From positions 186,001 through 250,000 of the forward strand of contig NZ_FOLY01000004.1 in the NCBI RefSeq assembly GCF_900112585.1: a DNA stretch of 64,000 bases, in the 5' to 3' direction. Position 1 is the stretch's first letter. Each line of letters begins with the position of its first letter. This document shows, one piece after another, positions 1-64,000 of the stretch. The notes under the pieces were generated by a model. The model saw only the letters and a program-made list of their open reading frames with translations, had not been told where the DNA came from and made no database searches. This stretch comes from Kushneria avicenniae (lineage in GTDB: Bacteria; Pseudomonadota; Gammaproteobacteria; Pseudomonadales; Halomonadaceae). Position numbers and translations under genes: made by a program.

Positions 1-307
1 TTCCGGACTCCCCTGCCACAGTGGAAAAGCGTGCCACCATGTCGGTCTTCTTGCCGGGCTGCAGGAACGCCGCCTTCGTGTAGCGGCTGACGTCGTGTGT
101 CACCTCGAAGTGGCCGAAGGCGCCCCCCCCCTTGGCATGCGGCTGGCGGTCGGGGATCATTTCCCGATTGAAGGCCGCCATCTGCTCCATCAGGTAGTGA
201 TCGTGGAGCACGATCGGGCCGTCGGGCCCGACAGAAAGCGAGTGTTCATCGCTGGAGACCGGAATCCCGGCATCGGTGGTGGTTGGCTTGCGATTATCAT
301 TAGTCAC
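1..307 (-). CDS. Catalase, N-terminal part (truncated by window edge)
   Basis: Monofunctional haem catalase, which dismutates H2O2 to water and oxygen in the cytoplasm. About 102 N-terminal residues are visible; the rest lies beyond the left edge. The segment holds the family signature around the distal catalytic histidine ([10 protein letters not shown], His57), followed by [17 protein letters not shown] and [11 protein letters not shown], all typical of clade 3 small-subunit catalases. The start is GTG at 307, preceded by a GGGAGAG ribosome site; no upstream ATG is in frame. The family assignment is firm. The exact paralogue (KatA or KatB) cannot be decided from this fragment. Confidence 0.9.
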
Positions 308-783
308 GGTGGTCTCTCCCTGTTCATCAATGTGACGCTTGACCGCCACACGTCGTGCTCATGGCCATCACGATAGTGTTCGCAACGTCACCGCCATGGC
401 CTGCCCGAACCACGCATCCTGCTGGCGGTCATCAAGGCAGAGAAGCAAGGTTATAAATAATGTCAGGGGGAGCTGTCCAACGCCCTGCCAGTGACTGTCG
501 GGCCTTTTGGCGCCTCTGCAACCCTCGGCCGAACGGGCACCGATAGCCGCTCCTCTCCCGGAAGCCAGCGTTGACGCGGCCTATCGGACATCAAACAATT
601 GATTGAAACGATTTATCGATAATAAAAGCCTATTCAAGCCATCGTGAGATCCCATCTCCTGATGCGCCCCGTTGACGTCTCGATGATCCGGCGGTTCGCT
701 GCCATCAAGCCCCGGGATCACGTTTCAATCGATCCAGAAAAGCTCGCCAACCGGCCCGATCCACAATGCCTTGCCCAGTATGC
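308..783. other. Intergenic region upstream of the catalase gene
   Basis: No coding region recognised. It is an AT-richer stretch (about 590-650) that probably holds the catalase promoter. It also carries an imperfect inverted repeat: CCGATAGCCGC (540-550) against GCGGCCTATCGG (576-587), with a 25-base spacer. The arms are a plausible regulator-binding or hairpin element, but I cannot assign a regulator. Confidence 0.4.
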
Positions 784-1302
784 CTAACGCTCGAACGAGC
801 CGGTGATCGGCAAAACGGTTCGGTGCCCACCACCGTGACGGTGCTCATGCAGCGCCCGAACCTCATCCACCAGCGCCGGTACCGGCCCTTCGACCGCCAC
901 GTCAGGCGCCACCTCCCGGATCGAAAGCATTCTCACCGGAGAGGCCGGTGCCCCCAGGCGGGCCAGCCATTCTCCCAGCTGCTCGGAGGAGCTGATAAAG
1001 ACGATGCGACCCAGCCCCGCCCACGCATGCGCAGCGGCGCACATCGGACAGTGCTCCCCGGAGGTATAGACTGTCGCCTGCGTCCGCGCCTCAGGCGCCA
1101 TGTTGGCCGCTGCCCAGCGTGCCAGCGTCAGCTCGGGATGTTCGGTCGCCTCTCCAGTAACCACCCGATTGCGCGCCTCGCACAGCATTTCGCCATTGCC
1201 ATCGACCAGCACGCTGCCGAAGGGGTCATCTCCCGCTTCAAGCGCCTCGCGTGCCAGTGCTATACAGCGCTCAAGATGGACCCGGGCCTGTTCATTGATC
1301 AT
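784..1302 (-). CDS. Nucleoside deaminase (cytidine/guanine deaminase family)
   Basis: 172-residue zinc-dependent deaminase of the CDA/TadA superfamily. The two zinc-site motifs are present: HPE, followed about 30 residues later by GEHCPMC (the PCxxC-type motif). An N-terminal DDPFGSVLVD segment is also typical of guanine/cytosine deaminase-like proteins. ATG at 1302 was chosen because the family starts close to the helix before this segment; the frame stays open further upstream, but that sequence does not look coding. It is divergent from the cyo operon. The substrate (guanine, cytosine or a nucleoside) is not determinable from sequence alone. Confidence 0.85.
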   Translation of the reverse strand: MINEQARVHLERCIALAREALEAGDDPFGSVLVDGNGEMLCEARNRVVTGEATEHPELTLARWAAANMAPEARTQATVYTSGEHCPMCAAAHAWAGLGRIVFISSSEQLGEWLARLGAPASPVRMLSIREVAPDVAVEGPVPALVDEVRALHEHRHGGGHRTVLPITGSFER

Positions 1303-1471
1303 TGACTGCGCATCCTTCGGAATTGGAGCGTAAGAGTTGGAACGTATTAATCGAGCACGAAAAATATCTCGATTGTAAATTTCAGCAATGCTTAAGTGAC
1401 AATCCCTGGCTATAGTGAGGCCGCCTCGAAACCCGTCGAGGCTCAGGACGCTCATCAAGGATCGAGGAGAT

Positions 1472-2557
1472 ATGTCCGTGTCGGGACGTATAGAACATTT
1501 TCTCCGGCAGGGTAGCCGATACGTTCTGCTTATCCCCATGCTGTTGCTGTCAGGCTGTGGCTCGGACATGCCGGGGTTCATGAATCCGCAGGGGCCGATC
1601 GCCCAGGCCCAGCGCCACCACTTCTGGGTCGTCATTGCGCTGGTAATGGTCGTGGTGATTCCGGTGATCATCCAGACGCCGCTGATTCTCTGGCGCTACC
1701 GCTATCGTGGCCACGCGGTCTATCGTCCCAAATGGGACATGTCACGCTGGCTGGATATCATCATGTGGGCGGTGCCCCTTTTGATCGTGGCCATTCTGGG
1801 CGTGTATATCTGGCGCCAGACCCATGAGCTTGATCCTTATCGTTCCATCGCCAGTGACAAGCCACCGCTCGAGATTCAGGTGGTGGGCTATGACTGGAAG
1901 TGGCTGTTCATCTATCCCGATCAGGGCATCGCCACGATGGGCCAGCTGGTCATTCCGGCGGATCGACCGATTGCCCTTGAGCTGACCTCGGCCACGGTCC
2001 TGCAGTCCTTTTTCATCCCGGCGCTGGGCAGCCAGATTGACGTCATGAACCGCATGGTGACGAAGCTGCATCTCGAGGCCGACCATCCGGGCCGCTTCGA
2101 GGGCAAGAACATGCAGTACAACGGTGAGGGCTTCCACCACCAGCGCTTTATCACCCGCGCCGTGGAGGATAACGCCTTTGATGCGTTTGTGGCGCGCACG
2201 CGCCGTCAGGGCCGGCCGCTGGATCAGGACACCTACGCCATTATTGCCGACAAGGGTGACAATCGTGAGACCGCGCGCGCCCTTGGCCTTGACACCAGTG
2301 ACACCGATGCGGTGATCCGCTTCTCGCAGGTGCCGGAGGGGCTCTTTCACACCATCATGGGCGGCTCGCCGATTGACTGGTCGGCGCTGAATGTCGCCCC
2401 GCCCCAGCTCGGCACGACGCGCACCAGCGTGGTTCAGACATCCGAAAGTGACCAGTCTTCATCTTCCGAGTCGACGTCTGCCGCCCCCGAGTCTTCAGAA
2501 CCTGAGTCTGCCGAATCATCGTCGCCCTCTCATGAGCGCAAGGAGGCGCAGCCGTGA
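1472..2557 (+). CDS. cyoA: Cytochrome bo3 ubiquinol oxidase subunit II
   Basis: Subunit II of the proton-pumping quinol oxidase, 361 residues. It begins with a lipoprotein signal peptide (lipobox LSGC, Cys29), followed by two membrane segments (about residues 47-67 and 90-110) and a periplasmic cupredoxin domain. The CuA-ligating cysteines of cytochrome c oxidases are absent, and the SFFIPALGSQIDVM and LHLEADHPG segments match CyoA, so the electron donor should be quinol. The last roughly 40 residues form a Ser/Glu-rich low-complexity tail. ATG at 1472 has a GAGGAGA ribosome site. The stop overlaps the cyoB GTG start by four bases, starting a tightly coupled operon. Confidence 0.95.
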   Translation: MSVSGRIEHFLRQGSRYVLLIPMLLLSGCGSDMPGFMNPQGPIAQAQRHHFWVVIALVMVVVIPVIIQTPLILWRYRYRGHAVYRPKWDMSRWLDIIMWAVPLLIVAILGVYIWRQTHELDPYRSIASDKPPLEIQVVGYDWKWLFIYPDQGIATMGQLVIPADRPIALELTSATVLQSFFIPALGSQIDVMNRMVTKLHLEADHPGRFEGKNMQYNGEGFHHQRFITRAVEDNAFDAFVARTRRQGRPLDQDTYAIIADKGDNRETARALGLDTSDTDAVIRFSQVPEGLFHTIMGGSPIDWSALNVAPPQLGTTRTSVVQTSESDQSSSSESTSAAPESSEPESAESSSPSHERKEAQP

Positions 2558-4659
2558 GCGATACTACAAGCCTGATCTTCGGGCGTCTCGGCTGGGACGC
2601 CCTGCCCTTCTGGAGCATGCTCACCGACCACTCCTGGCTAAGCATCATCAACGGCGTGATCGCCACCGGCGCCGCCGGCATGGTGGTCCTCGGGGCACTG
2701 GCGGCCGTCATACTGGTGACGTGGCTGGGCAAGTGGAGGTATCTGTGGTCCGAGTGGCTGACCAGCCCCGATCACAAGAAGATCGGCATCATGTTCATCG
2801 TGATTGCGCTGGTCATGCTGGCGCGCGCCATCGTCGAGGCCGTTTTCATGCGTGCCCAGCAGGCGGTCGGGCTCGACAGCGGCTTTCTGACCGCCGAGCA
2901 CTTCGGCCAGCTGTTCACCACCCACGGCACCATCATGGTCTTTTTCATGGCCATGCCGTTTCTCACCGGCATCATCAACTATGTGATGCCGCTTCAGATC
3001 GGCGCGCGGGATCTCTCCTTTCCGGTGCTCAATCAGGTCAGCCTGGGGCTGACGGCGGCCGGTGCGGCGCTGGTGATGATCTCGCTGGTGCTGGCCCCCT
3101 TTTCGATCGGAGGCTGGACCGGCTATCCGCCCTTTACCGAGCTGGCACGCAATCCGGGTGCGGGGGTGGATTACTGGATCTGGGCGGTGACGCTGTCGAC
3201 CCTGTCCTCGACCCTGACCGGGGTCAATTTCGCCGTCACCATCTTCAAAAAGCGCGCCCCGGGCATGACACTCATGCGCATGCCGCTCTTTACCTGGACG
3301 GCACTTTGCACCGCGATCCTGATGATTTTCGGCATGCCGCCGCTGACGGTCGCCACCGGGCTTCTGGCGCTGGACCGCTATCTCGATTTTCATATGTTCA
3401 CCACCGACCTGGGTGGCAACATGATGAACTACGTCAACCTGTTCTGGGCCTTCGGACACCCCGAGGTCTATATCCTGATCCTGCCACCCTTTGGCATCTT
3501 CTCCGAAGTCTTTGCCACTTTCTCTGGCAAGCGCATCTACGGCTATAAAATTCTGGTCATCGCCACCATGTGCATCGCGGTGCTGTCGTTCACCGTCTGG
3601 CTGCATCACTTTTTCACCATGGGACAGAGTGCCCACATCAATGCCGCCTTCGGCATTGCCACCATGCTGATCGGCATCCCGACCGGCGTGAAGGTCTATG
3701 ACTGGATGCTGACCATGTATCGCGGCCGCATTCGCCTGTCGGTGCCGATGGTCTATGCGATCGGCTTTATCATGCTGTTCGTGCTCGGCGGCATGACCGG
3801 CATCATTCTGGCCACGCCCAGCGTGGACTATCAGGTGCACAACTCGCTGTTCCTGGTCGCTCACTTTCACAACATGCTGATCCCCGGGCTCTTGTTCGGC
3901 ATGTTGAGCGCCACCAACTTCTGGTTCCCCAAGGCCACCGGCTTTCGTCTGGAAGAGCGCTGGGGCTATCGGGCGGCCTTTTGCTGGATCATCGGTTTCA
4001 TGCTCGCCTTCTTCCCGCTCTACGTGCTGGGCATGATGGGCATGCCACGCCGGTCGGTGGCGTATTTCGAGCCGCAGTATGTGCCGTGGATGATCGTGGC
4101 CGGCATCGGCGCGCTGGCGATCCTGTGTGCGCTGCTGTGCCTTCTGATTCAGCTGTGGGTGAGCATTCGCGACCGCCACACCAACAACGTGTTCGCCGGC
4201 GACCCGTGGGACGGCCGTACACTGGAGTGGTCAACCGCCTCGCCGCCGCCGGAGTACAACTTCCCGGTGATTCCCGAAGTCCACAGTCTGGATGCCTTCA
4301 TGACCGAGAAGGAAGGTGGCCGCGCCTGGCGCGTTCCGGATCACTACGGTGATATCGAGATGCCGGCCAACAGCGTTATGGGCGTTGTCATCGGCCTCAC
4401 CAGCCTGGCCATGGCGTTCGGTCTGGTGTGGTACATGTGGTGGCTGGTGATTGCCGCCGGCGTGATCACCCTGGCCGCTATCGTGGGGCGTGGTTTCGTG
4501 CGCCATACCCATCGCATCATCAGCGCCGATGAGGTCAGAACCACCCACGAGCGCTGGCTTGAACGCCTGCGCCAGACCGCACCGATCGACCGCTCCCGGG
4601 AGCAGTCCACGGACAATCATGGCCGGGCCATGCCCCCCGTTGAAGGAGCCGTGCAATGA
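2554..4659 (+). CDS. cyoB: Cytochrome bo3 ubiquinol oxidase subunit I
   Basis: Catalytic subunit, 701 residues from a GTG start, with about 15 membrane segments. It holds the haem and CuB ligands and the crosslinked His-Tyr site (GHPEVYILILPPFG), the two further CuB histidines (WLHHFFTMG), the K-channel lysine (PTGVKVYDW), the D-channel aspartate (LQIGARD) and the HFHN haem-ligand segment. The quinone-site Arg and His of E. coli CyoB are kept (Arg91, His124), but the position of Asp75 is Glu95. The C-terminal extension (GDPWDGRTLEW, PPPEYNF) is typical of CyoB. It overlaps cyoA and cyoC by four bases each. Confidence 0.96.
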   Translation: MSDTTSLIFGRLGWDALPFWSMLTDHSWLSIINGVIATGAAGMVVLGALAAVILVTWLGKWRYLWSEWLTSPDHKKIGIMFIVIALVMLARAIVEAVFMRAQQAVGLDSGFLTAEHFGQLFTTHGTIMVFFMAMPFLTGIINYVMPLQIGARDLSFPVLNQVSLGLTAAGAALVMISLVLAPFSIGGWTGYPPFTELARNPGAGVDYWIWAVTLSTLSSTLTGVNFAVTIFKKRAPGMTLMRMPLFTWTALCTAILMIFGMPPLTVATGLLALDRYLDFHMFTTDLGGNMMNYVNLFWAFGHPEVYILILPPFGIFSEVFATFSGKRIYGYKILVIATMCIAVLSFTVWLHHFFTMGQSAHINAAFGIATMLIGIPTGVKVYDWMLTMYRGRIRLSVPMVYAIGFIMLFVLGGMTGIILATPSVDYQVHNSLFLVAHFHNMLIPGLLFGMLSATNFWFPKATGFRLEERWGYRAAFCWIIGFMLAFFPLYVLGMMGMPRRSVAYFEPQYVPWMIVAGIGALAILCALLCLLIQLWVSIRDRHTNNVFAGDPWDGRTLEWSTASPPPEYNFPVIPEVHSLDAFMTEKEGGRAWRVPDHYGDIEMPANSVMGVVIGLTSLAMAFGLVWYMWWLVIAAGVITLAAIVGRGFVRHTHRIISADEVRTTHERWLERLRQTAPIDRSREQSTDNHGRAMPPVEGAVQ

Positions 4660-5297
4660 GCCAGCGCCCCCTTGCCCTGCCCCGGCCACAGGCCCGTCAT
4701 CCCGGGCTCAACCTGGGTGCCGATCACGCTCACGAGGCCGACAGCCGCGAAGAGATGGTCTTCGGCTTCTGGGTCTTCATGATGAGCGATCTGATCATCT
4801 TCGGCCTGCTGATGGCGACCTATGTCACCATGCTCGGCGGCACCGCTGGCGGCCCCGGCCCAAAGGCGCTTTTCGAGCTGAAAAGCGTCCTGATTCAGAC
4901 CATGTTGTTGCTGGTCAGCAGCGCCACCTTCGGCATGGCATCGATCGCGCTCAAGTATCAGGAAAAAAGGCGCCTGGTAATGTGGCTTCTGATCACTCTG
5001 GCACTGGGCTTTGCGTTTCTCTTTTTCGAGCTCAGGGACTTTCACACCATGTTCGAAAAGGGCGGCGTGCCCTCGCGCAGCGGCTATCTGTCAGCGTTTT
5101 TCTCGCTGGTGCCGCTGCACGGCCTGCACGTTGCCGGCGCGAGCGTCTGGCTGGTGGCACTTCTGGGTCAGATGGCCGTCCACGGTCTCGATGCGCCGGT
5201 CAAGACCGGCATTCTGCGCCTTGGCATCCTGTGGCACTTTCTGGACATCGTCTGGATCGGTATTTTCTCGCTGGTCTATCTGGGAGGGCTGTCATGA
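4656..5297 (+). CDS. cyoC: Cytochrome bo3 ubiquinol oxidase subunit III
   Basis: 213-residue, five-helix subunit III, which stabilises the oxidase. The GFWVFMMSDLIIF, GTAGGPGPKALFEL, GYLSAFFSLVPLHGLHV and WHFLDIVWIGIF segments match CyoC closely in order and spacing. The start ATG lies inside an ATGA overlap with the cyoB stop, and the stop overlaps the cyoD start in the same way. Confidence 0.95.
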   Translation: MSQRPLALPRPQARHPGLNLGADHAHEADSREEMVFGFWVFMMSDLIIFGLLMATYVTMLGGTAGGPGPKALFELKSVLIQTMLLLVSSATFGMASIALKYQEKRRLVMWLLITLALGFAFLFFELRDFHTMFEKGGVPSRSGYLSAFFSLVPLHGLHVAGASVWLVALLGQMAVHGLDAPVKTGILRLGILWHFLDIVWIGIFSLVYLGGLS

Positions 5298-5653
5298 GTG
5301 CATCCGGTGTCGAGCAGGACAGCGCCGCGCAAAGGGCGCAGAAAAAGGCCCGCGAACAGCGCAGCTACCTGTGGGGGTTTGGTCTGGCGCTGGTGTTGAC
5401 GCTGATCCCCTTTGCCATGCTGGCCTTCACGGCCGTCGAGCGCATGACGCTGTGGCTGACCATCGGCGCCTGCGCGCTGATTCAGGTTGTCGTGCATCTG
5501 CGCTTTTTCCTGCATATCACGCTGGATCGCAGCAAGCGCGAGGACCTGCTGCTGATCCTGTTCACGGTGCTGATTCTGATCATTCTATGCGGCGGTACGC
5601 TGTGGATTCTGTTTGATCTCTACCAGCGCATGCTGCCCGACATGATGCCCTGA
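5294..5653 (+). CDS. cyoD: Cytochrome bo3 ubiquinol oxidase subunit IV
   Basis: 119-residue small subunit with three membrane helices. QVVVHLRFFLHI followed by a charged turn (DRSKRED) is the characteristic CyoD sequence. ATG at 5294 sits in an ATGA overlap with cyoC. This is the last gene of the operon: a strong hairpin terminator follows, and no haem O synthase gene (cyoE) is attached, so the farnesyltransferase must be encoded elsewhere. Confidence 0.94.
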   Translation: MSASGVEQDSAAQRAQKKAREQRSYLWGFGLALVLTLIPFAMLAFTAVERMTLWLTIGACALIQVVVHLRFFLHITLDRSKREDLLLILFTVLILIILCGGTLWILFDLYQRMLPDMMP

Positions 5654-5676
5654 GTCGTCACGGCATCTGACGCATT

Positions 5677-5707
5677 AAAAAAAACCCGGCCTGGCCGGGG
5701 TTTTTTA
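5677..5707. terminator. Bidirectional intrinsic terminator between cyoD and rlmA
   Basis: CCCGGC/GCCGGG stem (5685-5690 with 5694-5699) flanked by an A tract on the left and a T tract on the right. It can therefore end transcription of the cyo operon and of the convergent rlmA operon. Confidence 0.85.
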
Positions 5708-5727
5708 ATGGATGGTTCAGTTACGCG

Positions 5728-6573
5728 CTATCCGTTGCGGAGGCTGGCCTTGAGGTGAACATCCAGGGTGATGTCGAGCTGCTCGAGCGCCAGCGCCCGC
5801 TCGCGCCCCTCGGCGCTGGCGCGATAAAGGTGCGGTGTCATCACCAGCAGGTCCTCGATCTCGTCACGTTGTCCGAGCCGGCAGGTCTCCCGCACAGTCT
5901 CGCTGCCGCCGGCATGAAAGCCATCTGCTGGCGCACTGCTCATGTCACGTGGCGCCTTGAGCGTCGGGTAGATGATCTCGCGCAGTTCACGCAAATGATC
6001 GGGCCCGGCCTCGATTTCCAGCAGCAGCCCGCCGGGTTTGAGCACGCGGGCGAACTCGGCCGGCGTCGGGAATCCGAACATGCACAGCACCACATCCAGA
6101 GACTGATCCGGCACCGGAAGTGCGGCGTTACTGCCCACGACCCAGGCCATGCGCTTGTCCTGCCCGGCCGCCGCCTGCACTGCCCAGCGGGAGATATCCA
6201 GCCCCAGCACCGCAAGTTCACGCCCGCCGTCGTTCACCCCGGCCAGCGCGCGCAGGTAATAGCCCTCACCGCAGCCGGCATCCAGTACGGCCAGCGGCGT
6301 GCGCTCGGGCGCATGGGCCAGTATGCGGCGGCTGACGGCCCCGGCGATGGCCTGATAGTGACCGGCTTCGAGAAACCGCCGCCGTGCAGCAATCATCAAT
6401 TTGCTGTCGCCCGGGTCGCGGGAGCGCTTGTTCTGAACCGGCAGCAGATTGACGTGGCCCTGACGCGACACATCAAAGCTGTGGCCCTGCGGACAGCGCC
6501 AGCCACCGTCCACACGCGACAGTGGCGCACCGTCCAGCGGGCAGCGCAGCGCTTTGAAGGGCACAACGCTCAT
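5728..6573 (-). CDS. rlmA: 23S rRNA (guanine-N1)-methyltransferase
   Basis: 281-residue SAM-dependent methyltransferase modifying 23S rRNA at the G745 position (RlmA/RrmA family). The N-terminal zinc ribbon is followed by the family signature NLLPVQNKRSRDPGDS and the SAM-binding motif VLDAGCGEGYY. The zinc ribbon reads CPLDG...CPQGH, so the second of the usual ligands (Cys in CPLC) is Asp. The start ATG overlaps the solA stop (ATGA, 6570-6573), so it is translated as the third gene of a transporter-solA-rlmA operon. Confidence 0.92.
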   Translation of the reverse strand: MSVVPFKALRCPLDGAPLSRVDGGWRCPQGHSFDVSRQGHVNLLPVQNKRSRDPGDSKLMIAARRRFLEAGHYQAIAGAVSRRILAHAPERTPLAVLDAGCGEGYYLRALAGVNDGGRELAVLGLDISRWAVQAAAGQDKRMAWVVGSNAALPVPDQSLDVVLCMFGFPTPAEFARVLKPGGLLLEIEAGPDHLRELREIIYPTLKAPRDMSSAPADGFHAGGSETVRETCRLGQRDEIEDLLVMTPHLYRASAEGRERALALEQLDITLDVHLKASLRNG

Positions 6574-7745
6574 AACGCCACGCCCTGATCGGACAGGCGC
6601 GCCAGGGCGAACAGGGCAAGCTCCGGCAGGCGGCGTCCCTGGTCCAGCCAGAGCCCCAGCGCCTCGCCCAGCGCACTGGCGAACTTGAAGCCGTGACCGG
6701 AAAAGCCGCCGGCCACAATCAACCCCGGCAGCGGTTCATCGATCAGAAAATGCTCATCAGACGTGCGAATGTACTGGCACACCGCACCAGAGCGCAGTGC
6801 GCCAACGCCCGGAAAGTAGCGGTCCACCACCTGCTGGAGCTCGCGAACATCATCCTCGTGCTCACCAAAGGGCGCCATCGCCTCGCCCGGCACCAGCGGC
6901 TGACCGCTGTCATGGCGGCCGATCTTGAAACCGGCGCCGTCAATGTCGGGAAAACCGTAATAAATAGCGCCTGACGGCGTGGTCAGGCTGAAGCCCGGAA
7001 AGTGATCCTGCGCGTAGCGGGCATCACATGCATACCAGGCAAAGGTCTTGCGCACTCGCGTGAGTGGCAGATCAACCCCAAGCCCTGCCATCAGCGGTGC
7101 CACATGCTGACCGCTGGAGAGCAGCACACGCCCGGCGCCAAAGCGCCGACCATCGGCACAGACGGCCACCCAGCCGCCCTGCTCGCCGGCCTCGAGCCGG
7201 ATCACCTGCGCGCCGGTGGCAAGCGCTATCTGCGGGTTTTGCTCAACGCGTTCACGCCAGCAGGCCAGAATCCGCTCGACATACAGCACCCCGGCCTCAG
7301 GCTCGAAACAGCCATGCATGGCTTCATCCAGCGCCCAGCCGGGCCAGCGGCTTGACACCTGATCACCGGGCAGGCTGTCGAGCGCCAGGCCGTGCTGTCG
7401 GGCGCTGGCCTCGACCTGGTCGATAAAGGGTGCCCCGGGCGGGCCGACGTTGACTACGCCGGTGGGCAGAAACAGCGTCTCGCCGCTCTCTTGTTCCAGC
7501 TCTCTCCAGAGCTTGAGCGCGCGTCGGGCCAGCGGCACATAGCTGCTGCCCTCGCCGTAGGCCTGACGCAGCAGACGCGTTTCACCGTGATGCGCCCCGT
7601 GCTCATGAGGTGGACTAAAGGCATCAAGCAGCTGCACGCTGGCATCACTGTGTCGGGCGAGCCAGTCGGCGGTCGCCAGTCCCATGCTGCCGGCGCCGAT
7701 GATCAGATAGTCGGTGTCCGGATAGTCGTTACTCAAGGCCGTCAC
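6570..7745 (-). CDS. solA: N-methyl-L-tryptophan oxidase / sarcosine oxidase-like flavoprotein
   Basis: 391-residue FAD-dependent amine oxidase of the MSOX/MTOX family, which oxidatively demethylates N-methyl amino acids. It has an N-terminal dinucleotide fold (IIGAGSMGLA), the PPHEHGAHHGETRLLRQAYGEG block diagnostic of SolA, and a C-terminal GGFSGHGFKFA motif. Cys323 (GAVCQY) is at the position of the covalent flavin attachment cysteine. Four-base overlaps join it to the upstream transporter gene and the downstream rlmA gene. The true substrate may differ from N-methyltryptophan. Confidence 0.88.
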   Translation of the reverse strand: MTALSNDYPDTDYLIIGAGSMGLATADWLARHSDASVQLLDAFSPPHEHGAHHGETRLLRQAYGEGSSYVPLARRALKLWRELEQESGETLFLPTGVVNVGPPGAPFIDQVEASARQHGLALDSLPGDQVSSRWPGWALDEAMHGCFEPEAGVLYVERILACWRERVEQNPQIALATGAQVIRLEAGEQGGWVAVCADGRRFGAGRVLLSSGQHVAPLMAGLGVDLPLTRVRKTFAWYACDARYAQDHFPGFSLTTPSGAIYYGFPDIDGAGFKIGRHDSGQPLVPGEAMAPFGEHEDDVRELQQVVDRYFPGVGALRSGAVCQYIRTSDEHFLIDEPLPGLIVAGGFSGHGFKFASALGEALGLWLDQGRRLPELALFALARLSDQGVAL

Positions 7746-9019
7746 AGCCGCGGCTCCTTTTTGGCGGATTCAACAAGGGCGCTTGCCGGCTGACCGGAGC
7801 GACGGCGCCCCTTGCGCTCGCTGCGCGCGATCAGCGCCGTGCCGGCCAGATCACCGGTGACATTGAGGGCCGTACAGCCCATGCCCACCAGCGCATCGAT
7901 CGAGGTCAAAAGCGCGACGGTCTCAATCGGCAACCCGACCTGTGAAAACACGGTGGCGATCATCACGATGCCCGCGCCCGGCACGCCGGCGGTGCCGATC
8001 GAGATCAGCGTGCCGATCAGCACGATCTGCAACATGGTGGCGATGTCCAGCGGTGTGCCCATCACGTTGGCGGCAAACACCGCCGAAATGGCGATACGGA
8101 TCGCCGCGCCATCCATGTTGATGGTGGCCCCCAGCGGCAGACTGAAGCCATACAGTGGCTGGGGCAATCTCATGCGATGGGCAGCGTTGAGACTCAGCGG
8201 CAGCACCCCGGTGCTGCTCTGGGTCGCAAAGGCTGTCGCCATGGGCGTGCGCGCCTCACGGAAAAAGTCCCGGAGTCTCACGCCAAAGAGTTTCATCAAC
8301 ACGCAGTAGACCAGCAGGTGCACACCCAGCGCGATATAGAGCACCATCACCATGTCGCCCAGCGACAGGAGGGTCTCAAGCCCCTGCTGGCTGACGGTAT
8401 TGGCCACGATGGCAAACACACCGATGGGTACAACGTGCAGAACACCGGCCATCACCGTCATGGTCACGGCGTTGAACCCTTCCAGCAGGCGATAGAGGTG
8501 ATCCCCCATCTCGCGCTGGGCATCACTGGAACGCATGAACAGCAGCGCCAGGCCAAACACCACCGCGGTGAAGATAATCCCCAGTAGATTGGGCTCGGCA
8601 AATGCCGAGACGATGTTGCTGGGCACAATGTTCAACAGCACCTGTACCAGCCCGGGATTGTCCGGCACGCTGACACTGGCATTGGTATCCAGCGTCAGGC
8701 CCTGCCCCGGATTAAAGAGCGTGGCCACCGCCAGTCCCACCACGATCGCCAACGCTGTGGTCACCACGTAATAGAGCAGCACCTTGCGCCCGATGCGCCC
8801 CATCCTGCCGGCATCGGCCTGGTTGATACCGACCATCAGGGTAAAGAGCACGATGGGCACGATCAGAAACTGCAAAAGACGCAGCAGCAGATCGCCCAGT
8901 GGCGAAAGCCAGGTCACATACTCACCGCCGAACAGACCGGCCAGTACCCCCAGCACCAGTGCCAGCGTGATGCGCAGGATCAGGGAGGCCTTTAAATAGG
9001 CGCGAAACAGGGTTTTCAT
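7742..9019 (-). CDS. Dicarboxylate/amino acid:cation symporter (DAACS family)
   Basis: 425-residue secondary transporter with the elevator-type glutamate transporter fold. The hairpin HP1 serine motif (FATQSSTGVLPLS), the TM7 NMDGAAI motif (NMDGT-type sodium site) and the HP2 GTAGVPGAG loop are all present. It is the first gene of an operon with solA and rlmA, which suggests the imported solute is an amino acid or N-methyl amino acid that SolA then oxidises (inference). Starts at ATG 9019. Confidence 0.9.
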   Translation of the reverse strand: MKTLFRAYLKASLILRITLALVLGVLAGLFGGEYVTWLSPLGDLLLRLLQFLIVPIVLFTLMVGINQADAGRMGRIGRKVLLYYVVTTALAIVVGLAVATLFNPGQGLTLDTNASVSVPDNPGLVQVLLNIVPSNIVSAFAEPNLLGIIFTAVVFGLALLFMRSSDAQREMGDHLYRLLEGFNAVTMTVMAGVLHVVPIGVFAIVANTVSQQGLETLLSLGDMVMVLYIALGVHLLVYCVLMKLFGVRLRDFFREARTPMATAFATQSSTGVLPLSLNAAHRMRLPQPLYGFSLPLGATINMDGAAIRIAISAVFAANVMGTPLDIATMLQIVLIGTLISIGTAGVPGAGIVMIATVFSQVGLPIETVALLTSIDALVGMGCTALNVTGDLAGTALIARSERKGRRRSGQPASALVESAKKEPRL

Positions 9020-9112
9020 CAGACATCCTTGAAGACGAGAAACAAGCTTGACCAGGGCGCTATGGCACGCCTGGCGCGGCCCGAAATACGGCCGCTCTGC
9101 TTCGGGCGGGGA

Positions 9113-9877
9113 TTATGCCATTAACGTGCGGGCAAAAAAGTGCAGTAACCGGCCGTGCCAGTCATTTTCGGCCTCATCATTCAGGATATGCCCTTCGCCT
9201 TCCAGATAAACCACTTCGGGCGTGCGTCCGTATTGTTTGAGACGCGCTTCAAGACGGCGCGTCATATTGACCGACCACAGGGTATCCGCCGTGCCGTGGC
9301 TTAAAAACAGCGGCCCGTCATAGCGCTCGATCCCGATCGGCGTGGTCGGCAGAAGTCCTTCGCTACTGCCTCGCCATGACCAGGCGCGCTGCGCGCCATC
9401 CCACGCCTGCCAGCCCGGATCGCCACTGTCCCGGAAAACACGACCGTCAAACCCGCCGCAGATGACGTCCGGCGGCGCGTGCGCCGCAACACATTCGGGA
9501 AGGCCTTCCATCCCTTCCTGTGCCATCAGGGCAGTCACCAGTAGCGCATGCTCCGCGCCTCGCGAGGCGCCATGAAGTCCCAAGTTCGGTCCGCTAAAGG
9601 CAAAATGTCGAAGCGCGCGCAGGGCCTCAATGGTGCGATCAAGCGGCACCTCAATGATCTGGCCGGCATTCCACGCATTGCCGCCAACGGAGTAGCCCAG
9701 TGGAAAGGCCAGAAAACCATGGGCCGCCAGCATCACGGCATGGCGATGACTCCAGCCCGACCAGGCCCCTTCGGAACCGTGCAGAATCATGACAGCAGGA
9801 AACGGTCCTTCGCCGGCCGGTCCATAAGTGGTGCCCCAGCCAGGCAAGGGGCGGCGAACAATGGCAGGCTGCATCAT
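9113..9877 (-). CDS. Alpha/beta hydrolase (dienelactone hydrolase-like)
   Basis: 254-residue serine hydrolase. Visible features are an HGSEG oxyanion region near residue 35, the nucleophile elbow GASRGAE (Ser105), an acid residue in the GTADTLW segment and the catalytic histidine in GEGHIL. The fold and elbow resemble dienelactone hydrolases and the BAAT C-terminal hydrolase group. There is no signal peptide, so it is cytoplasmic. ATG at 9877 has a GGAGAG ribosome site; a GTG at 9889 is possible but would overlap that site. The substrate is unknown. Confidence 0.75.
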   Translation of the reverse strand: MMQPAIVRRPLPGWGTTYGPAGEGPFPAVMILHGSEGAWSGWSHRHAVMLAAHGFLAFPLGYSVGGNAWNAGQIIEVPLDRTIEALRALRHFAFSGPNLGLHGASRGAEHALLVTALMAQEGMEGLPECVAAHAPPDVICGGFDGRVFRDSGDPGWQAWDGAQRAWSWRGSSEGLLPTTPIGIERYDGPLFLSHGTADTLWSVNMTRRLEARLKQYGRTPEVVYLEGEGHILNDEAENDWHGRLLHFFARTLMA

Positions 9878-9963
9878 CGAACTCTCCACACTGGTAAATC
9901 ATCGCTGAGCCAGTTGGCAGGCCAGCGCGACCATCACCTGGCCGAGCCTGGCAAAAAAGCGGA

Positions 9964-11358
9964 CTAGAGACGCCCGGCCAGCCGTTCACCAAGAAGCCGA
10001 CCGTTTTCCAGACAGTCTCCGACCGCGATGCCGTCGCGCCAGTTGCCTGCCAGCGACAGTCCGTTGTGATATTCAAGCGCGCGATCCAGACGGGCAATGC
10101 GCGCCTGATGGCCCAGCTCATACTGGGGGATGGCCTGCGGCCAGCGGTTGACCTGCTGCCAGACCGGATCGCCGCGAATGCCGAGCAGATCACGCAGGTC
10201 GTAGAGCACCTGCTGAACCTGCTCGGCGTCACTGCCTTCAGCGGCCTCGGGCTGACGCCGGCCGCCGATGAAGGCGTTGATCAGGCAGTGTCCCGCGGGC
10301 GCCCGGCCTTCGAAAATGGTCGAGGAGAAAAGCGCGCCCAGCGTCCGGCGCCTTTCAACGCTCGGTATCAGCACGCCAAAGCCGTCCAGGGCGTGCGTGA
10401 TGTCCTCGCGTCGAAAGCCCAAAGCGACGGCGTTGACCGACGGGTAGGCGATTTCAGCCAGCGGCGCGGTCAGCGCTTCATCCAGCCCCATTAGCAGTTT
10501 GATCGCCACCGGCGCCGATACCGCCAGCACCAGCTCGCGCGCGCGAAAGACACGCCCGGTGCTGTCAGTGATCTGCCAGCCCTGTTCGCCTTTCTCGATA
10601 GCAGCAACCTCACACTGGCACTGAATCTCGCCGCCATTCGCCGTGATCTCCTCGCCAAGCCGCTCGGCCAGCCGCCCAAGGCCCGAAGGGAAGCTCACCA
10701 GCCTGCCGCGCCACTCGGCCGGCATCTCGGGCGTTGCCCGACGCGACTGCCAGAGCTTCGTCAGGCCACCACGGATCAGCGAACCGTATTCTCGCTCGAT
10801 GGCGACCAGCCGCGGCATGGCGGCCTGCGCCGAGAGCCGGTGCGGGTCGCCGGCATACACGCCCGACACAAAGGGGTCGACCATGCGCTCCAGCACCCGC
10901 CGACCGAGACGGCGCTCGACAAAGCCGGCCAGACTCTCCTCCTCGGCCCGGCTCTTTTTGACGAAGGGCTCGCGAATGATCTGCGACCAGCCTTCACGCC
11001 CGATCAACGGATTGTTCAGCGCGCGCAGCGGATGGGTTGGCAGTGCCACAGGGTGGCCATCCATCGCCACGAAACGCTTTTTGGCCGTCGGATTGGCCGA
11101 CTGCGCCTCGTCCAGCAGATTCATCTCTTCGAGCAGACGATAAAGCGGCGGCTTCATGATCAGCGTGTTGGGGCCGATCTCGGTCTGCCACTCGCCATCG
11201 CGCCGACTGCTGATATTGCCGCCTACGCGCGCTTCACGCTCCATCAGCGCCACCCGTTTGCCGCACCGGGCCAGGGTGCGCGCGCAGGCAAGGCCCGTGG
11301 CCCCACCGCCCACCACGAGCACGTCATGGATATCGCCGTTCATACTGCCCTCATCCAT
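9964..11358 (-). CDS. hemG: Protoporphyrinogen oxidase (oxygen-dependent, HemY type)
   Basis: 464-residue FAD enzyme converting protoporphyrinogen IX to protoporphyrin IX, the penultimate step of haem synthesis. It has an N-terminal VVGGGATGLACA nucleotide fold and the PPOX blocks FVAMDGHPVALP, DPFVSGVYAGDP, GFGVLIPSVERRRTLGALFSS and SLAGNWRDGIAVGDC. ATG 11358 follows an AGGGGGGA ribosome site; an ATG at 11343 is an alternative. This is the oxygen-dependent enzyme also called HemY/PgoX, not the flavodoxin-like E. coli HemG, and it fits an aerobic organism with a bo3 oxidase. Confidence 0.9.
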   Translation of the reverse strand: MDEGSMNGDIHDVLVVGGGATGLACARTLARCGKRVALMEREARVGGNISSRRDGEWQTEIGPNTLIMKPPLYRLLEEMNLLDEAQSANPTAKKRFVAMDGHPVALPTHPLRALNNPLIGREGWSQIIREPFVKKSRAEEESLAGFVERRLGRRVLERMVDPFVSGVYAGDPHRLSAQAAMPRLVAIEREYGSLIRGGLTKLWQSRRATPEMPAEWRGRLVSFPSGLGRLAERLGEEITANGGEIQCQCEVAAIEKGEQGWQITDSTGRVFRARELVLAVSAPVAIKLLMGLDEALTAPLAEIAYPSVNAVALGFRREDITHALDGFGVLIPSVERRRTLGALFSSTIFEGRAPAGHCLINAFIGGRRQPEAAEGSDAEQVQQVLYDLRDLLGIRGDPVWQQVNRWPQAIPQYELGHQARIARLDRALEYHNGLSLAGNWRDGIAVGDCLENGRLLGERLAGRL

Positions 11359-11473
11359 CGCTTCCCCCCTGCGGGCGTTCGATTATCGTTGCCTTGCAGA
11401 CCAGCATACGCAGCGCCACGTTTGAGGACACGTGACACATCGCCGCCAGTGCTTCTGGTATGACGTTGACATC

Positions 11474-11497
11474 AAAAAGCCCGGCGCGTGGCCGGGC
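11474..11497 (-). terminator. Terminator of the yghU-like gene
   Basis: GCCCGGC/GCCGGGC stem with a five-base loop, followed on the minus strand by a run of five T. It lies just downstream of the glutathione-transferase gene. Confidence 0.8.
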
Positions 11498-11522
11498 CCT
11501 TCAACGCTCGATGCAGGCGTTA

Positions 11523-12392
11523 TCAGTCGTTTTGGCCGATTTTATCCTGCGTTCTTGTCTCGAAATCGCTGGCGTCATGGCGTTCGTGGAGCTGGGTTTC
11601 CGGCTCGCCGAAGGTGCGATTGACCATGCGACCGCGCTTCACTGCCGGGCGAGCATCGATGTCGCGCGCCCAGCGCATGACGTGCTCGTAGTCTTCCACC
11701 TGCAAAAACTGCGCTGCGTTATATAGCCGGCCCAGCGCCAGCTGACCGTACCAGGACCAGATGGCGATATCGGCAATGGTGTACTCATCGCCTGCCATAT
11801 ACGTGTTCTCGGCCAGATGGCGGTTGAGCACGTCAAGCTGACGCTTGGTTTCCATGGCGTAGCGATCAATCGGATACTCGAGCTTCACCGGCGCATAGGC
11901 ATAGAAGTGGCCGAAACCACCGCCCAGAAACGGCGCGCTGCCCATCTGCCAGAACAGCCAGTTCATGGTTTCGGTACGCGCCCCGTGTTCATCGGGCAAA
12001 AATGCCCCGAACTTTTCGGCCAGATAGAGCAGGATCGAGCCGGATTCGAACACCCGCGTGGGCGGCTCGGTGGTGTGATCGACCAGCGCCGGAATCTTGG
12101 AGTTCGGGTTGACCGCGACAAAGCCGCTGCCGAACTGATCGCCCTCGCCGATCTCCACCAGCCAGGCATCGTATTCCGCGCCGTCATGCCCCAGCGCCAG
12201 CAGCTCCTCGAGCATGATCGAGGCCTTCACGCCGTTGGGCGTGGCCAGCGAGTAAAGCTGAAACGGATGCCTGCCGACCGATAGCGCCCTGTCATGTCTG
12301 GCGCCGGCTTCGGGGCTATTGATGCTGGCAAACTTGCCACCGCTCTCTTTTGGCTCCCAGACCCGGGGCGGTGTGTATTCCTGATCACTCAT
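11523..12392 (-). CDS. yghU: Glutathione transferase-like disulfide-bond oxidoreductase (YghU family)
   Basis: 289-residue nu-class GST homologue (E. coli YghU is 288). The order is an N-terminal extension (YTPPRVWEPKESGG), a thioredoxin-like domain (FQLYSLATPNGVKASIMLEEL, NPNSKIPALVDH, ESGSILLYLAEKFG) and an alpha-helical domain (NWLFWQMGSAPFLGGGFGHF, YTIADIAIWSWYG). The conserved TPNG/KIPALVD glutathione-binding residues are kept. ATG at 12392 aligns with the family start; the open frame further upstream does not look coding. It probably handles glutathione-dependent disulfide or peroxide reduction. It is monocistronic, with its own terminator. Confidence 0.9.
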   Translation of the reverse strand: MSDQEYTPPRVWEPKESGGKFASINSPEAGARHDRALSVGRHPFQLYSLATPNGVKASIMLEELLALGHDGAEYDAWLVEIGEGDQFGSGFVAVNPNSKIPALVDHTTEPPTRVFESGSILLYLAEKFGAFLPDEHGARTETMNWLFWQMGSAPFLGGGFGHFYAYAPVKLEYPIDRYAMETKRQLDVLNRHLAENTYMAGDEYTIADIAIWSWYGQLALGRLYNAAQFLQVEDYEHVMRWARDIDARPAVKRGRMVNRTFGEPETQLHERHDASDFETRTQDKIGQND

Positions 12393-12513
12393 GAGACATG
12401 TCCCTGTTAACCTGCTTTGGGGTGCCCGGCACCCGACGTCACGAAAAAGATAGCGGGTTAATGAAGTGACAGCGACCCTGAATCTCATACTCGATGAATA
12501 CCGACCGCCAGCT

Positions 12514-13227
12514 TCAGGCAAAGCCGCCGTTGGCACGCAGTATCTGCGCGTTGATCCAGCCGCCGTCGGGGCCGGTCAGAAACGCGACCGTGGCGGCAAT
12601 CTCTTCGGGCTGGCCCAGACGTTCAAGTGGTGCCATGTCCGCAATGCGCTGCACGGTGTCGTCACTCTTGCCCTCGAAAAAAAGCTCGGTGGCGACCGGG
12701 CCGGGGGCCACGGCGTTGACCGTAATCTCGCGACCGCGCAGCTCGTTGGCAAGCACTTTGACCAGCCCCTCGACGCCGGCCTTGCTGGCGATATAGGCGC
12801 CATAGCCGGGAAAGGATTTCGCCAGCACACTCGACGACAGCGCAATGATACGACCACCCCGGGTCAGCACTTCACCGGCTCTGGCCATGACCAGCCAGCT
12901 GCCACGCAGATTGATCGCAAGCGTCTGATCGAGCACGTCCAGCTCATCACTCTTGATATGGGCCATCGTCATGATGCCGGCGTTATTGACGACCACATCG
13001 AGCCGCCCGAAGGCTTCAAGGGCCGTGGCAAACAGACGTTCGACCGCTGCGGCATCGCTGATATCGGCCTGGACGGCCAGTGCCCGCCCGCCGGCGGCTT
13101 CAATGTCGGTCACGACCGATGCCGCACGCTCGGCACTGCCGGCGTAGTTGACGACCACGGCGAAGCCATCGTCTGCCAGTTTCAGGGCGATGGCCCGGCC
13201 GATACCACGCGAGGCGCCGGTGACCAT
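12514..13227 (-). CDS. Short-chain dehydrogenase/reductase with in-frame amber after its natural start
   Basis: SDR-family NAD(P)-dependent oxidoreductase: TGASRGIG cofactor motif, NNAG, catalytic Ser (ALSSS) and YxxxK (YIASK), then PGPVATELF. As opened here it starts at ATG 13227, at the end of the first Rossmann strand. The better start is ATG 13254: it has a well-placed GGAG site and reads M-N-K-stop-V-E-R-V-A before continuing in frame into the MVTGASRG segment. The stop is TAG at 13243-13245, one C-to-T change from CAG (Gln). Without read-through or reinitiation the protein lacks half of beta-1, so the gene may be inactive or weakly expressed. Confidence 0.8.
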   Translation of the reverse strand: MVTGASRGIGRAIALKLADDGFAVVVNYAGSAERAASVVTDIEAAGGRALAVQADISDAAAVERLFATALEAFGRLDVVVNNAGIMTMAHIKSDELDVLDQTLAINLRGSWLVMARAGEVLTRGGRIIALSSSVLAKSFPGYGAYIASKAGVEGLVKVLANELRGREITVNAVAPGPVATELFFEGKSDDTVQRIADMAPLERLGQPEEIAATVAFLTGPDGGWINAQILRANGGFA

Positions 13228-13401
13228 GGCTACCCGCTCGACCTATTTGTTCATGAACGCTACTCCGTTTCGGGGTTGAACTTCCCTTGAGCGACATTGC
13301 CACATCTTCAGGGGCCACGCCCGGGACTACACTGACCATAGCCCTTTTCGTTCATCCTGCCCTGATGGGCCTTCCGGTCACCCATGTCGAGGAGAAGACG
13401 C

Positions 13402-14307
13402 ATGATCAATATCAGCGGTGCAGGGCACTATACGCTGGGCGAGTGGCCGGTGTGTCGCATGGGTTACGGCGCCATGCAGCTGGCCGGCCCCGGTGTCTTT
13501 GGCCCCCCGAAGGACCCGGCCATGGCGCGCCGCGTCCTCGAGGGCGCCATTGAGGCGGGCGTCGATCATATCGACACCTCCGATTTCTACGGCCCGCATA
13601 TCACCAATCAATTGATCCGCGAGGCGTTGCACCCTTATCCGGATCAGCTGCACATCGTGACCAAGGTCAGCGCCCGTCGCGATGAAAAAGGGGCCTGGCT
13701 GCCGGCGCTCTCCCCCGAAGAGCTGACCCGTGCGGTAGAGGACAATCTGAGACATCTGGGGCTCGAGACACTGGAGGTGGTCAATCTGCGCAGCATGATC
13801 GATCCCCACGGCCCGGCGGAAGGATCGCTTGAAGCCCCCTGGACGACGCTGCTCGAATTGAAGGAGCGGGGCCTGATTCGTCATCTGGGACTGAGCAACG
13901 TCACCGCCACTCAGGTGCGCGAGGCCCAGAAAAGTGGCGACGTTGCCTGTGTGCAGAACCAGTACAATCTGGCCCAGCGCCAGGATGACGCGCTGATTGA
14001 TGCACTGGCCGGCCAGAACATTCCCTATGTGCCCTTCTTCCCGCTTGGCGGGTTCACACCACTTCAGTCGGATGCGCTGGATGAAGTGGCCGCACGCATC
14101 GAAGCGACGCCGATGCAGGTGGCGCTGGCCTGGCTGTTGCAGCGCTCGCCCAATATCCTGCTGATCCCGGGCACCTCGACGCTTTCGCATCTTGAGGAAA
14201 ATCTCGATGCCGCCAATCTGGTACTGCCGCACTCGGAACTGGCCGTGCTGGACCGGATCTATCGGAGTGAAGAAGGCGATCGTCCCTGGACGGGCCATGG
14301 CGTCTGA
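13402..14307 (+). CDS. pdxI: Aldo/keto reductase, pyridoxal reductase PdxI (YdbC) family
   Basis: 301-residue TIM-barrel NADPH-dependent reductase. It follows E. coli YdbC/PdxI, a pyridoxal reductase of vitamin B6 salvage, along its whole length: GYGAMQLAGPGVFGPP, DHIDTSDFYGPH with catalytic Asp and Tyr, VTKV lysine, VVNLR in place of the usual catalytic-His motif, VPFFPLGGFTPLQS, and the cofactor segment LLIPGTSTLSHLEEN. ATG 13402 follows a GAGGAGAA site; an ATG at 13384 would include that site in the coding region. It is divergent from the amber-containing SDR gene. Confidence 0.86.
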   Translation: MINISGAGHYTLGEWPVCRMGYGAMQLAGPGVFGPPKDPAMARRVLEGAIEAGVDHIDTSDFYGPHITNQLIREALHPYPDQLHIVTKVSARRDEKGAWLPALSPEELTRAVEDNLRHLGLETLEVVNLRSMIDPHGPAEGSLEAPWTTLLELKERGLIRHLGLSNVTATQVREAQKSGDVACVQNQYNLAQRQDDALIDALAGQNIPYVPFFPLGGFTPLQSDALDEVAARIEATPMQVALAWLLQRSPNILLIPGTSTLSHLEENLDAANLVLPHSELAVLDRIYRSEEGDRPWTGHGV

Positions 14308-14577
14308 CACCAGTGAGCCCGGTGCCGCGCCGGGCGTTGACCAGTTATTCCATGATGCGATACCCCACAAAAGTCTCAGGGCCGTCTCGCCTGGCGGCCG
14401 GTAAAATGCTGCCCCCTTTCAAACCGAAAGCGTAACGCCCGGTCCGGTCACGGCCGGGCCATCATTCGTGTTTGGCACCCGAACATGGACCAGGGCGCAC
14501 CTCTCTCCCCGTTATCCCGGGGCACTGCGACGCCCCTTCAAGCCGAAGAACCACTGCCATTCCGGGAGCATGACCGC

Positions 14578-15891
14578 ATGACCACCGATACTGTCTCATC
14601 CGTTGCCGGTGAGGCCACAGTGCACGCGGCGCCGGCCAACACGCCGCGCCGAGTGATGATCGCAAGCCTTGCCGGCACCACCATCGAGTTTTATGACTTC
14701 TATATCTTTGCCACCGCTGCGGCGTTGGTGATCGGCCCGACCTTCTTTCCGGGCGAATCCTCACAGATGCAGGTGCTGGCCGCTTTCATGAGCTTCGGGC
14801 TGGCGTTCGTGGCCCGCCCGGTGGGCTCGTTTCTCTTTGGTCACTTCGGTGATCGTATCGGGCGCAAGTCGACACTGGTGGCCAGTCTCGTGCTGATGGG
14901 CGGCGCCACGGTGGGCATCGGGCTGTTGCCGGGCTATCAGAGCATCGGCATTGCCGCGCCGATTCTTCTGTGCGTATTTCGTCTGTGTCAGGGGCTCGGT
15001 ATCGGTGGGGAATGGGGCGGTGCGGCGCTTCTGGCTACCGAAAACGCCCCACGCGGACGACGGGCCTTTTTCGGCATGTTCCCGCAGCTGGGGCCGTCGC
15101 TGGGGTTTCTGCTGGCCAACGGTGTCTTTCTGGTGATTCTGCTGTCGATCAGCGATGAGGCCTTCATGGCGTGGGGCTGGCGCATTCCGTTTCTGCTGAG
15201 CGCCGTGCTGGTGGTCATCGGGCTCTATGTACGCACCACTCTGGTGGAGTCCGAGGTCTTCACCCGCGAGCAGCAAAAACCGCCCGGCCGGGCTCCGCTG
15301 GTCGAGCTGCTGCGCGATCATCGCGAACCGCTCTTGCAGGGGACGCTGGCCATGGTGGCCTGCTACGCCATCTTTTATATCACGACCGTCTTTACGCTCA
15401 ACTACGCCACCCAGACCCAGGGCATCGATCGTGGCACCTTTCTGGGCATGCTGTGCTTCGCCATTATTTTCATGGCCGTGGCCACGCCGCTGTCGGCGCT
15501 GGCCTGTGACCGCTTTGGTCGCAAGCCGGTCATTCTCAGCGGGCTGATCTTTACCATGCTGGTCGGGCTGATGCTGGCGCCGTTGATCAGCAGCGCCTCC
15601 ATTCCCCTGACACTGGTATTTCTGTGTCTCGGTCTGACGGCGATGGGCTGGATCTACGCACCGATGGGGGCCCTGCTGCCGGAGCTTTTGCCCACGCGAG
15701 TGCGCTACTCGGGTGCCGGCGTTGCCTATAGTCTCGCCGGTATTCTCGGCGCGTCGCTGGCCCCCTATGCCGCTCAGTGGCTGGTCGGACACGGCGGGCT
15801 GTCATGGGTAGGGTATTACATTGTCGGCATGGCGATTCTGAGTCTTCTGGCCATGCTGAGCGTGCGCGAAACCCGCGACAGTATGCTGTAG
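14578..15891 (+). CDS. MFS transporter, metabolite:H+ symporter type
   Basis: 437-residue, 12-helix transporter of the metabolite:H+ symporter branch (YhjE/ProP/ShiA-like). It has the TTIEFYDFYIFATAA first helix, the GHFGDRIGRKSTL loop 2-3 motif, RLCQGLGIGGEWGGAALLATE and DRFGRKPVILSG. ATG at 14578 was chosen for its GGGAG site nine bases upstream. Solutes of the family include organic acids and compatible solutes; the specific one cannot be told here. Not obviously in an operon. Confidence 0.87.
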   Translation: MTTDTVSSVAGEATVHAAPANTPRRVMIASLAGTTIEFYDFYIFATAAALVIGPTFFPGESSQMQVLAAFMSFGLAFVARPVGSFLFGHFGDRIGRKSTLVASLVLMGGATVGIGLLPGYQSIGIAAPILLCVFRLCQGLGIGGEWGGAALLATENAPRGRRAFFGMFPQLGPSLGFLLANGVFLVILLSISDEAFMAWGWRIPFLLSAVLVVIGLYVRTTLVESEVFTREQQKPPGRAPLVELLRDHREPLLQGTLAMVACYAIFYITTVFTLNYATQTQGIDRGTFLGMLCFAIIFMAVATPLSALACDRFGRKPVILSGLIFTMLVGLMLAPLISSASIPLTLVFLCLGLTAMGWIYAPMGALLPELLPTRVRYSGAGVAYSLAGILGASLAPYAAQWLVGHGGLSWVGYYIVGMAILSLLAMLSVRETRDSML

Positions 15892-15975
15892 GGCATTGTC
15901 TCTCGAGCGTCAGACCTGACGGGTCCCCTGCCGCCCCGACCCGGGGCCGGCAAGGGTGTACCGACAACAGAGGGG

Positions 15976-16389
15976 CTAAAGAATCAGAAGCGTCAGGACG
16001 ATATAACGCAGCGCCTTTCCAAGGGTCACCAAACCCACAAACCAGAGCAGGTTGACCCGCAGCATACCTGCGATCAGTGTCAGCGGATCCCCGATGATCG
16101 GCACCCAGGCCAGCAGCAGTGACCAGCATCCGTAGCGACGAAACTGCTGTTCGGCGCGACGCATGACATCGGGTTTCTGGCGGGCCAGCCAGCCCTGATT
16201 GGCCCAGTATCCCATGACGTAGTTCACCAGGGAGCCAAGCACATTGGCCACCGTGGCGATCAGCACCAGCGTGACAGGAGAACCGCCCTTGAGCAGCAAG
16301 GCAGCCAGCACGGCTTCTGACCCCATCGGCAGGAGCGTGGCTGACACGAGGGCCGAGACGAAAAGTCCGGTCTGACTGATATCGAACAC
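15976..16389 (-). CDS. yqaA: YqaA family membrane protein (DedA/VTT-like)
   Basis: 137-residue inner-membrane protein with about four hydrophobic segments. SATLLPMGSEAVLAALLL, NVLGSLVNYVMGYW and the re-entrant-loop-like WVPIIGDPLTLIAGMLR with LGKALRYIVL match E. coli YqaA (142 residues). GTG at 16389 was chosen because the length before SATLLP then equals the family and a GGAGG site precedes it; an ATG at 16419 would add ten residues. VTT/SNARE-associated proteins of this type have been linked to lipid scrambling or envelope homeostasis; the exact role is unknown. Confidence 0.82.
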   Translation of the reverse strand: MFDISQTGLFVSALVSATLLPMGSEAVLAALLLKGGSPVTLVLIATVANVLGSLVNYVMGYWANQGWLARQKPDVMRRAEQQFRRYGCWSLLLAWVPIIGDPLTLIAGMLRVNLLWFVGLVTLGKALRYIVLTLLIL

Positions 16390-16650
16390 CCTGCCTCCAC
16401 GAAGTGGCCTGACGGCCATGAGTCTTCAATGGGGACTGACATGGCCGCTGGCATGTCTCGCGCCAGGTATTAAACTTGTTGCCCCATGACTCCTAAAACT
16501 TTTGATGAGAAGGCAGCCCTCATTGGTGTCTATCGGGGGCCAGGAAGGCCTTCTCGGCGCACATGGCGCCTGCTGGCATAACACGACGCCCCCCTGGGCG
16601 TCACCGAGAATACGCCACTGCTCTGCTCACAGGCTGCATAAGGCGCGCCG

Positions 16651-17868
16651 ATGATCGATACGGTAAAAAAGCTCTGGTCGCCCGGCACTTCAGGCAATCC
16701 ACTCAGGATGCGACGCCAGATTGCACTATGCAATCAGGTCGGCCTGCTGGGTACTGCAGCGACGGTGCCTTACCAGCTGTTTTATTACTTCCATGACCTT
16801 GTCTTTTATCGCGGCGTATTCATCGCCAACCTGCTGTTCATGGCGGCTTATCTGCTGGTACTGCTGCTGAATCACGCGGGACGACACAACACGGCCAGCA
16901 ACGTGTTGCTGATCAACGCCTGCTGCCAACTGTTCGTCGTGACCTGCTTTATCGGCGCCGAAGCCGGCGTCAATCTGTTCTATTTCACCCTCGCCTCCAT
17001 ACTGGCATTTCTTTACCAACGTCTTCGCATCCGGGTGTATGCCACCATCATGACGTCGTTTGGCGCGCTGTATGTTGTATCGTATGTCTGGTTTACGCCC
17101 GACACCGCGCTGACACCGGTGCCCTCCCCCTGGATCGACATCATGTATGTTGTCAGCGTGTCAGGTGCGTTGACGCTATCCGGTGTTTTTCTCTACCTCT
17201 TTCGCCAGCAGATCGATGATGCAGAGGATGAGTTGACCCTGATCAATCGAGATCTGGAAACCCTCAGCAACACTGACCCGTTAACGGGACTTGCCAACCG
17301 GCGAGTGCTGGATGCCAAACTCGAACGAGAATGGTCGCGACTCCTGCGACGCCAGCAGGCGCTGTCCGTCATCATGTTCGATGTGGATCATTTCAAGCTT
17401 TTCAATGACCGCTATGGCCACGCCGGAGGGGATCGCTGCCTGCAACAGATTGCGACGGCGTCGAAAAAGGTAACCCTGAGGCCCTCCGATCTTCTGGCGC
17501 GCTATGGCGGGGAAGAATTCGCCGTTGTCCTGCCGGGCACCGATGAAGCCGGGGCCCGGCTGATGGGCGAGCGTTTACGCAGCGCTGTGGCAGACCTGAA
17601 GCTGCCCAATGAATCATTGGGTAAAAAGGCCTGTGTGACCATCAGCGTTGGCGTGTCGAGCCTCGAAAATATGGCGTTTGACGCCGATGAACATGGGGTC
17701 GTTCACCTGTTGAAATGTGCAGATGAAGCGCTCTATCAAGCGAAATCGAATGGCCGCGACCAGGTGGCCTATCAAGCGTATGACAGCACGGTCTCGGGCC
17801 GGGGCAGCCATGACAGACCCAATGGCTCTCCAGCGCTTTATGACAGTGGCAGGGTAAGGTCGCTCTGA
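16651..17868 (+). CDS. Membrane-bound diguanylate cyclase
   Basis: 405 residues. An N-terminal membrane sensor with about six helices (roughly residues 28-185) is joined by a short coiled linker to a C-terminal GGDEF domain (roughly 205-370). The active-site motif is GGEEF (286-290), preceded five residues upstream by RPSD (277-280), an intact inhibitory I-site. The enzyme should therefore make cyclic di-GMP with product feedback. There is no EAL domain. The sensor does not match MASE1 or CHASE patterns that I recognise, so its signal is unknown. Monocistronic. Confidence 0.92.
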   Translation: MIDTVKKLWSPGTSGNPLRMRRQIALCNQVGLLGTAATVPYQLFYYFHDLVFYRGVFIANLLFMAAYLLVLLLNHAGRHNTASNVLLINACCQLFVVTCFIGAEAGVNLFYFTLASILAFLYQRLRIRVYATIMTSFGALYVVSYVWFTPDTALTPVPSPWIDIMYVVSVSGALTLSGVFLYLFRQQIDDAEDELTLINRDLETLSNTDPLTGLANRRVLDAKLEREWSRLLRRQQALSVIMFDVDHFKLFNDRYGHAGGDRCLQQIATASKKVTLRPSDLLARYGGEEFAVVLPGTDEAGARLMGERLRSAVADLKLPNESLGKKACVTISVGVSSLENMAFDADEHGVVHLLKCADEALYQAKSNGRDQVAYQAYDSTVSGRGSHDRPNGSPALYDSGRVRSL

Positions 17869-18039
17869 GCGGGTTGCAGGACGGTACGGTACAGCGTGTT
17901 TCTCTGCTCTAGCCCTCGGAGCGCCTCGCCCAAAGGGGTATGGTATTTTTTCTGGCAATGACCAATTCTCGGAGATCGTTGCGCCGGCAGGCACCGACCC
18001 GCTGGCGATCATCACCGTTTATCGACCAGAGCATTTTTA

Positions 18040-19959
18040 ATGAAACGCCTGTCCTGCCTGCCCATGAGCGCGGCCGCCATATCGCTCATGCTGTTGATCT
18101 CACCGGCCGAGGCCAGAGTCACCGGCTTTGAGGTGACGTCAACAGCGCCCATGTATGAGGGCCGTCGCTTCGGCCAGGCCGGCAGATATCAGAAAATCGA
18201 GGGCGTGGCGCATTTTTCCGTCGACCCTGACGCCGAGCGCGTCGCTCACATCGCGGGGATCGACAGGGCTCCTCTCAACCATAAAGGCGAGGTTGAGCTC
18301 AGCGCCGAGGTGGTCATTTTACAGCCCACCGGCAAGCAGTCGGGAACGCTGTTTTACGATGTGCCGAACCGGGGACGCAATCTGAGCTTTGCACTGCTGA
18401 ACCGATCGGGCATCAGCGATCGATTCAGCGTCGACGATGCCGGTGATGGTTTTCTGATGCAGCGAGGGGATACTCTGGTCTGGGGCGGCTGGCAGACCGG
18501 ACTGGCCGATAACCTTTTGACCATGACCCTGCCGGTGCTTGAAGGCGTCACCGGCCCCTCGCGCGAGCAGTTCATCTTCGACAATACCGATCGTGTGCAG
18601 CGCGAGACGCTGAGCTATCCCGCCGCCAGCACCGATCACGACGCCGCCACCCTCACGGTGCGCGCCAGCCCACTGGCCCCCCGTCAAACGCCGAAAGGGC
18701 TGTCATTTCGCTATATCGATGACAGGACCATCGAGATCACACGCCCTGACGGCTTCGATGCTGGTGCCATTTACGAGTTCATTCATCCGGCCAGAAATGC
18801 GTTGCCTTCCGGGCTGGCCCTTGTGGCCACCAGTGATCTGGTGTCATTTCTGCGCGGCCGCCCGGGGCACGATGTGACACCCCCTATCCACAACATCGAT
18901 CACACCCTCGGGCTTGGCATCTCGCAGTCGGGGCGCTTTCTGCGCGATCTCATCTATCAAGGGTTCAACGCCGATGAGCAGGGCCAGCGCGTATTCGATG
19001 GCGCCATGGTGCATATTGCAGGCTCGCGCAAGACATTCACCAACGCCCTGTTCGCTCAGCCCGGACGCTTCTCGCGCCAGCACGAAGACCACGACTATCC
19101 GGGCGATCAGTTTCCCTTTACCTATACCTCATACACGGACCCGTTGACCGGCCGGACTGACAGCATTCTGGCGGCCTGCACGGCCTCGAACACCTGCCCT
19201 CGCCTGATGCACAGCGATACGTCCACCGAGTTCTGGCAGGGCCGGGCCTCACTGGTCTCTTCCACCCCTGACGGGTCACCGCTGAAGATGCCCGGCAACG
19301 TCCGGCTGTATTTCCTCGCAGGGCTACCCCATCTCAATGCCTGGGGCGCGGCGTCGGCGCACAAGGCCATGTGCCAGTACCCGACCAATCCGCTGAGCCC
19401 GGCGCCCGTCATGCGCGCGCTGGCACGCGACATGCAGGCCTGGATCAATGATGGTACCGCGCCCCCGCCCAGCCGCTATCCGGGTCTTGAACCCGATACG
19501 CTGGTGGCACCGGACGCGCTGGCCCTGCCGCGCATCAACGACACCATACCGTCACCGGTCGTCAACACGCTGCATGTCATGCATCACGACACCCAGCCGC
19601 CCACGATGGGCGCGGCCTACCCGGTGCGCGTGCCCCGCGTCGATGCCGACGGCATCCCCGAAGGCGGCGTGCGTCTTCCCTATGTAGTGGCGTCGCTGGG
19701 CACCTACCGGGGCTGGAACCTGCGCGCAAAGGGCTTCGCCGAGGGCGATCTGTGCAGTCTTGAGGGCAGCTATCTGCCCTTTCCGACCTCCTCTGCCGCC
19801 AATGACAGTCGGGCGCCGATCAGCGCCCGCTACGCCGACGAGAAGGCCTATCGCGAGGCAGTGCGGCAGGCTGGCGAACAGCTGGTCGAGACACGCCTGA
19901 TGCTGCCGGAAGATGTCGACATCGTGGTCAGGGAAGCCCCCGATTTTCCGGTCAGATAG
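18040..19959 (+). CDS. Exported alpha/beta-hydrolase-domain protein (Abhydrolase_10-like)
   Basis: 639-residue protein with a signal peptide (cleavage near AEA, about residue 25). It is a large alpha/beta hydrolase with the nucleophile elbow GISQSGRF (Ser297). VPNRGRN, AIYEFIHPARN, ARDMQAWINDGTAPPPSRYP and VPRVDADGIPEGGVRLP are conserved blocks I associate with the large uncharacterised periplasmic hydrolase family annotated alpha/beta hydrolase domain. The substrate is unknown. It stands alone. Confidence 0.75.
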   Translation: MKRLSCLPMSAAAISLMLLISPAEARVTGFEVTSTAPMYEGRRFGQAGRYQKIEGVAHFSVDPDAERVAHIAGIDRAPLNHKGEVELSAEVVILQPTGKQSGTLFYDVPNRGRNLSFALLNRSGISDRFSVDDAGDGFLMQRGDTLVWGGWQTGLADNLLTMTLPVLEGVTGPSREQFIFDNTDRVQRETLSYPAASTDHDAATLTVRASPLAPRQTPKGLSFRYIDDRTIEITRPDGFDAGAIYEFIHPARNALPSGLALVATSDLVSFLRGRPGHDVTPPIHNIDHTLGLGISQSGRFLRDLIYQGFNADEQGQRVFDGAMVHIAGSRKTFTNALFAQPGRFSRQHEDHDYPGDQFPFTYTSYTDPLTGRTDSILAACTASNTCPRLMHSDTSTEFWQGRASLVSSTPDGSPLKMPGNVRLYFLAGLPHLNAWGAASAHKAMCQYPTNPLSPAPVMRALARDMQAWINDGTAPPPSRYPGLEPDTLVAPDALALPRINDTIPSPVVNTLHVMHHDTQPPTMGAAYPVRVPRVDADGIPEGGVRLPYVVASLGTYRGWNLRAKGFAEGDLCSLEGSYLPFPTSSAANDSRAPISARYADEKAYREAVRQAGEQLVETRLMLPEDVDIVVREAPDFPVR

Positions 19960-20152
19960 CAGTGCCTGTCGGGGCATCCTCCCGGTGTCCGATCATGCCG
20001 ACGCTTGAAAACCCGCTACACTGATGGTCCTGCCAGCGCTCACATGACACCGTCAGAGCGCGCTGGCACCCCTTCGTTTTTGCACGGATGCTGACGTCCT
20101 TTCATGATGGATCGCTTTTCAATGGCATGTCCCGATGCACGCATGACACCTC

Positions 20153-21403
20153 ATGCGTGACCGCCGGCTTTTCCGCTCGCTGAGTGTCTACAACTATCGG
20201 CTCTGGTTTGGCGGGGCCATGGTGTCCAACATCGGCACCTGGATGCAGCGTATCGCCCAGGACTGGCTGGTGCTGACGGTTCTGACAGCCCATGATGCCA
20301 GCGCCATGGGCATTACCATGGCGCTGCAGTTCGGCCCGCAGCTCCTGCTGCTGCCGCTGTCCGGCTTTGCCGTGGACTATTTCGATCGCCGCCGTCTGAT
20401 CATGCTTTCCCAGGCGCTGCAGGGCCTGCTGGCACTGGGACTTGGCCTTTTGACCCTGACCGGGGCGGTCACGCTGTGGCAGGTCTATCTCTTTGCGTTC
20501 GCCCTGGGCTGCGTGACGGCCTTTGATGCCCCGGCGCGTCAGGTGTTTGTCAATGATCTGGTCGGCGAGAAGTTTCTGGCCAACGCCGTGGCGCTCAACT
20601 CCACCTCGTTCAACGCCGCACGCATGGTGGGCCCGGCCGTGGCCGGCATTCTGATTGCCGCTGCCGGCACCGGCTGGCTCTTTATCATCAACGCGGTCTC
20701 CTTTGCCGCCGTACTGGGTGCCCTGTGTCTTTTGCGCGTCAATGAGCTGCACATCATCGAGCGGGCCACGCAGCGCCGCGGCAGTCTGACCGAAGGCTTT
20801 CGCTACGTGCGCCACCGCCCGGATCTGAGTGCGCTGTTGATCATGCTCTTTTTGATCGGCACCTTCGGGTTCAACTTTTCGGTTTTTATTTCAACCATGT
20901 CGGTGAGCGTCTTTCACGGCGATGCGCACCAGTACGGACTTTTGACCACCTGTCTGGCCATCGGCTCGGTGACCGGCGCGCTGCTGGCCGCCCGACGCGA
21001 GCAGCCCCGCATGGCGCTTTTGCTGGTGTCGTCGCTGTCGTTTGGCGTGTTCTGCCTGCTGGCCGCGCTGGCCCCCAGCGTCTGGCTCTTTGCCATCGCC
21101 CTGGTGCTGACGGGGCTTTCGGCGCTGACCTTCATGACTGCCTCCAACGCCACCATGCAGCTCACGACCACGCCTGCCATGCGCGGTCGCGTGATGGCGC
21201 TGCGCATTGCGGTCACCATGGGCGGCACGCCGATCGGTGCGCCCATTGTGGGGGCAATCGCCGACCACGCCGGCCCGCGCTGGGCGATGCTGGTCGGGGC
21301 CGCCGCCGGGCTTCTGGCCGCACTGGTCGCCCTGAGGGCCAGAGCGCTGGAACGTCGGCGCACGGCTTCCGGGACCGCTGCCAACGCCGTCGCCAGCGAC
21401 TAG
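20153..21403 (+). CDS. MFS transporter (EntS/MFS_3-like)
   Basis: 416 residues and about 12 helices. YNYRLWFGGAMVSNIGTWMQRIAQDWLVL, DYFDRRRLIMLSQ, AFDAPARQVFVNDLV and LNSTSFNAARMVGPAVAG are signatures of the MFS_3 (EntS-like) exporters, which include siderophore and macrolide exporters. The C-terminal half ends in a short Arg/Ala-rich tail. Export is likely; the substrate is unknown. No biosynthetic cluster adjoins it. Confidence 0.85.
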   Translation: MRDRRLFRSLSVYNYRLWFGGAMVSNIGTWMQRIAQDWLVLTVLTAHDASAMGITMALQFGPQLLLLPLSGFAVDYFDRRRLIMLSQALQGLLALGLGLLTLTGAVTLWQVYLFAFALGCVTAFDAPARQVFVNDLVGEKFLANAVALNSTSFNAARMVGPAVAGILIAAAGTGWLFIINAVSFAAVLGALCLLRVNELHIIERATQRRGSLTEGFRYVRHRPDLSALLIMLFLIGTFGFNFSVFISTMSVSVFHGDAHQYGLLTTCLAIGSVTGALLAARREQPRMALLLVSSLSFGVFCLLAALAPSVWLFAIALVLTGLSALTFMTASNATMQLTTTPAMRGRVMALRIAVTMGGTPIGAPIVGAIADHAGPRWAMLVGAAAGLLAALVALRARALERRRTASGTAANAVASD

Positions 21404-21559
21404 CGCGCGGGCTGCTTATTCAAAGCGTTATTTCACTTCTTTTCCGGGAAGTTCAGGCGTATAGTGCGCTCGCTTTCGGCCGCCCGGTCGAAGGCCCTGC
21501 TTTCGAAAGACCCGTCGGCGCCTCCCTCCTGCCGACGCTGATCAGGACCCACACGCCTC

Positions 21560-22894
21560 ATGTCACGCCAACTGTTCTCGATGGCCCTTGCGCCACTGCT
21601 CGGACTTTTTATCTTTGGAATCGGCAACGGTTTTCTGATGTCACTGGTGACGGTGCGTCTGGACGCCGCCGGCGAATCCGCCACCACCATCGGCTGGATA
21701 TCGGCCGCCTTTCATGCCGGTCTGGTCATCGGCGCGCTCTTTAGTGACCGGATCCTGCTGCGCATCGGTCATATCCGCGCCTATGCCTGTTTCGGTGCGC
21801 TCGTGGCGGTGACCGTGCTGGCTCAGGGCCTGTGGGTGAACGCCGAATTCTGGTTCGTCATGCGCTTTTTATGCGGCTGGGCCACGCTCGGCGTCTATCT
21901 GGTGATCGAGAGCTGGCTTTTGAGTGCCGCGGACCCGAAGGTCCGTGGTCGTCTGCTGGCGCTTTACATGATCGCGCTGTATGGGGCCGGTGTGATCGGG
22001 CAGCTGCTTCTGGGCGTGGCCGATATCGGCGACGATTCGGCCGCCTTCATGGTCATTGCCATACTGGCGGCCCTGTCCATTCTGCCGCTGGGACTGATTC
22101 CGCGCGTCTCGCCCCTGATCGAACACGCCGAGCCGCTCTCCCCCTGGCGGCTGATCACGGTGACACCGACCGGTGTGGTCGGCTGTTTCGTGGCCGGACT
22201 GTTGATATCGGCCGTCTATAGCCTGGTGCCGCTGTACTTGCAGCGCAGCGGCCTCGAGCTTTCCGAGGTCGGCCGCATGATGGCCATCGTGATTCTCGGC
22301 GGCATGCTGTTGCAGTATCCCATCGGGCGCTGGTCGGATCGTCACGACCGACAGATGGTGCTGATTCTGACCAGCGTGGCGCTGTCCGTGCTGTGTTTCG
22401 GGCTGTTATTGATCGGTGATGGTCCCCTGCTGATGGCTGGCGTGCTCTTTTTGATCGGCGGCAGCGTGTTCGTGCTCTACCCGGTTTCGATCAGTCACGC
22501 CTCTGACCGGGCGCCGGCAGGCGCGCTGGTGCGCATGAGTCAAGGGCTTTTGCTGATCAACGAGCTGGGGGCCACTTTCAGCCCGCCGTTGATCACCCCG
22601 GTCATGTCGCGGCTGGGTAATGGCGGGCTGTTCATGGCGATGGGCGCACTGGGCGCGGTATTGGCGGTCTTTCTGCTATGGCGGCGCAGCCAGCGTCCGG
22701 CGCCCATGCCAGTGGCGCCCTTCACGTCCAATCCGCCGCAGTCGGTGGTCGGTGCCGAGCTGATCGTGACCGCCGCTCTGGTGCAGGGCGCCATCGAGCA
22801 CGAACACCATGAGGATCTCTCGCAGGTCGTGCCTGATGTGGCCACCGCCCAGTGTGATTCGATCAGCGGTAACGAAACGCCGCGACCGGCGTAA
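21560..22894 (+). CDS. MFS transporter (YcaD-like)
   Basis: 444 residues and 12 helices. The first half holds LGLFIFGIGNGFLMSLVTVRL, DRILLRIGHIRAY, VYLVIESWLLSAADPKVRGRLLALYMIALYGAG and the second half PIGRWSDRHDRQMVL, an arrangement I associate with E. coli YcaD and its relatives. A hydrophilic C-terminal tail of about 55 residues contains an EHEHHED cluster. The substrate is unknown. It converges on the siderophore receptor gene. Confidence 0.84.
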   Translation: MSRQLFSMALAPLLGLFIFGIGNGFLMSLVTVRLDAAGESATTIGWISAAFHAGLVIGALFSDRILLRIGHIRAYACFGALVAVTVLAQGLWVNAEFWFVMRFLCGWATLGVYLVIESWLLSAADPKVRGRLLALYMIALYGAGVIGQLLLGVADIGDDSAAFMVIAILAALSILPLGLIPRVSPLIEHAEPLSPWRLITVTPTGVVGCFVAGLLISAVYSLVPLYLQRSGLELSEVGRMMAIVILGGMLLQYPIGRWSDRHDRQMVLILTSVALSVLCFGLLLIGDGPLLMAGVLFLIGGSVFVLYPVSISHASDRAPAGALVRMSQGLLLINELGATFSPPLITPVMSRLGNGGLFMAMGALGAVLAVFLLWRRSQRPAPMPVAPFTSNPPQSVVGAELIVTAALVQGAIEHEHHEDLSQVVPDVATAQCDSISGNETPRPA

Positions 22895-22976
22895 CGCCAG
22901 AATCTGCGACACCCTGCTGCTCCGGGGCTGATCCGGGCCGGCAGGGTATCGGGGGCTGCTCGAAGGTACTCAAGCG

Positions 22977-25283
22977 TTAGAACGTGGTGCTCAGCGTTAC
23001 CGTGGCACTGCGCGGCTGACCATAGATGGAGCCGGCATAGAAGCCATAGCGCTCGTAGTAGTGCTTGTCGAACAGGTTATCGAGATTGAGTGTCACGCTG
23101 GTGGCATCGGTGATGTCATAGCTTGCCATGGCATTCCAGATGGCATATCCCGGCCACTTGACCGCCGTGGACTCGGTGCTGACACCGTTGGTGGGACGGC
23201 CGGCCGGACTGGAAAGAGCATCGATATGGCTCTGGGCATAGACACCGCCCCCGAAGGTCCAGCGATCAAGCCATCCAGCAGGCTGATACGTCGTTGACAG
23301 CTTGAACAGATGTGACGGGTCGCTGCGACCGTCGGCATCTACCCGACGAAAATGCAGATAGGTATAGCCGCCGTAGACGTTCCAGTTCGGCGTAATGGCA
23401 CCGGCCACTTCCAGGTCGACCCCTTCCGTTTCATTGCCGGTGCCAGCCTTGTAGGCCTGGCCACCGCTCGGGGTGAGATTGCCACCATCCAGCACGGCGG
23501 CGTTTTCCTGCCGGGTGCGGAAGTAGGCGGCGGACGCGTTCAGACGACCGTCAAACCACTCACCCTTCACGCCCGCTTCGTAGCTGTCTCCTTCCAGCGG
23601 CTTGACCCGATCACCGCTGCTGGTTTCGCGGGTCTGCGGGGTAAAGATATTGGTATAGCTGGCATACAGCGAGTAATTGTTCGAGAGGTCATACACCAGT
23701 CCGGCATAGGGCGTGAAGACGCCGTTTTCCTGCTGGCTGCTGGTGCGCTCGCCCTCATAATCGCGGCTTTCGGTCTTGTAGTAGCTGGCACGTGCGCCCA
23801 GGATGACCGACAGCGGTTCGGTGACGTTCAAGCGCGTCGCCGCGTACACACCGCGCAGACGCGTTTTGGTGACCTGCGAGCGACCGGTTCTGGTGGCGTT
23901 CATGTTGACGTCGCCATCGACCCCGTCACGCCAGTCGGTAATCGCCAGACCATTGGTGCGGAACATGCAGCCCGGCGACTCGACGGTGGTCGTGTTGCTG
24001 GTCATCACACAGTCCGATTCAAGGCTGCGATCACGCGTGCGGCTTTCGCTATAGCCGAACATCACATCATGCTCACGCCCCAGCAGATCATACTTGCCGC
24101 TTAAATCGAACCGAACGGCGCGCTGGCGGGTCTCTCTGTCCTGTTGTATCCCGTTGAGGATGGCGCCACTGCCATCCTGATCCCAATAGCCGATATAGTC
24201 GCGCGCCGGACTACGGTTGACCTTGGCCACTGCCAGGTGATTCAGGGCGCCGATATCGCTCTGGGCGATTTCGACATTGAGCTGCCAGTCGTCGTTGAAC
24301 GAGTGCGACAGCGACGCAAATTCGGTATTGATTCTGGACTGTGCGACGCTCCAGTGCGGGGCCACATTGGTACTGCGCGGCAGGTCGGTCACTTCGCCGT
24401 CGGCAAACCAGATCGGTACGTTGGCGCCCCAGCCGGCCCCGCGAGTCCTGCGGTATTCGTACTGATAGCCCAGCCCCAGCGTGGTGTCCTCGCTGGCATC
24501 GAACTCGAAGCTGGCAAGCGCTGCCCGATTGCGATTGGATTCGTTATCGCGAAACGAATCGCCTTCCTGCTGGGTCACCACAAAGCGCGAACGGATGCTG
24601 CCATCCTCGTTGAGCGGCAGATTGAGATCGGCGCCGATGCGGGCCTTGTCCCAGCGGCCATAGGAGGCATAGGCGCTGCCGCCGAACTCCTTTTGCGGGC
24701 GCTTGCGTACCAGATCCACGGTCGCTGACGGATCGCCGGTGCCGCCCAGCAGGCCGTTGGCCCCACGTACGATATTGACGCGTTCATAAAGATCCATGCT
24801 CAGGGCATTGCCGCTGCCGCCAAAGCCCGAATCGCCGGGAAACTGCAGGCCATCCACCCGCCAGTTGTTGATGCTGTAGCCACGGGCACGATAGTCGGTA
24901 CGCACGCCGACATCGGATTTGCTGGTGCTGATGCCGGGCGTCAGCGCCAGCGCGTCTTCCAGATCAACCACCCGACGGTCATCCATCTGCTGGCGGGTAA
25001 TGGTGGTTACCGACTGCGGTGTCTCACGTGGGGATAGATCAAGCCCGGTGGCGCTGCGGGTATCAGGGACCGTATAGCTGTTGGCAAAGCCGCTTTGATA
25101 GCCCGAGGCCTCGATCGTCATGGGGGCCAGCTCGACAGCCGAAGGCGCACCATCAACGTCATCAGCAGGCTGGGCAAATGCGGCCGTACTGATCAGGCCA
25201 CTGGCCAGAGCGACGGCGGCGGTGAGAGACGTCACCGGCCATCCGATCGGACGGACGAAAGTCTGCGAGGCGCAATAATTCAT
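22977..25283 (-). CDS. TonB-dependent siderophore receptor (FhuE/FpvA-like)
   Basis: 768-residue outer-membrane receptor. A signal peptide (cleavage after AAFAQ, about residue 38) is followed by a TonB-box region (MTIEASG), the plug domain (SPRETPQSVTTITRQQMDDRR through VRGANGLLGGTGDPSATVDLVRKRP) and a 22-strand barrel ending in the C-terminal Phe needed for assembly. The plug is typical of ferric-hydroxamate and mixed siderophore receptors. There is no N-terminal signalling domain, so it does not use an ECF sigma/anti-sigma relay. Instead a two-component system is encoded divergently, with a Fur-like box between. ATG 25283 places the signal peptide correctly. Confidence 0.92.
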   Translation of the reverse strand: MNYCASQTFVRPIGWPVTSLTAAVALASGLISTAAFAQPADDVDGAPSAVELAPMTIEASGYQSGFANSYTVPDTRSATGLDLSPRETPQSVTTITRQQMDDRRVVDLEDALALTPGISTSKSDVGVRTDYRARGYSINNWRVDGLQFPGDSGFGGSGNALSMDLYERVNIVRGANGLLGGTGDPSATVDLVRKRPQKEFGGSAYASYGRWDKARIGADLNLPLNEDGSIRSRFVVTQQEGDSFRDNESNRNRAALASFEFDASEDTTLGLGYQYEYRRTRGAGWGANVPIWFADGEVTDLPRSTNVAPHWSVAQSRINTEFASLSHSFNDDWQLNVEIAQSDIGALNHLAVAKVNRSPARDYIGYWDQDGSGAILNGIQQDRETRQRAVRFDLSGKYDLLGREHDVMFGYSESRTRDRSLESDCVMTSNTTTVESPGCMFRTNGLAITDWRDGVDGDVNMNATRTGRSQVTKTRLRGVYAATRLNVTEPLSVILGARASYYKTESRDYEGERTSSQQENGVFTPYAGLVYDLSNNYSLYASYTNIFTPQTRETSSGDRVKPLEGDSYEAGVKGEWFDGRLNASAAYFRTRQENAAVLDGGNLTPSGGQAYKAGTGNETEGVDLEVAGAITPNWNVYGGYTYLHFRRVDADGRSDPSHLFKLSTTYQPAGWLDRWTFGGGVYAQSHIDALSSPAGRPTNGVSTESTAVKWPGYAIWNAMASYDITDATSVTLNLDNLFDKHYYERYGFYAGSIYGQPRSATVTLSTTF

Positions 25284-25300
25284 GAATGACCCTTTAATAA

Positions 25301-25319
25301 AATAATAATGATTAGCATT
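25301..25319. promoter_or_regulatory. Fur-like box between the receptor and two-component genes
   Basis: On the minus strand the core AATGCTAATCATTATT differs from the classic Fur palindrome (AATGATAATCATTATC) at only two of 16 positions. It lies 18 bases upstream of the receptor start and 70 bases upstream of the response regulator start, so iron could repress both directions. Confidence 0.7.
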
Positions 25320-25389
25320 TACCATTCCGGGGGCCGCAATTATATTGGCGCCTCTGGCTGGGAACCTTTGGCTCTGTGGGGCATATGTA

Positions 25390-26169
25390 ATGGACTGTAT
25401 TGGTGACGTGACAGACCTGGCCGTGGGCGCCGAACAACACGACGAATGCCCGCTGGTGCTGGTGGTGGATGACGATGACGAGATTCGTGAGCTGGTCTGC
25501 GACTATCTCACCGGTATGGGATATCGCACCCGCTCCGCCGCCAACGGTCGCCAGATGTGGAATCAACTCGATGACAGTGTGGATCTGGTGATTCTCGATC
25601 TGATGCTGCCGGGCGACGATGGCCTGACCCTGTGTCGCGCCCTGCGCCACCGGGGCGATCTGCCGGTGATCATGATCAGCGCTCGGGGCGCCTGCGCCGA
25701 ACGTATCATCGGCCTGGAAATCGGCGCGGATGACTATCTGTGCAAGCCCTTTGATCCGCGCGAGCTGCTGGCCCGCATTCGCGCCGTGCTGCGCCGCCAA
25801 TCAGCGGATTGCCGACCCGCCACGACGGCATCGACCAATGAGACCGCAATCCATGAGCGGCAGATCGCCGACTGGCGTCTGGACCTTCAGACCCGTCGGC
25901 TGCGCGCCGGCGATGGACGCGTCATTGATCTGCCCCGCTCCGATTTCATGGTACTCCAGGCGCTGAGCGAGCAACCCAACCGGATCGTCAGTCGCAACCA
26001 TCTCAGTCACAGCGCTTTCGGGCGGGAATACTATCCTGACGACCGCGCCATTGATGTCTGCATCAGCCGGCTGCGCCAGGTGCTCGAGGATGACCCCCGC
26101 CGCCCCCGCTTTATTCGCACCATTCGCAATGAGGGGTATCTGCTTGAGCTGCCCGACACTGCCGAATAA
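25390..26169 (+). CDS. OmpR/PhoB-family response regulator
   Basis: 259 residues. The receiver domain (about 25-145) has the acidic cluster VVDDDDE, phospho-acceptor Asp70 (ILDLMLPGDDG) and the conserved Lys in LCKPFDPRELLARI. A winged-helix DNA-binding domain follows (LPRSDFMVLQAL, AIDVCISRLRQVLEDDPRRPRFIRTIRNEGYLL). ATG at 25390 with GGGG upstream was preferred over the earlier TTG at 25345. Its stop shares one base with the kinase start. The placement opposite a siderophore receptor suggests it controls that receptor, as PfeR does in Pseudomonas (inference). Confidence 0.9.
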   Translation: MDCIGDVTDLAVGAEQHDECPLVLVVDDDDEIRELVCDYLTGMGYRTRSAANGRQMWNQLDDSVDLVILDLMLPGDDGLTLCRALRHRGDLPVIMISARGACAERIIGLEIGADDYLCKPFDPRELLARIRAVLRRQSADCRPATTASTNETAIHERQIADWRLDLQTRRLRAGDGRVIDLPRSDFMVLQALSEQPNRIVSRNHLSHSAFGREYYPDDRAIDVCISRLRQVLEDDPRRPRFIRTIRNEGYLLELPDTAE

Positions 26170-27563
26170 TGCGCGCACGTCGAGCAGTTCGCCGATTGTG
26201 GCCCGACTCACTGTTTGCTCAGTTGAGCCTGATCCTGGTGATCGGTGGGCTTTCAATACAGTTGATGTTCAGCAGCATCTGGTATGACGTGCGCTTTGGA
26301 CAGGTGCTGGAAGAACCAGCGCGGCTGGTAATCTTTCGCACGCTTGATGCCATGCGACATCTCGAGCGCGACCGACCGATCGAGGCGTTGAACTCCGATA
26401 CCTTTCACGTCGAGCTGCGCACCTCACCACTGCCCATGGCGGCGAGGATGGATACCGCCCATCAAAATGTGGAACGCCTGCTGCAGGATGCCCTGCAGCG
26501 TGAAATGGGCGATGCCCTGCAGCTGTCGCTGATCGATGTGACACTTGAAGACGACGACGGCCATGCCAATACCTGGTCCAGCCTGTTCGGCCTCTCCCGG
26601 GTGGTCGGGCGGTTCAATTATCAGTTGCGCCTCCCCACCGGGCAGTGGCTGCATATCCGGGCCGTTCAGGCACAGGGCTGGAATGGTCGGCCTGCCTGGC
26701 AGGTGCTGGGCGACTACGCCATGCGCGTTTATCTGCTGCGTGCGCTGGCGCTGATTGTCGTGGCCCTGCTCGTGGCCCGGTTGAGCACTCGCCCACTGAG
26801 GCGCCTGGTGCGGGCGGCAGCGGCGCTGGGGCGGGATATCCGCCAGCCGCCCCTGCCGATCGAAGGCCCCCGGGAGATGCGCCAGGCCGCCGAGACGTTC
26901 AATCTCATGCAGCAACAGCTGATCGATCTCATGGATGAACGTACCCAGCTGCTGTCGGCGGTCTCTCATGATCTGAGAACGCCGCTGACCCGCATGCGCC
27001 TGCGAGCGGAGGGCATCACGGAGGCCACGTCGAGAGACCGGCTGATTGCCAATATCGATCAGATGGAGACCCTGATCGCCTCGCTGCTGGATTCCGCCAG
27101 CCACAGTGCCGTGGCCCGGGGCCACGCGCCTTTCGATCTGGCCGGGCTGATGGATGAGGTGGTCAGCGAATTTGTCGATACCGGCAGCGACGTTCGCCGT
27201 GAGGGCGTGTCAACGGCCGTCATCACCGGTCACGCGCCGGGCCTGCGCCGGGTGCTGCACAACCTGATTGATAATGCGCTGCGACATGCCGGCAACGCGC
27301 GTTTGAGTCTGCAGACCTTCGATGACCGGATCGAGATGGCCATCCAGGACGATGGTCCCGGCGTCGACGAGACTGCTCTCTCCGACATCATGCAACCCTG
27401 GCGCCGTGGCGATACGCCCGCGGATGCCGGCGCGCTCGGCTACGGGCTGGGACTGAGCATTGCGCGCAGTATCGTGATGGCGCATCAGGGCCGGCTGACG
27501 CTGGCCAATCGGGAGAGTGGCGGCCTGCGGGTTGTGGTGACCCTGCCCACTCAGGCGTCATGA
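26169..27563 (+). CDS. Sensor histidine kinase
   Basis: 464 residues. Two membrane segments (about 17-37 and 190-212) enclose a periplasmic sensor of about 150 residues. HAMP, HisKA with the phospho-accepting His267 (VSHDLRTPLTRMR) and HATPase_c follow: N box HNLIDNALRHAG, G1 DDGPGVDE, G2 GYGLGLSIARS. It is translationally coupled to the response regulator (TAATG). The periplasmic sensor may detect the ferric siderophore or iron, given the neighbouring receptor. This is inference from context. Confidence 0.9.
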   Translation: MRARRAVRRLWPDSLFAQLSLILVIGGLSIQLMFSSIWYDVRFGQVLEEPARLVIFRTLDAMRHLERDRPIEALNSDTFHVELRTSPLPMAARMDTAHQNVERLLQDALQREMGDALQLSLIDVTLEDDDGHANTWSSLFGLSRVVGRFNYQLRLPTGQWLHIRAVQAQGWNGRPAWQVLGDYAMRVYLLRALALIVVALLVARLSTRPLRRLVRAAAALGRDIRQPPLPIEGPREMRQAAETFNLMQQQLIDLMDERTQLLSAVSHDLRTPLTRMRLRAEGITEATSRDRLIANIDQMETLIASLLDSASHSAVARGHAPFDLAGLMDEVVSEFVDTGSDVRREGVSTAVITGHAPGLRRVLHNLIDNALRHAGNARLSLQTFDDRIEMAIQDDGPGVDETALSDIMQPWRRGDTPADAGALGYGLGLSIARSIVMAHQGRLTLANRESGGLRVVVTLPTQAS

Positions 27564-27694
27564 CGTGTTTGCAGGCCAGCCGTCAACAACAAAGGCGGCC
27601 CAGCGGGGCCGCCCCTGATCTCCATCAGTGCAGTGGCGTCAGTGCTTCGGTTTCCAGGGGCTTCGGTTTCCAAGCACCTGGAGGCATGAGTCCC

Positions 27695-28615
27695 TCAGTG
27701 CCATTCCATCTCGCCTTTGGCGACCTTCGCGCTCAAGTCCAGTGCCCCCTCCCCGGCCAGGTCCGGGTAGCGGGCCTTCATCGCCTCGATCAGATCATCG
27801 GCGTCGGCGGCCCTGTCGGTCACCTCATCGAAGGCGCGGATATAGTCGTCAGTAAAGTCCACCGCCTGCAGGCCTTCGGGATAGTGACCGGCAAAGTGAC
27901 CCGGAATGACGGTCTGTGGTGACAGCGCGCGGATGTTGTCCAGCGTGGTCAGCCAGTCGGCGTGTGACTGCGCGGTCCGGGTATCGGCCATCCAGACGTG
28001 CTCGCCCCACAGTACCGGAATACCACCGGCGACGGTCCTGATCGAGGGAATCCAGACATAGCTGCGATCCGGCGTCGGGCCATCGAGCCCTTCGATCTCG
28101 AGCTCTCGACCTTCGAGCATGATCGTGTCGCCCTCGAGCGGCTGCGGCATGATGATCTCTTTCGGCGCATTGTCACCCAGCTGCGGCCCCCAGACCCTGA
28201 GCTTGTCATCCTTCGTGTCGCGGATATGGGCGATGGTCTGCGGCGTGGCCACAATCTTCGCGTTCGGGAAGGCCTCATGCAGCGTGTCCAGCCCAAAGTA
28301 ATAGTCCGGATCGCCGTGGCTGATGTAGATCGTGGTCAGCTTGCGGCCGCTGTTTTTGATCTGCTCGGCCAGCTGGCGCGCCTGCTCGGCGGAGAACTGC
28401 GCATCGATGAGCACAGCCTCGTGCTCGCCTTCTACCAGTACTGATGAAACGGCAAAGATGGCCTCCTCGCCCGGATTGAAGACCCGGGTGATCAGCGCCG
28501 CCTGCGAATCGGCGCTGGAGGCATCGACGTTGCCGGCACTGTCAGAGTGACAGGCGCTCAGTGCGCCCGCCAGCGCCACAGCGGAAAGGGAAAGTGCCAG
28601 TTCTGGAAAGGTCAT
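27695..28615 (-). CDS. Lipoprotein MBL-fold hydrolase with altered zinc motif
   Basis: 306 residues with a lipoprotein signal (lipobox LSAC, Cys22) and a metallo-beta-lactamase fold (EAVLIDAQFS, ISHGDPDYYFG, MADTRTAQSHADW, VIPGHFAGHY). The usual HxHxDH zinc motif reads HGDPDY, so one His and the final His are replaced, while the later His in IPGHFAGH is kept. Metal content and activity may differ from canonical MBL enzymes, although related periplasmic proteins share this variant. Function unknown. It lies upstream of the dsbA-like gene's stop on the same side of a LysR divergent unit. Confidence 0.78.
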   Translation of the reverse strand: MTFPELALSLSAVALAGALSACHSDSAGNVDASSADSQAALITRVFNPGEEAIFAVSSVLVEGEHEAVLIDAQFSAEQARQLAEQIKNSGRKLTTIYISHGDPDYYFGLDTLHEAFPNAKIVATPQTIAHIRDTKDDKLRVWGPQLGDNAPKEIIMPQPLEGDTIMLEGRELEIEGLDGPTPDRSYVWIPSIRTVAGGIPVLWGEHVWMADTRTAQSHADWLTTLDNIRALSPQTVIPGHFAGHYPEGLQAVDFTDDYIRAFDEVTDRAADADDLIEAMKARYPDLAGEGALDLSAKVAKGEMEWH

Positions 28616-28664
28616 GAGGGTTGCCCTGTAATGATGCCGGGTTCAAGGGTGACAGGTGATGAGA

Positions 28665-29309
28665 TCAGGCCACTGCGGCCAGCTCGCGCGCCAGCGCGTC
28701 GGGACTCGAGAACAGCGCACTGGTATCAAGCAGACGTATACCCCGGCCTTCCTGCGCCAACAGCAGCGTCGGCACGCCCCGGGCACCGACCTGATTCATC
28801 AGTGCCTGGCCGTGGCGAGTGCGCTCCCGGTTGGCCCTGAGCAGAAACTCCTGCGGTGAGGCCAGCATGGCGGCGGCCTCATCAAGTCCCAGGGTTTCCA
28901 GCAGGTGGGCCAGCGTCTCCATGCGGGTAATGTCATCGCCCTTCACATAGCGCGCATGCTGAATGGCCTTGAGCACTTCGAACTCACGCTCGGGTGTGGT
29001 CAGGTGCACGGCGGTCAGCGCCACGGTTACCGGGCCGCTGTCAAAGGCCTGCGTGCGATCCTTGAGCACCTGCTGGCGATAGCGCTCGCTGAAGACCTGC
29101 CCGGTCAGGCGCGCGATGCGCTGATCGTTTTGCCAGGCGTGGTCGGCCAGCGCGTCATCCATGGCACGCGCCCCGGTTTCCGAGAAAAGCCCGGTCGGCT
29201 GCAGGGTCAGCGTCAGCTCGGTAGCGTTCAAAAGCATTGGCAGGACGCCGCTGGCGCCGTAGCACCAGCCACACAGCGGGTCGAAAAGATAGGTCAGTGT
29301 CGTCGGCAT
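28665..29309 (-). CDS. DsbA-family thioredoxin-like oxidoreductase
   Basis: 214 residues without a signal peptide, so cytoplasmic. A redox CGWC motif follows the first beta strand (YLFDPLCGWCYGA), a helical insertion comes next, and a cis-Pro segment lies near the end (GVPTLLL), as in FrnE/DsbA-like and HCCA isomerase-like proteins. ATG 29309 has a GGGAGG ribosome site; an ATG at 29339 lacks one. It is divergent from a LysR regulator that probably controls it. Confidence 0.86.
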   Translation of the reverse strand: MPTTLTYLFDPLCGWCYGASGVLPMLLNATELTLTLQPTGLFSETGARAMDDALADHAWQNDQRIARLTGQVFSERYRQQVLKDRTQAFDSGPVTVALTAVHLTTPEREFEVLKAIQHARYVKGDDITRMETLAHLLETLGLDEAAAMLASPQEFLLRANRERTRHGQALMNQVGARGVPTLLLAQEGRGIRLLDTSALFSSPDALARELAAVA

Positions 29310-29415
29310 AATGGCCTCCCGTTGGAATGGCGCCATCATCCCCTCGCCTTTGAATCAGATAAATACATACAATACAAACCGACTGTATGCCATAAACTGA
29401 CAATGGAGCGGTGAC

Positions 29416-30315
29416 GTGTCCAACGGCCAAGCCAATCTCAATCGCCTGACCTATTTCGTGGCCGTGGTGGAAACCGGCTCGTTTACCGGCGCGGCGGACC
29501 GTCTGGGCATTACCCGTGCGGTGGTCAGCCAGCAGATCGCCCGCCTTGAGCGCGACCATCGCACCACGCTGTTGATTCGCAGCACGCGGCGGGTGCGAAC
29601 CACCGAGGCGGGCCAGGCGTTTTATTACCGCTGCGCGCTGATCCTCAAGGAGGCCGAGGACGCCTTCGGCGAGCTGGCCGAAACCGCTCGGGAGCCTTCC
29701 GGCACTCTGCGTCTGACCGCACCGTTTGATTACGGCACCGGCGTGGTCGTACCGGCCATTACGACCTTTGCCGAGCGCTATCCGCAGTGTCAGGTGGAGG
29801 CGCACTTCAGCGATCAGACGCTGGATCTGGGTGATGGCCGGCTGGATCTGGCCATCCGCGTGGGCTGGCTGACCGAGCAGCACCTGCCGGCACGCCTGAT
29901 CGGCCACTTCGAGCAGCGCCTTGTGGCCGGTCTACAGTGGCAGTCGCGCACGCAGGGTCTGGCAGCGCCGGAGGCACTGTCAGCATTGCCGATCGTGGCC
30001 AATACCGCCCTGCGCGATCCGACCCGCTGGCATTTTCACCACGACGCACTGACCCGCCAGAGCGTGACCATGACGGCACCGATCATGCTCGACACGACGC
30101 TGGCCGTCCGTGAGGCCACTCTGGCCGGCGCGGGTCTGGCAGTGCTGCCGGATTTTGTCGCCGATCCCGACATCGCTGCCGGCCGGCTGATCGAGGTTCT
30201 GCCCGACTGGCACCTGCCGCGTGGCGATATCCATGCCGTGTTTCCGCCGGCGCGCTATCGCCCTGCCCGGGTGCGCGCCTTCGTCGATCTGCTGGCACAG
30301 CCTCCCTCGCCCTGA
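29416..30315 (+). CDS. LysR-family transcriptional regulator (divergent from dsbA-like gene)
   Basis: 299 residues from GTG with a GGAG site. It has an N-terminal winged HTH (FVAVVETGSFTGAADRLGITRAVVSQQIARLE) and a C-terminal periplasmic-binding-protein-like effector domain starting around residue 95 (GTLRLTAPFDYG). The 106-base divergent gap to the DsbA-like gene is the expected operator site. The effector is unknown. Confidence 0.9.
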   Translation: MSNGQANLNRLTYFVAVVETGSFTGAADRLGITRAVVSQQIARLERDHRTTLLIRSTRRVRTTEAGQAFYYRCALILKEAEDAFGELAETAREPSGTLRLTAPFDYGTGVVVPAITTFAERYPQCQVEAHFSDQTLDLGDGRLDLAIRVGWLTEQHLPARLIGHFEQRLVAGLQWQSRTQGLAAPEALSALPIVANTALRDPTRWHFHHDALTRQSVTMTAPIMLDTTLAVREATLAGAGLAVLPDFVADPDIAAGRLIEVLPDWHLPRGDIHAVFPPARYRPARVRAFVDLLAQPPSP

Positions 30316-30356
30316 CCCGGGCCTGACTCCTGACCCGGGCCTGACTCCCGACCCGG
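30312..30356. repeat. 18-bp tandem repeat, 2.5 copies
   Basis: Two exact copies of CTGACCCGGGCCTGACTC (30312-30329 and 30330-30347) are followed by a partial copy. The LysR stop codon lies inside the first unit, and CCCGGG/CCGG elements could fold into small hairpins. Confidence 0.8.
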
Positions 30357-30550
30357 CCGGAGTGGATGACGCTCGTCACGCTAACGCCATGGCGCGTCAT
30401 GCCTTTTATTCACAACGCCGTAAGGTTCGGTCCAGGCCGAAAGTGCTTCTTTCGTGGCGCCGCAAACCGGCTACGCTGTCATTGAACGCTCATGACAATA
30501 ACGTGCCGCCGTGGCACCAGTTTTCCTTCAATGATTTCAGGGGGTCTGCC

Positions 30551-30976
30551 GTGAATGCTGCTGTCGAATATACCCATCGACGCGGGTTGAATCCGCTGCA
30601 CGGGGTGGTGCTTGCCGGCACCTTCGTGCTCTTTCTGGGCGCCGCGCTGAGTGACTATGCCTATATGGCAAGCTATGAGATCCAGTGGGCCACCTTTGCG
30701 TCCTGGCTGATCGCCAGCGCTCTGGTGTGTAACGGCCTCGCCTTTGTGTGTGCCCTTTTCGGCCTGTTTACCGCCGGCAACCGCCGCCGCGGGCTGATCC
30801 AGATGCTTCTTCTTCTGGTGAGTTTTCTGCTGGGCTTTGTCAACGCGCTGATCCACGCCATGGACGCCTGGGCGATGATGCCCACCGGCCTGATCCTGTC
30901 GATCATCGTGACCATTCTGGCACTGGTTGCTGCCTGGATCGGCTTTACCGCCACCGTCACAAGGAAAGCACAATGA
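30551..30976 (+). CDS. DUF2231-type four-helix membrane protein
   Basis: 141 residues from GTG (AGGGGG site seven bases upstream). It begins with a motif like LNPLHGVVLAGTFVLFLGAALSDYAY, followed by three more hydrophobic segments, the usual pattern of the DUF2231 inner-membrane family. The stop overlaps the start of the sorbosone dehydrogenase-like gene (ATGA). DUF2231 proteins are often encoded beside PQQ-type dehydrogenases, so it may be a membrane anchor or electron-transfer partner (inference). Confidence 0.8.
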   Translation: MNAAVEYTHRRGLNPLHGVVLAGTFVLFLGAALSDYAYMASYEIQWATFASWLIASALVCNGLAFVCALFGLFTAGNRRRGLIQMLLLLVSFLLGFVNALIHAMDAWAMMPTGLILSIIVTILALVAAWIGFTATVTRKAQ

Positions 30977-32520
30977 CCCTGTCCAGAATCACCCTCACCA
31001 CGCCTCTGGTCATTGCGCTGATGACCGCCAGCGCCAGTGCCCTGGCAGACACGCCGCAGTACGGTGCCAACCCGGACCTGCCCGAGCCGCAGCGCGGGCT
31101 GCTGCCCAGCATGACGGTCCCGGAGCCGGCCGACTGGGGAGATCGCAAACCCATCGTGCCCGAGGGCTATTCGATCACGGAGATCGCCTCCGATCTGAAG
31201 ATTCCGCGCCAGACACTGGTGCTGCCCAACGGCGATATCCTGGTGGCCGAGGGCAGTGGCGGGAACGCCCCGAAGCTCAAGCCCAAGGATTTCGTGGCCG
31301 GCATCATCAAGGCGAAAGGCAAGAGCTCGTTCAAGGGTGGCGATCGCCTGACACTGCTGCGCCCCAACGGCGACGGCAGCTACGAGCAGTCGGTCTTTGC
31401 CGAGAATCTGAACGCGCCCTACGGCCTGGCGCTGACCGACAACGGCCTTTATGTCGCCAATCAGGACGCGCTGGTGCGATTTGATTACGAGGAAGGCCAG
31501 ACGACCGCCGATGGTCCGCCCGAGGTGGTCACACCACTGCCCTCCGAGATCAATCACCACTGGACCAAGGCGCTGACGGCGAGCCCCGACGGCCGGTATC
31601 TCTATGTCGGCATTGGTTCCAACAGCAACATCACCGAGCGCGGCATGGAGGCCGAGGTTGATCGCGCCGAAATCTGGGAGATCGATGCCGAGACCGGCGC
31701 CCACCGTGCCTATGCCACCGGCGTGCGCAACCCGACGGCACTGACCTTTCAGCCCGGTACCGATACGCTGTGGGCGGTGGCCAACGAGCGCGACGAACTC
31801 GGCCCGGATCTGGTACCGGACTATCTGACCTCGATTCAGGACGGTGGCTTTTACGGCTGGCCATACAGCTACTGGGGCCAGCACGTTGATCCGCGCGTCA
31901 AGCCGGAAAATCCTGACAAGGTCGAGTCGGCCATTGCACCGGATTACAGTCTGGCCTCGCACCGCGCTCCGCTGGGCATCGCCTTCTCGACACCGCAGGT
32001 GGGTGGCGAGTACAGCGACGGGGTATTTGTCGGTCAGCACGGCAGCTGGAACCGCGCCGATCCGGTAGGCTACAACGTCGTCTTCATTCCGTTTCAAAAC
32101 GGCCGGCCGGCCGGCGATCCGAAGGAATTCGTCTCCGGCTTTCTCAGCGATGAAGGCCGCGCTCGAGGCCGCCCGGTGGGCGTGACCGTTGCCCCGGACG
32201 GCTCGGTAATCGTTGCCGATGACCTGACCAACGCCGTCTGGCGCGTAACGCGGGATGATGCAGGTTCGACAGCGCCGGCGGCCACCAGCAGTGACAGTAC
32301 CACTGCCCCCGGAACGGCTCCGGCCACGCCCGATGACAACGCCCTGACGCCGGAAAACGACGCGGCTACGCCTGACGACAGCACCGCTACGCCTGGGACC
32401 GAACCAGCTACTCCCGAGGCCACTCCCGAGGACGAGGCCGTGATGCCCGAGGCCCCTTCTGACACACCTGCTGACCCGTCCAGCGAAGACCGGGAAGACC
32501 CTGCCACCACGGCCACCTGA
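30973..32520 (+). CDS. Sorbosone dehydrogenase-like PQQ beta-propeller
   Basis: 515 residues. A signal peptide (cleavage near ALA-D, about residue 24) is followed by a six-bladed beta-propeller of the L-sorbosone/soluble glucose dehydrogenase type: LPNGDILVAEG, APYGLALTDNGLYVAN, VRNPTALTFQPGTDTLW, GGFYGWPYSYWGQHVDPR, FVGQHGSWNR, GRPVGVTVAPDGSVIVADD. It would oxidise sugars or aldehydes in the periplasm using PQQ. The last roughly 80 residues are a low-complexity Thr/Pro/Asp/Glu/Ala tail with repeated ATPDD-like units. Translationally coupled to the DUF2231 gene. Confidence 0.85.
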   Translation: MTLSRITLTTPLVIALMTASASALADTPQYGANPDLPEPQRGLLPSMTVPEPADWGDRKPIVPEGYSITEIASDLKIPRQTLVLPNGDILVAEGSGGNAPKLKPKDFVAGIIKAKGKSSFKGGDRLTLLRPNGDGSYEQSVFAENLNAPYGLALTDNGLYVANQDALVRFDYEEGQTTADGPPEVVTPLPSEINHHWTKALTASPDGRYLYVGIGSNSNITERGMEAEVDRAEIWEIDAETGAHRAYATGVRNPTALTFQPGTDTLWAVANERDELGPDLVPDYLTSIQDGGFYGWPYSYWGQHVDPRVKPENPDKVESAIAPDYSLASHRAPLGIAFSTPQVGGEYSDGVFVGQHGSWNRADPVGYNVVFIPFQNGRPAGDPKEFVSGFLSDEGRARGRPVGVTVAPDGSVIVADDLTNAVWRVTRDDAGSTAPAATSSDSTTAPGTAPATPDDNALTPENDAATPDDSTATPGTEPATPEATPEDEAVMPEAPSDTPADPSSEDREDPATTAT

Positions 32521-32551
32521 CCACACGGTTCTGATCAGGCGTCATCCTCAT

Positions 32552-32582
32552 CCCCCGGAGCGAGCGCCCCGGGGGATTTTTT
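32552..32582. terminator. Terminator after the sorbosone dehydrogenase-like gene
   Basis: CCCCCGG...CCGGGGG stem followed by ATTTTTT. It lies between convergent genes and mainly serves the plus strand. Confidence 0.82.
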
Positions 32583-32607
32583 ATCACTGCCGCCCCTGAG
32601 GGCGCGG

Positions 32608-34311
32608 TTACGAGCGCTCTACCGCATGCTCGCCACGGGCAATGTCCTGCTCACTGAGCACCACTACCTGACGCGGCCACCAGTCGGGGTGATGATCGCG
32701 AATGAACGTCATGAGCTTCTCACGGATACTGGCCTCGGCCGCCCAGCCGGAGAGCGGATCGACCGTCATCAAGAAACACGTGATGGTCTGCGCCGCAGCG
32801 GTCTGCGCGGTGACGCAGCACAGCAGCTTCTCGTGCTCGATGACGTTCTTCTCCTGTTTTGCAAATTCGAGAAACTTCTCGCGCAGGCAGGCCACATCGG
32901 CGTTGAGATGCAGCGTCAACTCCAGGCTTCGATACTCCATGGTGCTTTTGGCCGACAGGTTCTCGAAGGGTCGGGAGGCAAAGTAGGTCACCGGCACGAT
33001 CAGGCGGCGCTCGTTCCAGACCCGCAGCAGAATGTAGGTATAAAAGATGCTCTCGACGTAGCACCACTGGCCCTCGAACATCACCAGATCGCCGATGCGC
33101 AGGGGCTTGGCCAGCGACAGCTGAAACGACGACAGGATGTTGCTCAGCACCGCCTGCCCGGCAATACCGACCAGCACCGCCAGCACACTGGCCGAGGCCA
33201 GAATCGACATGCCCAGCGTCTCGAAAAGGCGCACCTGACCGAGTACATAGACCATCACCAGCATGACCATGATCAGGATGATCACCCGGCGCACGGCATA
33301 GAGCGTGGTCAGGAGCTTGCGCTCGTCGCGCGGCTTGGAATCATCGATCTCTCCGGCCATCTGCCGGGTCATGTGCAGCATGAAGGTATCGATCAGCCTT
33401 AGCGCGATAACACCGATGCCCCAGGCCATGACAATGGTCAGCGTCACCCTGAGCGTTGTGGCCACAACGGCAGAGAAGGACACCACAAACTCGATCAGCG
33501 TCTGCATGACCAGTGCCATCACGATCAGCGCCGTGGGGCTTCGGATCTGGGTCATGAAGATGCTCGGTGAGCCGGACGGCACAAGCCGTGTCAAAGCCGT
33601 CATCAGCCAGTGCACGGCCCGGCCGATCAGACCGATCGCCAGCAGCACCAGCGGAATGGCAATCCATTCCCAGATTCTCAGGAGCCCGAAATTCTGCTTC
33701 AGAGGTGCCGGGATATAGGCCTCGAAACGCGACGGGCCGTAGCGCTGATAAAGCGCCGGAATTGATGACACGCTCTCCGGTGTGATCAGCCAGACCGGCT
33801 CATCATCCCCCACCTGATACCGCCCCAGACGAATATCATAAGCATCGTTTCCAACCTCGAGAGAGGCCAGCTCGATATCGCGACGCACTTCACCCGCGCG
33901 CGGGTCCTTGCCGGAGATATCCTCGATCACGGCATCCGGACGCGCCGAGAGCCGGGAGATATTGATCCACTTGCCCCGTCGAAACACCTCAATCAGCTGT
34001 CGGGCCAGCTCCGGTCCCTGGATGCGCTGCTCTTCCGGCGATAGATCTTCCAGGTTGAGAATATGTGCAGCGCTCCTGAAATCCTCCTTGCCGGTCAACT
34101 TCATGAACTGTCGCATCGCTTCGCGGGGGGATCGAAGGCTGGTGTCATCGAGGCTGCCTTCAAGTCCGACGTTGAGCGCGTCAAGTTCATACCAGCCCGG
34201 CTCACCACCACGGCTGTCTTCCTGCGCCTGACACACCCCTGTCAGCATCAGCCCCGCCAGCAACAGCACTGCCATCGCTACCCGCCACAACCGCCACCCT
34301 TTTATCGTCAT
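32608..34311 (-). CDS. MscS-family mechanosensitive channel
   Basis: 567 residues. A signal peptide and a periplasmic N-terminal region of about 200 residues precede four or five membrane helices and an MscS core. The pore-lining TM3 and beta-domain region read SILASASVLAVLVGIAGQAVLSNILSSFQLSLAKPLRIGDLVMFEGQW. Such long-domain channels release solutes during osmotic downshock or have regulatory roles. ATG 34311 gives the best signal peptide; ATG 34338 is a nine-residue longer alternative, and neither has a strong ribosome site. Confidence 0.87.
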   Translation of the reverse strand: MTIKGWRLWRVAMAVLLLAGLMLTGVCQAQEDSRGGEPGWYELDALNVGLEGSLDDTSLRSPREAMRQFMKLTGKEDFRSAAHILNLEDLSPEEQRIQGPELARQLIEVFRRGKWINISRLSARPDAVIEDISGKDPRAGEVRRDIELASLEVGNDAYDIRLGRYQVGDDEPVWLITPESVSSIPALYQRYGPSRFEAYIPAPLKQNFGLLRIWEWIAIPLVLLAIGLIGRAVHWLMTALTRLVPSGSPSIFMTQIRSPTALIVMALVMQTLIEFVVSFSAVVATTLRVTLTIVMAWGIGVIALRLIDTFMLHMTRQMAGEIDDSKPRDERKLLTTLYAVRRVIILIMVMLVMVYVLGQVRLFETLGMSILASASVLAVLVGIAGQAVLSNILSSFQLSLAKPLRIGDLVMFEGQWCYVESIFYTYILLRVWNERRLIVPVTYFASRPFENLSAKSTMEYRSLELTLHLNADVACLREKFLEFAKQEKNVIEHEKLLCCVTAQTAAAQTITCFLMTVDPLSGWAAEASIREKLMTFIRDHHPDWWPRQVVVLSEQDIARGEHAVERS

Positions 34312-34549
34312 GCTTGCGTTACCGGGTTCGTGAATCATCCATGAAGGTCTCTGCCGGTGTGCCGCGCGCCGGGGAGGCCCAGCTTAACGCGACTTGCCCT
34401 TCACTGCGCCATCGCATATCAGGATGCGTGCGATGACCGGGCGTATCACGCACAAATCGGCCAGGCTGGAAGCTATCGGCACCCTGCCCGACCAGGATGG
34501 TAACAGGGTTGGTGAACGGGACAGGGAACGGGAACTTCAGGAGATCATC

Positions 34550-36058
34550 ATGACCGAAGTGACGGGACAGACACGCAAGGCCCTCTACGAGCTGGCGCAG
34601 CAGCGCGGCATCGAAGGACGCGCCTCGATGAGCAAGGCAGAGCTTGCAGCCGCTCTCGAGCGTGATGCCCCACAGGGCCCACATCAGACGGTGGGGACAC
34701 GGCTGGAGACCTTTCGCCGGCTGGCCAATGCAGTCGCCGACGGCGAGTTCATCCTGCGCCCGCGGGTGCTGACCGGGTTCGAGCGACGCCGACACGTGCG
34801 CCAGACCCTGCGCGAGGATCACCAGACCCGCATCGCCGACGGTAACGAAGAGACCGCGCTCAAGTTCAACCAGCTCTCCGACTCGCTATTCTCGTTTTTT
34901 CGCGGCACGGCGCTGTTGTTCTATCGCGACATGGCCGGCGATGACGGCTGGATGCCCACCGTACTGGCGCTTGGTGATGTGCATCCCGAGAACTTTGGCA
35001 TCATGCCCAACGTCAACAACGTGCCGATCTTCTCGGTCAACGATTTCGACGAGGCCTGTTACGCCCCCTTCACCTGGGACCTCAGGCGCGGCGCCACCGG
35101 CTTCATGATTGCCGCCGGGACCGAGGGCGAGCTCAAGTCAAAGCATCAGAGCAGGATCGTGCGCTGCTTTATCGAAGGCTATATCGACGCCATGACGCGG
35201 CTGGCCCGCGACGGCACCGAGCAGGACGAGGAGATGCGCCTGGATAACGCCCCGAAGCTGATCCGTAAACTGTTCGAGGATGCCCATGAGGCCCGCGCTG
35301 ACTGGCTGAAGGAGGACTATCTTGACGACAGCGGCCGGCGCTTTCGCTCGACCGACAAGCTGGTGCCGATCTCCTCACGAATTGATGAGTTCCAGAAGAT
35401 CACCGACCGGCTGATCAAGAGCAATCATATCGAGGTGCCGCCGCGCGCCATGGCCTCTGATGGCACCGCCATGCGCGTCAGGGACGTGGCGATTCGGCGC
35501 GGTCAGGGCACCGCCTCGCTGGGGCTGGACCGCTACTACGTGCTGATCGAAGGCCCACAGGGCAACGGCACGGATGATCTGATCATCGAATACAAGCAGG
35601 CCCGGCGCTCGGCGCTGACCGGTCTGGTGCCGCACAATGGCCATGAGATGGACACCCGCGCCGAGCGCATCACCCACGCGCAGGCGGTGCATCTCATTCG
35701 CGGCGATCGCTTTTACGGCCATATCGAGTTTGACGGACGCAGCTATATGTCCCGCGAGCGCGCGCCCTTTCGCGACAGCATCGATCTGGACGAGCTGTCC
35801 AAAAAGCAGTGGCGACAATATGCCCGGATCTGCGGCGGGGTCCTGGCCGGTGTGCACGCCCTCTCCGACGAAGCCGGCCGGGTGGACTACGACATCGAAC
35901 CGGCGATCATCGAGGCCATCGGTCCCCCGGAACTCTTTACCGAAGACATGGTGGCCTTTGCCGAAGAGGCCGCTGAGCGCGTGCGCCGCGACCACGAGAT
36001 GTTCCGGGAAGACCACGCCCGGGGCGCGTTCACGCAGCTGGATATGGTGTATCGGTAA
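34550..36058 (+). CDS. DUF2252 family protein with SAP-like N-terminus
   Basis: 502 residues. A helix-extended-helix resembling the Rho-N/SAP nucleic-acid-binding motif (TRKALYELAQQRGIEGRASMSKAELAAAL, residues about 8-36) precedes a DUF2252 domain. The latter has kinase-like active-site elements: GDVHPENFG and VNDFDEA, analogous to the catalytic and metal-binding loops of aminoglycoside-phosphotransferase-like kinases. ATG 34550 follows AGGAGA; the frame is open further upstream without a ribosome site. The phosphorylated substrate, if any, is unknown. Confidence 0.82.
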   Translation: MTEVTGQTRKALYELAQQRGIEGRASMSKAELAAALERDAPQGPHQTVGTRLETFRRLANAVADGEFILRPRVLTGFERRRHVRQTLREDHQTRIADGNEETALKFNQLSDSLFSFFRGTALLFYRDMAGDDGWMPTVLALGDVHPENFGIMPNVNNVPIFSVNDFDEACYAPFTWDLRRGATGFMIAAGTEGELKSKHQSRIVRCFIEGYIDAMTRLARDGTEQDEEMRLDNAPKLIRKLFEDAHEARADWLKEDYLDDSGRRFRSTDKLVPISSRIDEFQKITDRLIKSNHIEVPPRAMASDGTAMRVRDVAIRRGQGTASLGLDRYYVLIEGPQGNGTDDLIIEYKQARRSALTGLVPHNGHEMDTRAERITHAQAVHLIRGDRFYGHIEFDGRSYMSRERAPFRDSIDLDELSKKQWRQYARICGGVLAGVHALSDEAGRVDYDIEPAIIEAIGPPELFTEDMVAFAEEAAERVRRDHEMFREDHARGAFTQLDMVYR

Positions 36059-36096
36059 GGGCAGTTGACGCCCTTGCCGGGGGCACGCGCATGGCG

Positions 36097-36261
36097 CTAC
36101 GGGCCGGCCAGCAGGATGACGGCGGCCACCAGCAGCAGCCCCACGCCCACCAGCACGGCGCGAAAGGTGCGAACGTAAATCCCCATGATCACCATGCCGG
36201 CACCAACCGGCAGCAGAATCAGCCCGGCAATGAACAGCCAGTCCATCCATAGCGTTTGCAT
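36097..36261 (-). CDS. Small two-helix membrane protein (54 residues)
   Basis: Short reading frame with a near-perfect GGGAGG ribosome site six bases before ATG 36261. It encodes a peptide with two hydrophobic helices (about residues 8-28 and 35-52) joined by a basic turn (VRTFRA). The predicted topology and the good ribosome site support a real inner-membrane microprotein. No family is recognised. Confidence 0.6.
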   Translation of the reverse strand: MQTLWMDWLFIAGLILLPVGAGMVIMGIYVRTFRAVLVGVGLLLVAAVILLAGP

Positions 36262-36445
36262 GACAGCCTCCCGGCACGGCCATAACGAAAGCCTTGCTCA
36301 AGGATAGCGTCATGCTTACCTGCCCATGCATCATACGCGTCTATCGCATCGTGAATACCAGCAAGGGAAAGCACATCAGCTCGAGCGCCAGCAGCCATCG
36401 CGAGCAATTCGATCTATTCAGCGTTCTATTTCAGGCCATAAAAAT

Positions 36446-36459
36446 TATGTTATAACGTA
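36446..36459. promoter_or_regulatory. Zur-like palindrome upstream of the metal ABC importer
   Basis: TATGTTATAACGTA is a near-perfect palindrome whose core ATGTTATAACgT resembles the Zur recognition element (GTTATAACAT type). It lies 80 bases before the binding-protein start in an AT-rich promoter stretch. Zinc-dependent repression is inferred. Confidence 0.5.
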
Positions 36460-36539
36460 TCAATTGAAGACCAGAGGCCCTGTTGAAACTCTGATCCGCT
36501 GGTACTTCCAATCATTCATGACATCCGGAACTCCTCTCC

Positions 36540-37556
36540 ATGACTTTTCTACGCCATTCACTGGCGGCCCTGTTGCTCCTGCCGGCGTCGTGCGCCATGG
36601 CCGATACCACCGACTACCCGTTGACCGTGGATAACTGCGGCATGGACATGCGCTTTGAATCGGCCCCCGAGCGCGTCATCACCATCGGTCAGTCCGCCAC
36701 GGAAATTCTCTACGCCCTGGGGCTGTCAGACCGGGTCAAGGGCACATCGGTATGGTTCACGCCGGTACTGCCGCAGTTTCGGGAAGACAACGAGCACATC
36801 GAACGTCTGGCCGACAACGATCCCGGTTTTGAATCGGTCGTGAGCAGGCGCCCCGACCTGGTGGCCGTGCAGTACGAATGGCACGTGGGGCCAGCCGGCA
36901 GCGTGGCCACGCGCGAACAGTTCAGCGAGCTGGGTATCAATACCTACATCATGCCGGCCGACTGCGATACCAAGGACAACAGTACCGGCGGTGACGGTAC
37001 CCGCACCGGCGCCTTTACGCCGGACTCGATCTACAAGGGCATCACCGAACTTGCCACCATTTTTGATGTGCAGGCGGCCGGCGCCGCACTGGTCGATGAC
37101 CTCAGGACGCGCGAGCAAAAGGCCGTCGCCAGGGCCCGAAGCCTTGATCTGCCCGCGGATCTTTCCGCCGTGTTCTGGTTCTCGTCCCCGGCCAGCGGCG
37201 CGGCTCCCTACATGGCCGGCAGGCTGGGCGCGCCGGGCTACATGATGAAGGCGCTCGGGATTCACAATGTGATCGAATCCGATGAAGAGTGGCCTACTGT
37301 GGACTGGGAGACCGTGGTGCGTGCCGATCCCGACATCATCGTGCTGGCACGCATGGATCGTCGTCGCTATCCGGCAGATGCCATCGCCGTCAAACGAGCG
37401 TTTCTCGAAAACGATCCGGTGGCGCGGGAGATGACCGCTGTTAAAGAGGGTCACATCATCGAGATGGATGCCCATGCCATGAGCGCGACCATGCGCACCA
37501 TTTACGGGCTCGAGACTCTGGCGGATGCCCTCTCGAACATGTCGTTTGACTCATGA
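36540..37556 (+). CDS. ABC transporter periplasmic binding protein (metal/siderophore type)
   Basis: 338 residues. A signal peptide (cleavage near AMA-D, residue 21) is followed by a class III binding-protein fold with the ERVITIGQSATEILYALGL and RRPDLVAVQYE segments typical of FecB/BtuF/FhuD-like proteins (Peripla_BP_2). It is the first gene of a three-gene importer, translationally coupled (ATGA) to the permease. The solute is a metal chelate or metallophore. The Zur-like upstream palindrome suggests zinc-responsive expression, which would be unusual for a plain ferric-siderophore importer. Confidence 0.87.
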   Translation: MTFLRHSLAALLLLPASCAMADTTDYPLTVDNCGMDMRFESAPERVITIGQSATEILYALGLSDRVKGTSVWFTPVLPQFREDNEHIERLADNDPGFESVVSRRPDLVAVQYEWHVGPAGSVATREQFSELGINTYIMPADCDTKDNSTGGDGTRTGAFTPDSIYKGITELATIFDVQAAGAALVDDLRTREQKAVARARSLDLPADLSAVFWFSSPASGAAPYMAGRLGAPGYMMKALGIHNVIESDEEWPTVDWETVVRADPDIIVLARMDRRRYPADAIAVKRAFLENDPVAREMTAVKEGHIIEMDAHAMSATMRTIYGLETLADALSNMSFDS

Positions 37557-38617
37557 GCATGGCGATCACGGCACACTCGCGATGGTCGCTGCCGTGGCGC
37601 TGGTGCCTGCTGGCCACCGTGCTGCTGGCCATGACCCTGATGGCCGGCACCGCCATCGGTGAAACCATGATTCCGGTAGAGACCATCCTGAAGGTAATGG
37701 CCAATCACTTCTGGGATGCCGGCTACCCGGTGGATCGCATCGATGCCGGCATCATCTGGAACTATCGGTTCAGTCGCTCGATCGTCGCGGCCTGTGTCGG
37801 CGCCGGACTGGCACTGTCAGGCGTGGTGCTTCAGGCGCTTTTGCGCAATCCGCTGGCCGACCCCTTCCTGATGGGCATTTCCGCCGGTGCCTCGACCGGG
37901 GCAGTGTCCGTCACCGTGGCGGGCCTGGGCGCCGGTGCTCTGACGCTTTCCGGCGGTGCATTTGGCGGCGCCATGCTGGCCTTTGCCATGGTGGTCGTTC
38001 TGGCCCATCTTGCCGGGCCCGGCGGGCGCGGTGGCGCCCTGCAGGCTTCGGGCGCCATCATTCTTGCCGGCATTGCCGGCGCGCAGCTCTTCAATGCACT
38101 GACCGCATTTATCATCGCACGCTCGGCCAGTGCCGAGCAGGCGCGCGGCATCATGTTCTGGTTGCTGGGGAGTCTTTCCGGCGTGCGCTGGGACGATGTA
38201 CGCCTAGCCATTCCCGCGGTACTGGCAGGCCTGGCGATCTGTCTGTGGTATCGCCGGGCGCTCGACGCCTTTACCTTCGGCACCGACAGCGCCGCCTCCA
38301 TGGGCATTGCCGTTCGGCCGGTACGCGGCATTCTGATTGCGACCATGGCGCTGGTGACCGCGGTCATGGTCTCCATGGTCGGTGCGATCGGCTTTGTCGG
38401 TCTGGTGATTCCCCATGCCATGCGCTTTCTGGTGGGCAGCCGTCATACCCGACTGGTGCCGGCCTGCGCTCTTGCCGGTGCGATCTTCATGATCGGATCG
38501 GATGTGGTCTCACGAACGCTGATTGCCGGTCAGGTGCTGCCGATCGGGGTCATCACCTCCCTGATCGGTGCGCCGGCCTTTGCGCTGATTCTGATACGCG
38601 GAGCACGCCTGACATGA
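37553..38617 (+). CDS. FecCD-family ABC transporter permease
   Basis: 354 residues and about ten helices. NYRFSRSIVAACVGAGLALSGVVLQALLRNPLADPFLMGISAGAS and GAIGFVGLVIPHAMRFLVGSRHTRLVPACALAGA are the signature blocks of iron-siderophore and vitamin B12 permeases. The start overlaps the binding-protein stop and the end overlaps the ATPase start, each by four bases. Confidence 0.93.
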   Translation: MSMAITAHSRWSLPWRWCLLATVLLAMTLMAGTAIGETMIPVETILKVMANHFWDAGYPVDRIDAGIIWNYRFSRSIVAACVGAGLALSGVVLQALLRNPLADPFLMGISAGASTGAVSVTVAGLGAGALTLSGGAFGGAMLAFAMVVVLAHLAGPGGRGGALQASGAIILAGIAGAQLFNALTAFIIARSASAEQARGIMFWLLGSLSGVRWDDVRLAIPAVLAGLAICLWYRRALDAFTFGTDSAASMGIAVRPVRGILIATMALVTAVMVSMVGAIGFVGLVIPHAMRFLVGSRHTRLVPACALAGAIFMIGSDVVSRTLIAGQVLPIGVITSLIGAPAFALILIRGARLT

Positions 38618-39378
38618 AACTGAGCGCACGGAATATCAGCTGGCAGGTCAACGGCCGCCAGCTGCTCGATAACATTCGCCTTGAGACCGTTCCCGGCGAG
38701 AATCTTGGCCTGATCGGTCCGAACGGCTCCGGCAAGACGACGCTACTGCGCATTCTGGCCGGACTGCAGAAGCCGCATACCGGCGACGTATGGCTGGGGG
38801 ATCAATCAATGTACCGGATGCGCCAGCGCCATATTGCCCGTTCCATCGCCCTGGTTGAACAGCAGGCCATGGCCAGCGATCGCATCAGCGTGCATCAGGC
38901 GGTATCGCTGGGTCGCACGCCGTATCTCTCGCCGATGCGCGGCTGGTCGCCTCAGGACGAAGCAATCGTCTCGCGCGCGCTTTACGATGTTGGCATCGAG
39001 CCTCTGAAAACGCGACCATGGCACACCCTTTCCGGCGGCGAAGGCCAGCGGGTACAGATTGCCCGGGCACTGGCCCAGCAGCCCGATATCCTGCTGCTTG
39101 ATGAGCCGACCAACCATCTGGACATTCGCCATCAGCTCTCGATTCTTGGGCTGGTGCGGGCACTGCCCATCACGGTGGTGATTGCCCTGCACGATCTCAA
39201 TCAGGCCATGGACTGCGATCGGGTCGGCGTGCTGGAGGATGGCAGACTGGTCGATATCGGCCCGCCCGAGGAGGTGCTCACGCCCCATCGACTGCGCCGG
39301 ACCTTCGGGGTGCATGCCGATGTGCTGGCCAACGCGCAGGATCAACGGCACTACATGCGGTTTCGCCAGGCGGTGTAG
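38614..39378 (+). CDS. ABC transporter ATP-binding protein (FepC/FecE type)
   Basis: 254 residues. Walker A (GPNGSGKTT), Q loop region, signature LSGGEGQR, Walker B (ILLLDEPTNHLD) and the switch His (ALHDLNQAM) are intact, so the importer should be active. It is the last gene of the importer operon. Confidence 0.93.
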   Translation: MKLSARNISWQVNGRQLLDNIRLETVPGENLGLIGPNGSGKTTLLRILAGLQKPHTGDVWLGDQSMYRMRQRHIARSIALVEQQAMASDRISVHQAVSLGRTPYLSPMRGWSPQDEAIVSRALYDVGIEPLKTRPWHTLSGGEGQRVQIARALAQQPDILLLDEPTNHLDIRHQLSILGLVRALPITVVIALHDLNQAMDCDRVGVLEDGRLVDIGPPEEVLTPHRLRRTFGVHADVLANAQDQRHYMRFRQAV

Positions 39379-39465
39379 CCCGCTCTCACGACAAGTGCCC
39401 GCTGATGATGTCAGTCATCATGGGCCCGAACGGGTCGCGAAGAATAACGCTGCAAGGAAAGCGCC

Positions 39466-39960
39466 ATGCCTGACCGCTTATTTGTCATACGCGACTACCA
39501 CGCCGGTGACGCCGACACCACGCTTGCGCTGTTTCAGCGCGCCGTACGCGAGGTGGCCTCACGGGACTACACGCCAGCTGACATCGAAGCGTGGGCCGGC
39601 CACATTGATCCAGGCGTCTGGGCCAACAGCCTTGAACGCCAATTCACCTGGCTGGCGATGCTGGACGATACTCCGGCAGGTTTTGCCAGCCTCAACGATC
39701 ACGGCCATCTCGATATGCTGTTTGTCAGCCCGGACCATCAGCGCTGCGGCGTGGCGAGTGCGCTGCTGATGACCGCCGAACAGGCTGTTCGCCAACGCGG
39801 CATGCATCAATTAACGACCGAGGCGAGCCTTACCGCCCGGCCCTTCTTTGAGGCTCAGGGGTTTGAGGTCATGAAGGCGCAGGCGATCGAGCGGCGGGGG
39901 CAGGTGCTGAGGAATTTCTGGATGGAGAAACGGTTAGACCATACCCGCAGCGCGCTCTGA
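39466..39960 (+). CDS. GNAT-family N-acetyltransferase
   Basis: 164 residues with the acetyl-CoA-binding motif A (LFVSPDHQRCGVASALL) and the RPFFEAQGFEV segment of motif B. AAGGAAAG precedes ATG 39466. The substrate is unknown. Its 3' end overlaps by 27 bases with the convergent remnant of a MmyB-type regulator. Confidence 0.87.
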   Translation: MPDRLFVIRDYHAGDADTTLALFQRAVREVASRDYTPADIEAWAGHIDPGVWANSLERQFTWLAMLDDTPAGFASLNDHGHLDMLFVSPDHQRCGVASALLMTAEQAVRQRGMHQLTTEASLTARPFFEAQGFEVMKAQAIERRGQVLRNFWMEKRLDHTRSAL

Positions 39961-40161
39961 CAGCATCTCCAGCAGACACGGCACGCCTGGCTGGCCACCG
40001 AGCGCGGCGTAATAGACCAGCCGCAGATGGCGGGATTCATCAATGATCAGAGCGGTGTGCTCGAACTCCAGTGGTCCGATACCGTCGATATTCAACCAGC
40101 GCCGGCCCTGACAGGGCGCGTGCACATCATGCTGATGCCACAGCGTTCGATACCTGCTCGA
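39934..40161 (-). pseudogene. C-terminal remnant of a MmyB-type XRE transcriptional regulator
   Basis: The minus strand encodes, in one open frame, YRTLWHQHDVHAPCQGRRW followed by a GIGPLEFEHTALIID block and an LRLVYYAA block. This matches the end of the MmyB-like ligand-binding domain (FRxLWxxHDV...G.KR..HP..G.L...L.VVY). The frame is blocked by TGA at 40162-40164, and upstream sequence turns AT-rich and unrelated. The N-terminal HTH and most of the domain are missing. It is the stump of a chromosomal gene cut by the adjacent insertion. Confidence 0.65.
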
Positions 40162-40508
40162 TCAAAAGAAGAAAATACACAGTACAGGCTGCTTTTCTGC
40201 CCTTGGACCTAAAGCAGAATTTTTTTAACAGATTTCTATATATCGTCCACCCACATGCCGATGATCACATCAGGCTTTCGAGATAGCGCATAACAATGCC
40301 TTGGGTAAACCATGCGTATGTGGATACCAAGGACAGGTCAGTAACAAAAACTGATGCAAGGTAATGCTCTCCTATCCCCCCTGCCCGCTAAACAGGAAAA
40401 ATTGCTGCGATTGTTTTCAGAGTTTCCTGAAATGTTGTCTACCCAAGCATTGACAGCTGAGCAATTAAAATCATTATTAATTTAAAATTATCTAATCAGG
40501 ATTCAGGG
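40162..40508. other. AT-rich gap before the helicase gene
   Basis: Promoter-bearing AT-rich DNA with no clear gene. A 43-codon frame (40354-40485, starting MQGNALLSPLPAKQEKLL) ends 24 bases before the helicase start. It has no ribosome site, so it is only a weak small-protein candidate. Confidence 0.4.
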
Positions 40509-43028
40509 ATGCTCTGCAAAACAATCGATGAGGATACCAACCATTCGCCCTTGCTGACTTTTGTCACGACGGAAAAAGTAAACTTTGCATCATCCCAAAA
40601 TGGAGTTTCAGTGCTCAAGAAGCTCGTCTTGGAGAATCAATCGGATGTACCACTTGAGAACCTTACTGTCGAGCTGACCTGTCAACCGGGTCTGTTGCGC
40701 CCCAAGGTCTGGAAACTGGATCGCTTGGCACCCGGAAAACAGCAAGCCTTGCACGATCTGGAAACCCCACTGGACACAGTGCTTCTTGGTGGGCTTAACG
40801 AAGCTGAAACAGGAAGACTTACGCTACAAGTGTGGCAGGACGATGTTGAATTATTGTCCGAGACTCGCCCTATCGAGATGCTGGCACGCGATGAATGGGG
40901 CGGCGTTGGCGAGATGGCACATCTTTTGGCAGCCTTCGTCTCTCCCAACGATACGGTCGTGGCCGGAGTACTAAAGGAAGCAGGACGACTTCTTGAGGCA
41001 ACAGGACAAAGCGGCAGCATGGATGGCTACCAGTCCAGAGACCCATCACGTGCATGGATGCTGGCAGGAGCCATCTGGTCTGCTGCTACCGGGCTGGGAC
41101 TGACCTATGCCGTTCCCCCTGCCAGCTTCGAACGGCAGGGACAAAAAATTCGTGACCCTGGCCGTATCCGCTCTGAAGGGCTCGCGACCTGTCTGGACAG
41201 TGCACTGTTTCTGGCGGCCTGTTTTGAGGCAGCTGGACTCAATCCTGCCGTTCTGTTTTGTGAAGGACATGCCTGGACCGGCGTATGGCTGACCGACAGA
41301 GATTTTGGAACCATCGGCGAACCGGACGTCATGACCGTCCGCAAGGCGCTTGATGCCAAAGAATTCGTCAGTCTGGAAACCACCCTGCTCACAAAACGTC
41401 CCAGCGTTGGATTCGAAGAAGCCATTGAGCGTGCGCGCGAGCTTACCTCAGAGCGCAATGAACATGATTTCATCATGGCCATCGACATTCGTCGGGGCCG
41501 TGCGGCGCGAGTGCGCCCTCTTGCAAGCCACCGTAGTGAACCCGCTACTGAAATAGCAGATATACCGGCAAGTCCCGCAGCACTTCCAAAACCACTGTCT
41601 CTGGGAATGCTGCCGGGTGAGCTGATCGAAGAAGAGCCTTCAACGCCTGCAGATCGAATCTTACGGTGGCAGAGAAAGCTGCTGGACCTCTCGTTGCGCA
41701 ACCGGTTGCTGAATTTCAAGGACAGCAAGCAGACGCTTTCATTTTTCTGTCCGGATGTTTCATCACTTGAAGATCAGCTTGCCGGTGGCAAAAAATTCCG
41801 CGTGCTGGCGCTAAAAGATGAAGACCCAGTTGGAACGCGAGATATGCTGGTCAAGGAGGAGCCGAAACTCCTCGAAGAAGTGGCCATGGACGCTTTTTCC
41901 AGGGGACAGATTGCAACGATTCTGACTCGCAAGGAGGCCGGCTCACGGCTTCTGGAGCTATACCGACGTGCCAAAAGTGACATGCAGGAAGGGGGCACCA
42001 ATACGCTTTTCCTTGCCGCCGGCTTTCTGCGTTGGAAGAAATCGGAAGGAGATACTCAAAGCTATCGTGCGCCACTTCTACTTATTCCGGTAAAGATTAC
42101 CCGGCAATCTGCACAGTCCGAATTTTTCATCGAGCATCATGAAGATGAGGTTCGCTTCAATACAACGCTCCTTGAGTTTTTGAAAAGAGACTTCGAACTT
42201 GGGGTGCCTGAGCTGGAAGGCGAGCTGCCCCGCGACGAGAGCGGCTTTGATCTGCCACGAATCTTTGAAGTCATGAGACGCAGAGTACGAGAGGTGGCAG
42301 GCTTCGAAGTAGTTGAAGATATTGCTCTGTCGACCTTTTCCTTTTCCAAGTTCCTGATGTGGAAGGATCTGGTCGAGCGTACCGACAGCCTGCGAAAAAG
42401 CGCGCTTGTGAAGCATCTGGTCGACAATCCGTCCGAGCCTTTTATTGCCGCAGGAAACCCGGGGCTCCCTGATGCTACGGATGTAGATCGACGCCTTGCA
42501 CCACGTGATCTTTTCACCCCTCTGCCTGCGGACTCTTCTCAGCTTGCAGCCGTTCTAGCGGCCGAGGAAGGATATGACTTCGTTCTCATCGGCCCGCCGG
42601 GGACAGGCAAGAGCCAGACGATCGCGAACATCATCTCGCAATGCCTCGCGGTGCAAAAAACCGTTCTCTTTGTTGCTGAAAAATCCGCGGCGCTGGATGT
42701 GGTTCATCGTCGTCTAGCAGCACATGGGCTGGGAGATGCGGTATTGGAATTGCATTCCAACAAGGCTGATCGCAAATCAGTACTATCGCAGCTCGGACGC
42801 AGCTGGAAGCGTGCGGCGCAAAATTCCGAAGCAGAGTGGATAAAGGTGACCGACGATCTTTCTGTCACCCGCGACCAATTGAATGCTTATGTCGCTGCGC
42901 TGCATGAAAGAGGAACTCAGGGCTTCAGCATCTTTCAGGCCATTGGAGAAACCGCGGGGAGATGCCGCCGTTCAGACTTTCCTTTCCGAACAAGGATGCT
43001 CACGATTCAAACAGCTATGCGCGGCTAA
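40509..43028 (+). CDS. Giant helicase-nuclease (DUF4011), N-terminal frame of a frameshifted gene
   Basis: 839-residue frame forming the first part of a roughly 1,949-residue protein. Order: an N-terminal beta-rich region; a transglutaminase/protease-like domain with a Cys-His pair (ATCLDS Cys228, EGHAW His254); DUF4011 from about residue 380 (ILRWQRKLLDLSLRNRLLNF); then the helicase N-lobe with Walker A GPPGTGKS (695-702). After about residue 816 the frame leaves the homologous path and soon stops. The rest follows in another frame from 42962. The joint sits at a GGGG run (42956-42959); restoring one G would make a continuous gene. This architecture is known from anti-phage islands (Hhe-type). 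Confidence 0.85.
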   Translation: MLCKTIDEDTNHSPLLTFVTTEKVNFASSQNGVSVLKKLVLENQSDVPLENLTVELTCQPGLLRPKVWKLDRLAPGKQQALHDLETPLDTVLLGGLNEAETGRLTLQVWQDDVELLSETRPIEMLARDEWGGVGEMAHLLAAFVSPNDTVVAGVLKEAGRLLEATGQSGSMDGYQSRDPSRAWMLAGAIWSAATGLGLTYAVPPASFERQGQKIRDPGRIRSEGLATCLDSALFLAACFEAAGLNPAVLFCEGHAWTGVWLTDRDFGTIGEPDVMTVRKALDAKEFVSLETTLLTKRPSVGFEEAIERARELTSERNEHDFIMAIDIRRGRAARVRPLASHRSEPATEIADIPASPAALPKPLSLGMLPGELIEEEPSTPADRILRWQRKLLDLSLRNRLLNFKDSKQTLSFFCPDVSSLEDQLAGGKKFRVLALKDEDPVGTRDMLVKEEPKLLEEVAMDAFSRGQIATILTRKEAGSRLLELYRRAKSDMQEGGTNTLFLAAGFLRWKKSEGDTQSYRAPLLLIPVKITRQSAQSEFFIEHHEDEVRFNTTLLEFLKRDFELGVPELEGELPRDESGFDLPRIFEVMRRRVREVAGFEVVEDIALSTFSFSKFLMWKDLVERTDSLRKSALVKHLVDNPSEPFIAAGNPGLPDATDVDRRLAPRDLFTPLPADSSQLAAVLAAEEGYDFVLIGPPGTGKSQTIANIISQCLAVQKTVLFVAEKSAALDVVHRRLAAHGLGDAVLELHSNKADRKSVLSQLGRSWKRAAQNSEAEWIKVTDDLSVTRDQLNAYVAALHERGTQGFSIFQAIGETAGRCRRSDFPFRTRMLTIQTAMRG

Positions 43029-46000
43029 GAGGTATAGCCGAGTCGCTGGGCCGATGTCATGAAATCATCGAGGAGCGACAACCATTGCCGCTTATTCAAG
43101 CGGATGACTGGTCCTTCGCCTGGCAGGCCGAACTTCTTGAGCAGACTGCTGTAATGGCTTCTGCGACACATGAGCTATCCGATGCCGCCGAGGGACTTGC
43201 TCACCAGTCCGGGTTGGGCTGGAGTGGCACCGGTGCTCCTGAACAGATCGATATCCTTCAGCAGCTTGCTGAAATATCCGCTACCGGCGAAGACGTAAGC
43301 TGGTGCCTATCGCGCGATATGGCAGAAATACAACATCAGGCACAGGAGTTGCGCGATCTGCTTGACCAATATCACAGCGCCATAGGCCGTGCTTCGGCAC
43401 GCTATCCAATGGAACGGCTTGAAGATATTCCTCTAGATAAACTGGACGAGAGCTGGCGACTCGCCCAGGCGAAGATTTGGCCGCTTGCCTTCTTCGCGAA
43501 ATCTTCGGTGCGCAAACTCCTTCAGACCTATGTTGAGAGCGGTCAGGCTGACCCTGACAGAGATATTGCCGCCATGAGAGACGCTAGGCGCTTACAGTCA
43601 GAGATCATGGACAACGTCCTGCAGCAGTGTCCTGCTGCTGACGGTGTGAACACTGATATAGACCGACTGATGAACTGGGTGGCGCAAGCAGGCAGCCTGA
43701 AAGCGATTCTGGATGCCCTTGCACCAACCGTATCGGATCAGACTCGCTGGGAAACGGCCAGGCTGAGTCTGGCCCAGCGCGCGCAAGGCGATCTGCGGCG
43801 CGCAGTGATCCACTTTTCACAGAAGCACTCTAAATGGGATAGCTGCGCGAACGCTTTTGCCCAGGCTTCACAATCAGATCCTGAAAAACTGTCGCTATCC
43901 GAACTTTCCGAGGGTCTCGACAGGATTCTGGAATACAAGGACCATCTTTCAGACTGGACACGATGGATCAGTGTTCGGCTTCAGGCCGATGCCGCTGGCC
44001 TGGCGCCACTGGTAGAGGCCATCGAAGAGGGTCGCCTTAAAGGTGATGTCGAGGTGGCCTTCGTGTCCGCTTATGCTGCCTGGTGGCTGCCACTGGCGAT
44101 AGATGCACAGCCACCGTTACGCGGTTTTTCGCACTGGGCGCACGAGGACACGATCAAACGCTTCAAGGAGCTTGATGATCGAGCAACGGAGATGGCTGCA
44201 AACCAGGTTCTAAACCGTATTCAGCATGGCCTGCCGGCTCAGGACGCTGTGCCACGACGATCCGAACTCGGCACGCTTCGGCACCAGCTGACTCTTCAAC
44301 GGCCAAGTATGCCGATTCGAACCTTGATTTCGGAAATGCCGGACAGCTTTACCAGGCTGGCACCCTGCGTACTGATGTCCCCCCTGTCGGTGGCACAGTA
44401 CCTGCCTGCTGGACAGGCCGCCTTCGACGTCGTGATTTTCGACGAGGCTTCTCAGATCACGACATGGGACGCCATCGGCGCGATCGCCCGCGGGCGTCAG
44501 GCCATCATTGTGGGTGATCCCAAGCAGCTACCCCCTACCAATTTCTTTGGCCGCAGTGATGATGGCGATGAGGACATGCCCGAAGCAGAACGCGATCTGG
44601 CGTCCATCCTCGACGAAGTGGCTTCGGCCGGTATTCCGACTCAACAGCTCGACTGGCATTATCGCAGCCGGGATGAATCGCTCATTGCCTTCTCCAACTG
44701 GCACTATTACGACGGTCGCCTAGTGACCTTCCCGTCTCCCACGACTGCCTCCGAGGCGGTAACGTTACACCAGGTAGATGGTGTTTACGGGCGTGGTCAG
44801 GGACGCACGAATGATGCAGAGGCGCGTGCGATCGTGCACAAGACAGTGCGTCGCTTGAGCGAATGGCTGACATGGCCCGAGGAAGATCGCCTGACGCTGG
44901 GCATCATCACCTTCAACATTCAGCAGCAGAGCCTCATCCTCGATCTGCTCGACGAAGAGCGGCGGCAAAATCCTGATCTGGAATGGTTCTTCGAAGATGC
45001 CCGGGAAGAACCCGTGATCGTCAAGAACCTGGAAAACATCCAGGGCGATGAACGCGATGTGATGCTTTTTTCGATCACCTTTGGACCGGATCATGCAGGC
45101 CGACTTTCGATGGCCTTCGGCGCCTTGAACAGTGATGGTGGCGAAAAGCGTCTGAATGTCGCCGTGACCCGCGCTCGGCAGGAGCTACACATTTTTGCCT
45201 CCATACGCGCCGACCAGATCGATCTCACTCGTACCAAAGCCACTGGGGTGAAGCATCTCAAGGCGTTTCTCGACTTCGCCGCGCGTGGCCCGATAGCCTT
45301 GCCGGCGCAGGACGAAGGCTCACTGGGTTCGGTCGAGAATGTCTTTGAAGGCGCAATCAAGGCGGCAATCGAGGCAAAAGGATGGGAACTTCGCCCACAG
45401 ATCGGCGTTTCAGGCTTTCGCATCGATCTGGGCGTGGTCCATCCGGATCATGCTGGCGTGTATATGGCTGGTATCGAATGCGATGGCGCAACGTATCATG
45501 GCTCTGCTACGGCGCGGGACAGGGACAAGATTCGACAGGCGGTTCTTGAGAATCTTGGTTGGACCATCCTGCGCATCTGGTCCACTGACTGGTTTCGAAA
45601 CCCGGGTATGGTTGCCGACCGCATCCACAAGATGCTTGTAGAGCATCTGGAAACAGACCGCAGCAGGAGGGCAGCAGAAAAAACCACCCCTGAACTGACC
45701 GATCAGGAAGAGAGTACCACTGACTGCACCACACATACCGAACCGGAGAGTGGCGTTACGCCGCATAGCCTCGCAAACGATCAGGCTTCTGAAGTAATGA
45801 AGAAGGAAGGCTCACCCACGAGCGAGACGCCTGTATTCGCGAAGTCAGTGTCTTCTGAGCACTTCGCAAAATCAGCAGCCACGGGCCTCGACCAACCTGT
45901 ACCTGATCCCGTCCAGTTCTATCATCAGGACTACATTCCGACCCTGGAACTTCTTGTGGCCAATATCGTTGAGCACGAGGGCCCCATACCTTTGGGTCTG

Positions 46001-46357
46001 CTTGGTAAGCGCATCGCGAACATACACGGCTGGCAACGAACCGGTCGGCGCATCTCCGAACAGGTAGCCAACGCGCTGGGACACGTCGAAATACACCGCG
46101 AAGACGATATCGATTTTCTCTGGTCAGCAGGAAGCTACTCGAACAGGGTCACGTTCCGATCGAAACTGAATCGCTCAATTCGGGATATCTCTCGAGCTGA
46201 AATTGCCGAGCTCTATGATCGTCATGAGGCTTCACTTCTGAGTAGTCAAGACCAGGCTCTGGAGCTTGCTCGTCATGCAGGCATTTCGCGACTTTCAGCG
46301 GAAAACCGAGCCTATCTCGAAAGCTGCATTCTCTGGAGGTTTTCAAAGCATGAATAA
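42962..46357 (+). CDS. Giant helicase-nuclease, C-terminal frame (SF1 helicase, Vsr-like nuclease, DUF3320)
   Basis: 1131-residue frame completing the preceding half. Helicase motifs: DEAS (Walker B, 494-497), VGDPKQLPPT (III), WHYRSRDESLI (IV), IQGDERDVMLFS (V) and RLNVAVTRARQELHIF (VI). A restriction-endonuclease-like domain of Vsr/DUF559 type comes next, with GIECDG (Glu839, Asp841) and a Lys/Trp segment (LENLGWTILRIWSTDWF). A hydrophilic linker leads to a C-terminal DUF3320 domain (LGKRIANIHGWQRTGRRI). All catalytic motifs look intact, so only the frameshift threatens function. ATG 42962 abuts GGGGAG; reinitiation there is conceivable. It ends the insertion at the rpiB terminator. Confidence 0.85.
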   Translation: MPPFRLSFPNKDAHDSNSYARLRGIAESLGRCHEIIEERQPLPLIQADDWSFAWQAELLEQTAVMASATHELSDAAEGLAHQSGLGWSGTGAPEQIDILQQLAEISATGEDVSWCLSRDMAEIQHQAQELRDLLDQYHSAIGRASARYPMERLEDIPLDKLDESWRLAQAKIWPLAFFAKSSVRKLLQTYVESGQADPDRDIAAMRDARRLQSEIMDNVLQQCPAADGVNTDIDRLMNWVAQAGSLKAILDALAPTVSDQTRWETARLSLAQRAQGDLRRAVIHFSQKHSKWDSCANAFAQASQSDPEKLSLSELSEGLDRILEYKDHLSDWTRWISVRLQADAAGLAPLVEAIEEGRLKGDVEVAFVSAYAAWWLPLAIDAQPPLRGFSHWAHEDTIKRFKELDDRATEMAANQVLNRIQHGLPAQDAVPRRSELGTLRHQLTLQRPSMPIRTLISEMPDSFTRLAPCVLMSPLSVAQYLPAGQAAFDVVIFDEASQITTWDAIGAIARGRQAIIVGDPKQLPPTNFFGRSDDGDEDMPEAERDLASILDEVASAGIPTQQLDWHYRSRDESLIAFSNWHYYDGRLVTFPSPTTASEAVTLHQVDGVYGRGQGRTNDAEARAIVHKTVRRLSEWLTWPEEDRLTLGIITFNIQQQSLILDLLDEERRQNPDLEWFFEDAREEPVIVKNLENIQGDERDVMLFSITFGPDHAGRLSMAFGALNSDGGEKRLNVAVTRARQELHIFASIRADQIDLTRTKATGVKHLKAFLDFAARGPIALPAQDEGSLGSVENVFEGAIKAAIEAKGWELRPQIGVSGFRIDLGVVHPDHAGVYMAGIECDGATYHGSATARDRDKIRQAVLENLGWTILRIWSTDWFRNPGMVADRIHKMLVEHLETDRSRRAAEKTTPELTDQEESTTDCTTHTEPESGVTPHSLANDQASEVMKKEGSPTSETPVFAKSVSSEHFAKSAATGLDQPVPDPVQFYHQDYIPTLELLVANIVEHEGPIPLGLLGKRIANIHGWQRTGRRISEQVANALGHVEIHREDDIDFLWSAGSYSNRVTFRSKLNRSIRDISRAEIAELYDRHEASLLSSQDQALELARHAGISRLSAENRAYLESCILWRFSKHE

Positions 46358-46383
46358 ACACTAAAGTTTTCTTTTGTATTATC

Positions 46384-46411
46384 AAAAAAAAGCCCGCCCA
46401 TGGGCGGGCCT
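46384..46411 (-). terminator. rpiB operon terminator
   Basis: GCCCGCCC/GGGCGGGC stem followed on the minus strand by eight T. It lies downstream of rpiB and marks the right edge of the helicase insertion. Confidence 0.88.
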
Positions 46412-46450
46412 TGCCATTCAGGAATGCCCCATCCTTTCCACGTGATGCCC

Positions 46451-46897
46451 CTACCCGTCGTTTTCCATGGCGTACAGCTTTTCCACGCGCCGACGAAATT
46501 CTTCGTCCGTGGAAAACTCGGCATCCAGGTAGGCTTTGATCAGATCGTTGGCCAGCCAGGGGCCGACGATCTGTGCCCCGATGCACATCACGTTGACGTC
46601 GTCATGTTCGACACATTGATGGGCCGAGTGGATATCGTGGCACACCGCTGCGCGAATGCCCCTGACCTTGTTGGCGGCAATGGCAGCCCCCACGCCGGTG
46701 CCACACACCATCAGCCCTCGGGAGGCATCGCCACTCGTCACTTTGCTCGTCAGTGCTTTCGCAATGTCGGGAAAATCCACCGGGACGTCGTCATACGAGC
46801 CCACGTCGATCACCTCATGCCCAAGCGATTCCACAAAGGCCACCACTGACGCCTTGAGCCGATGGCCTGCGTGGTCCGAGCCAATCACTATCTTCAT
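46451..46897 (-). CDS. rpiB: RpiB/LacAB-family sugar-phosphate isomerase
   Basis: 148 residues. IGSDHAGHRLK, the catalytic Cys in MVCGTGVG, IRAAVCHDIHSA and NVMCIGAQIVG define RpiB, which interconverts ribose-5-P and ribulose-5-P or related sugar phosphates. It is the last gene of a GntR-TRAP operon, 21 bases after dctM. This suggests a catabolic isomerase for the imported sugar acid or polyol rather than a housekeeping Rpi. Confidence 0.9.
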   Translation of the reverse strand: MKIVIGSDHAGHRLKASVVAFVESLGHEVIDVGSYDDVPVDFPDIAKALTSKVTSGDASRGLMVCGTGVGAAIAANKVRGIRAAVCHDIHSAHQCVEHDDVNVMCIGAQIVGPWLANDLIKAYLDAEFSTDEEFRRRVEKLYAMENDG

Positions 46898-46918
46898 TGG
46901 TTTACTCCTGGGGTTTGT

Positions 46919-48193
46919 TTAGCGAAGCATACCGGGCAGCCAGAGCACCAGATCCGAGGCAAACGTGATGATCGCCAGGGTGGTCAGCAGCGGTATATAG
47001 AAAGGAAGCAGTGCCCAAAGCAGCTGACGCAGGGAAATTCTGGCAATGGAGGCAATCAAGTACAGGGAAAGCCCCATGGGCGGTGTCAAAAGGCCGATCA
47101 TCAGATTGAAGATCGCCACGATGCCCAGATGCACGGGGTCCACCCCCGCCAGCACCATGGGCGGTGCGATCACGGGAACGACCAGCAGCGTGGCCGTCGT
47201 GGAATCCAGAAACATGCCGACCACAAAGAAAATCAGATTGGCGATCAACAGCAGCATCAACGGGTCCTTCGAGACCTGAAGTATCCAGCCGGCGAAGGCC
47301 TGCGGAATCTGTTCAACGGCCAGAATCCAGCCAAACAGCGAGGCGGCGGCCACAATGATCAGGATAGCGCTAGTGCTGCGCAGGGTAACCATCATGGCGC
47401 TCCAGAGGTGCGCCCAGGTCAATTCCCGATACACCAGTCCACTGATCAACAGGACGTAGCCTGCCGTCACCGCTGCGGCTTCTGTCGGCGTAAACAGGCC
47501 ACTCATCATCCCGGCGATCATGAGGACCGGTGCCAGAAGTGCCGGCAGTGCCGGCATCAGCGACGCAGTGATCTCGCCCAGAGTGGGTCGGCGTGGCGCC
47601 CGCGGCATATTATGACGCAGCGCCAGAATGGCCGCCGTGATCATCAGCAGCGCAATACAGATCAGGGCCGGAACGATGCCCGCAATCAACAGCTGCACGA
47701 TGGAGACGCTGGTCACCGAGCCATAGACGATCAACGGAATGCTGGGCGGAAAGATGGGGCCCACCACCGCCGAAGAAGCCGTGATGGCACCGGCAAATGG
47801 CGCTGAAAATCCGCGCTTGCGCATGGCCTCGATCTCGATCTTGCCCAGCCCGCCGACATCGGCCAGCGCCGCCCCGGACATGCCTGAAAAGATCAGGCTG
47901 GAGAAGATATTCACCTGAGCCAGCCCGCCCGGTACGCGTCCGACCAGCGTGTCAGCAAACCGGAAGATACGCTCCGTGACGCCGGCCAGATTCATGATGT
48001 TGCCCACAAAGATGAAAATCGGCACGGCGACCAGCGGAAAGCTGTCGAGCGCGTAGGTGATGCGCTGAGCCAATAACCCACTGGGAAAGCCTTCGATCAG
48101 GACATAGCCAATGGAGGGAATCAGAATGGAATAAACGACCGGAAAACCGAGAACGAACAGGGCCAGAAAGCCAATGATCAAGGCAATACCCAT
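46919..48193 (-). CDS. dctM: TRAP transporter large permease (DctM)
   Basis: 424 residues, many hydrophobic segments, with the DctM family blocks GFPVVYSILIPSIGYV, GFSAPFAGAITASSAVVGPIFPPSIPLIVYGSVTSVSI and PPMGLSLYLIASIA. It forms the sodium-coupled channel of a TRAP system with the small permease (nine-base gap) and the binding protein. Confidence 0.93.
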   Translation of the reverse strand: MGIALIIGFLALFVLGFPVVYSILIPSIGYVLIEGFPSGLLAQRITYALDSFPLVAVPIFIFVGNIMNLAGVTERIFRFADTLVGRVPGGLAQVNIFSSLIFSGMSGAALADVGGLGKIEIEAMRKRGFSAPFAGAITASSAVVGPIFPPSIPLIVYGSVTSVSIVQLLIAGIVPALICIALLMITAAILALRHNMPRAPRRPTLGEITASLMPALPALLAPVLMIAGMMSGLFTPTEAAAVTAGYVLLISGLVYRELTWAHLWSAMMVTLRSTSAILIIVAAASLFGWILAVEQIPQAFAGWILQVSKDPLMLLLIANLIFFVVGMFLDSTTATLLVVPVIAPPMVLAGVDPVHLGIVAIFNLMIGLLTPPMGLSLYLIASIARISLRQLLWALLPFYIPLLTTLAIITFASDLVLWLPGMLR

Positions 48194-48202
48194 GACTCCC
48201 CC

Positions 48203-48670
48203 TTATTGGTTGGGTCCGACTTCCGAGGCAGGCGGGTGAACACCGTGAACCAGGTGCAGCAGGCACGCGCCACCAAATCCCAGCAGGGTCGACCCCAGAA
48301 ACAGCCAGAAGGGAATCTTGAGCGTCGGTGTGGTATTGCCAAGATTGGTCTGCACCGTCATGAATGTGGCATAGGCGATAAAACCGCTGGTCAGGATCGC
48401 GCAGACCACAATCAACAGTTTCAACGGTTTGCGTAGGGCCGTCGGCAGTGATTCGCGCAGCTCGGTCATGACAATGTTCTCGCCGTTGTCGACCACCAGC
48501 GGATAGGCCATGAACACCAGGCAGACCAGCAGAAAGCGGGTCAACTCTTCCGCCCCCACCATCGGGCTGACGAAGACTTCCCGTAAAACGACCTGGAGTA
48601 GTGGCACCAGCACGATGCCCGCCAGCAACAGGGCACATATTCCTTCCAGCAGCCGCCTGATCAGAGGCAT
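48203..48670 (-). CDS. dctQ: TRAP transporter small permease (DctQ)
   Basis: 155 residues with four hydrophobic helices. LLQVVLREVFVSPMVGAEELTRFLLVCLVFMAYPLVVDNGENI contains the EE...R...W/F pattern of DctQ subunits. It lies between the binding-protein and large-permease genes. Confidence 0.9.
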   Translation of the reverse strand: MPLIRRLLEGICALLLAGIVLVPLLQVVLREVFVSPMVGAEELTRFLLVCLVFMAYPLVVDNGENIVMTELRESLPTALRKPLKLLIVVCAILTSGFIAYATFMTVQTNLGNTTPTLKIPFWLFLGSTLLGFGGACLLHLVHGVHPPASEVGPNQ

Positions 48671-48781
48671 GTCCGCTTCTCCTTTAGAGACGATTTCACC
48701 GCCTGCCGTGCGCCACTAATTTGTTGGCGACGCTTTCATCGTCAGCCGTGAGCCACGGATATGGCGGCTCACGGCGATCGA

Positions 48782-49768
48782 TTACTCGACCTCGGCGATC
48801 ATCTCGATATAGGGCTTGAAGTTCGGGAAGTCCTTGTCGATCTGCGCCCGCACCTGGTCACGGAAGGCAGCCACATCCAGGCCATCTTCTTCGCCAAAAA
48901 CGGTCATGCCCTTGTCCTGCAAGGTCTGGATCAGCTCGCTCTCTGATGCCTGCGCCCACTGCAGCGACTGCTCGGCCTTGTCATCAAGCACTGCTTCGAT
49001 GGCCTGTCGGTCCGATTCCTCCAGCGACTGCCACTTGCGCTCGTTCACAAAGACCGCCAGCACCGAATCCATGTGGCCGGTAAGCGACACATGCGACTGG
49101 ACTTCGTAGAGCTGATTGGCATTGATCATGGTCAGCGGGTTTTCCTGGCCGACCACCAGCCCGGTCATCAGGGCCGTGGGCAGTTCCGAGACGGCGACCG
49201 GTGTCGGGGTGGCCCCAAACCCCTTGACCATGGAGACCCAGAGATCCAGCGGCACGGCGCGGAAGGGCTTTTTGGAGAGATCATCCGGAGACTTGACTGC
49301 AAAATTCGAGGAGATATGGCGCTTGCCGCGATAAATTCTGCCGATGATTCTTACGCCGCCCTTGTCGATGAGCTGCTGGTTGATTTTTTGTACCGCCGGC
49401 GAATCCGGCGCGGTCGCGTGCAGAGCATGCTCCGCATCACGGTAGATATAAGGCGCATTGAACACCGCGGCTTCCGGCACGATTCGCGCCAGCGAGGCGA
49501 AATCGTGATGCCCCATATCAATGGAGCCCATGCGGACGCCATCCACCATTTCTGCCACGCCGCCCAACTGGCTCGCAGGAAACACCTGGACGTTGATGTT
49601 GCCATCGGTGGCGTCCTGAATGGCCTGTGCCGCCTCCGAGGCGTAACGGGTCTGTAGATCGCCTTCTGCCCCCACGTGGGCGTAACGCAGGGTTTCAGCC
49701 GAGGCCGGGGTACTCAGCCCAAGCGCCAGTACTGCCGTTGCCAATCCCATGCCGATTTTCGTGAACAT
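48782..49768 (-). CDS. dctP: TRAP transporter substrate-binding protein (DctP)
   Basis: 328 residues. A signal peptide (cleavage ASA-E, residue 24) is followed by a DctP fold: LRYAHVGAEGDLQTRYA, GGVAEMVDGVRMGSIDMGHHD, and the substrate-clamp region KKPFRAVPLDLWVSMVKGFGATPTPV with its Arg, then TALMTGLVVGQENPL. It should bind a carboxylate or sugar acid in the periplasm. ATG 49768 has a GTGAGG site; the frame is open upstream but overlaps the GntR gene. It starts seven bases after the regulator gene. Confidence 0.92.
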   Translation of the reverse strand: MFTKIGMGLATAVLALGLSTPASAETLRYAHVGAEGDLQTRYASEAAQAIQDATDGNINVQVFPASQLGGVAEMVDGVRMGSIDMGHHDFASLARIVPEAAVFNAPYIYRDAEHALHATAPDSPAVQKINQQLIDKGGVRIIGRIYRGKRHISSNFAVKSPDDLSKKPFRAVPLDLWVSMVKGFGATPTPVAVSELPTALMTGLVVGQENPLTMINANQLYEVQSHVSLTGHMDSVLAVFVNERKWQSLEESDRQAIEAVLDDKAEQSLQWAQASESELIQTLQDKGMTVFGEEDGLDVAAFRDQVRAQIDKDFPNFKPYIEMIAEVE

Positions 49769-49775
49769 GCGCGCC

Positions 49776-50546
49776 TCACTTTTCATTATCGATTGAGCAA
49801 GTGCTGGAGCCACTCTTTCGATGAGCGGCAATGATGCTTCGCCGACGCAGTTCATCACCGATGGCGAAGTGTTCGCGGAGCCGTTGATGCGCCATCTCGC
49901 CATCGCCTTCAACGATGGCGAGAAAGACCTGGCGGTGGGAGTCGATATGGCTTTCGACGATCTCGGGCGCATTGGCCGTTGTTCTGCGCCGCTCAACGTG
50001 GCTTTTTAAAAGCATCGTGGAGATAGCGTGATAGAGCGCGATCAACGTTTTGCTGTGACTCGCCTCCACAATGGCGATATGAAACTCGTAGTCCGAAAGA
50101 CCGCCACGCTCCGGGTCATCCACGGTCTGCGTCAATTGTGTAAAACATGTCTCGATGCGGGAAATATCGGCATCCGTGGCTCTGTCACAGGCCAGCCGAA
50201 TGGCCTGACATTCAATGGCGATACGCGCCTGCATCACGTCATCCAGCGCGCTTTTTTCCTGAGTCAGGTACAGGGTGAAAAAGTCCGACAACATTCCGAA
50301 ATTGGCACGCGCCACGAAGGCGCCCTTGCCGTGGCGAATATCCAGCACGCCCAGCATGTCCAGCGAACGCATCACTTCGCGCAGCAGCGGCCGCCCTACC
50401 CCCAGCGACAGTGCCAGCTCCCGCTCACTGGGCAATCGATCACCGGGGGCCAGAGCACCTGACAGAATCTGATCTCGGAAATAACCAAACACCTTTTCAG
50501 CACCGCGTGGTATTTCGCTGCCTTCTTCGCCTGCCCGCTCAGTCAT
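49776..50546 (-). CDS. GntR-family (FadR/FCD) regulator of the TRAP operon
   Basis: 256 residues. An N-terminal winged HTH (ILSGALAPGDRLPSERELALSLGVGRPLLREVMRSLDMLGVL) and a C-terminal FCD domain with the metal or ligand histidines (YEFHIAIVEAS, HIDSHRQVFLAI, REHFAIGDE). ATG 50546 has a GGAG site. It is the first gene of the operon with dctP-Q-M and rpiB, so it probably represses its own operon until a sugar-acid ligand is present. A TGGTATTACCA palindrome just upstream is the likely operator. Confidence 0.91.
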   Translation of the reverse strand: MTERAGEEGSEIPRGAEKVFGYFRDQILSGALAPGDRLPSERELALSLGVGRPLLREVMRSLDMLGVLDIRHGKGAFVARANFGMLSDFFTLYLTQEKSALDDVMQARIAIECQAIRLACDRATDADISRIETCFTQLTQTVDDPERGGLSDYEFHIAIVEASHSKTLIALYHAISTMLLKSHVERRRTTANAPEIVESHIDSHRQVFLAIVEGDGEMAHQRLREHFAIGDELRRRSIIAAHRKSGSSTCSIDNEK

Positions 50547-50556
50547 TCTATTCTCC

Positions 50557-50571
50557 ACTGGTATTACCAGT
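50557..50571. promoter_or_regulatory. GntR/FadR-type operator
   Basis: ACTGGTATTACCAGT is a perfect 7-1-7 palindrome containing the TGGTnnnACCA core of FadR-subfamily operators. It overlaps the translation-initiation region of the operon's GntR gene, as expected for autoregulation. Confidence 0.75.
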
Positions 50572-50940
50572 TAACATGCTTCTTTAATCAAAAAATTACT
50601 TTTAAAAGGGCTATAGATAAAAGCTTTAAACAAAAATCGCCCCCTTTCGACCATGAAATAAAACTAGGGCGATTCGTTTATGGCCACAATTGGACTTTAG
50701 TCATCACAACTGGTCTTACCTCTTTGGCATGTTTTTGATGCCAAAGAGCGCCGAGCCCTGGTCTCGACACTCCTTCCCACATAGCGCGGGCTATCGATTT
50801 TGGCGCATGTGGCCGATCTGAGCGGGGAGTTTCGGCGTGACGCTACGCCTATCGGGGTCGCAGGGAGAGAAATCGGCAATGGAGAGCAGACGTTCGAAAT
50901 CGTCACCGATGCGTCCCCGACGTTCAGGGTCCAGGCCCTG
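50572..50940. other. Gap between the GntR operon and a LysR gene
   Basis: AT-rich promoter DNA for the GntR operon (about 50572-50690), then GC-richer DNA. On the plus strand, from about 50732, it reads as protein-like sequence (FDAKERRALVSTLLP, stop TAG at 50782, then GVAGREIGNGEQTFEIVTDA). This may be a decayed gene; no family was recognised. Confidence 0.3.
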
Positions 50941-51834
50941 CTAATCGGCGCCGGTCTGGCGCTGCAGTGTCGCGCAAAAGTTCCGGAAGGTTGGTGTATC
51001 GTAGCCCGCGCGCCAGACCAGCGTCGTCATCACCCGGCCAAGCGGGATCGGCTGCAGCGATTCGACAGGCGCCAGTGTCCGGTAAACGCTCTCCGGTAAT
51101 ACCGTGGCACAGCGACCGGTACAGGCGAGCGCGACCATCACGTGATACGACGGAGATTCCTGGATGTGCCAGTCCGCCGACCCGGGAATCTGCAGCGCCT
51201 CTTCTGCCAGCCGCCGGTAGGTACATCCCTGAGGAAATGCGGCAAGCGTGCGCACCGAGACGTCATCCAGCCCCGGAGCCCCCTGGTTGACTGCGGGATG
51301 CAACAGCAGCAGCGACTCCTCCCAGACATCGAGAGTTTCCAGCCCCAGACGCTCTTTGTTCTCCGGGAACGTGCCATCCATGGACGACGGCGGAAACGCC
51401 AGAAACGCAGCATCAAGCCTGCCCGCACGAACGTCATCGATCAGTTGCAGGGAGGGGCTGGTACGCAGCTCGAGCCTGACGTCGGGGAAGTCGGCATGAA
51501 ACGACGCCAGAAATGCCGGCAGCCGGCTCGCGGCGGTGGCTTCCATGCTGCCAAGCCGGATCGTACCGGGCGCCCTTCCGCCAGAGACGACGTGCAGTGA
51601 TTCCTCTCGCAGGCTGAGCAACCGCTCGGCATAGCCGAGAAACACCTCGCCCGTCTCGGAGAGTGCAAAACGCTTGCCCGTTCTCACCAACAGTGCCGCA
51701 CCGACGCTCTCTTCGAGTTTCTGCAGCCGCGTGGTCACGTTGGAGGGACTCTTGCCCAGCCGCCTGGCCGCACCAGTAACGCTCAGTTCCTTCGCCACGC
51801 AGACGAAGACCCGCAGGGATTCAAAATCTTCCAT
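50941..51834 (-). CDS. LysR-family transcriptional regulator (downstream of PNPOx-like gene)
   Basis: 297 residues. The HTH (FVCVAKELSVTGAARRLGKSPSNVTTRLQKLEE) and the effector domain (PGTIRLGSMEATAASRLPAFL) match the common activator type. ATG 51834 gives the family start; it follows the PNPOx-like gene by four bases on the same strand, so the two are co-transcribed. The effector is unknown. Confidence 0.88.
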   Translation of the reverse strand: MEDFESLRVFVCVAKELSVTGAARRLGKSPSNVTTRLQKLEESVGAALLVRTGKRFALSETGEVFLGYAERLLSLREESLHVVSGGRAPGTIRLGSMEATAASRLPAFLASFHADFPDVRLELRTSPSLQLIDDVRAGRLDAAFLAFPPSSMDGTFPENKERLGLETLDVWEESLLLLHPAVNQGAPGLDDVSVRTLAAFPQGCTYRRLAEEALQIPGSADWHIQESPSYHVMVALACTGRCATVLPESVYRTLAPVESLQPIPLGRVMTTLVWRAGYDTPTFRNFCATLQRQTGAD

Positions 51835-51838
51835 GGCG

Positions 51839-52357
51839 TCAGGCCAGCGCCTTTCTGAGGGCATCGAGCGAGACGGCCGTGCGCATCTTCAGCGTGGTCG
51901 GTTCAAGCTCTTTCTCGGAAAGGCAGTTCAACCAGGCCTGCTGCGGTTCTGCACAGTAAAAGCGCTTGATCCCCTCCCCCAGAAAATCCGTCAGATCGAC
52001 GCTCTCTCCGGGGTAGAGCCGCTCGAAAGCGCGACGGGCCTCTTGTGGCGCCGTCACCTCTCTTGCCACGCCCTGTAGATAAAGACACATCAGATTGTTG
52101 GTGCCACGCGCCCGCGTCGAATCATAGAAGGTGAGAAACACGGCCCCGTTGGCCGCGATATTTTGCGAGTGCTCCGCCGCAGTCCACGAGGACCAGTAGA
52201 AGTTGAGATGGGCATCCGGCAACGCCGTCACCGGGGTATTCCACGGCACGTCATCTCGTGAGGTCGCGATATTGGCGTAAAGATTGTGCCTGAGAATTTC
52301 GGCCGCACGCTCGGCCAGGGCCGGCTCGCTCGCAAAGGCTGTCGGAACATCCACCAT
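51839..52357 (-). CDS. Pyridoxamine 5'-phosphate oxidase-like flavin-binding protein
   Basis: 172 residues with the split-barrel flavin-binding fold: LYANIATSRDDVPWNTPV, LNFYWSSWTAAEHSQNIAANGAVFLTFYDS, LYLQGVAREV. It lacks the full PNPOx substrate signature, so it is more likely a general FMN- or F420-type split-barrel oxidoreductase. ATG 52357 follows GAGGAG. First gene of a pair with a LysR regulator. Confidence 0.8.
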   Translation of the reverse strand: MVDVPTAFASEPALAERAAEILRHNLYANIATSRDDVPWNTPVTALPDAHLNFYWSSWTAAEHSQNIAANGAVFLTFYDSTRARGTNNLMCLYLQGVAREVTAPQEARRAFERLYPGESVDLTDFLGEGIKRFYCAEPQQAWLNCLSEKELEPTTLKMRTAVSLDALRKALA

Positions 52358-52629
52358 GAATATCTCCTCCCCTCCGGATCCATGCATGATATTTTCAAAG
52401 TCAGAATAAAATTAAAATTTATTCCTTAAAATAGAATATTCGCATTACTCCTGAGGCTCAAGCGCCGGAGCGATGACGAGTGACTCGTCAGGCAATACGT
52501 CGGCAGATCCTGATGGCGTATTTCGCACGCAGGGAGGGACACCGCTTTCATGGACGACTACCGCACCATCGCCCTGCCACCACTGGATACTGCCCGCGCG
52601 GTGCGACAACGCATCGACGCTCGGTCACG

Positions 52630-52836
52630 GAGAGGCCTTACTTCGTCATTGCCGATGACCGCCTGAACACCGGCAAGAGCGGCGGGTTTGAAAATGAAGG
52701 CGAGGATATTGAAGTACTGGAACTGCCGCTGAGTGAGGCACTGGAGATGATTCGCACCGGGGAGATTGTCGATGGCAAGACCATTATGCTGTTGCAGCAC
52801 GCGGCGCTGCTGGTGGCGACGGTTAGTGAGGCTTAA
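52630..52836 (+). pseudogene. C-terminal remnant of a NudK-like NUDIX hydrolase
   Basis: The segment FENEGEDIEVLELPLSEAL and EMIRTGEIVDGKTIMLLQ matches the C-terminus of GDP-mannose pyrophosphatase NudK, but the N-terminal half with the NUDIX box is absent. The frame is open back to about 52480, but that sequence does not resemble NUDIX. It lies at the left edge of the AT-rich island. Confidence 0.7.
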
Positions 52837-52989
52837 GATTTTTTTCTTCGATCATCGCTGGCTCATCCGTATGTATGGTGAGCCAGCAAGTGTCATGGCT
52901 TGTGAAAAACAGCGATCCATTTGCCGTCTTCCTTCGTCATTACATCATTGACGATGTCGACATTTGCGTTGCGATTTTCTCTTACCAAC

Positions 52990-54174
52990 CTATTTTTTGC
53001 ATAGAAATGAAATCTGCGTCTCATATAAATTTACCAATCTTTGTAATTCTTGTTTCGACGCCGCCACTTTTCGGTTAGACATAACCCTTTTCTCATAAAA
53101 ACCTTCTTTTACGCTTTTTATTTCATCCATTTCTTTATTTGAAAAGACCCCCTCAAATATAAAGTTTTTAGTGTCAAGTATCGGCAGTATTTGGCCATTA
53201 TTTTCTGATATAAATATTTTTTTAAGCTCAAAAATATTTGAAAACTCAATTAGCTTTTTTTCAGTTGTAGCGATATAAGAGATGTTAACTTCATCATATG
53301 GCTTTGTGTATAGAAGCATTTCAGGCAAACGCATCAAAAACAAATCCCAAGCTGTTGATTTCAAATTCTTTATTGCTTTCAAAAATTTTGTATTTTTTTG
53401 AACTCCTAAAAAACTGCCTGCCAAGCCTGAAAAATAGTATACCGACAACTCTAACTCCCTCGCCATCGATATACCTAGTTCGTCAAGCAAAAAAACAGAA
53501 AACTCTTCTACTTTTTCAACAATATTCCTCATGCTTAAACTAGCGTTATAATTGTGAATTAAAACCATTTTCATCAGGCAAACATAGATAAGCATAATAT
53601 TTTCATAATCATTTTCTTTGTTGTTATTATAATAATTTTCTGCCCATCTTAAAGCGCACCCCCTCAAATCACCTTCATTGTACTGATACTTATAAATCTC
53701 AACCACTTCTTCTTTTAGCTCTATTACACCTCTGCTACAGAAAACATCTTCATCCATGCAATGTAACTTCAAAAGTGAAAATAGTTTTTCTCCTGCTTTC
53801 TCAATAAAGAAAGCTTTTTCAGTTTTAAAGCAGTTTTCTGCCAAATAAAACACTGGATTATAATCGCATCTAGCTTTAGACAAGTAAGTTAAAAACAAAT
53901 GAACCGCTTTAAATCTACTAGGCTTTAATTTTTCAGGACAAGCTGTATAGCTATGTAGATAATCGACTAAATGCGAATCTAAAATTATTGTTTGCAATAA
54001 CTTAACATCCAATCTTCCTTTATCCAAAAAGCTTTTATTAATTAAGAAAGGACGTCGGCCATTATACTGATCGATTATCGCTATGCTTTCTTCTCCACCA
54101 TTAAAGAAAATAGACTCCTTACAGAAAGGGTTTTCATATGGAGACTCTGAAATTTCTATACGTGAACGATCCAA
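52990..54174 (-). CDS. Unrecognised protein paired with the HNH nuclease gene
   Basis: 394 residues, very AT-rich codon use unlike its neighbours, consistent with transfer. No family is recognised. It is a soluble, Lys/Glu/Asn-rich, mainly helical protein without signal peptide or membrane segments. The N-terminus reads like a mixed beta region (ESIFFNGGEESIAIIDQYNGRRPFLI). The middle is helical with repeated aromatic residues, and the tail is a basic helix. TTG 54174 is chosen because AAGGAG lies six bases upstream; a TTG at 54180 directly abuts it. It follows the HNH gene by 130 bases on the same strand, so the two probably form one module. Confidence 0.72.
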   Translation of the reverse strand: MDRSRIEISESPYENPFCKESIFFNGGEESIAIIDQYNGRRPFLINKSFLDKGRLDVKLLQTIILDSHLVDYLHSYTACPEKLKPSRFKAVHLFLTYLSKARCDYNPVFYLAENCFKTEKAFFIEKAGEKLFSLLKLHCMDEDVFCSRGVIELKEEVVEIYKYQYNEGDLRGCALRWAENYYNNNKENDYENIMLIYVCLMKMVLIHNYNASLSMRNIVEKVEEFSVFLLDELGISMARELELSVYYFSGLAGSFLGVQKNTKFLKAIKNLKSTAWDLFLMRLPEMLLYTKPYDEVNISYIATTEKKLIEFSNIFELKKIFISENNGQILPILDTKNFIFEGVFSNKEMDEIKSVKEGFYEKRVMSNRKVAASKQELQRLVNLYETQISFLCKK

Positions 54175-54304
54175 CTGCAACTCCTTTCAATCTGAAAAAT
54201 TTAAAAAACAACTACCCGATCCAAAAGCGCTTTTTATCACTTGCAAGCATTAATCAAAAACCATAGCAAAAAAAGCAGCTTTAAATATTTTTTGAATAGC
54301 TAAC

Positions 54305-55879
54305 TTAATTTTTAACTGATTGATTACAATATGGATGCGTCAACTGAAAATTTTCAAAGTTTCCCAATCCCCCATCACGCACTCTAACAATATGGTCATA
54401 AGATACCGATTTTTCTACATCCAAATAGCCTCTACATATTGGACACTTCATAGCGTTAGCTAGTGCAGCACCTATAAAAACTTTACTCTTTACTTCATCA
54501 GAAATAGATGACTCTTTTCTTTTAAAATCTCCAGCAATAATTTTCCCATCTAGCTCAGATATTAGAACCAAATCTTCAGCCTCTAATTCTTTGCCTTTAT
54601 GTATACTTTCGATTATACGCTCAAGAAAAGTATGGTAGCGACTAGCTCTATCTTTACTTCGATGCCTTTGCACAATAGCCGCTATTAGCTCTTTATTTTC
54701 AATCAAAACCTTTTCAAGCTTTTCCCTAACCTCAGTTAACTTTACAAAAAATCTAGAATTATTATTTATTATTTTATAGCTTATTAACGATATAGTGCCC
54801 AGAAACATTGGTATGGAGTGTCTACCGGAAGGCCCATAAAAGTATATTGCAGGATGTAAACCTAAACTTCCGCCATCATTGCCAGTAATACGGCCTATAA
54901 GTTTTTTAGCTTTTCTAAGGATTTCGATGGTTGAATTGCCATCCTCATCTTGGCTAAAGCTAGCTATAGCAGGTATAGCTTCTTGTTGTCTCCTACTGGA
55001 TATAAGCAAAAAATCTATTAGAATCTGCGCAGCATTTCTTACTCCTTTAGAACCACCCAAAGGAAGGTCTAAAGTCTTAATTGGCCTTTGAAATTCAGGA
55101 TTAAAAAGTAATTTATGAAGTTTGAAAGCCTCATCTTCTATAATGTCAGCTTGTTGGCTGTCGAATTTCGACCAATAGCGATGCCCTTTACCAGCTCTTA
55201 TTATAGCTCTAGCTGCTATAGCTATAGGCTTTTTCCGATTCTTTAAAAGCAACTCTTCTATATCGTCTAAAGGAGTACCTTTCATATTTATATTAAAAAA
55301 AGATGTTTCGGCTTTATCAACATCTCCTTTAACCCATTGAACAGGAAGTCCTCTAGTAGTTATAGTAGATAATCGTTGCCTTTGTTCGGATGTAATATTG
55401 TCATCATCTTCCAAAAGCCCTTTATAATAACTCCATGAGCCCACCCTTCTATTTATTGTCTTCCTTGCTTGTTCAGCAGCTTTTCTTTGTTCATTAGAAA
55501 CATTGTGTCCAAAAAGTCTATGTGAAATTGAGCCATCACCATAGTCATCTTCCATCCATGCTTTTATAACGCTTAGCCTGTGGCCGCCATCTATGACAAA
55601 AAGATAAGAAGAAGATTTCCACAAAATAACTGAAGGAATAAGATCTCCATTTACGTAACATTCTAATAAGGAGGCGACTTGGTCAGGAGTCCAGTGATTG
55701 GTCTCTCTTTGAAAGTCAGGCTTCCTAAGCAAAGCAGCAATAGGGCTACCTGACGAAAGCTCTCTAGCAGGGATTGTATTAAAAGTTTCAAACGATGCTG
55801 AATCATTTCCTTCGGAAGCAAAATCTGCTCTTTTGATCATTGCATCTAAATTAACGAGGTTAGACTTTGACGCTACCAA
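54305..55879 (-). CDS. ParB/DUF262-like protein with C-terminal HNH endonuclease
   Basis: 524 residues. An N-terminal ParB/DUF262-like domain has PDFQRETNHWTPDQVASLLECY and the hallmark VIDGGHRLSVIKAW (analogous to DGQQR in GmrSD/DUF262 proteins), followed by NINMKGTPLDDIEE. The helical middle links to a C-terminal HNH nuclease: a CPIC zinc knuckle, SYDHIVRVRDGG catalytic His, and NFQLTHPYCNQ. Such nucleotide-binding plus HNH fusions occur in restriction systems against phage DNA (GmrSD-like). TTG start at 55879 with a strong GGAGGGG site. Strongly AT-rich compared with flanks, located just beyond the guaA terminator. Confidence 0.85.
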   Translation of the reverse strand: MVASKSNLVNLDAMIKRADFASEGNDSASFETFNTIPARELSSGSPIAALLRKPDFQRETNHWTPDQVASLLECYVNGDLIPSVILWKSSSYLFVIDGGHRLSVIKAWMEDDYGDGSISHRLFGHNVSNEQRKAAEQARKTINRRVGSWSYYKGLLEDDDNITSEQRQRLSTITTRGLPVQWVKGDVDKAETSFFNINMKGTPLDDIEELLLKNRKKPIAIAARAIIRAGKGHRYWSKFDSQQADIIEDEAFKLHKLLFNPEFQRPIKTLDLPLGGSKGVRNAAQILIDFLLISSRRQQEAIPAIASFSQDEDGNSTIEILRKAKKLIGRITGNDGGSLGLHPAIYFYGPSGRHSIPMFLGTISLISYKIINNNSRFFVKLTEVREKLEKVLIENKELIAAIVQRHRSKDRASRYHTFLERIIESIHKGKELEAEDLVLISELDGKIIAGDFKRKESSISDEVKSKVFIGAALANAMKCPICRGYLDVEKSVSYDHIVRVRDGGLGNFENFQLTHPYCNQSVKN

Positions 55880-56010
55880 TTTCCCCTCCTACCTTTAAGC
55901 ATTTTAAAAAAAACCTTATAATTAATTCAGAAGATTTTATATTAAATATTAATTATGTCTACTTTTATCACTGACATCTTTCCAGTTATTCCACCGTTCA
56001 GGTTGACAAT

Positions 56011-56035
56011 AAAAAGCCCGCCAATTGGCGGGCTT
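56011..56035 (-). terminator. guaA terminator
   Basis: GCCCGCCAATTGGCGGGC hairpin followed on the minus strand by TTTTT. It separates guaA from the AT-rich island. Confidence 0.88.
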
Positions 56036-56061
56036 TGTCGTTCAATCAGACGTCTACAACA

Positions 56062-57636
56062 TCACTCCCACTCGATCGTCGCGGGCGGCTTGCTGCTGAC
56101 GTCATAGGTCACGCGCGACACGCCGCTGATCTCGTTGATGATGCGACCGGAGACCTTCTCCAGCAGCTCATAGGGCAGGTGCGCCCAGCGGGCGGTCATG
56201 AAGTCGATGGTTTCGACCGCGCGCAGGGCAATGACCCACTCATAGCGGCGGCCATCCCCCACTACCCCGACGGACTTGACCGGCAGGAACACGGCGAAGG
56301 CCTGGCTGGTCTTGTGATACCAGTCCGCGTTGTGCAGCTCTTCGATGAAGATGGCGTCGGCTTCTCGCAGGATATCAGCGTATTCCTTTTTGACTTCACC
56401 GAGAATGCGCACGCCCAGGCCCGGCCCGGGGAACGGGTGACGGTAGACCATGTCATACGGCAGGCCGAGTTCGAGACCGAGCTTGCGCACTTCGTCCTTG
56501 AACAGTTCGCGCAGCGGTTCGACCAGCTTGAGCTTCATGGTTTCCGGCAGGCCGCCAACGTTGTGGTGCGACTTGATCACATGTGCCTTGCCGGTTTTGC
56601 TGGCCGCGGATTCGATCACGTCCGGGTAGATGGTGCCCTGGGCGAGGAAATCGACGCCGTCGATTTTGGCGGCTTCACGGTCGAACACGTCAATGAAGGT
56701 GTTGCCGATCAGCTTGCGCTTCTGCTCCGGATCATCGATGCCCTTGAGCCGATCGAGGAACTCGTCTTCGGCATCGACGCGGATGACGCGCACGCCCATG
56801 TGCTGGGAGAAGGTGTCCATGACCTGGGCGCCTTCGTCCTTGCGCAGCAGACCGTTGTCGACGAATACGCAGGTGAGCTGATCGCCAATGGCCTTGTGCA
56901 ACAGCGCGGCGACCACGGAGGAATCCACCCCGCCGGAGAGGCCGAGCAGCACATGACGGTCGCCGACCTGGGCGCGGACACGCTCGGCGAGGTCCTCGAT
57001 GATCTTGGCCGGGGTCCAGAGGCGTTCACACTGGCAGATGTCCAGCACGAAGCGCTCGAGAATGCGCAGGCCCTGGGTGGTATGGGTCACTTCCGGATGG
57101 AACTGCACCGCGTAGAGACGCTTTTCGGCCCAGCTCATGGCGGCGATCGGGCAGCTCGGCGTTGAGGCGGTGATCTCGAAGGCTTCCGGCACCCGGGCGA
57201 CCTTGTCGCCGTGGCTCATCCAGACATCCAGCAGGGCATCGCCGCGTTCGCCGATGTGGTCCTTGATGCCGCCGAGCAGGTCATCTTCTGCCGAGACACT
57301 GATCTGGGCGTAGCCGAACTCGCGCTTGTCGGAGCCTTCGGTGGCGCCCCCCAGCTGGGCGGCCATAGTCTGCATGCCGTAGCAGATACCCAATACCGGC
57401 AGACCCATGTCGAACACGCACTCGGGCGCACGCGGAGAGTCCAGTTCGGCCACCGATTCCGGCCCGCCGGAGAGGATGATGCCGTTGGGGTTGTACTCGC
57501 GGATCTCTTCTTCGGTGATGTCGAAGGCGCGCACTTCCGAGTAGACCCCGATCTCACGCACGCGGCGGGCGATCAGCTGGGTGTACTGGGAGCCAAAATC
57601 AAGAATCAGGATCTTGTGGGCGTGGATATCGGTCAT
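56062..57636 (-). CDS. guaA: GMP synthase (glutamine-hydrolysing)
   Basis: 524 residues (E. coli 525). A class I glutamine amidotransferase domain ([15 protein letters not shown], catalytic Cys in [19 protein letters not shown]) is followed by the ATP-pyrophosphatase domain ([17 protein letters not shown]) and the dimerisation domain ([15 protein letters not shown], ending in IEWE). It converts XMP to GMP. ATG 57636 matches the family start. It is the second gene of guaBA, 156 bases after guaB. Confidence 0.97.
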
Positions 57637-57792
57637 GGTATCTCTCTGGTGCAGCGAGGATATAAATAACAAGCGGGAAGCTTTCGCCTCCCGCTCTTCA
57701 AACTGGATGACCCCATAATATCGGGGCACATGCCCTGCCCGCGCCGCGGCGCCAGATTGATGCCATTGATCAGGAACAGGCAGGGCATGGCA

Positions 57793-60824
<3,032 letters not shown>

Positions 60825-60881
60825 AGGCGGGCGTCTTCGTCGACGCCTGCCTCGTCCCCGACCCGCACTTATTCTGACGTT

Positions 60882-61694
60882 TCAGACACGCGCCGGGCGC
60901 TGCTCCGGATCACTCGGCTGCACCAGATGGATTCGCGTGCCCCCTTCGCCCTCTCCGAGCCCCGGCTTGAGCCGCTGCTCGCCGTCGTAGTGGCCGCCGT
61001 TCTGGCGCCGGTAGGCGATCGGCGCGTCGCTGAACAGTCCCGCCAGGCGCTGCTCAAGGTCCGCCGCCACCTGCTGCCAGCCGGCCTCGTCCAGGCGGTC
61101 GCTCGAATAGACCGGAAACGGCGGCATGACCGTCAGCCCGGGATAGAACAGCGTGCCGTGATGAATCGGCCACAGAATCTCCTCCAGGCTGCCGTTGACC
61201 CCGCGCTCGCTATAGTACGGTGCGCGCCCGCCGATCGGCACCATCAGCATGGCGCGGCGCCCGGCCAGCATGCCTTCGCCGTAGCGGTCGCCCCAGCGCT
61301 CGCCGCCATGCTCCCCCACGCCATAGGCGAAGCCAAAGGCAAACACTCGATCGACCCAGCCCTTGAGGATCGCCGGCATGCCGAACCACCACAGCGGAAA
61401 GCTGAACAGCACCGCATCGGCCCACAGGAGCTTCTGCTGCTCGGCGGCAATATCCATCGTCTGCGTGTCGGTGGCGTAGGCGTGACGAGACTCGGCGATA
61501 TAGCGCAGCCGCTCGGCATCACACGTATCGGTGAAATCCTGGCGGTCAGCGAGTGTCTTCCAGCGCATGGCGTAGAGGTCGGAGACCTGCACTTCGTGCC
61601 CCCGGGCCTCGAGGGTGGTCACTGCCAGATCCTTCAGCGCACTGGTCAGCGACTGCGGTTCGGGGTGAGCGTGGACGATCAGGATATGAGACAT
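60882..61694 (-). CDS. NAD(P)H dehydrogenase (quinone), flavodoxin-2 fold
   Basis: 270 residues. ILIVHAHPEPQSLTSALKDLA is the FMN-phosphate-binding start, ADAVLFSFPLWWFGMPAILKGWVDRVF the flavin/dimer segment, and MLMVPIGGRAPYYSERG the third loop, as in NQO1/YwrO/MdaB-type quinone reductases. It probably performs two-electron reduction of quinones or related electrophiles. It is divergent from a LysR gene across 108 bases, and the pair is bracketed by the xseA end and its partial copy. Confidence 0.88.
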   Translation of the reverse strand: MSHILIVHAHPEPQSLTSALKDLAVTTLEARGHEVQVSDLYAMRWKTLADRQDFTDTCDAERLRYIAESRHAYATDTQTMDIAAEQQKLLWADAVLFSFPLWWFGMPAILKGWVDRVFAFGFAYGVGEHGGERWGDRYGEGMLAGRRAMLMVPIGGRAPYYSERGVNGSLEEILWPIHHGTLFYPGLTVMPPFPVYSSDRLDEAGWQQVAADLEQRLAGLFSDAPIAYRRQNGGHYDGEQRLKPGLGEGEGGTRIHLVQPSDPEQRPARV

Positions 61695-61802
61695 GGTCGG
61701 CTCCTTGTGGGTGGTGCCCCGCCAATGGCGGGATCGGCCACGATCCTGACGCTAGTTCTGGTATCTTTGAAATCGGATATTTTATGCTCAGGTATAAAAT
61801 GA

Positions 61803-62747
61803 ATGGATATCGAGCGGCTGGACTTCAATCTGCTGGTGACCCTGGACACCCTGCTGGCGGAGCGTAACGTCAGCCGCACCGCCCAACGCCTGCACCTGAG
61901 CCAGCCGGCGATCTCCACTCGTCTGACCCGGCTGCGTGAGCTGCTGGGTGACCCGCTGCTGCTGCCCGCCCCGCGCGGCATGATCCCGACCCAGCGCGCG
62001 CTGGAGCTGCAGGCCCCGCTGCACGCCGCGCTCGAGAACGTGCGCCAGGTGGTGGCCGACACCCGCCCCTTCGACCCGACCACCGCCCGCGGCACGGTGA
62101 CCCTCGCCGCCAGCGACTATGTGCAGTACGCGGTGCTGCTGCCGCTGGCTTTGGCCCTGACCCGCGAGGCGCCCGGGCTGACGATCGCCTGGCGCACGCT
62201 GGACCACGCCACGCTGGCGGCGCAGATGGCCCGTGGTGAAATTGACCTGGCGCTGACGATGCCGGAGATGGCGCCGGAGGCCCTGCGCATGCGAAAGCTC
62301 TACCATGAGCACTACGTGGCCATCGCCCGCGCCGGGCATCCCGGGGTGTGCGACCCGCTCGATCTCGACATTTTCTGCACGCTGGAGCACGTCATCGTCT
62401 CGCCCCAGGGCGGCGGCTTTCACGGACCGGTGGACGAGGCTCTGGCAGCGATCGGCCGGCGCCGCCGTGTGGCGCTCTCGGCGCCAGGGTTTCTGGTCGT
62501 GCCGGAGATCGTGGCGCGCAGTGAGCTGCTCGCCCTGGTGCCCTCGCGAGTCGTCGCCGGGCGAGACGAACAGCTACAGCAGCTGGTGCCACCGCTGATC
62601 GTGCCCGGCTTCGACATGGCCCTGCTGTGGCATGAGCGCACCACCACCCACCCGATGCAGCGCTGGCTACGTCAGCGCCTCACAGTGCTGGTTCAGGCAG
62701 ACTCGGGACAGCCCGCCACGTCGGCTGGGCCAGATGTAGAGACGTAG
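61803..62747 (+). CDS. LysR-family regulator (divergent from quinone reductase gene)
   Basis: 314 residues. The NodD/SyrM-like HTH (DFNLLVTLDTLLAERNVSRTAQRLHLSQPAISTRLTRLRELLGDPLLL) and effector domain (GTVTLAASDYVQYAVLLPL) are clear. It likely controls the adjacent quinone reductase through the shared intergenic region. The last 15 residues are a hydrophilic tail. Confidence 0.9.
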   Translation: MDIERLDFNLLVTLDTLLAERNVSRTAQRLHLSQPAISTRLTRLRELLGDPLLLPAPRGMIPTQRALELQAPLHAALENVRQVVADTRPFDPTTARGTVTLAASDYVQYAVLLPLALALTREAPGLTIAWRTLDHATLAAQMARGEIDLALTMPEMAPEALRMRKLYHEHYVAIARAGHPGVCDPLDLDIFCTLEHVIVSPQGGGFHGPVDEALAAIGRRRRVALSAPGFLVVPEIVARSELLALVPSRVVAGRDEQLQQLVPPLIVPGFDMALLWHERTTTHPMQRWLRQRLTVLVQADSGQPATSAGPDVET

Positions 62748-62794
62748 AAAGTGAGGCGAAAAGAGACGCTGGCACCGAATGTGCTCAGCTTGAA

Positions 62795-62971
62795 GGCCGC
62801 GCGCGCGATCTCAACGCGGTCAGCCGGCTGGCGGTGCCGGACCAGGCAATTCTGGCATCCTCGTCGGGCGTGGTGCGCCGCTCACAGGACACCACGCCCG
62901 GCGGCGAGGGTCTGACGGCCGTCCGGGCGACGGCCGTCTGAAGGTGGAAGTGAAGCGGCGGTTGAAGCGCT
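62795..62971 (+). pseudogene. Decayed partial copy of the xseA 3' end
   Basis: About 177 bases follow xseA 60640-60824 closely. Shared stretches include CTCAACGCGGT, TCGGGCGTGGTGCGCCGCTCA and GGTGGAAGTGAAGCG. The reading frame has a six-base deletion near the GYAIL segment and later a frame change, so it is not functional. Confidence 0.85.
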
Positions 62972-62996
62972 GCTCCCTCATCTGCCGAGACTCTGG

Positions 62997-63109
62997 TTAC
63001 CGATCGGTAATCGGTCACGATATCGACCGGGACACCAGTCCAATAATTACCGATCGGTAATTATCGAGTGGGAAAAGTTTCTTGCTGCTATATTATTACC
63101 GAACGGTAA
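62997..63109. promoter_or_regulatory. Three HipB-type operators before hipBA
   Basis: Palindromes TTACCGATCGGTAA at 62997-63010 and 63047-63060, and TTACCGAACGGTAA at 63096-63109. Their starts are 50 and 49 bases apart, about five helical turns, so bound dimers would lie on one face of the DNA. The last site ends 14 bases before the hipB start, next to the GAGGAGG ribosome site. Confidence 0.82.
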
Positions 63110-63123
63110 TCCGAGGAGGTCTC

Positions 63124-63381
63124 ATGACCAGCAAAGACGTCTCATCGCACCACTGGCCTCGCAGCATTCGCTCCACTGCGGACATAGGCGACGTCATCAG
63201 GCAAATGAGGCAACAGCAGAGCCTGCTACAGATGGACCTTGCCGGGCTGGCGGGCACGGGCAATCGCTTCATTGTTGACCTTGAGCGCGGCAAACCGACG
63301 CTTCAAATGCAAAAGGTACTCGATGTGCTGGATCTGATGGGCTTGGAGGTCACGATCAGCCCCAGGAGCAAGCCGCAATGA
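63124..63381 (+). CDS. hipB: HipB-like antitoxin/repressor
   Basis: 85-residue XRE helix-turn-helix protein (IGDVIRQMRQQQSLLQMDLAGLAGTGNRFIVDLERGKPTLQMQKVLDVLDLMGLEV), the HipB pattern of binding operator and toxin together. ATG 63124 follows GAGGAGG. The stop overlaps the hipA start (ATGA). Three upstream palindromes are its likely operators. Confidence 0.88.
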   Translation: MTSKDVSSHHWPRSIRSTADIGDVIRQMRQQQSLLQMDLAGLAGTGNRFIVDLERGKPTLQMQKVLDVLDLMGLEVTISPRSKPQ

Positions 63382-64000
63382 GCTCACGCTGCCTTGATCT
63401 TTATGCCCTTGATCAGCAGGTAGGCACGCTGTTCGATGAACATCCCCTGCGCTTTTGCTATTCACGCTCCTGGATCGACAGTCATGGGCGTGAACTGGCG
63501 CCCGGTCTTCCCACAGACTGCCAGACTCATCAGGGCGAAAGTGTCGAAAGCTTCTTCGAAAATCTACTCCCTGAGGGGCATCTACGCCAACTGCTGGAGA
63601 CACAGCGGCAGACAACGACCCTGTTCGGATTGCTTGACGCGGTCGGTGGCGATACGGCCAGCGGTTTCTCGCTGCAACCCGCCGGCCAACCTCCCGAGCC
63701 ACACCACTATCAAAAAACGACATGGCGAGAGATCGCGGACAACCTTGCAGGCAACAGGGCCGATACTGTCGCCACGGAGATAAAGGATGCACGCCTTTCG
63801 CTGGCCGGCGCGCAGTCAAAGTCACTGCTGATGGTCCGGGACGGCACCCCCTGTCTGCCGTTGGGATCGTCACCGTCGAGCCATATCCTGAAACCGGATA
63901 TCCGCGCCTTTGAAGGCGTATGGGCCTCGGCATTCAACGAGACATTTTGTCAGCGCCTGGCGGCGAAGCTGGACCTGGGTGCGGCGGAGGCGACCTATCA
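63378..64000 (+). CDS. hipA: HipA-like serine/threonine kinase toxin, N-terminal part (truncated by window edge)
   Basis: The first 207 residues are visible. They include the HipA N-terminal domain motif SVESFFENLLPEG, GLLDAVGGDTASGFSL and the LSLAGAQSKSLL segment, then SSHILKPD, the start of the kinase core. HipA kinases inactivate a translation factor (GltX in E. coli) to cause growth arrest. The catalytic core lies beyond the edge. ATG 63378 sits in a four-base overlap with hipB. Confidence 0.88.
   Translation, partial: MSSRCLDLYALDQQVGTLFDEHPLRFCYSRSWIDSHGRELAPGLPTDCQTHQGESVESFFENLLPEGHLRQLLETQRQTTTLFGLLDAVGGDTASGFSLQPAGQPPEPHHYQKTTWREIADNLAGNRADTVATEIKDARLSLAGAQSKSLLMVRDGTPCLPLGSSPSSHILKPDIRAFEGVWASAFNETFCQRLAAKLDLGAAEATY

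Follow-up and report, generated by a model that had tools for sequence, protein, structure and literature searches.

Do the two genes that sit alone in an AT-rich block beside a housekeeping gene form a new two-part defense system, or do they only share an address? The initial annotation of the window (the whole 64,000-nt stretch of DNA analyzed here) described a block unlike its flanks that holds two same-strand genes, which we call A and B, and proposed them as a candidate restriction or abortive module. The GC contrast and two long minus-strand open reading frames confirm the description of the block, with a GC content of 0.341 over 52965–56008 as compared with 0.577 over 45000–52900 and 0.642 over 56009–63500 (the profile was also computed in 500-base windows). 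We regard both frames as real genes, since the A frame is kept full-length across phyla and B has a counterpart, 34–36% identical, in a different family within its order.

The foreign block sits between the terminator of a gene that we take to be guaA, named from its sequence, and a gene remnant (52619–52893), the 3′ portion of a gene whose copy in the sibling genome L108 is longer, a 198-aa ORF. The guaA gene is present in all ten same-genus genomes, and the genes found close to or directly at its 3′ end vary among them, the exception being a ProA-like gene common to G663 and G176; defense-like genes are found there in seven of the nine siblings. In this genus, varying accessory cargo marks the guaA 3′ end as a hotspot, and as such a place to mine for defense genes. 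The window contains no tRNA, attachment-site-type flanking repeats in it are limited to short imperfect ones that are not convincing, an Rfam search of 50000–58000 returned no match, and a promoter and terminator scan of 52800–56100 found sites no more numerous than in shuffled sequence.

Table 1 Features of the locus, in window coordinates.
Feature	Position	Strand	Description
Left edge	52619..52964		Sequence common to 4/9 siblings (blastn: L108, L109, L111, L113)
Gene B	52990..54180	-	396 aa from first TTG; no known family; probably independent cargo
A-B gap	54181..54304		124 bp, AT-rich
Gene A	54305..55879	-	524 aa; DUF262 (GmrSD_N), helical linker, HNH; TTG start
HNH domain codons (A residues 479-522)	54314..54445	-	CxxC ... 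DH ... N ... HxxC; Pfam PF01844 E 8.5e-5
GmrSD_N/DUF262 domain codons (A residues 51-214)	55238..55729	-	Predicted ParB/Srx-like fold; Pfam E 5.9e-13
D97-G-G-H-R101 codons	55577..55591	-	Counterpart of GmrSD DGQQR motif
guaA terminator hairpin	56013..56036	-	Right edge of foreign block immediately left, near 56008
guaA	56062..57666	-	Presumed GMP synthase gene; 3′ end is insertion hotspot

The TTG start of gene A is preceded by a AGGAGGGG ribosome site. The initial annotation had read the protein as a ParB/DUF262-like domain fused to a C-terminal HNH nuclease, and this reading holds: Pfam returns both GmrSD_N (PF03235, 49.8 bits with a cut-off of 33.2) and HNH, and the quoted motifs VIDGGHRLS, CPIC and DHIVRVRDGG are all present. 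Across 56 sequences, the nucleotide-domain residues Q57-R58, D97, G98, H100, R101, F194 and N198 (the last two forming FxxxN) are invariant, as are C479, C482, D495, H496, N510, H515 and C518 of the HNH. A search for DUF1524 (PF07510) in A gave no Pfam match at E values up to 1.

A structural model of A (pLDDT 83.4) was compared with known folds. BrxU (Z 6.8, rmsd 10.9 over 320, 12% identity across the structural alignment) is tied with the rows that follow it, and the top rows include ParB/Noc (Noc, Z 6.3, rmsd 3.2 over 94) along with SspE (Z 6.2, rmsd 5.3 over 157); DndI has a Z of 5.6 and an rmsd of 7.4 over 211. BrxU and SspE head the list, yet their Z scores fall in the range that the tool gives for models lacking any clear match, and the best Foldseek E value is 0.03. 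Rows below Z 5 were disregarded apart from the match of the HNH part to 4h9d (Z 4.8, rmsd 1.7 over 47 residues). For the modeled N-terminal domain, assignment to the ParB/Srx-fold DUF262 class is supported but not proven.

Gene B offers less to compare. A second in-frame TTG (54174), two codons in, is better spaced from AAAGGAG and gives a protein of 394 aa, the length originally assigned; the accompanying statement that B belongs to no recognized family agrees with the absence of any match in Pfam, NCBIfam and PHROGs. PADLOC gives one weak, short match (Cas11e, E 0.012), and the seven relatives of B have no Pfam match above cut-off and no PADLOC match. A single-sequence model of B has a pLDDT of 34.8 and is worthless for a fold search. 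The family was found in 3 of 293 genomes of the order, in one of 398 genomes of the phylum (B's own genome), in two of 369 genomes of the class (one is B's own, the other match a questionable segment of a 1611-aa frame), once among 48 genomes from the family to which G213 belongs (G213 itself) and in none of 274 genomes, the last in a search that carried no positive control. Queries against plasmids gave four matches with the B paralog P0005 and none with P0001 or P0003. No viral relative of B was found, with phage records queried using P0005 giving no match, and E. coli queried at the DNA level with one plasmid copy of the B family likewise gave none. B is a rare accessory protein, and perhaps a defense gene in its own right.

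Whether homologs of A and B are adjacent had been named beforehand as the test that could refute the two-gene module, and the proposal fell on it. In a tblastn search with eight B-family proteins, none was present at any of 83 A loci (78 loci, with L071–L074 included, plus five E. coli loci), and no A gene was found in the loci of B relatives; in G213, which carries the nearest relative, the contig extends 442 bases upstream, enough to show the end of an A gene at the window's spacing and not at a wider one. Nor does B resemble A (hhalign probability 0.2%). Together, the lack of adjacency and of similarity argue against a two-gene A–B module of this kind. A lineage-specific version, a new restriction or abortive module with B as the infection sensor or as a brake on A, has in its favor that the genes share a strand and a short gap and are alone together in one AT-rich block, as expected of partners, and that two-gene DUF262 systems are known (GrwAB and TgvAB, in the accessible text of PMC12137116). 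However, GrwB has a DUF262 of its own, the neighbors of B's relatives are unrelated, and codon usage provides no argument, as the correlation of A is as high with a relative of B from a different genome (0.74) as with B itself (0.72). We therefore consider this version improbable. Most probably B adjoins A by chance, and the two do not make up a new two-part defense system.

The other half of the initial proposal, a role in defense, fares better once detached from the pairing with B, as several settings of A are defense-like: the guaA hotspot, EcoRII cassettes, CBASS-type neighbors on one plasmid, and phages and plasmids. We found 63 relatives of A in species genomes (42–74% identity, some partial), spanning many phyla. 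In E. coli, a relative labeled by NCBI as a ‘GmrSD restriction endonuclease domain-containing protein’ occurs in 53 of 5426 complete genomes (about 1%), ATCC 8739 included; in the five regions opened it is 64.6% identical over 522 residues. The ATCC 8739 protein is WP_021293132.1, and PMC4437046 lists a classical gmrSD gene, EcolC_3721, for the same strain. Full-length homologs are found in phages as phrog_29172 (E 2e-233), for which PHROGs gives the function as unknown, and as gp44 of phage KL3 (59.8% identity), and among the matches listed those on Acinetobacter plasmids are 23–24% identical; the plasmid matches opened for context exclude H7, H8 and H10. A literature search with few subscription papers in its scope returned no characterized member of the family, an absence that weighs little. 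The alignments and the clustering of neighbors exclude the near-copies L071, L073 and L074 and the window's own L001/L065; partial or split relatives are excluded from alignment A2 and from the tree, to which the cut L048 was added. Among neighbors within 4 kb, methyltransferase, Vsr and EcoRII-C were the groups taken further; the other recurring groups, as judged by eye, are transposases, integrases, regulators and the like, mostly with two to four members.

These settings bear on what A does. An HNH domain, carriage on phages and plasmids, a tyrosine integrase adjoining A in all five E. coli regions opened, and an integrase-like gene near the copy of L007 would all suit a selfish or mobility-linked nuclease of homing type that spreads itself or aids island integration, with no part in defense. 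Such an enzyme is hard to reconcile with insertion sites that differ from copy to copy (guaA, thiM, phages, plasmids), with the strict conservation of the DUF262 motifs, and with the EcoRII and CBASS-type genes beside some copies; moreover, the window's block showed no integrase ORF, and by eye none was noticed beside the G663 copy. We judge it unlikely. The EcoRII neighborhood raises a different prospect, namely that A is mainly an accessory of EcoRII restriction-modification, a second nuclease layer of which the copy here is a solitary example. Of the 63 genome loci, 8 have at least two parts of the EcoRII methyltransferase–Vsr–nuclease cassette near A, as does phage KL3, with A inside the cassette gene run in L033 and L037, while EcoRII-C occurs anywhere in just 11 of 200 genomes of one phylum, the sole frequency control, whereas the A loci span several phyla. 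(On the tree, the EcoRII label was withheld from L058, with two cassette matches of which one is weak, and from L034 and L041, with one each.) Against this, all three cassette genes are missing from 67 of the 78 A loci, the starred clade to which the window copy belongs (13 rows) contains only one locus with any of them (L034, a methyltransferase), and a search of the window's genome did not find EcoRII-C. The chance that A is chiefly an EcoRII accessory appears slim.

The reading that we favor, and hold to be probable, is that A is a restriction nuclease complete in a single chain and working like GmrSD, BrxU and SspE, and that B is separate cargo of the guaA hotspot and not its partner. The N-terminal DUF262 domain, with its predicted ParB/Srx fold, would bind and hydrolyze nucleotide and would license the C-terminal zinc-type HNH to cut or nick foreign phage DNA, probably chemically modified, and so protect the host from phage; the modified-DNA trigger is suggested by analogy with A's relatives. 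B would have reached the guaA 3′ end independently, as another accessory gene. It is possible, and we put it forward only tentatively, that the A family as a whole consists of phylum-crossing single-chain DUF262–zinc-HNH nucleases that have their own trigger and act mostly solo, and that have become a second layer of EcoRII operons in several lineages. If true, A in such operons would destroy hypermodified phage DNA that EcoRII cannot cut, as BrxU complements BREX. The repeated EcoRII-cassette neighborhood suggests that DUF262 nucleases are taken on by restriction systems of the classical kind, perhaps against modified phages. A candidate two-gene system is removed, and in its place stands a testable family built on a DUF262 enzyme whose HNH module is a different one.

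Comparison with known systems places A close to several of them. Like GmrSD, it joins an N-terminal DUF262, a helical linker and a C-terminal His-Me/HNH nuclease in one polypeptide, and single-chain fused enzymes are the predominant GmrSD form according to the accessible text of PMC4619093; the same text describes DGQQR as nearly invariant in the GmrSD family and compares it with DGQHR domains. A reads DGGHR at this position, which keeps the D-G-x-x-R frame, and it carries a PF01844 zinc-type HNH where GmrSD has DUF1524 (DHxxP). Because of this nuclease, A is best described as a variant beside GmrSD and not a strict member. BrxU also combines DUF262 with a nuclease and acts beside another defense system, as A may with EcoRII; however, its nuclease is DUF1524 and its gene lies within BREX. 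In SspE and DndI a DUF262-type NTPase domain gates a nuclease, as may be the case in A, but these proteins act with phosphorothioation genes. KL3 gp44 follows an EcoRII cassette, whereas the window copy of A does not. GrwAB and TgvAB resemble the locus in having two genes, and resemble A in joining DUF262 to a nuclease of HNH type and in carrying QR, DGQQR-like and FxxxN motifs, a set described for GrwA in the portion of PMC12137116 available; their second protein carries DUF262, in contrast to B. Judged by its QR and FxxxN motifs, its HNH and its single chain, A is a predicted DUF262-nuclease defense protein in the wide sense that takes in GmrSD, BrxU, SspE and GrwA.

Gene A, a DUF262–HNH gene, and gene B, which has no known family, lie together in a block of foreign DNA whose GC content is 0.341 (52965–56008), compared with 0.577 and 0.642 for the DNA on either side. 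The initial annotation had described an AT-rich block with two genes on the same strand, and this description holds. Comparison with nine other genomes of the genus (siblings) places the block edges near 52965 and 56008: DNA on the guaA side aligns in 9/9 siblings and DNA on the left side in 4/9, and the block itself has no match in the stretches fetched from the nine. On the right, the block ends at the guaA terminator. At the left edge is the 3' remnant of a gene, presumably NUDIX-like, whose longer version is present in one sibling; the ORF at 52480–52836 has no Pfam match.

Genes of the block and cargo at or within ~3 kb of the guaA 3' end in the window and in sibling genomes (G numbers); PDC labels mark PADLOC candidates rather than proven systems.
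Genome	Location	Strand	Feature
Window	54305–55879	minus	gene A, 524 aa
Window	52990–54180	minus	gene B, 396 aa; 394 aa from second TTG, which sits at better spacing behind AAAGGAG
Window	guaA 3' end		A + B
G663, G176	guaA 3' end		intact 1951-aa ProA/DUF4011-like gene
G257	guaA 3' end		type I restriction with PrrC
G660	guaA 3' end		RelA/SpoT-type PDC-S33 gene
G659	guaA 3' end		PDC-M66A-like gene, E 1.2e-8
G036	guaA 3' end		PDC-M51B-like gene, E 3e-11, low-GC neighbours
G662	guaA 3' end		dGTPase-like gene
G658	guaA 3' end		tyrosine integrase

Within the genus, the 3' end of guaA acts as a hotspot for cargo. guaA is present in 10/10 same-genus genomes searched, gene content at or within ~3 kb of its 3' end varies among them, and defence-like genes occur there in 7/9 siblings; in G661, AT-rich cargo beside guaA was not recognised. 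G659 (L108) has, less than 1 kb from the intact guaA 3' end, an additional partial copy of it that includes the terminator, the kind of trace expected after integration here. The window also carries a ProA/DUF4011-type anti-phage gene (40509–46357; NCBIfam antiphage_ProA, PADLOC PDC-S37), which near 43.0 kb is split between two overlapping ORFs, each in its own frame. An intact ORF of this kind stands directly beside guaA in two siblings, and we infer that it is ProA-type from its similarity by blastn to the ProA region of the window together with the family matches of that region.

The proposed fusion of a DUF262 domain to an HNH nuclease is confirmed by Pfam, which assigns residues 51–214 of A to GmrSD_N (DUF262) and residues 479–522 to HNH (PF01844) and lists no DUF1524; phrog_29172 is a full-length homologue (E 2e-233). 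Across 56 aligned sequences Q57-R58, D97, G98, H100, R101, F194 and N198 are invariant, as are C479, C482, D495, H496, N510, H515 and C518 in the HNH part. They are the counterparts of the QR, DGQQR-like and FxxxN motifs and HNH site described for GmrSD-like enzymes (PMC12137116, PMC4619093), and the C-x2-C and H-x2-C pairs resemble zinc ligands. Among the top rows of a structural comparison, the predicted model of A (pLDDT 83.4) pairs with BrxU (Z 6.8, rmsd 10.9 over 320 residues), SspE (Z 6.2, 5.3 over 157), Noc/ParB N-domains (Z ~6, ~3 over ~94) and DndI (Z 5.6, 7.4 over 211), and its HNH part with 4h9d (Z 4.8, 1.7 over 47), all with Z values close together and inside the background range named by the tool. 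As Foldseek alone also returned nothing significant (best E 0.03), the predicted fold is simply consistent with the DUF262-nuclease class, and the weight of the assignment is carried by Pfam and the motifs.

Relatives of A are widespread. The species-genome collection holds at least 63 loci in several phyla (42–74% identity), a lower bound since they were picked up via short peptide patterns, and some of the relatives are partial. Others occur on nine viral contigs, in phages KL3 and Pf8, on plasmids and in 53 of the 5426 complete genomes of E. coli (64.6% identity over 522 residues in the five regions opened). Sibling G663 has a 42% relative, the sole other match among 201 family genomes. In E. 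coli L139, L140 and L142 the relative shares an island with a tyrosine integrase beside thiM; two annotated TPP riboswitches flank the island in these three of the five regions opened, which suggests riboswitch DNA as its integration site. On a Burkholderia glumae plasmid (L125), a distant relative (33%) adjoins a CBASS-like gene set, with neighbours annotated as DncV-like nucleotidyltransferase, ThiF and Mov34 proteins.

The initial annotation proposed that A and B could form a new two-gene defence module, a pairing that the other loci do not bear out. Eight B-family proteins gave no tblastn match (E 0.01) in any of 78 loci with A (63 from species genomes, 9 from viral contigs, 2 from phages, 3 from plasmids and 1 from a sibling), nor in five E. 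coli loci, a set that is partly non-independent (L071 repeats L029, L072–L074 repeat one another, and the E. coli islands are near-copies). ORF-level phmmer agreed, and the 63 genome loci offered at least 1.5 kb downstream of A in 49 and upstream in 57. Conversely, no A was found in B-family loci, although in G213 the contig leaves room for just 442 bases upstream of the B gene. B is thus probably not the partner of A. A pair specific to their own lineage would fit the common strand, the 124-bp spacing and the lack of any other gene in the block, but is unlikely given the absence of the B family from all 83 A loci tested and of A from the B loci. The similar codon usage of A and B (r 0.72) is an effect of AT-richness, because A is equally like a B relative from another genome (0.74).

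As first described, B belongs to no recognised family: the family libraries name neither B nor its relatives. The eight aligned proteins are B itself, a 34–36% relative in G213 (another family of the same order), four plasmid copies (two Enterobacter, Pantoea, Legionella fallonii), and a more distant pair: a paralogue encoded at another place in the genome of the window, and a G058 protein related to it at 73%. The paralogue (L068/L135, another contig) sits in an AT-rich patch, with a DUF4145 gene ending 83 bp ahead of it; the G058 locus gave no match to DUF4145. Neighbours are mixed (toxin-antitoxin-type, transposase and other accessory genes). An aspartate at about position 68, within a DSN-like stretch, is common to the B relatives, and a W-D....R..E motif (W278, D279, R284, E287) is invariant in 8/8; these residues may form the active site of an unnamed family.

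A recurs near EcoRII genes. In KL3, genes for the EcoRII methyltransferase, Vsr and the EcoRII-C nuclease come directly before the homologue gp44. A search with the three proteins (E 1e-6) hits one or more of them in 11/78 A loci and at least two in 9/78, namely 8/63 genome loci and KL3, which matches by construction; weak among these matches are those in L027 (EcoRII-C piece, 31% over 122 aa) and L058 (methyltransferase, 26%). In L033, L037 and L121, A lies within or directly behind such cassettes, in the first two inside the gene run and nearly gapless to Vsr. EcoRII-C is within 7 kb of A in 6/63 genome loci and anywhere in the genome in 11/200 genomes of the window's phylum, which points to proximity far above chance, with a control of one phylum for loci that span several. 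On the A tree the EcoRII label (8 rows, L058 unlabelled) needs five changes, three forced by well-supported branches, with gains and losses indistinguishable. The window's A falls in a starred clade of 13 rows, none labelled; L034 there has a methyltransferase match.

No characterised member of the A family was found in the parts of the literature searched. In BrxU, SspE and GmrSD, NTP binding and hydrolysis by the DUF262 domain governs the nuclease, and modified DNA is the usual trigger (PMC8565348, PMC10952713, PMC4437046). By analogy, the DUF262 domain of A would bind and hydrolyse NTP and control the HNH nuclease, with modified DNA as putative trigger, and A can be grouped with these enzymes by this presumed mode of action, every catalytic step being argued from them. 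DUF262 nucleases as such are already known, and the E. coli relative carries the NCBI label GmrSD-domain or DUF262-domain protein. GmrSD combines a DUF1524 nuclease with a DGQQR motif; A shows no DUF1524 and lacks the exact DGQQR motif, and is therefore not a strict GmrSD member. What is less usual in A is the zinc-type PF01844 HNH that replaces DUF1524, together with the EcoRII association.
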